A DNA stretch of 30,344 bases, taken from Spirogloea muscicola. Lineage: Eukaryota > Streptophyta > Zygnematophyceae > Spirogloeales > Spirogloeaceae. The translations under genes were made by a program, and so were the position numbers. The notes beneath the pieces were generated by a model. It searched no databases. It saw only the letters and a program-made list of their open reading frames with translations, and was not told where the DNA came from. The stretch is from assembly GCA_009602725.1 (NCBI GenBank), contig WELB01000141.1, positions 364,041 through 394,384 on the forward strand. The letters run 5' to 3'. Below are positions 1 through 30,344 of this stretch, one piece after another. How positions within the stretch are numbered: position 1 is the first letter of the stretch; the number at the start of each line of letters is the position of its first letter.

Positions 1-1655
1 GGGGACATACTTCCAGGAGCATAGCCTCTCCGACCTGCGCCTGCTTAGCAGGGGTTACTGAGTGGTTAGTAGCTGCTTTGTTTTTTCTTGTGTGCTTGTC
101 ATTTCTGCTGCTTCGCCTTAGGGCTTCGCCTGGCTTCCCCCCCCCTCTTCTTGTACTCTGTTCATTCTTTTTTGGGCTGGCTGTTCCAGCCCATATTCTC
201 AATGGGCGAGCCCTTCTCCTCTCTCTCGGCGGGGGCGCCGCGAGCTGCCACGCGTAAGGGCACGGGCTCCAGGAGCGCCGGCTGGCCTCACCCCCCCGGG
301 CCGGCCCCGGGCAATATCTACGGCGCCGCGGGCAGGGCGTGGTTGCCCCGGTTAGCCCCACCTCCCCATCCCGGTCACGGTGAGCGCCCGGGTGGGGCGG
401 GCCACCGTTTAGCCCGACTGCGATAGCGGAGGTGCTGCGAACTCCCAACGGCTGCTGGCAGCACGCAGATCCCCGCGCCCGTTACCGGGGCCCTCCCAGG
501 GGTTATCCGGATGGGTCCGCGTTCGGCACCCACTCCCCCCGCTTGCCCATACGCGGCTGCCACGTGGTGACCCTGCTCTGAAGATGCGCACCTCCCGCCC
601 TGCCGCCTACCCCGTGGCGGCGCTCCCGCTCCCATTAGTACACGGTTCGCCTTTCTTCACTCGTGGGTACTCAGCCCCCCCCTCCATTCGCGGTTCCCAC
701 ATTTGCTTCCTGAAACCCCAGACCAAGACTCCGCCTTGTGTGTCCCCGTTCTTACTACTATGCCATTTGGCAAAACAATGCTTTGGCTTGGCTTGTCCTC
801 CACCTGAACCCATGCACACTGCGCACCCTTTTCTACCTCTGTCGCTCACTGTCCCCGGAAAATCTCTCCCCCACCACTGTTCTGCTTAGCCGTGGCAGCA
901 GCAGCATGCTGTCGGTTCTACCTCGAGTGGTCGCTGCAATGTCATTTCTTGTCAGAATTAGTGGTACACTCCAGTATAGTGCCTGTGGCGTAAATGCACA
1001 AAATCTCTGCCCTCAATGAGGAGCCCAAGAGTGACACTCGACGATGTCAACAAAAGGCAAGCATTTGAGTTGATGACAGCACCCACCGAGCGAGGAAGAC
1101 TCTGTACGCTGCAACCAGCGGTCACGACCCAGCGATCGAGGCCTGCACTCCCCTTCCTTTTCCCCTCCCTCTGTTGCTGACTGTATGCTGTCTCTTTGGT
1201 GCAAATGCAGAGCTTTGAGCCACTGTCAATCCTACAGATTGGCTCACATGTCCTACACATGTCCTGCAAGTACTGACATAGTCCGATATACAACCCTATA
1301 CACTCAGCTGCAAAGGTTGCAAGGTCAGAGCCACTCACACCACCATCCTGAAATCTCCTACAGCTGAAGCCCAATTGCTCGGACGTGATAATCAACACGC
1401 CATTCAAGCACTCGTCCGCTTTCCTAAGTAGATGAAGAAGAGTAGCAGGTGCACATTGCTAAAGCAATGTGGCGATCTCTATATGTGCAGTGGAGTCGTC
1501 AGTAGAGCACCAATAGTAAAGCTTCCACTGCAGCATCTCATTGCTGCTTCTCTATGTGTTCGCTTCAAAAATGTCACTGCCAATCTGCAGGCACAGTTTT
1601 ATTCATTCGCAGTGTGACAAAAACTAGCATACTCGCCCCCCCTCCCCCTCAGTCC
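1..1655. other. Repeat-derived and unassigned DNA downstream of the amidase gene
   Basis: No exon that I can recognise lies here. Positions 160-210 carry a module that recurs at 24078-24125 (a T-run followed by GGGCTGG and a small hairpin, then TCAATGGGCGAG). Positions 773-840 carry a second module resembling 11385-11441 and 23916-23981. Between them, 250-640 is very GC-rich and has no repeat match within the window. From about 900 to 1655 composition is more balanced and probably includes the 3' untranslated region of the minus-strand amidase gene. Several open frames of 60-150 codons exist but none has a recognisable motif. Confidence 0.5.
160..210 (+). repeat. Interspersed module with GGCTGG/CCAGCC hairpin
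   Basis: The first 21 bases (160-180) are identical to 24078-24098, and the match continues through the hairpin (GGGCTGGCTGTTCCAGCCC here, GGGCTGGCTTTTCCAGCCC there) and the TCAATGGGCGAG that follows. Inverted versions lie at 22231-22253 and 23561-23581. Confidence 0.8.
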
Positions 1656-4134
1656 TCAGATACAAGCTTGCGTGGGATGATGTCCATCAAGCGTACACAG
1701 GGGTTTGTACATCTCAGGTCGCCGATCGCGAAAAATGCCCCACGAGGCTCGTTGAGCTTGATTGGCATCAAGGTCAACCGTAGCAAGTACAATGGCTTCC
1801 TCTTTGTCATCCGCATGCTTCAGGAGCTCTCCTGTGATACCTGAGGAGTCGAGCACGTAAGGCTGCGCCGTGAGTCAGAGTCTCATGGCAAAGTTGCAGA
1901 CGACTGAGGTGGCAGGGGCCTTATATTGTGGACAGCATAGCCTCATGGATTGTGACCAGCTTAGGGGCTTTCATTCTTGCTTACCTGCAATGAATGAGTT
2001 GCCATACCAAGTTATTGTGCTTGGTCCGTGCTCTGTTTCCACTGTCTCTGGCCCTATTCGATTAGCAGCAACAAGCGGAACCTACAGCACCCAAATATCT
2101 CAACATCAGTTCCACATCCATGTTGTGTCTCGATGCTGGTGAAAGCAGGAACTGCACCTGCTCAGATGGATCTGATAGAGTCTTGCTACCAGTGGACCAC
2201 GGGAGGATGGCAATGAGACTTAGACGATTGGCGGCGTTCCAGACACTGGAAAAGCATCAGGCTGAAGCTGATCACCAATATGTAGGTGGGTCCTTTCTCA
2301 ATATGCAAGAGAGTGTGTCTCCTAGTGAAGGAGTGTGCTTCTCTAATTTAGACCTGAACAAGCACTTTGAAAGACAAGGAGAGCAGTAAAGCTGATGACG
2401 AGGGGCCTATAGCATTAAAACACACCAGATTTGCCCCAGCATGGCCTTGCATGACTCGCATCCAATGGCCTCGTGAATCAAGTGTAGTATCCTGTGGCTC
2501 GCTTCCAATGGCGGTTGGATAGAAGAGGATCTCAGCTCCCATCAAAGCCATTGCCCTAGCAGTCTCTGGAAACCATTGATCCCAGCAAATTGCTGCAGTA
2601 GCATAAACACATTGTCAGTAAGTTATATAAGTGCTGCACTTCCATGAAAACAGGAACTCACTGGATTGCCTTAAAAGATCTGACCAAGCACCTGCCAACG
2701 TCACAAAGTCTAGAAGCAAATGCGAAGGGTTTTCTTCCCTCACCTACGCCAATGGTTGCAAATTTCGTCCTGAATACCTGCCATGCAGGAAACAGAGGTC
2801 GACGAGCATTTGAGACCCAACACCAGGTTGACAGGATTACTACGGGTCTTGACGCATTACTTAATCACAGGCATCATAGGCAACTTGCAGAAAACAGTGG
2901 CTGTATGCTGTGCACACCTTGAAACCAGTATCACCTGGGCTGAAGTAAAACTTCTCCTGATAACCTATGTCACATAAGTTGCAGGTTGTCAAGCTTACAA
3001 CGAGAGTGGATGAAGAAGGATGGAAGTGCAGGTACTGTGACACATGCAAGAGAAGCAGCACCAAGATAATGACTGCTAGCTACTATAACGGCTTCAGCAG
3101 ACTCTAGTCGCTCTTGAAGCATTACGCAGGGAGGGGATGTGCGCTAGTGGCACAGTGCCGAAATATCCGCAAATGCCAAATGACTGATGCTCAAGTACAA
3201 GTAGTCTCCCCTAATAGGCCAATCGTCGAACAAAGAGGGGCGAAGAAAGTCTTGGGCGGTTGTGACTCTGGGCAGGGGAGAGCAGTGATCGGCATCAAAC
3301 CTGGTCCATCTGGGATGTGGGTTTTCCTATACAGACCAATGTCGGACCCATCAGCATCGATGACGACCACTGAGTTGAAATAAGCGTTGTTGGCCCGTTC
3401 AAAGAAGCTCACTGGTAACACAACGTTGAGCTCCTGCGCAAGCTCTTCAAACCTGCACCATAGCAAAGAACCCAGTGAATTGATGAGCATATTTTCTGAT
3501 CTTCGGTTGACACGATTGAGGACCGAAGACCGTCTGGTGCACGTTGAGCTCCTTGGTAAGACGACGAGCAAAGAGCTGGCTGAATAAGCAGCGAACTCTC
3601 TTAGGAGGTACCTTTGTATCGTAGGGTTGTTTTCTCGTGGACGAGCTCGAGCAAAGAAGTCCTGCCGTTGTGCCTGGCAGAAGTAGTGGCCTTCGAAGAG
3701 CTCCTGGTCAACAAGCAGGACATAGAGTCAGATTGTGGACACCCCTCCCCAAGCAGCGTGTGATCAAGAAGCAATCTTCAGGTACGCACCGAGACCAGGA
3801 TGATCTGAGCTCCCTTCGCATGCGCCTCCCGGATTTTGCTGCAGCACCACGGACGGTCTAATTGACTTGAGTCCGACGTAAACGTTTGGGCTTGTAAGGG
3901 GCGAAATTAGGCTACTCTTTCGTTCTTAGCTGAAAAACCTTGAGCTGACGAAGGAAAGAAATCGGCTGTTGGCTTGCAGGACTTGTCATGCAAAGGGCCT
4001 GAAGTTGACAGTACATCCCGGGCATCAGGAGCAGCTCGACGAGACGGGTCCTACTTCTCAGCCTTGGCGACGTTGGCCTCCCGGTCGTCGCTCCAGGCGG
4101 CCTGCACGGCCGCGACGCAGACCTGCCGCGACAT
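1656..4134 (-). CDS. CPA: N-carbamoylputrescine amidase (nitrilase superfamily)
   Basis: Hydrolyses N-carbamoylputrescine to putrescine, CO2 and ammonia, the last step of the plant arginine-decarboxylase route to polyamines. Nine exons: 4134-4055, 3838-3790, 3703-3612, 3452-3301, 2964-2918, 2777-2744, 2592-2426, 2081-1985, 1840-1656. Phases close and give 300 aa, the usual family length. The nitrilase triad is visible: Glu44 (ELFEGHYFCQ), Lys117 (LYRKTHIPDG) and Cys154 (AICWDQWFPE). Other signatures are SFFERANNAYFNS, AIGSEPQ, VAANRIG, SFIAG and the C-terminal RDRRPEMYKPLCTLDG. Two junctions are convincing because neither half makes sense alone: GV/AICWD and SFIA/GITGELL. No transit peptide is seen, so it is probably cytosolic. 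One small oddity: Val-Ser precede the catalytic Glu where Leu-Gln is usual. The gene is divergent from the SR-protein gene. Confidence 0.93.
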
Positions 4135-4843
4135 GGCTGCAGCCGCTCGGCGCTCCCGGCTGGCCGGCGGCGTCGCCCGGCTCAGCACCTCGCCCCGCCG
4201 GCAGCGTGGTGCTGCGGCGACGGCGAGATGGCCAGCTCTACGACGACCCTGCCACTTGGCCGCTGACGGTGGCCCAGCGGCGCTGGCCGCTGCCGTGTGA
4301 ACCGGGACCGGTCGAGCCCGCCCCTCCCCCTTCCGGCCTCGTCGGATGGCGGACCATCCGGCGGCTCTCAGCGGAGCCCTGGAGCGGGTCGGTCCGGATC
4401 TGGAAGTTGCGGTCATTCAGTGCCAAGGATAAAGAGAAGAAAAATGCGGCTGGTGCTTTTAGCTGAGCAGCTCTAAAGGCCAGCAAGTTGTATGAAGAGG
4501 GGTTGGGTGGTCATGAGTATACTGACGGAGCCACAAGCCTGGCCGACAAATGCAGGGGCGGAGGATTCGCCGTCCAATCCTCAAGCGGCTCGGCGGGCCG
4601 TCCGATGCGTGTCGGCATCCGGCGGTTGGCGGCCGGCGAGACCTGCCCTCCTCGGTTGCGCCGCCCCACTAGAGACGCCTCGCCCCCCCCTCATTCTGGT
4701 GCGCCGCGGCCGCCCGCCAGCGCCACACCGCGGCCAGCGAAGGGCCCGGCGGCCGCGCAGGGGCGGACGCCGCAGCGACAGGCTCGGCCGCGCCGCGTCG
4801 GACTCGCCTCGCGCTTCCTGCGGCGGCGGCGGCGGCGGCAGCC
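4135..4843. promoter_or_regulatory. Divergent intergenic region between CPA and SR-protein genes
   Basis: About 710 bp separate the two start codons. It must hold both promoters and 5' leaders. It is GC-rich, especially 4120-4230 and 4600-4843, and ends in a short (CGG)n run just before the SR start. I see no TATA box and no convincing extra exon; the open frames here are compositional. Confidence 0.5.
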
Positions 4844-6648
4844 ATGGGCGGCGACTACGGCGGCTCGCGCATCTACATAGGCGGCCTGCCTGCCAAGGTC
4901 ACGCAGGAGGAGGTTGAGGACATGTTCGGCAAGTACGGGCGGATTGCGCGCTGCGACTTCAAGTCGCGCCCCGAGGTGAGGATGCTCAAGAAGTCCATTT
5001 CGCCTGGGAATGCAAGCCCTGCATGCGGCACTTGTAGCCATGTAATCAATCAGATATGGCACGAGTTGGCGGCAGTGAGAGGAGGGGAGGGAAAGGGGGC
5101 GCGCCCGTGCACGGAGCTTCATAAGAATCTTTCTTGCTGCCACTTGCGAAGAGTGACGCCATTAGGGCTGCTAGGACCCTTTGCTGGGTGTAGGAGGCCA
5201 TGTTGCAGTTGCTGGCGAGGGGTACACATGTGTGTGTGCGCTGTGCCTTGCAGCAGTTCTCCTTCTGCTTTATCGAGTACGAGGACGAGAGGGATGCTGC
5301 TGATGCCATCAGGAACTTGGACGGAGCTCCCATTGCCGGGGCACGTATGCTGGTCGAGGCCTCCAAGGAACGACGCCGCGCTCCTCAATACTCCTTTGGT
5401 GGGAAACACGGCCGCGAAGACTGCCGAGCTATCGTTGGTGAGCGCAGGCGATGGAGCTGCTTGCTTTCTCTCACTTGTCTGCCTGCACCAATGCGTTACA
5501 TGGTATCATAACAATCTCTTATGATAGCTGCATGCACATGGTGTGCTTGCGTAGCAGGGCCATGCAGACATGGTTTGTCTCTCGCACATCACCTCTTGGC
5601 GCCAAAGCTCAACATCTGCTCGCATGTGTGCTCCATTGCAGATGATCTTCCACAGGGCACTTCGTGGCAGGACCTCAAGGACTTCGGACGAGAAGGTGGC
5701 CCCGTTGTGTACTCTGACGTCTTTATGGACAACCGAAGGCTGCGGGGGTGAGCCATGTTATCGAGCTGGCACCAAAGGCAACCTGTGAATCCCTTCCCTG
5801 GTCCTTTGAGCTCTCAGCAGGATCCACTGGGAACGTCACCTTCTGGCCCTCGGCATGTTGTCCGTAACTTTCCCAATGGAATGGAGAGGGTGTCCTTGGA
5901 TTGGAGACTGTCGTGTCCTTGGCCTTTCAATCCCTGCCTGCCTCCGGAAATTTTCCCCTGGTCCAAGCTAGCTGTGGGCTTTACCAGTTTCAGAGGCAAG
6001 AAGTAAGGCGCTCTCCTATAACAGCAGACTTGGCTCGCTGATTGTGCTCTGGAATAGGGGCATGGTTGGGGGGGCCAGTCGGGCTTGATCCATCCTTGCG
6101 GATGCATTGCCAAAGATTGACCTGTTGCTTAAGGGTGGATTGGGACTGAACAGGTCGGCTGCTGCAAGCTGTGTTTCTTTGTTGCTGATTAAACCGTGGT
6201 GCGCATGGGTGGCAGTGTTCTGGAATTTGAGAGCTCAGAGGCATGTCGAAGGGCTGTGAGGCGTTTGGATGGCCAGCGAATCCACGGGGCTCCGGTCTAT
6301 GTTCGGGAGGTGAGTACTGGGTTGGTACTATCTGTCCAAGCTTGTGATCTTTCGCAAGCTGTGTGGTTATGACTGTGACTTGACTGTTTGCCACCTTGAC
6401 TTATTTGTCCAGGTTTATGCTAGTAATTGTGGGCACATTATGGTGGCTTATTGGTTGGCTGTAGCAGCAGCGTCTTATGACAGCATGTGGAGGCTCTTGT
6501 ACTTTCCTTGCAGGAGCTTGACACCCGTCGCAGCAGTCGTTATTATTCACGCTCACGTTCAAGGAGTCCTCCTCGTTATGATGATCGCCGAGGCCATGAC
6601 AGCTATGACAAGTACTCATCTAGAGGAGACTATGGTGGTCGTAGCGGC

Positions 6649-6679
<31 letters not shown>

Positions 6680-7302
6680 GACGTGGTGATGATGATCCTC
6701 GCGGTGGCGGTGGCTACTCGCGCCGTGCTCGCAGTCCGTCACCTCTGGACAAGGACAGAGAGGGTCGTGGCATGCAGGTTGATAGGGGTCGATCGCCAGG
6801 TGACCCGGATGACCGTGACAACGTCAGTGATCGTGACACCCGTGACAGGGCACAAAATCGGAGGTCTGTGACAACAATTCATTTAGACGGCATGCTTATG
6901 TGTAGCATGCCATATAACAGCAAAATTTGGATAAGGATGGAGTTGTCACGTCTGCTTGACTCCTATCTACAGAACCTACAGTGCCTATAATCCTAGCACC
7001 ACCTCATGCAACCACGTTGAGTCCAGACCCAATACTCTCAATTGCTCTTCATGTGCAGCAGATCCCGCAGTCGCAGCCCAGTTGGAAGCCCTCCCTACCC
7101 AGTGAGGGACCGCTCTCCAGTCGGTGACCGCAGGTTCTGCCACCTTTGTGCCATCTATGCTGTGCTATAGAGTCGAACCAAGCCCACATGGTTTACTGGT
7201 TTCATGTGGGTCAAAGCCTCTCGTTTCATACATGAGGCTTTGACACAGCAAATTTTTATTGTGTGTTGCAGCCTCAGTCCTCCTGGGAACCGGAAAGATT
7301 GA
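4844..7302 (+). CDS. SRSF1/SF2-type serine-arginine-rich splicing factor
   Basis: Nuclear RNA-binding protein that promotes splice-site choice. Seven exons: 4844-4975, 5254-5437, 5642-5747, 6216-6309, 6514-6863, 7059-7133, 7272-7302, total 972 nt, 323 aa. RRM1 starts at residue 9 (IYIGGLP) and continues across intron 1 (FCFIEYEDERDAADAIRNLDG). The second RRM carries SWQDLKD (residues 113-119), the diagnostic heptapeptide of the SRSF1-type pseudo-RRM, and ends in APVYVREE. From about residue 178 there is an RS/Gly tail: SRSRSRSPPR, an (GGC)n-encoded glycine run at 6645-6680, RARSPSP and RSRSRSPVGSPP, ending in SLSPPGNRKD. The last two exons are short but phases close exactly and the final donor is a good CAG/GT. 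Two acceptors are NAGNAG tandems (5254/5257 and 7059/7062), so 321-323 aa forms are possible. It converges with the AUH-like gene. Confidence 0.93.
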
Positions 7303-7958
7303 CCTTGGCATTTGCGAGCAGGCAGGAGCAGGCGCATTGTTCATTGACAACTGTTCAATCTACCCATCCACCTTGCTGCTAGCGACGTTATGTCTGGTGA
7401 CTAGCTCGAAGTGCACCCTTAGAGCTGAGGCTGCTTAGGATAAGTCGTTAAGGTTGTATGTGAGATTCCTATTAGTACTGCAGCTCTCAGCAGATGTGAC
7501 TTCTCGCTACAGTGGCCAAGTGAATTGAGGTAGTGTATATGGAACTTTGAACTTGCATGAGAGTGCATCCTACTACGTTGAGCTTGCTGTGCAATTGAGA
7601 ATGCCAGTGGTCAAGCAGTCATACCTTTTCGCCAGAGTGGCCAAGTCTTGTTTGTTACTTCGAATGGCATGCGAGGGCATCCTATGATGTTGGGATTGCT
7701 GTGCACTCGAACAACCAATTGGTGCATCCAGTCACTTAAGAACGCCTCCATCACAGTCCTACAGTTGGCTGGGATTGTTCACAGCTTAATCAGCTTTCAG
7801 CATTGAGAAGCTTCAAGGCTTAATCAGCTCAAGGTTCAAGAAGTCGAACTGTACGTGGAAGATGCTCGTGGCTCAGCTTGGCCATGAGTAAGCCCGACTG
7901 TGCTCGCAGTGGCCCACCTTGTAATGAATTGGCTTTCTATGCTCTAGTGGGGCCTGCC
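7303..7958. other. Convergent 3' region of SR-protein and hydratase genes
   Basis: No coding signal seen. It should hold the 3' untranslated regions of the two convergent genes. The first plus-strand TGTAA I noticed is at 7920-7924, about 620 nt past the SR stop and only about 35 nt short of the hydratase stop codon, so the transcripts may overlap. Confidence 0.4.
7920..7924 (+). promoter_or_regulatory. Possible TGTAA polyadenylation signal for the SR gene
   Basis: TGTAA is the common poly(A) signal of chlorophytes. This copy is the first I noticed downstream on the plus strand. The distance is long, so assignment is tentative. Confidence 0.25.
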
Positions 7959-10120
7959 TCATTCTCCCCTATACACTGGCTTCCGCTTCTCTGCAAAGGC
8001 TGCCAGTCCCTCCAGTCTGTCTCTAGTGGTCAGGACACGGGAATAGCAAGCCTCTTCCATTGCCATACCTGATGTCATGTCCATCTCCAAGCCTTTGTCT
8101 ATCGCCGTTTTTGCCATTCTTATAGCAACAGGGCCCTGCAAAATCAGGTCAACACTTTGAGTCAAGCTATAGGGGGCTGCACGTATGCTTGGACCTGCAC
8201 CAACTCCATCTTCTTTTTTGCAATACAAATCAGTCACCTAGTCCAGAATATCAGTAAGTATTGTCCTTTTGGAAGTGCTGAATCTCACAGCCAATGCTTG
8301 CCATACAGTCAATTCTGTCATTGTTGAATGCAACACATATGAAGGTGGTCAAACAAAGACTCCATGCATCCTGTCAACCTTGACCTGACATGCCCCCTTC
8401 CATCAGCACCTGAGGAATGATCTCCCTGGCAAGCTCAAGGGCTTTCTCATATGCCTGTCCACTCTCCACAAGGTGATCTATCACACCTGACCAGAAACAA
8501 AGAAACCTGCTGTAAGTTGAAGTAAGAACACACTTGTTGCTATACAATCTGTCAAACAAAATCTGTTGAATGCTGAGCCTGTTATGTGAAGCAACTACAG
8601 TACAGGCTTGACAAGTAAAATACCAGAACAAGCTAGTATCCACTAATAAAGACGAGGCTGGCAGCTGACCCAGCTTGGCAGCTCGTTCAGCAGAAATGCG
8701 ACGCCCCGTGAAGATCAGCTCTTTGGCTTGCGACCGACCAATCATGCGTGGCAAACGCTGTGTTCCACCTGCCCTGCTCTCAAGCCGGCAACCTGTGGCA
8801 GGTCAGCCGCCATCAACGTGCATCAGCAATGGACTTCATTCTTTGAGCAAAGCAAGCACAGTTGCAATCTCAGCATGACCTGCCTATTCAGGAATGCAAC
8901 AAAAGGCTTTCTACTTCTTAGGCTAACGACGCACCCTGGGATGATGGCCAGGCCTGTCTCTGGTAGGCCAAAGCTCGCTGCACCCCCTGATCGACGAGCA
9001 AGCAACAAGGTCAAAGCTCTTGTGAGTGCTGACAGTGCCAGCTTCAGCTCCCTAGTGCAGCCAAGTGTGGGTTGCTTACAGATGTCCAAGGTCATAGCAA
9101 GCCAGCTTGGACCAAGGAGCAGCTTGGCAAGTGTCATGTCCTAAGTGGCACACATTTCTTGTTCAATGTGTTCTGCACTACCTGCCACACGGAGGTCACA
9201 AGAAAGCACAAGCTCGAAGCCTCCTCCAAGAGCGGCTCCTTCGATTGACGCAATTGTGGGCATGGGAAGACGCTGCTGTCAAGAAGAGCAAAGTCTGAGT
9301 GCGCAGCATGGCATCCCCGTCTTCGAACTCGTAGCCAATTCCTGGGCCGTTCTGAGACAGAGTCAATGTGGTGAAGGGGCACTCCTATTGTACCTCAAGT
9401 GCCACAAACGTGCTCCGCAGAGCCTTCACAAATGAGTCAGCTTCGGCAGCTGTCATGCCTCTTCGCTCCTGCCAAAGCCGAGACAGCAGGGGCCCATGAC
9501 TGCCTGGCTAGTGTGTACATCGTCGTTACTGAGAGCTGACGATTGCCAAGTGCAATCAATATACAGTGGCAGTGTGCAATACCACTGATTTTAATTGCAG
9601 AGCAGCCGGCATGCTAGTCACGTTAATAGTCCGAGCAGCCCAGGTGGGAAGGAGCAAGAGACGAGACCATCGCAGCAAAGGGCAACACATTACCTTGAGG
9701 TCGGCGCCGGCGCAGAAGACGCCTGGCAGGAGGCTGCGCAGGATGACGACGCGGGCAGCCGGGTCGGCCTCGGCGGCGCCCACAGCATCCCGCAGCTGCA
9801 CCAGCAGCTCGCGCCCGATGGCGTTGCGCGCCGCCGGCCTGTCCAGGCTCCACACCACGACGCCTGCTACAGGCAAACGGCCGCAGAATGGGGAACCCAG
9901 TACGAGCAACCGTCACAGGATACCCAGAGTGCGGCTGCTGAGAGGCCAAGGAGCGGCAGCAGCAGTGGAGTCCTGCTCGAGGAGGCCCGAGCAGCACGGC
10001 CGTGCCTGAGTCGCCGTCGGCCAGTCGCTCCACGGCCAGCTCCGCGCGCGGCGGCGGCGGCGGGCCCTGCGGAGGCTGCGGCGCCTGCAGGTATGCGCNG
10101 AGGCGCGCGGGGAGCGGCAT
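7959..10120 (-). CDS. AUH: AUH-type enoyl-CoA / 3-methylglutaconyl-CoA hydratase
   Basis: Crotonase-fold hydratase; close AUH relatives hydrate 3-methylglutaconyl-CoA in leucine breakdown, usually in mitochondria. Exons: 10120-10006, 9863-9694, 9468-9394, 9272-9182 (or from 9275), 8977-8935, 8773-8670, 8486-8410, 8135-7959; 852 nt, 283 aa. Motifs in order: [120 protein letters not shown]. Glu140 and Glu157 align with the two catalytic glutamates of crotonase. Substrate is inferred from the C-terminal resemblance to AUH. The first intron needs a GC donor (TCAG/GC), the weakest junction. One N (10099) falls in codon 8 without breaking the frame. The Pro-rich N-terminus could be part of a targeting peptide; the true start may lie upstream. 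Confidence 0.9.
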
Positions 10121-10241
10121 GGCCGCCGCCGCCGCCGCGGGCCTTGCCAGCCCGCTTGTGGGACAAGAGCGGATGTAGGTGTGTTCGCGGTGCGCACGAC
10201 AACGAGCTGCAGGTGGCCGAGTCGAGGAGCCAAGGCAAAGA

Positions 10242-10368
10242 GAAGCGCGGCCAGATTGACTGGTGGCTGGGAAAGGCCAGCCCAAAGGAATGGACAAGGT
10301 CTGAGGGAGCCTGAGTGCGAACGACTAGGACTAAGACATCAGCCAAGGAACGCTCAGTAACCTCTAGT
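10242..10368 (-). repeat. Interspersed repeat, inverted copy of 24142-24268
   Basis: 127 bp that match the reverse complement of 24142-24268 at roughly 90 percent by eye, including the hairpin GGCTGGGAAAGGCCAGCCC and a tail reading GACTAGGACTAAGACATCAG. Shorter matches to the hairpin half occur near 10922 and 22495. Confidence 0.85.
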
Positions 10369-10381
10369 AAGGAGATGCAGC

Positions 10382-10424
10382 CAGCCGATTTTTGTACAGC
10401 CGATTTTTTAATATCAGCAGCCGC
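10382..10424 (+). repeat. CAGCCGATT / CAGCAGCCGC motif, copy A
   Basis: A partial CAGCCGATT at 10382-10390 is followed by a full copy at 10397-10424 (CAGCCGATT, T-rich spacer, ATATCAGCAGCCGC). Related copies are at 10692-10735, 11085-11098 (half) and 30236-30279. Confidence 0.7.
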
Positions 10425-10691
10425 TTGATCTTAGTAAGGAGATGCAAGTCCAAGTAGCTAGCTGGCGGAAAGACGTCGCCCTGTTTCGGGCGTTTGTCTA
10501 TGTGCCTACAGCGGTCCCAGGCGATTGCTTTGCATCGCCGGGCTGGTCGCGCCCTTGCAGCAGCTTCTGGTCTGCGCGGCGGGATTGCTCTTCCCTCCCC
10601 TCAGCTCATCTGACTTCCTACTGCTGACACGGGGGCATTGAGGGCGCCCTGTCTGCCTAGCCTTTGGCTCCGTCATCAACACCTGTATGCA

Positions 10692-10735
10692 TCTGGCTGG
10701 CAGTTTACAGCCGATTCTTTTGTATTAGCAGCCGC
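10692..10735 (+). repeat. CAGCCGATT / CAGCAGCCGC motif, copy B
   Basis: Starts TCTGGCTGGCA, then ACAGCCGATTCTTT and TAGCAGCCGC. The same extended layout is found at 30236-30279, directly after the N at 30235. Confidence 0.7.
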
Positions 10736-11434
10736 ATTTCTTCGGGCGACGCTCGTGCAACGAGAGAGTGAGAGTGAGAGAGCAGGCGCGCAGTGGGCAT
10801 GAGATGAAAGGGGGGGGCCGATTATCGCCAACACATTGTTCAGGCTAACGCTAGTGCCAAAAGGACCGGGCTACAGGGACAAGGTCCACAGGGCCGAATG
10901 ACGCCCAAACCACACAAAGAGAGAAAGCGCGGCCACATAAACTGGTGGCTGGGAAAGGCCAGCCCAAAGGAGTGCACAAGGCTATGCAAGAAACTGCATC
11001 GAAAAGGAGCTTAGATACACCAAGTCAGCAGCCGCAAGTCATAGTAACTTGCAGCTGGAAACGAGGCACCCCAACCCTGATGATATATCAGCAGCCGCAT
11101 TCTTGACGAGACTCAGACGCAGCAAAAGTACCCTGCCCGCAAGTGCCTGCGTGAGCCTGGGCTAAGCCGGGCTAAGGTAACAATGCGATGGGGACGTTTC
11201 GTACCCACGGATGAGCACATGTAGGTCTGACAGGCTAACTCGATTTTGTTGTGCTCACTCGAGGAACCAAGGCCCATCCAGCCGTGATTCCGCCCAGCAT
11301 CCTTAGGCCCAGCGAATTGAGATGTTCACGTTGTGTGGTCCCATAGCTTGCACTCCCTTACCCTTTATACATGAGCTTTGTGTTGTGCTCGGATTGGCCT
11401 GCCTTTTGAATTCATGCGTACTGCACACCTCTCT

Positions 11435-11502
11435 CTCTTTCTGTAGTATGTTGGCTCTTTCTGTAGTATGTTGGCTCCTCAGCTCTTTCTGTAGTATGTT
11501 GG
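11435..11502 (+). repeat. 20-bp unit repeated three times
   Basis: The 20-mer CTCTTTCTGTAGTATGTTGG occurs perfectly at 11435-11454 and 11455-11474, then after an 8-bp spacer (CTCCTCAG) at 11483-11502. It lies at the end of a CT-rich repeat module. Confidence 0.95.
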
Positions 11503-12550
11503 CTGCTCCTCAGCGAGGCTGTTCTCATGCTCCGCCTGCTGGCGCCTTCGGGCGCCACCAACCACTGAGCGTGCCGTTTGGCTGGCTAGGGGGCAGCCAT
11601 GGTGCTCCTCGCTGAGCAGCTGCATTCATTTTCAATGAAAGACTCTGCTGCTTCCTGTGCTCCCTTAGCCAACACTGAGCCGCTCGCCCCCTACTGTGCA
11701 CTGGCCCTCGCTGCAGCCACATACCCTCTGCCTGCCTTGCCCATCCTCTACCGCAAGCCGTTCTACTGCAGGAGAACTAAGCAACAGCTTTTTAATGTAG
11801 GATTGGCCTGCCGTAGCCTGCTCTCCTCTAGCCGCCTGTTTCTGGCCGCAGCTTTTAGCATTCCATCGCGGCACAGCTACCGCTTTACTTAGGCATCCAC
11901 CAGCCTTTGACATCGTCTTCAAAAGAACCCCACTCTGATGCTCCGCTGATGTCCCTCGAACCAGCATGCCAGCCCGGCTGCCCAAGCAGGTCTGCAAGCA
12001 TGCCTGACAGCGGCCGACTCCCAAGCCCCCAGCCCTCGAGAGACACCCATGCCTTGCTGTGTCCTGCACACTCTCTGCAGTATCTTGCTGCTTGTCATTC
12101 TTGTGCATCGACACCAATTGCCATGCTCTTCAGCTGAGCTGCCAGTAAATCACCAAGGCTCTCTTGGCAGCTACAAGTAGGGCTGTTGGCGCTCTCAGCA
12201 AAGGCCACTACTTCAAAATGCAGCCCTCAAGTCCGCGTGCAGATGTGCTGCGTTTGATACTGAGCGAAGGGTGCCAGGCTGTGCAGTGCGCATTGAGAGA
12301 GGAGCTGTTCAGCTAATGACTGCCAGAAGCTTGGGGTTGGACGAGCTCAGCAAGAAATGGATTGGGACGCAGGCCTGCAAGTTGAAAGCAGCAGCCACTG
12401 CATCGCCAGGAGAGGGCTTGAGCTCCCTGAGCCCCAGAGCTCCAGCAAGACTAGCCTGGCGCAGGCAGCTTTGTCTGACGCCGCCAGCCTCAGGGCAGCC
12501 GCCTGCTCCGGTCAAGGAGGTGCAAGCTGGGCTAGGGCTGGGGCAGAGGT

Positions 12551-13131
12551 TCACTTGCGCTTAGTGGCTCGCTTGCCCTGGCCCTTCTTTGGCGGGCCCT
12601 TGCCGCGGCGCTTGAGCCGTTCCAGCTTAAGCACGCGCCTGCAGCCCGCCACCGCCGCCACGACATTAGGGGGCCACTTTAAGCAGCAGTTGTGCGCAAG
12701 CACGAACGCATGCGCTACAGAAGGCCGTGACTCTTGCTCCTCCTGCAAAGAATCTGAAAGCAGGGGCTGGTAATGACCGCGACGCAGGACTGATGTGCCC
12801 GCCCGATTCTTCTCCCGCGCAGCAGCAATCACAGCAACCGGCGGCAGGGACGCAGACTTCAGCCTGCCCTTTGCCAGCAGTGGCGCTCCGCCAAGAGCAT
12901 CGTGGTAGGGAGGTGGTGGTAGCGACAGCAAGAGCTGGGCGAAACTCACGCCTTCTCAGCGGGGTCCTGGTACATGGGGTCGAGCTGCTGGAGCGGCGTG
13001 GGGTACCAGGCGGCGATGTGCGGCCCTACCAGCTTGCCGCGCAGCACCTTGTGGCCTGACCGCAGCCCGTTGCCCACCACAGCGCCGAAGATGCGCGCCG
13101 ACGCCTCCGCCACTCCCCTCAGGTGGCTCAT
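12551..13131 (-). CDS. MRPS33: Mitochondrial small-subunit ribosomal protein mS33
   Basis: Structural protein of the mitochondrial ribosome small subunit. Two exons, 13131-12950 and 12638-12551, joined by a GTGAGT donor; 270 nt, 89 aa, which suits this short family. Exon 1 encodes VAEASARIFG, RSGHKVLRGKLVG and AAWYPTPLQQLDP; exon 2 encodes LERLKRRGKGPPKKGQGK and a basic C-terminus RATKRK. The last block is the strongest signature of plant mS33. The split alanine codon at the junction (GC/G) restores PAEKARVLKLERLK. No separate targeting peptide is evident, as is common for this protein. The start is chosen at MSHLRG because upstream in-frame sequence is the (CCG)n tract shared with the divergent RPB10 gene. 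Confidence 0.9.
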
Positions 13132-13222
13132 TACTGTCGCCCGCCCGCCGCCTTCGCCGCCGCCGCAGCCGCCGCCGCCGCCTTCGCCTTCGCCGCCGCC
13201 GCCGCCGCCGCCGCCGCCGGAC
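13132..13222. promoter_or_regulatory. 91-bp bidirectional promoter region of mS33 and RPB10
   Basis: The two start codons face away from each other across only 91 bp, most of it a CCG-triplet tract (about 13138-13220) with a few CTT interruptions. Both core promoters and both 5' leaders must fit here or extend into coding sequence. No TATA box is visible. Confidence 0.7.
13138..13220 (+). repeat. (CCG)n triplet-repeat tract
   Basis: Imperfect CCG/GCC trinucleotide repeats with TTC interruptions. A similar tract occurs at 13379-13409 inside RPB10 intron 1 and at 13580-13620 in intron 2. Confidence 0.9.
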
Positions 13223-14443
<1,221 letters not shown>

Positions 14444-14911
14444 CACTGGGGACCAAGGCAGTAGAGAGGCCATCTGTTTGTAGCCCATTGAGAAGTATGG
14501 GGCACTTGGTATCATGTTGGTAGTCCATCTTCGGAGTTGTGGAACATCCGAGCTTCTTCTCAGTCGTTACTAAATCATACTGCAGAACGGAGCTGTGCAG
14601 CTTGATAGCAAATACGCTATTTGTTGCCATAGCTAGAGAAGTAGACTAGGTTGGTGGTGGCGCTAGACGTGCCTAATGAATCAGTGGGGCTTGAGAGGGG
14701 CAGAGGCCCATCAGAGGTATACTCGGAACAAACTTGAGCACTTTGTCAACACAGGTGCTAAATCATCAATCACCTGACGTACTCCGTCCATATTGTAACA
14801 ACAATGTCTTCCAGGTTAGGCCCTCTAGAGTCCTCGAGGGTAGAAGCTCCTTAAAAACTATTGTGCCCAAGCACATCTTGTAGTATTTGCAACAGTACTT
14901 GCAACAGAAAT
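14444..14911. other. Convergent intergenic region between RPB10 and the FAHD2-like gene
   Basis: No exon seen. It should contain the two 3' ends. A plus-strand TGTAA at 14794-14798 is a candidate poly(A) signal for RPB10. Confidence 0.4.
14794..14798 (+). promoter_or_regulatory. Possible TGTAA polyadenylation signal for RPB10
   Basis: TGTAAC about 350 nt past the RPB10 stop codon, on the sense strand. Confidence 0.35.
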
Positions 14912-15938
14912 CTACTTGACGTGATTGATGAGCTCCCCAATACCCTCAATGAGAATGCGCACTGTGTCTCCTGGGACAAGGTGTCGTGGGGGGTTGAACC
15001 CAGACCCAACTCCTGCATTTGCAGCTGCAATTTCAGTATGAGCTGGAACATGGAGGGCGCTCAGCAAGTCATCTCGCTGGGTGGAATGTCTACGCATAGC
15101 AGTTGCATCAACGACGCAGAAAGTTGCAGACTCTCAGCCTTCTGCACTGATGCACGTCTTGCGACCTGTTAACAGAATGACTGACAAGCCAATATGAGCC
15201 AGGAATGCTTGTGTGGCCCTACCCCACCTGTCATATATGTGCCAGATAAATTGTATTTAATCTGTGCTAGTTAAACCAGCAAATTGCTACGGAGACCTGT
15301 GGAGCTTCCACCTGAGGGAGTGCCTGTGGCAATGATGTCACCAGGGTGCAGGGTCATGGTAGCAGAAATAGCCTCGATGATCTTAGCTATACTGAAGATC
15401 ATATTAGAAGTCCGCCCATCCTGCCAAGGCCAGCCTCCGAATATTAGTTCAAGCCATCAGAGATATACAAGGAGGCCACTCTATTTTTGAATAATTTAAG
15501 GAGCTGTCTTTGGGATAAAAAGGCAGTGCCCATTTTGCAGCTGGAAATGCACAAGCACCTGACGCGGTTCATCATTCACCCAGCACTGGATGCGGAGGTC
15601 GCTGGCGTCCAGGTCAGAAGCTGGCACGATCCACGGACCCATGGGGCAAAACGTGTCACAGCTCTTACCAATGAACCACTGCCACAGTAGAGCCATATGA
15701 GGATATCGTAAGCATAGCAATATCTCCAGTTGGTGCCCAATCGGCCTGCTTGAGCTCTGGAGCTCTGGAGTATGTGAGTTGAACGAGGACTGCCCTCTCC
15801 AGAAGCCAGTGCTCGACACAAAAGAGAGACCATCATCTGAAGTGATAAATGGTCGAGGTTGAAAGCATTTGTTGGATACAGACCTGCTGGTGTTTCTTCT
15901 GAAGGTCCCTGGCAGTGACATCGTTAAGCACTGTGTAC
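14912..15938 (-). CDS. Fumarylacetoacetate-hydrolase family protein (FAHD2-like), C-terminal part only
   Basis: FAH-fold metal-dependent hydrolases act on acylpyruvates, oxaloacetate or related keto acids; which substrate applies here is unknown. Four exons are clear: 15938-15884, 15678-15559, 15420-15312, 15012-14912, with phases closing to the TAG at 14912. They encode [13 protein letters not shown], then [15 protein letters not shown] and [13 protein letters not shown], then [18 protein letters not shown] with [13 protein letters not shown], and finally [18 protein letters not shown] and ELINHVK. This is the second half of the fold. The N-terminal blocks (GLNYxxH and the E-x-E metal-binding motif) should lie upstream, but I find none in any minus frame between 15939 and 17500. 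The first exon needs an upstream exon ending in phase 2. An N at 16072 may mark a lost segment or misjoin, otherwise the copy is truncated. Confidence 0.85.
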
Positions 15939-16100
15939 CTGTGACAATGGCAATCCAACTTATTTGCAAGGCAGCTGGGCAGTAGAGAGAAAGCATTGTC
16001 TGGATGAGAGGCTGTGGAGACTAGCCAAGTATGTGCAGAGCAAGACAGAACTGTGCGGAAAGAGCTCTCTNGGGCCCGCCGCGCCTCCCGCCGCCGCCGC

Positions 16101-17354
16101 ATGTCGGGAGACGGGCCCCGCGAGACGCCTGCAGCGCCCCGTCTGCCATGTCAACCCCCACTCCACTTCCCGTCTGCCGCGTGCGAAGGCCCCCCTGGCT
16201 CCGCCGCCGCCTGCTCCCCTGCGCCTCGCTGTTGATGTTCTGGTCGTCCCGACGAAGCTCCAATTTTGCCGCCTCCCACCGCGACGCTCTGCTGCCCTTG
16301 GCCCCAAATACACCGCGCTGCCCTCCTACCAAGCTCGCCAGGCCACCACCATCGTCTCCTTGACGCGCCGCCCGCCCTCCGCCGCAGGCGAGCGAGGTTC
16401 AGCCGAGTCAGCTGATCGATGGTCTGCCTGCAGCCGGAATAGGCAGGGGTGCCAAAGTCTGTGAGCAGTTGGGTGCTAGTGAGGAGCTAGCCGCAGCAGC
16501 ATAGCTAGCTAGCAAGGCGTCTCCAGCCGTGGCTGACAGCTTGCACCCACTTGTGGGGGTTGACTTCCTGAGACGCCCATCCTCGATTGAGGGCACAGGC
16601 ACCTGATCTCCAACGCTCAGGCAAGATGGTATTTGCTCTGTTGGCGTCATCGTCAGGATGGGTACCTAAGGAATACGAGGGCTGTTCTGCAGCATCTACC
16701 GGGTCGAAGATTCACAAGTGCACCAAGACGTGTGGCTCAAGATCATCGGAGTTACCGACCACGCGAAGAACTCGAGGCTGCTGCAAGGCAAGGCAGGGCC
16801 GGTACCTCCTCACCTGCCACAGATCCCCAAGCAAAGGCACAACCGCAATCTGGCTTGCAAAGCTGCATCAGGCACAAGGTGGCAGCACCAAGCCACATAT
16901 TGAAGAAAATATACAGAAAAGAGCTGTGCTTTGGAGTATTCGCACAGCTCATGTTGTTGCGTGTGTAGACAAGCATCAGGGTACGCCAAGTTACAGTGGT
17001 CCGCTGATAGTCAGGCCCACCAATCTTAGCATCATTGCAGTTGACTTCTTTCGACCTTCAGCCCACCAGCACCTGGTGGTGGGAACTGTGGTCTTGCGGC
17101 TGCCTATGCCACTCGCGAAGAGTCATGCACGTAAGTCAATACAGTTGACAATGACTTATGCAAGTGAACAGGTAGAAGTGGTTGTATCTCTTGAAGCTAT
17201 AGTTGTAGCCTGCTTGTTGATTGTAAGAGCACCTGAGACATCTCACCCTTCATTCAGAAGGTGCACATGAACTTGCATACCGCAAGATGCGTGAAGGCTG
17301 CCTACACAATCTGGTAGCAGCTTCTCCAACTCTGCCTCAAACTACTTCTTGTAA
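16101..17354 (+). other. Possible unassigned plus-strand gene
   Basis: I do not recognise a product. Coding-like signals: an ATG at about 16100 in a GC-rich context just right of the N at 16072; a stretch at about 16230-16360 with high third-position GC; a candidate exon 16388-16472 with good borders (CCGCAG/GCGAGC and TTGG/GTGC) encoding LIDGLPAAGIGRGAKVCEQL; and 16630-16905, open in all three plus frames, so its frame cannot be decided by eye. One frame reads REELEAAARQGRAG, another VHQDVWLKIIGVTDHAKNS. A TGTAA at 17350-17354 could be its poly(A) signal. The remainder to 17511 is AT-richer and looks non-coding. Confidence 0.25.
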
Positions 17355-17511
17355 CAGAGTCTGGTCATAAAGTTGCGAACCAAAGCCTCACTGATGTTGC
17401 CAGACCAGAAGCCGAGCAAGCTCAGAACGTCATGGCCATGCAAAATTGCTTGCAGTTAAGGCTAATTAATCTATGCCTTGCCGCAGCTTATCTTGGCTTT
17501 CTAGGAGCCAA

Positions 17512-20500
17512 CTAGAAACCAGGAAGGGTGGGAGTACTCTCAGCTGTGGCAGCCTGCAGAGCTGATGGCTTGAGACCAAGGGCCTGAAGGACAGTGGGAC
17601 CAATGGAGGAGGTAGAGACTTCTGCATATACCGTCTTGCCAGTGGGAAAGAGCTTGGGGTTAGACATCAAGAGGCCTGTGTTGACATCATCTAGACTGAA
17701 GCCGCCATGCTCGGCAATCTTGGTGGCCGATGCTCCTGCATAAATGACTCCAGGAACTGGCAGGACAATGATATCGGGAATGCGCGGGTCCTGCCAGCAT
17801 TGTCAATGGGTCTCAGGTCAAAGGTCTAGTAGGTCTAGAGCTGGCCACCTGGAGAACTGCTTGCCAAGTGCCAGCTGTTCTGACTACGACGTGCTCAAGA
17901 CTGAACGGATGATAAATGCGGAGGGTGTATGAACATGGGTGGTTTTACTCACATTGGCAGAATCACCAAATCTTAATTGGATCTGATAGCCTGTCAAAAC
18001 CTCGGCAATGCCCAATGCACTGCGGTTGGCTACAAGAGCAGCAGCAACAGCTATAGTCGTGGCGGGATCATTGAGCCAGATCAAGGCAATGTCATCAGCA
18101 GTAACCTGGTCAACAAGCACAAGCAACAAGTAAATTGGTCAAACAAGTTTTGCTGGACAAGTTTAATGCATGGACAGGGACATGGTAGAGGCTGCTCAGT
18201 CACATATTGCTAACTTCTCGTGACCTTGTCAGCTTGCCTTTCCCAGCTGGTATCACCCGAGGCTCAGCTTGCCTACCCTACCCACACATCAGGCACAACC
18301 TTGAAACCAGCAGAACGGCGACAAGTCGCACAATTAATCCTCACCTGTGCAGGTTCAGTCTTGCTGACTGTGGCAATGGTGTCCCCTATGTCAGCTGAAA
18401 TGATCCTGCGGAAGTATCCATTCAGTGGAGATTGGCCATGCTTTGCGAAGATGACTATGAGCGTGGAGGAGTACAATCTCTGGAGATCAATGCAGAGGCT
18501 GCTTGTCAATAAACATCCAGAATGTTAATCAACGCTAACCTCCAGCATGATGCCATCCAACAGTCCGGCAATAAAAAACCAACCATCCAACAGTTCACAC
18601 CGAAGTACTTGCACAAGTACTTCGGTGTACTTCAGTACTTCGGCTTGCAGTACAAATCATGAGAGAAGCACAAATTTCAGAATCAGCTAACCTTACCCTG
18701 GCCTGCAAGGCTCCGACGAATTGCTTGAGAGTGCCATCCAAGAAAGACAGAGCTTGCTCCACAGCCGGGCCAGGCAAATTATTGGGACCTCGATAGCCAC
18801 CAGGGGCCGGATTCTTCTGAGCATAACTCAAGGTCTGGTAATTTCCTCCGAATATGTTTGGGGTTTTAGAGGCTGTACCATTCGATGTGAAGCCGTTGAT
18901 CTGACACCAATCAGTCATACATTGTATAAGATATGAAGTGCCGATCTATGAGACGAGTGCCTTAAGCTGTGAATGTGAGTGGCCTCTCAGTACGTCATAG
19001 CACTGGGTCTTCTATATGCATGTTGTGCTTATACATTGAGATGAGGCCTGTAGTTCCTGCCTTCTCTTTCATCTGCAAAGCTGGTATATCAACAGACAAA
19101 TCTGTTTTGGAATAGCAATGACAAGTAGGACAACAGTCTGCAACAGCTACTGGACGTGCCGCTGCTTCACTACGACTATCTACTCACTCGCTTGCACACT
19201 GCCTAGTCCGAAAGAGACCTGGTAAATACAGGGCACACCTGTCTGAGAATAGCAGTAGTGTGCAGGCTGTCATAAGCCATGATGGGTGCGCCAAATTGAG
19301 ATGAAGGAACTGAATTAACCTCAGGCGTGTAAAGGTCATCAACGCCCTTGCCAGAAGGACCATTGACGATATCATAAGCTGGATGCTTGTCTGCCCAAGC
19401 GGTTCTCAGCTTGGCAGCTTTGGCAACCTCAAAGATGGTGTTGGCTCGCAAGAACTGATGGGGATACTGCACATGTGCAGTAATTTGATGAGGTCAGTCT
19501 ACTTAGACATGTTGTCAGCCTTTTGTAGCCACCTGCTTATCTCAGGTCCATATCCACTGTCACAACCTCACCCTATGGATTGCAATCCAATACTAGAATA
19601 GAATAATTGCTGCTTGTCCTGCCACATCCATCAGGTTTGCCTCTCGCAGTTCACTTGACGCAAGAGCTTTCACATCAATCATTCTCCCATCAAGCTCAGT
19701 GCTTATGACAGTGCTAGTCAATATGCAACTCTAGCACCTGAAGAAAGCAAAGAAAAGCTCCACTAACCACAGGTGTGCAGTTCTTCTTGGGATCCAAAGG
19801 CAGCTGCGAGACGTCAATCCCGCCAGAAAATAGAGCAGTGCTATTGAAGTCGATACTCTGACGAATGTTGCAATTACTGTATAAGTCAGCAGGGGACACA
19901 AATATCTATCTATCCTGGTAAGAAGCCTCATTCTTCAGGACTTGGTACAAACCGAGTAGAAAAGGCTTGATCGCCCTAGGGAACCTTTCTGATGCAGCAT
20001 GACTTTCTTTGATACTATCATGTGCTACATGAGCTCTGCAGACTGAGCACGACAAGTACAATAGCAGACTACAAATGCATACTTTGCAATGGTTGCTACT
20101 GGCAGACAATCCAGTCTGGCAAGTGCTTGCTTACTTCGTCGAAGGTGACAACCGTGCCCACCGTCTTGCACGCAGATCCAGGAGGAGACAGTGTGCTATC
20201 ATAAGAGACATCATAGTATACTCCGTGCGACCTAGGGGAGCCGCCAGTAAGTACATTGAGCAGACCAGGGAAAGAGTCTGAGGGCTTAGACCCTATTGCA
20301 TTTGGGTAGAGAATACCTGTCATTGTGGCAAAACAAGAGAGTGGCACTATCCAATCAGCAGTGAGCGCTTAAGGAAAGGCAAAGGCAACAGCTAGAATCA
20401 AGTCAGTAATAGCACTCCAAAGCATTTAAACTCCAAGAAATGCCCGACAAGGGAAGGGTAACAGAGTTCGGGCCATGGATCTACAATGGTAAGCCTTGGC

Positions 20501-20896
20501 TCCCGGAAAATTTTTCCTGAGCACAGAGTACGACGCGACCAGCAGGCAAGCCTAGGCCACAGCTGGCCGACGAGGACATGGAATGAGGATCAAAAGGCAG
20601 AGGTGAGAGCTCGGAGCCTGCCTTAGCTGCTTGGTGAGACAAAGCTGATGATGCCCTGCAACTTGTCAAGCAGGGCGACGAGGTGGAGGCGGAGGGGGGG
20701 GGGAAAGCTCACCGTTGGCCTTGAGTGCTGCGAGCTGGGAGCGCGGGTGCGTGGTGATGTAGTACGTCAGGTCCTGGGCGTGCAGGCCGTCGAAGGTGAG
20801 CAGCAACACCTGCTTGATGGTGGCGGCGGCCGCGGTGTGTGCCAGCACCAGAGCCAGCACCAGCGCGACGGCGGCGGCCGCTGCGGGATGCGCCAT
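17512..20896 (-). CDS. Secreted type I phosphodiesterase/nucleotide pyrophosphatase-like protein
   Basis: Alkaline-phosphatase-superfamily hydrolase expected to cleave phosphodiester or phosphate-ester bonds outside the cell or in a vacuole. Eight exons: 20896-20713, 20316-20135, 19857-19768, 19466-19239, 18900-18697, 18479-18345, 18105-17953, 17790-17512; 1455 nt, 484 aa. Residues 1 to about 25 form a signal peptide (MAHP then an Ala/Val/Leu core). Metal-site Asp36 is in LLLTFDGLHAQD; the nucleophile position is Ser76 in PSDSFPGLL; then TGGSPRSHGVYYD, DKHPAYDIVNGPSGKGVDDL, AKHGQSP (His310), ADDIALIWL, and EHGGFSLDDVNTGLLMSNP (His420). This layout is typical of the bacterial and fungal branch. 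Substrate unknown. Phases close at every junction, several being phase 0. No GPI or membrane tail is seen; the protein ends STPTLPGF. Confidence 0.92.
18598..18627. repeat. Perfect 14-bp-arm palindrome in an intron
   Basis: CACCGAAGTACTTG, a 2-nt CA centre, then CAAGTACTTCGGTG, an exact inverted repeat. A further partial copy (GTACTTCAGTACTTCGG) follows at 18627-18643. It is in the phosphodiesterase intron between exons 18900-18697 and 18479-18345. Confidence 0.95.
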
Positions 20897-21358
20897 GGCG
20901 GCGGCGGGGGGGGGCGGGCCGGGCCGGAGCGGGGGGAGCGAGCTGGTCCGCGCGGGAGTGTTCCGGAGACGTGGCGACAATAATGCAAGTACCAAGGGCA
21001 AGCAGAGCTACGGACTTGGGCCGCCTTCGAGTGGAATGGGTGGGGGGGTTAGCGGCGGCGCGGTTTGACCGCCTCTCGTCCGAGGGATGGGTGACCGTTG
21101 CCGCCAGTCGCCGGAGAGTGGGGAAGGGCTGTGGGAAGCCATCCAAAGGGGGTGAGGGCTGTGGAAAGCCAGCCCGAAAGCAATGCTCAGATGCCTCAAG
21201 GTCCGAAGGGGCCCAAGAAGAAAGGACGCTTCCAGGAGGGCGGTGGCTCGGAGAGACCAGCCCAGGAGAAAGAATTAACAAAATCCGAAGGAAAGAGAAG
21301 ACGAGAAAGATGGGGGAGCGCAGTGCTGCCGAGCGCCAGCGCCGCGGGCGCCTTCGGG

Positions 21359-21420
21359 GAATGCGTGTGTATTAAGAGATGGGGAGGCCATGTGTGGCCA
21401 AGTACAAAGGTAAGCACATC
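21359..21420 (+). repeat. Partial copy of the 120-bp tandem unit
   Basis: GAATGCGTGTGTATTAAGAG, then GATGGGGAGGCCATGTG and GGCCAAGTACAAAGG match the start of the tandem units at 24443 and 24563. It diverges after AAGCACAT. Confidence 0.75.
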
Positions 21421-21468
21421 TTCCCGCTTCGGGGAGGAAGCGGGAAGAAGCAGCTCCTCCACAAGAGA

Positions 21469-21562
21469 GAGAGAAGGCGTGCGGGGCGCATGAAATGAAA
21501 GGGAGGCCAATTCAAGCCAGTACATTGTTCAGGCGAAGGCTACTGCAGACTAAACAAGGCTA
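21469..21562 (-). repeat. About 95-bp module, inverted relative to 23885-23981
   Basis: Shares GCGCATGAAATGAAAGGGAG, CCAATTCAAGCCA and the end ACAAGGCTA with the reverse complement of 23885-23981. A weaker copy is at about 10780-10850. Confidence 0.75.
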
Positions 21563-22259
21563 AATATACCTAAAGTAAGAGAAGTGGCACTCCCAATGGG
21601 GGCAAGGGCTGCGAAAAAATTAAGGTGCCTAAGGTGACATCAATACCCACGGGTGAGCACAAGACGCTTCCACGAGAGGGCGGTGGCTGTGATTTTCGAA
21701 GGCTGCGAAGCCAGTCCAGTGAAAAGCCAGTCCACAAAAGAAGAGCGGCCGGCCACTCCACACCCCGGCCCGAGCGGGCGGGCAGGTCCGTACTCGCGCG
21801 GCCGCATCTCGGGAAGGGGGAGGGGCGGGAGTGGGGCCGTGCCGGCGGCAGAGATGCGGTTGGCTCAGCGCAGCGCCTCATCCGCAGGCCCGGAATCTTT
21901 TCATCCCCCTCCTCCGATTGGGCCCAGCTCCCCTCCTTCGCAAGAAGGCCACCTTGGCGCGGCCCGCCGCTCCACGCGGCAGACGCACAGCCGCCGTTGT
22001 TCTTTGCCTCCCGCCAGGTCACGGTGCGCGCCAACCCGCTCCAGCTGGCCACACGGTGCGCAGTCAATGGCCACATGCATCGTCGTTTGGGCTCCTCCTT
22101 CCTCGGCCCTTTACAGACCTTGTACTGTATATTCCTTTGGACCAGCCCCTCTCACAGCCACTGCCAAAAATCGGATGAAGCCTTTGTTTGGGCTAACGAG
22201 AGAGAGGAGACGGGCTGTGGCTAGGAGAGGCCAGCCCATAAATAAGAATGAACAAAGGG

Positions 22260-22440
22260 TCGATGGGGTCAAGGCTGACTATAGCAGCCATCGCCCCCTC
22301 TGAAACCCCCCTGTTGTTCTGGAAGAGCTACTTCCTTCCCGGACGAATGAAAGTGGCTCTCTCAAAGAAAGAAAAGAGAGAAGACAAGAAGACACTTCCC
22401 AGTAGAGGGCGATGGTGTAATTTGGGCAGCCCAGAAAAAG
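22260..22440 (+). repeat. Repeat unit paralogous to 23831-24078 (without internal insert)
   Basis: Matches 23831-23884 and 23982-24078 (CAGCCATCGCCCCCTCTGAA, CTGTTGTTCTGGA, AGAGCTACTTCCT, GAATGAAAGTG, TCTCTCAAAGAAAGAAAA, AGTAGAGGGCGATGGTGT), but lacks the 97 bp present in the other copy. Confidence 0.85.
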
Positions 22441-22548
22441 AAGAAAAACCCTTCCAGGAAGGACGATGGCTGTTATTGGCCAGCCCAGAGAGGAAGCGCG
22501 GCCGAATTGACTGGTGGCTGGGAGAAGCCAGCCCAAAAGGAATGGGCC

Positions 22549-22874
22549 CAGAGAGAGATAAAACCAAGTTCGGAAGGGGCCAGGAACGCGTTAAAAGCAC
22601 ACACGGACTCAAGTGGCGGGTGGGTGGAGCCGCCGGAGCTCCCGGAGCTTCCCATCTGTTGGGTGGCAGCGCCTAAGCTTACGCGCCACCGTCCACTGGG
22701 GCCCCACTCTTCTGCTGCTGCAGCAGCGGTCCGCCACCGTCAGTCTCCTGGGCTAATACGCAGGACAAGCGTAGGACAAGCGCTATTTAAGTTCGGTCCA
22801 TGGCCCACGCCTTGCATCTCAGTGCTGGCCGTGCTCTAGCTGCAGCCTGTGGCTCTCGTCAAGGGGACTGCTTT
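22549..22874 (+). repeat. Direct repeat, left copy (uninterrupted)
   Basis: Matches 24355-24430 plus 24704-24947. Its second part, 22629-22874, is about 90 percent identical by eye to 24704-24947, with shared blocks CTTCCCATCTGTTGGGTGGC, GCGCCTAAGCTTACGCGCCA and CATGGCCCACGCCTTGCATC. Confidence 0.9.
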
Positions 22875-23560
22875 CCGGCGGCTGGTCTTTCTGACTTGCT
22901 ACTGCTGACTAGAGGTCACTACCTGATTATCTAAGTTGATCAGCCTCGGGTCACAGCCCTCGCGACCCTGTACGCCTGTCCCTTGAGACCCCACCAATTG
23001 CATCTCATGCCATCTCAGCCGCCCACCTCCCCATTCTTTGCACTAGTCTTCTTGCCTGAACAGTGCAACGGCTCGGCCTGGCTTTCCTTCCGTTTCGTGC
23101 GCACTGGTCCCTATCTCTTGCTTATCGCATGAGTTACTAGAATCTAGAGAGGAGGCCCGTGATGCGAATGAATTGAAGGAAGAAGAAGCTCTTCCAAATG
23201 AGGTGATGGCTGTCGAAGGCCAGCTCAATAGGAGTGGACAAGGGCCACAGGAGTCTATTGTCCTCCCTCATCAGCAGCTTCCGCATCCTCATTAACAGGC
23301 TGCAAGTGATGAGTAGTGAGATGGCGTCGCCCAGGCGAGCCCCAGTCTGTGCCTTTGACCTTCTGAAGATTGCCGCGTTCTCTAGATGGTCTTACCCCGT
23401 CTTGGTAGCTTGGACTTTACTATCGATGCGTCCTTACGAGCTGCCCGATACTAATGGTTGACGTCCATTGACAGTAGTCGAACTTTTTGACAAGCTCCTC
23501 GGCTCTTGCCATTCTGCATTCACCTNGCGCGGGCGCCCCAACGGTCCAAAGAGAGAGAGG

Positions 23561-24098
23561 CCAGCCCGAAAAAGAATGAACAGAGTACGAGAAGGGGGCC
23601 AGGGGAAGCGCTAAGACTCAAAGCGCGCCCTGCACGTTGATGAAGAGCCAATTGCGAGCGCTGCAAACTAAGTGAGAGCCGCATTCTATACTATGCAACT
23701 AAGGCCTGCGGAATGCTGGAGTGGCCCAAGCTTGCCCCCCGACTTCGACGACGCGCATCAACCAGCCGGGCCAGATGCTGGATTAGGGAGGACCATTTTA
23801 CGCCGTAGCCAAAAGGAAAAAGGCTGGGCTTAGGGCTGACTGTAGCAGCCATCGCCCCCTCTGAAACCCCTCTGTTGTTCTGGATGTAGCCTTGTTACTT
23901 TGCACTAGACTCTGTCTAAACAACGTATTGGCTTGAATTGGCCTCCCTTTCATTTCATGCGCTCCGCGCGCTCTCTCAGGAAGAGCTACTTCCTCCAGGA
24001 CGAATGAAAGTGACTCTCTCAAAGAAAGAAAAACGAGAAAACTTAAAGAAGGCACTGCCAGTAGAGGGCGATGGTGTGTTCATTCTTTTTTGGGCTGG
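23561..24098. mobile_element. Candidate small element bounded by inverted 21-bp ends
   Basis: Left end 23561-23581 (CCAGCCCGAAAAAGAATGAA and one more base) is the inverted complement of 24078-24098 with one mismatch in 21. The interval is about 540 bp with no coding capacity. Both ends lie inside the general hairpin module, so this may be two independent opposed copies and not a transposon. An N is at 23526, outside the left end. Confidence 0.4.
23885..23981 (+). mobile_element. 97-bp insertion relative to the paralogous copy at 22260-22440
   Basis: The paralogous copy reads TTCTGGAAGAGCTAC; here TTCTGGA is followed by 97 bp and only then AGAGCTAC. The insert runs TGTAGCC to CTCTCTCA and is flanked by GGA on both sides, as a 3-bp target duplication would give. 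An inverted relative is at 21469-21562 and weaker ones at 773-840, 10780-10850 and 11385-11441. Confidence 0.65.
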
Positions 24099-24141
24099 CT
24101 TTTCCAGCCCCTATCCTCAATGGGCGAGCACTTTCTTGCTG

Positions 24142-24268
24142 ACTAGAGGTTACTGGGCGTTCCCTGGCTGATGTCTTAGTCCTAGTCCATCGTACTCCGG
24201 CTCCTTCAGACCTTGTCCATTCCCTTGGGCTGGCCTTTCCCAGCCACCAGTCAATCTGGCCGCGCTTC
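24142..24268 (+). repeat. Interspersed repeat, inverted copy of 10242-10368
   Basis: See 10242-10368. It starts ACTAGAGGTTACTGGGCG, contains GGGCTGGCCTTTCCCAGCC and ends near GGCCGCGCTTC. Confidence 0.85.
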
Positions 24269-24442
24269 CTGCTTTCTTGATGGTGTGATTGGGCAGCCCA
24301 GAGAGAAGAAAGACCCTTCCAGGAAGGACGATGGCTGTCATTGGCCACCCCAGAAAGAGATGAAACCAAGTTCGAAAAGGGCCAGAAAAGCGTTAAAAGC
24401 ACACAGGGACTCAAGTGGCGGGTCGGAGGAGGAGCCGTCGGA

Positions 24443-24683
24443 ATGCGTGTGTATTAAGAAACGGGGGGCCTTGTGTCGCCAAGTACAAAGGCAAGCACAT
24501 TGACAAATGTACGTCACCTGCTGCTAAGCTGACCCGCTCAGTAACCACGAGTCAGCACATAGAAAACGTGTGTTTTAAGGGATGGGGAGGCCATGTGGCC
24601 AAGTGCAAAGGCAAGCACATTGACAAATGTACGTCACCTGCTGCTAAGCTGACCCGCTCAGTAACCACGAGTCAGCACATAGA
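24443..24683 (+). repeat. 120-bp tandem repeat, two copies
   Basis: Copies 24443-24562 and 24563-24683. From CAAAGGCAAGCACATTGAC to CACGAGTCAGCACATAGA the copies are identical at an exact 120-bp spacing (24486 versus 24606); the first 40 bp of each unit are more diverged. As 120 is a multiple of three, one plus frame (24415-24696) stays open through both copies, repeating CKGKHIDKCTSPAAKLTRSV or near variants. I do not call it a gene. Confidence 0.95.
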
Positions 24684-24703
24684 GGTCGCTAACTGATGCT
24701 CGA

Positions 24704-24947
24704 GCCGCCGGAGCTCTTGGAGCTTCCCATCTGTTGGGTGGCAGCGCCTAAGCTTACGCGCCACCATCCACTGGGGCCCCACTCTTCTGCTGCTGCAGCA
24801 GTCCACCACCGTTAGCCTCGTGGGCTGATACATAGAACTAAGTGTAGGACAAGCGCTGTTTAAGTTCAGTCCATGGCCCACGCCTTGCATCTCAGTGCTG
24901 GCCGTGATCTAGCTGCAGCCTGTGGCTCTCGTCAAGGGGACTGCTTT
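24704..24947 (+). repeat. Direct repeat, right copy (second part)
   Basis: About 90 percent identical to 22629-22874. It is separated from its first part (24355-24430) by some 270 bp holding the 120-bp tandem array, which the left copy lacks. Confidence 0.9.
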
Positions 24948-25404
24948 ATACAAAACGCATCACCAAGACTTAGTAGATTTAATGTTACGAAAATAAGTAA
25001 TATCTACTCCAGCGACTACTCAATCTCAAAGTCTTGAAACAGTTTTCAAACAAGAAGAAGAAGATCTTGGATGAAAGTCATGATTCTAAGCTGCAGTTGC
25101 TAAAGCAGGGGCCTGCTCGGCCAAGCAAATTTGTTCTGCAAGGAACCCAGTCTCAGTCATATCTGCCGTTCTGTAAGACCAAGTGACACTTTGACATTGC
25201 TGTTCAACGTCATACTAGATCAGCCGAGCCACAACATCCTTACGGACATACTTATTAGCATTGAAATGCCGCCAAGAAGCGACATTCATCAAGCTGAGGT
25301 GTCAACGCATTGGCAAAGCAATAAGACTGGTCGATATCACCACAACGCATGCATCGCAATTGCAGGGGATGGTGAAGCTTGGAGAGTGCACTTGATCACT
25401 GTCC

Positions 25405-28400
25405 TTAAGCTGTAAAGCCCACAATCCATGTCCTAGAGGTCGACCTTCTATCTGAGTATAGGTGCTCATTAGCTACTTGCTTCTTACAATCTGAAGCAGC
25501 AAGCACCTCTGCAATCTTGTGCTCCCCTGCAGCTGGAGTGGTACTTGGGTGGTTTGCATGATACTTGTCCTGACAATATGACGTGATGGCCATGAGATTG
25601 CGGCACTTTGCAGCATGATAACCCTCCATGCATGGATGTACATCAGATTTGACAAGAGCTGGCCGGACAAAGGTGGCACGTAAAGTGAACCTGGTAGTGC
25701 GCAAGGAGGTCGCCGTATCGCCGTATCGGAGAACTGAACTGTACATAGCCAGGTAGACCTAGAGAAGAGTGTACAATGGGTCCTTTGGCGGTGACCTCAC
25801 TTTTGGTCATGCAACTCCGCAGCAGGACGCTCTTGCAGGGGCCATCTGGAACACCTTCTAAGTCAATGTCATCTGGAAGCTTTGGCTGCTGCTGGCCCCT
25901 GTATCAGGGGCAAAGGGCTTCAGCTCCTTGACTCAAGATACCATCAACATTGATGCTAGCACTATTGTAAGCATACTACAGTGTCTGATCCATGTCTGAG
26001 CCTGCATACAATCTTCGCATGTACAGCACACATAGGGACATTGCCAACTGACCTGTAAGGCAACGGGAGCCCTCTTTGACGTCCAAATTCAGCTATGGCA
26101 CTTCCGCAAAGAATCATCATTTCCGAGACGAGCATCCTTGCCATTGAGACATTGTCATTCAAGATAATCTTGACTGGTGGATGATCCTTGTCTGCATTCT
26201 CCACCTTGATGTCCACTTCTGGCATGTGTAGCTCTATTGCACCCTATTGCACATACTACAAGCAGATGTCATGATGAGTTTCAGCCATGAACACCTCTAA
26301 ATCCCTTTTGTGCCTGAAGAGGACTATCTGAATAGCACCGTCCATGCAATACAAGTGCATACCTGTGATACTCGCCAACTACGTCGGAGCCTTGCAGCTT
26401 CGGCAAGCAATGAGAGCTCAGGCTCCTCCTTCACATCTAAAGCCAGTATCTCTTCGACATCCTCATACGACAGCCTGTACGTCGGCTTCACTTCGGAATT
26501 CAACACCTCCCATTGTATCAAACTGCCACACGTACAAGAAGGATACGTGCTGCTGAGGCAACCACGCTACATGGGTAGCAAGCTTCCAGCTCCCTTTCTC
26601 AACCAGCCTCAGCAAGCCTGAGTATCTACACTTCTTGACACCATTGGCGGGGCTTTGTCTAAATGTGTGCCTCTGCTACGGAGCACTGCAACATGACAAT
26701 GGCTGTGCACACGAAAGCTTTACATTTGTACTAGACCTGCCATCGTGGTCGAGGGTGGCGCTGATACTCATGGCATGGCATGAGCTGCCTTGTCTCAGGC
26801 TCATAGGACCTGATGCCAGGTGCATTGGAAACATCGGTAAAACTCCTGTGGCCAGGTAGACTGAAGTTGACCTATGCCGAGCTTCCCTGTCACAACACAG
26901 GACGCTGTCATGAATGAGCCGATGGTACTCCTCCACCAATTAAAGTAATGGAATCTATATACGAGTGTGCCCGTAATCTCAGTCTCAAGGGTTGATTTGC
27001 GACGCCGATCACCTACTTGATAAAACGACCCGTACTTAACGCCTTGAGCAGTCTGATTTTAGAAGTTGCGCACGCAAAACACTCACAGGTCAAGCACGTC
27101 ATTGGGCACCACAAAACGAGCAGGATCTGCAACATGGATCCACACCCGCAAGCGACCATCTTCTAGCCTCTGTATACTGAGGCCGTCATCAATCTGCATA
27201 TGCAAACAGCACAAGTGAATAAGTAGCTCCGAGGTAACGTGCTCGATGCAGATCCAAGCCGTCAACTTTGTCATCATACCTCCTCAGTATCTTCAGAGTC
27301 GATGGTGTAGATTTTGAAATCTGAAAGGTCTACACGCAAACCCTGCACAGTTGCAATGAAAGAAAGTGACAATCATATAATGCCCTAGTGACATGAAGTA
27401 TTAGGATACTGTCTATCAGATGTCCATATGTCCCCTATGCATGCCGACTACATTATTAATATGGCAAAGCTGAGCATGTGGTCCACGACTGAGGTGGGGC
27501 CAACCTCATCAGGGTCCAACGTGTGCAAGCAGTCTGCTGTGGCAGTTTCAACAGCTGGAGAGAAAGTTTGAGGAAGTGAAGATCTGAGGAGAGAGCTGTT
27601 GATGTGGTAAGGGACAAGCCCCATCCTTATTAGCAGCTCGAGAGCTGCAGATTGTTGTCTAGCCACTCCCAAGACTTCTAATGACTGTCAAGCCAGGTTT
27701 CAAACAAGCCAGATGTCAGGGAATGTGCACAGCAGTTCTCTATCTTCTAGCTTAAAGAAGCAGCAAATGTGTAGTCTCTGTGAGAATCTCTTCAGAAGGA
27801 ATTCTATGTGTGGTCTTTTTTACAATGTGTAGCATTTCCTTCTCAAGGCTTTGTGTCAGATACCCTCCAAACCAAGCCCAGCAGTTAAGCAACTATCTGA
27901 GCGGCCTCATGCTTACAGCTTCAGCGAGCTTCTTCTGACCATCAGAAGACAGTAGATCCAGAGAGTAAGCCTTGATGGCTTCAAGCCTCTGCCACTGAGC
28001 CTCATACTCTCTCCAGCTGCTGGCAAGAGGCTTCTGAGCTCCTCTGAGATGGATGGCAGTCCGAGCAGCCGTGACAAATGCCTCCAGCTCCTTCACCTGT
28101 GCCTCCTTGGCTTTGACTTCCAATCTCAATTCTTCTACCTGCTCAGACAGTACATGAGGAACTATGGAAGGTGAGGAGCAAGCATGACTTCTCTGAAGGC
28201 TCCTATACCATGATAGATATAAGGACAAAGAATCATGGTCAGATATATAGACATAGGCTGTCACCTTAGATTCTTCCCAAAGATCGTAGATGATGGTCTG
28301 CACACTTGCCTGTGTAGGAGGTCGAGGCTCAAAAGACACAACCCCTTCCTTGTCCATCCTCTTTTTCTTAAAGTAGATGCGATCAGTTGCAAGCAACCTG

Positions 28401-30201
28401 TGGGCAGAGTAGCACTCCACTGGGCCATTCCCCATGAATAACAGCTGCAATAGCATCAATAGTCCAGTCAACAAAGCCTCACAGCTGCCTCGGAGTAATG
28501 CACAAGTTTGTCCTCACACCAATGTCGGACACAGCTCGTTGTTGACACTGTTCCACATCAGTGCAACTTGCCTTTCCTTACTGCTAGCTTATTAAAAGCA
28601 GCTACATATCGTTGCAATGTTTACCTCTGCAAGTTCCTCAGCCTGGACAACCGGCTTCTCATTCACCAACTCCTCCCAGGCCAGCTCCAGCAAAGTGGGG
28701 TCCTGACCAGCAGGAAGGAGAGGTGCTCCTTGAATGAGAAACTTCATCAGTCACAGATCGCGAGGGCTTAGAGCCCTCAACATTCCTGAAATGTGAGAAA
28801 CCCAGAACCCTCAACTTTCATGCATACAGCTGACCTACTTCCACAGCGAGATTTCATCTGCTTCATCTACAAAATTTGCAGTCTGACACAATGCATTGAA
28901 ACAACATTCTGCATGTGCTTCTTAGTGCTCACCAGCAATGCCTGGACCTGGTCATTGAAGTTTGCTATATCCTTCTCTGTATACTCTAGCGTGCCAGGGA
29001 TGACAAAAGTCATCTGAGAAGGCTTCACGGAGAAGCTGTTTCCAAACTGCAGTTGGACATGTAACAGATCATCAAAAGTTGGCAGAGGAAATGCATATTG
29101 TAGGCCGCGTAGGTGAGGACTATAAATCTAGAGGTCCTAGGGAGCACAGACGCAACCGTGGTGTGCATTTATTCGGATAAACAGCCGTTAGCTTTGCATA
29201 AACAATAAGGAATTGTTTGGCACAAGCATCAATCAAGGACCACCCATGCGAATGACAATCCCCAAATCTGCTCCCACTCGATCTAGCTCTAGGCACCTAA
29301 GACAATTGCTGACATTCTTTTGTGCAACCTCTGCCTGCGACTTGGTCCCAACCCAAGCCTACAAGTAGATGCAACCCCAGGTGCCAGTGCTTCGAGATGC
29401 CAGCTGATTGACTGACCTGATCTGCCGTGATCCAGTTCCTCCTCCCATCAGGCTTCTGGAGGACGCCCAGGCTAATACGGGTACTGTCCCGCTCGAACTC
29501 CACAAGCTGGCCCTTCCGTAGCTTTGACTGATTGTTGTCGCTGCTCTGGCTGCCAGCAACACTGCTTCTTGAAGCGCTGCAAAGGGGATGATAGCCACCA
29601 GCTGTCCGCATGATGGCATATAGCAAAACTTTTCGGCTGTTGCAGCCGACTAACTAACTCGCACTGATTGTATGCCAACGTAGAGTCTGAAGCGCAGCAG
29701 AATGCACGACATGAGGGGGCTGTGATGTTCTGAGGATGTTTGGGTCTTACCTTGAAGCCAAAGCCGACGGCTTTGCCCTCCCCTGCCGCCAGCTTGGCCG
29801 CTTGCAATCAACGCAGGGAAGGCCAAGGTGTCGCCAAGGAAGGGGATGGCCTCCGGGGTGCTGCCAGCAGCTGCACCTTTGCTGCCGGTCGCAGCAACCG
29901 ACGAGGCAAGCCCCCTGGCGGGTGCAGGCAGAAGCGGCGAGGCCGGGGCTGGCAGCCGCCGCCCGGCAGCTCGCCCGGCTCGCCAGGGGGGGGTCAGGTA
30001 CGCCAGGACTTGCGGACCTGGGCCAGCGGCGCTGTCCTGCGCCACCGGCTGGGCGCCGCAGTCGGCGACGGCGCCGCAGCGGAGGAGGAGCAGGCTGCGG
30101 CGGCCGGACCAGGCGCCCTGAGCCGCCGCCAAAGCTCCCGGGTCGGTTCCGCCGCCGAGCGGCAGCGCCTGCTGCGTCGCCAGGGCGGGCTGGCCAGCCA
30201 T
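25405..30201 (-). CDS. RNR1: RNase R/II-family 3'-5' exoribonuclease (organellar RNR1 type)
   Basis: RNB-domain enzyme; plant RNR1 matures rRNA and mRNA ends in chloroplasts and mitochondria. Clear exons: 29576-29417, 29046-28933, 28702-28625, 28444-28310, 28138-27917, 27684-27505, 27342-27280, 27193-27087, 26886-26737, 26522-26363, 26243-26053, 25898-25691 (about 589 aa in one phase). Signatures: KGQLVEFERD, NSFSVKPSQMTFVIPG, YTIDSEDTEEIDDGLS (active site), VWIHVADPARFV, STSVYLATGVLPMFP, MARMLVSEMMILCG, LPLPYRGQ, and YVQFSSPIRRYGDLLAHYQ. A likely further exon at about 25405-25528 encodes EHKIAEVLAASD. The intron after 28310 has a GC donor (ACAG/GCAAGT). The first exon (to 29751, GC-rich, transit-peptide-like) is uncertain: the best-looking frame leaves phase 1 while the next exon needs phase 2. 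The C-terminal S1-like end was not identified; a spliceable ORF at 25170-25086 ending EQAPALATAA is a weak candidate. Confidence 0.88.
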
Positions 30202-30204
30202 CGC

Positions 30205-30344
30205 CGCAGCCTGCGGCGACTGCGGCGGTGCTACNTCTGGCTGGCATTTCACAGCCGATTCTTTCATATCAGCAGCCGCTTTCGTTTTTCCTGCGGCGGC
30301 GGCGGCGGCGGTCCTTTCGCCCCCCGCTGCCGCCGGCTGGCGAG
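30205..30344. other. 5' flank of RNR1 with repeat motif and (CGG)n run
   Basis: After the N at 30235 the sequence is a CAGCCGATT motif copy (30236-30279), then a (CGG)n run at about 30292-30311. It may hold the RNR1 promoter, or be a separate segment if the N marks a join. Confidence 0.4.
30236..30279 (+). repeat. CAGCCGATT / CAGCAGCCGC motif, copy D
   Basis: TCTGGCTGGCA, ACAGCCGATTCTTT, ATATCAGCAGCCGC, the same order as 10692-10735, beginning at the first base after an N. Confidence 0.75.

Follow-up and report, generated by a model that had tools for sequence, protein, structure and literature searches.

The repeat-rich part of the window (the whole stretch of 30,344 nucleotides analysed here) may be a patchwork of decayed short non-autonomous interspersed elements, perhaps SINE-like, a reading to which we give about even weight. 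On this account, a hairpin-bearing family whose core measures about 65 bp would have inserted repeatedly, including into an older 0.6-kb repeat that is present twice; nested insertion, truncation and decay would have produced the mosaic order of the units, as seen in those two backbones only. Two insertions of hairpin units can be read from the sequence, each with an exact flanking duplication of 9-10 bp and an empty counterpart in the other backbone; exact duplications together with an empty counterpart are the mark of insertion. The hairpin family itself was not recognised, and its kind looks ordinary. The whole repeat analysis is based on this one 30-kb window.

The hairpin core was searched for as GGCTGG and CCAGCC separated by 4-8 bases, with at most two substitutions. 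Between 20897 and 24950 it formed 13 clusters, against a mean of 2.9 and a maximum of 11 in 200 shuffles. The whole window held 37 clusters, against a mean of 18.3 and a maximum of 25 in 50 shuffles, so about half of these loose matches are expected by chance. A core profile was built from 13 copies that we picked among 25 candidate sites and oriented by hand, the other 12 being weaker, overlapping or differently built; the profile therefore depends on our selection. It gave 19 matches in the window at E≤1, 15 of them at E≤0.02, and none in the reversed window. Since the 13 copies had built the model, a leave-group-out search, in which close relatives were withheld in turn, is a better test than the plain profile search. 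All 13 withheld copies scored 9.6-25.7 bits (the weakest, c183, with E=0.029), and the best matches in 10 shuffled windows scored 6.3-8.2 bits, below every one of them. Because each withheld copy outscored the shuffled windows, the hairpin-bearing units are homologous to one another; cluster enrichment, the empty reversed window and the leave-group-out scores rule out chance hairpins as an explanation. The recurring core described in the sequence-only reading is thus real. Of the roughly 15 sites listed there, 14 were recovered by the profile (the 13 model copies, and the site at 23555 by its right half only); the copy near 22147, whose right arm reads GGCTGG in place of CCAGCC, was not.

The family core of about 65 bp consists of a left flank, a GGCTG-loop-CAGCC hairpin, and then CCCAAAAGGAATGGACAAGGTCYGAAGGGGCC or a decayed form of it. 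With the 25 candidate sites oriented by hand, about half have CCAGCCCAAAAGGAATGGACAAGGTCYGAAGGGGCC, intact or decayed, as a common right flank; the left flanks fall into several classes (GCGCGGCCAGATTGACTGGT, CTTCCAGGAAGGACGA, CTCGCCCATTGAGAATATG and others). The 3' end is not fixed; in the copies near 183 and 23555 the common sequence continues past GAATGAACA. Four of the 13 model copies (183, 13881, 24101 and 24237) lie on the minus strand. This part of the earlier description is confirmed by the hand orientation, the profile and the leave-group-out search: the short hairpin units form a real family, lie in either orientation and have left flanks of several kinds.

Table 1. Hairpin units, backbones and insertions located in the window
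Feature	Position	Strand	Basis
Hairpin unit c183	149..214	-	profile match
Hairpin unit c10274	10243..10319	+	profile match, self-comparison
Mini-insert, 52 bp	10380..10431		self-comparison, flank test
Hairpin unit c10956	10925..10992	+	profile match
Hairpin unit c13881	13840..13912	-	profile match
Hairpin unit c21166	21137..21207	+	profile match
Hairpin unit c21254	21223..21290	+	profile match
Weaker hairpin-unit match, outside model	21662..21727	+	profile, 14.6 bits
Hairpin unit c22228	22210..22265	+	profile match
Backbone copy 1, about 0.6 kb	22264..22874	+	alignment with copy 2
Hairpin unit c22477, within backbone copy 1	22446..22494	+	profile match
53-bp hairpin-module insertion in backbone copy 1, contains c22525	22493..22545	+	flank repeats; missing from copy 2
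Hairpin unit c23217	23186..23259	+	profile match
Hairpin unit, right half only	23555..23590	+	profile, 10.1 bits
Backbone copy 2, same order as copy 1 except insertions	23825..24947	+	alignment
97-bp insertion in backbone copy 2	23882..23978	-	self-comparison, alignment
200-bp insertion in backbone copy 2, two hairpin units (c24101, c24237)	24079..24278	-	alignment, flank repeats
Hairpin unit c24342, within backbone copy 2	24311..24385	+	profile match
259-bp insertion in backbone copy 2, hairpin-free	24443..24701	+	self-comparison, alignment, flank test

The sequence-only reading had also proposed a self-comparison and a multiple alignment. The former returned 27 similar segment pairs within the window, including one in which a palindrome matches itself. 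A MAFFT alignment of the 25 candidate sites was too gappy for use. The two backbones, when aligned, have a single common order once four insertions are removed. At backbone copy 1, 22809-22909 is also similar to 10527-10628 (71%). The order of units differs between the backbones because, as their alignment indicates, elements have inserted within other elements. For this pair the earlier claim of a different module order at every site fails. Five of the 15 listed sites lie in it (22470, 22517, 24093, 24228 and 24330); for the other 10, nesting is an extrapolation from the two backbones.

The 53-bp insertion lies between exact 10-bp copies of GCCCAGAGAG (22483-22492 and 22546-22555), and at the empty counterpart backbone copy 2 has CCCCAGAAAG once. 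The 200-bp insertion lies between exact 9-bp copies of GATGGTGTG (24070-24078 and 24279-24287); here backbone copy 1 has GATGGTGTA once, the ninth base of the repeat being ambiguous. Read on the minus strand, the 200-bp insertion carries its two hairpin units in direct orientation, and most of it (24139-24268) recurs at 10242-10371 with 93% identity. The 53-bp insertion matches the first of these units and has a similar A-rich GAATG string at its end. The A-rich right ends of the 53-bp and 200-bp insertions, AAAAGGAATGG and AAAAAAGAATGAA, adjoin the flank repeats; there is no true poly-A tail. Insert ends were set from the flank repeats, except for the 97-bp insert, and the alignment gaps differ from them by about 1-18 bases; the backbone alignment paired three bases by chance within the 200-bp insert.

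Flank repeats were assessed for 19 intervals with ends of our choosing, each against 300 random intervals with the same slack, and the p values are uncorrected for the 19 tests. Six of the 19 were flanked by direct repeats at p<0.02: the 53-bp insertion (p=0.007), the 200-bp insertion (p=0.017), the 52-bp mini-insert, which sits between two copies of the 15-bp TAGTAAGGAGATGCA (10365-10379 and 10432-10446; p=0.003), the interval 21361-21426, with the 9-bp repeat CTTCGGGGA (p=0.017), and two that we discounted, one as GC-triplet sequence at 30210 and one as a unit's own internal homology at 22422. The remaining 13 intervals, which include c183, c10274, c10956, c13881, c21254, c23217 and both backbones, had no flanking repeat at that level. 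Part of the mini-insert recurs near 30251 and, by eye, also near 10700. The 259-bp insertion contains two tandem copies of a unit of about 120 bp (24446-24683), and its flanks, GAGCCGTCGGA and GAGCCGCCGGA, match at 10 of 11 bp, which is not significant (p=0.086). The 97-bp insertion has relatives at 21469-21565 and 10773-10875 and no clear flanking duplication (best repeat p=0.92).

Movement of the hairpin elements would be by target-primed reverse transcription, with a LINE enzyme acting in trans; we infer this because the flank repeats differ in size (9 and 10 bp, perhaps also 15 bp), the right ends are A-rich, and no inverted ends were seen. Taken alone, the 9- and 10-bp duplications also fit a Mutator-like transposase. 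It is possible, if rather unlikely, that the units are non-autonomous DNA transposon derivatives of this type, inserted into one another, with duplications of 8-11 bp and inverted ends that were lost or never present. The repeat lengths at the two best insertions and around 21361-21426 are as such elements would leave them, and the units do occur in both orientations, but no terminal inverted repeats were seen by eye at the ends of the four inserts compared, and the 15-bp repeat at 10365/10432 would be out of range if the mini-insert is of the same kind. Nor did Pfam give a match, to a transposase or otherwise, in the 12 ORFs scanned out of 13 that overlap 20897-24950 and reach 100 amino acids (all but 20648-20983 on the plus strand).

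Quite unlikely, in our view, is an origin without any mobile element, through local duplication, recombination and templated double-strand-break repair at a fragile site formed by the hairpin. The density of units within 4 kb, the tandem units, the arm of opposite sense in the copy near 22147 and the many units lacking a flanking duplication are what it would lead one to expect; the exact duplications of 9-10 bp whose counterparts are empty, and the relatives at 183, 10274, 10956 and 13881, some 7-21 kb from the cluster, are not. Fragments of small LTR retrotransposons (TRIM-like), as solo LTRs and truncations, are no likelier a source. The 97-bp insert, on the minus strand, starts with TGAGAGAG and has GGCTACA near its end, which makes TG...CA limits possible, and the tandem 120-bp units would also suit this origin; against it, any 4-6 bp duplication at the 97-bp insert is within chance, the two hairpin-bearing inserts lack a TG start and a CA end, and an unsystematic look identified no primer-binding site or internal domain. 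That very small hairpin elements (50-200 bp) insert preferentially at the foot of their own hairpin, between CCAGCC and CAGAGAG, and so give rise to arrays that are composite and modular and carry 9-10 bp duplications, seems to us very improbable. On that reading a single CCCAGARAG string would be involved in two steps in the backbone, the 53-bp insert and, by eye only, the older unit directly to its left, where the flank repeat is equally explained by internal homology of the unit itself.

The hairpin itself was examined for signs of maintenance. Across the 13 copies, 70 of 78 stem cells (six pairs per copy) are paired; of the eight breaks, five are at the sixth pair, two at the fifth and one at the third, and no pair is altered on both sides. 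When five stretches were folded, only 130-215 on the minus strand stood out clearly in stability from its shuffled versions (z=-2.82), the other four giving z between -0.85 and +0.68. With no compensatory change and one of five stretches stabler than shuffles, a structured-RNA family or a selected hairpin is unsupported. The hairpin looks inherited rather than maintained, and most likely it is simply carried along as a passenger within the sequence of the element. The earlier interpretation, a modular non-autonomous element or a recombination-prone hairpin family, is supported in part.

Searches for a source among known RNAs and other genomes gave little. ARAGORN found no tRNA and Rfam gave no match, and an Rfam-RNA or tRNA origin of the repeats was rejected on these results. 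On the one strand searched, the 200-bp insert has no B-box-like string, and A-box-like strings appear only under loose matching. Because the parts of the repeat region that were searched showed no convincing promoter boxes, no tRNA or Rfam relation and no protein domain, we do not file the elements as SINEs; they would only work most like one. Plasmids gave no match to a 501-bp query, and an exact 26-mer was absent from genome_contigs and viral_contigs. A degenerate 21-mer matched a single stretch in genome_contigs, on a Pantoea contig, which we take as chance, and nothing in viral_contigs, where a second pattern also had no match. A bacterial, plasmid or viral origin was set aside, nothing similar having appeared in those collections beyond the Pantoea match; prokaryotic, plasmid or viral collections are not where a eukaryotic repeat should turn up. 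Helitron 3' ends (a hairpin followed by CTRR) were not seen by eye. The literature, as far as its text was available to our search, held no recognisable description of the hairpin family, an absence that does not prove it unpublished.

The window has a GC content of 54.5% and contains four single Ns. Partial Pfam matches were found to CN_hydrolase (ORF 3191-3571, minus), RRM_1 (4844-5524, plus), ECH_1 (9556-9909, minus), FAA_hydrolase (15496-15996, minus) and a ribonuclease II winged-helix domain (27893-28474, minus). Because these partial matches fall in separate ORFs that are short and resemble exons, the window is probably eukaryotic. Judged loosely by its genes, it may come from a green plant or an alga.

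If widespread in the genome, the hairpin family would add one to the families of small non-autonomous elements and would be useful as a marker of insertion history, possibly also as promoter-proximal sequence. Filled and empty sites show which insertions came before others; none of the findings suggests a new mechanism.

Among known systems, bacterial REP/REPIN repeats are likewise small hairpin units that are dispersed and lie in either orientation; here, however, the setting is read as eukaryotic and pairing is not kept by compensation. TRIM-type LTR elements share the small size and, at the 97-bp insert, possible TG...CA limits, but no LTR pair was recognised among the 27 self-comparison pairs, and no short duplication was seen. 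MITEs and non-TIR Mutator-like elements are also short, non-coding and nested, with 9-10 bp duplications comparable to those at two inserts, whereas the inverted repeat here is internal and about 6 bp long, with none seen at the termini. SINEs are short interspersed retroposons moved by LINE machinery, and 53 bp is very short for one. The present elements differ from them in that very small size, in that neither a pol III promoter nor an RNA-gene head is recognisable, in having no poly-A tail, and in a 3' end that is not fixed among the few copies available here; they share with SINEs a short, non-coding, dispersed character, both orientations, some flanking duplications of differing length and an A-rich right end.

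Repeated structures that self-comparison of the window identified within the cluster of hairpin-bearing units include a direct repeat of ~248 bp (22627-22874 and 24702-24947; 92% identity), the end of which is GGGGACTGCTTT, and a ~120-bp unit in tandem (24446-24563 and 24567-24683, 92% alike), of which 21358-21419 is a partial, shorter relative. A GACTGCTTTCCGGCTGCT string was also spotted by eye near 13735, and a separate 28-bp tandem repeat is present in two copies at 11454-11508. In one hairpin unit (22120-22160), read on the minus strand, the right arm is reversed in sense, GGGGCTGGTCC replacing GGCCAGCCC.

The motif GCTGACTAGAGGTNACT gave five matches at ≤3 mismatches, against 0.26 expected. 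It is common to repeats that otherwise differ. A 15-bp direct repeat (10365-10379 and 10432-10446) flanks one partial copy of a ~47-bp mini-repeat on both sides.

Positions of the mini-repeat and the shared motif in the window
Feature	Sequence	Positions	Strand
Mini-repeat, ~47 bp	around ACAGCCGATTCTTT...AGCAGCCGC	10692-10738, 30236-30282, 10396-10426	
Motif	GCTGACTAGAGGTNACT	22904, 24138	+
Motif	GCTGACTAGAGGTNACT	10356, 24540, 24660	-

An ORF at 15496-15996 (minus strand) matched a fumarylacetoacetate hydrolase domain (E = 4.1e-12); a Pfam scan of the ORF read over 20666-21001 returned no match. A candidate first exon, the beginning of which resembles a signal peptide (MAHPAAAAAVALVLALVLA...), lies at 20666-20896 (minus strand), and the repeat cluster may therefore be positioned in its upstream region.
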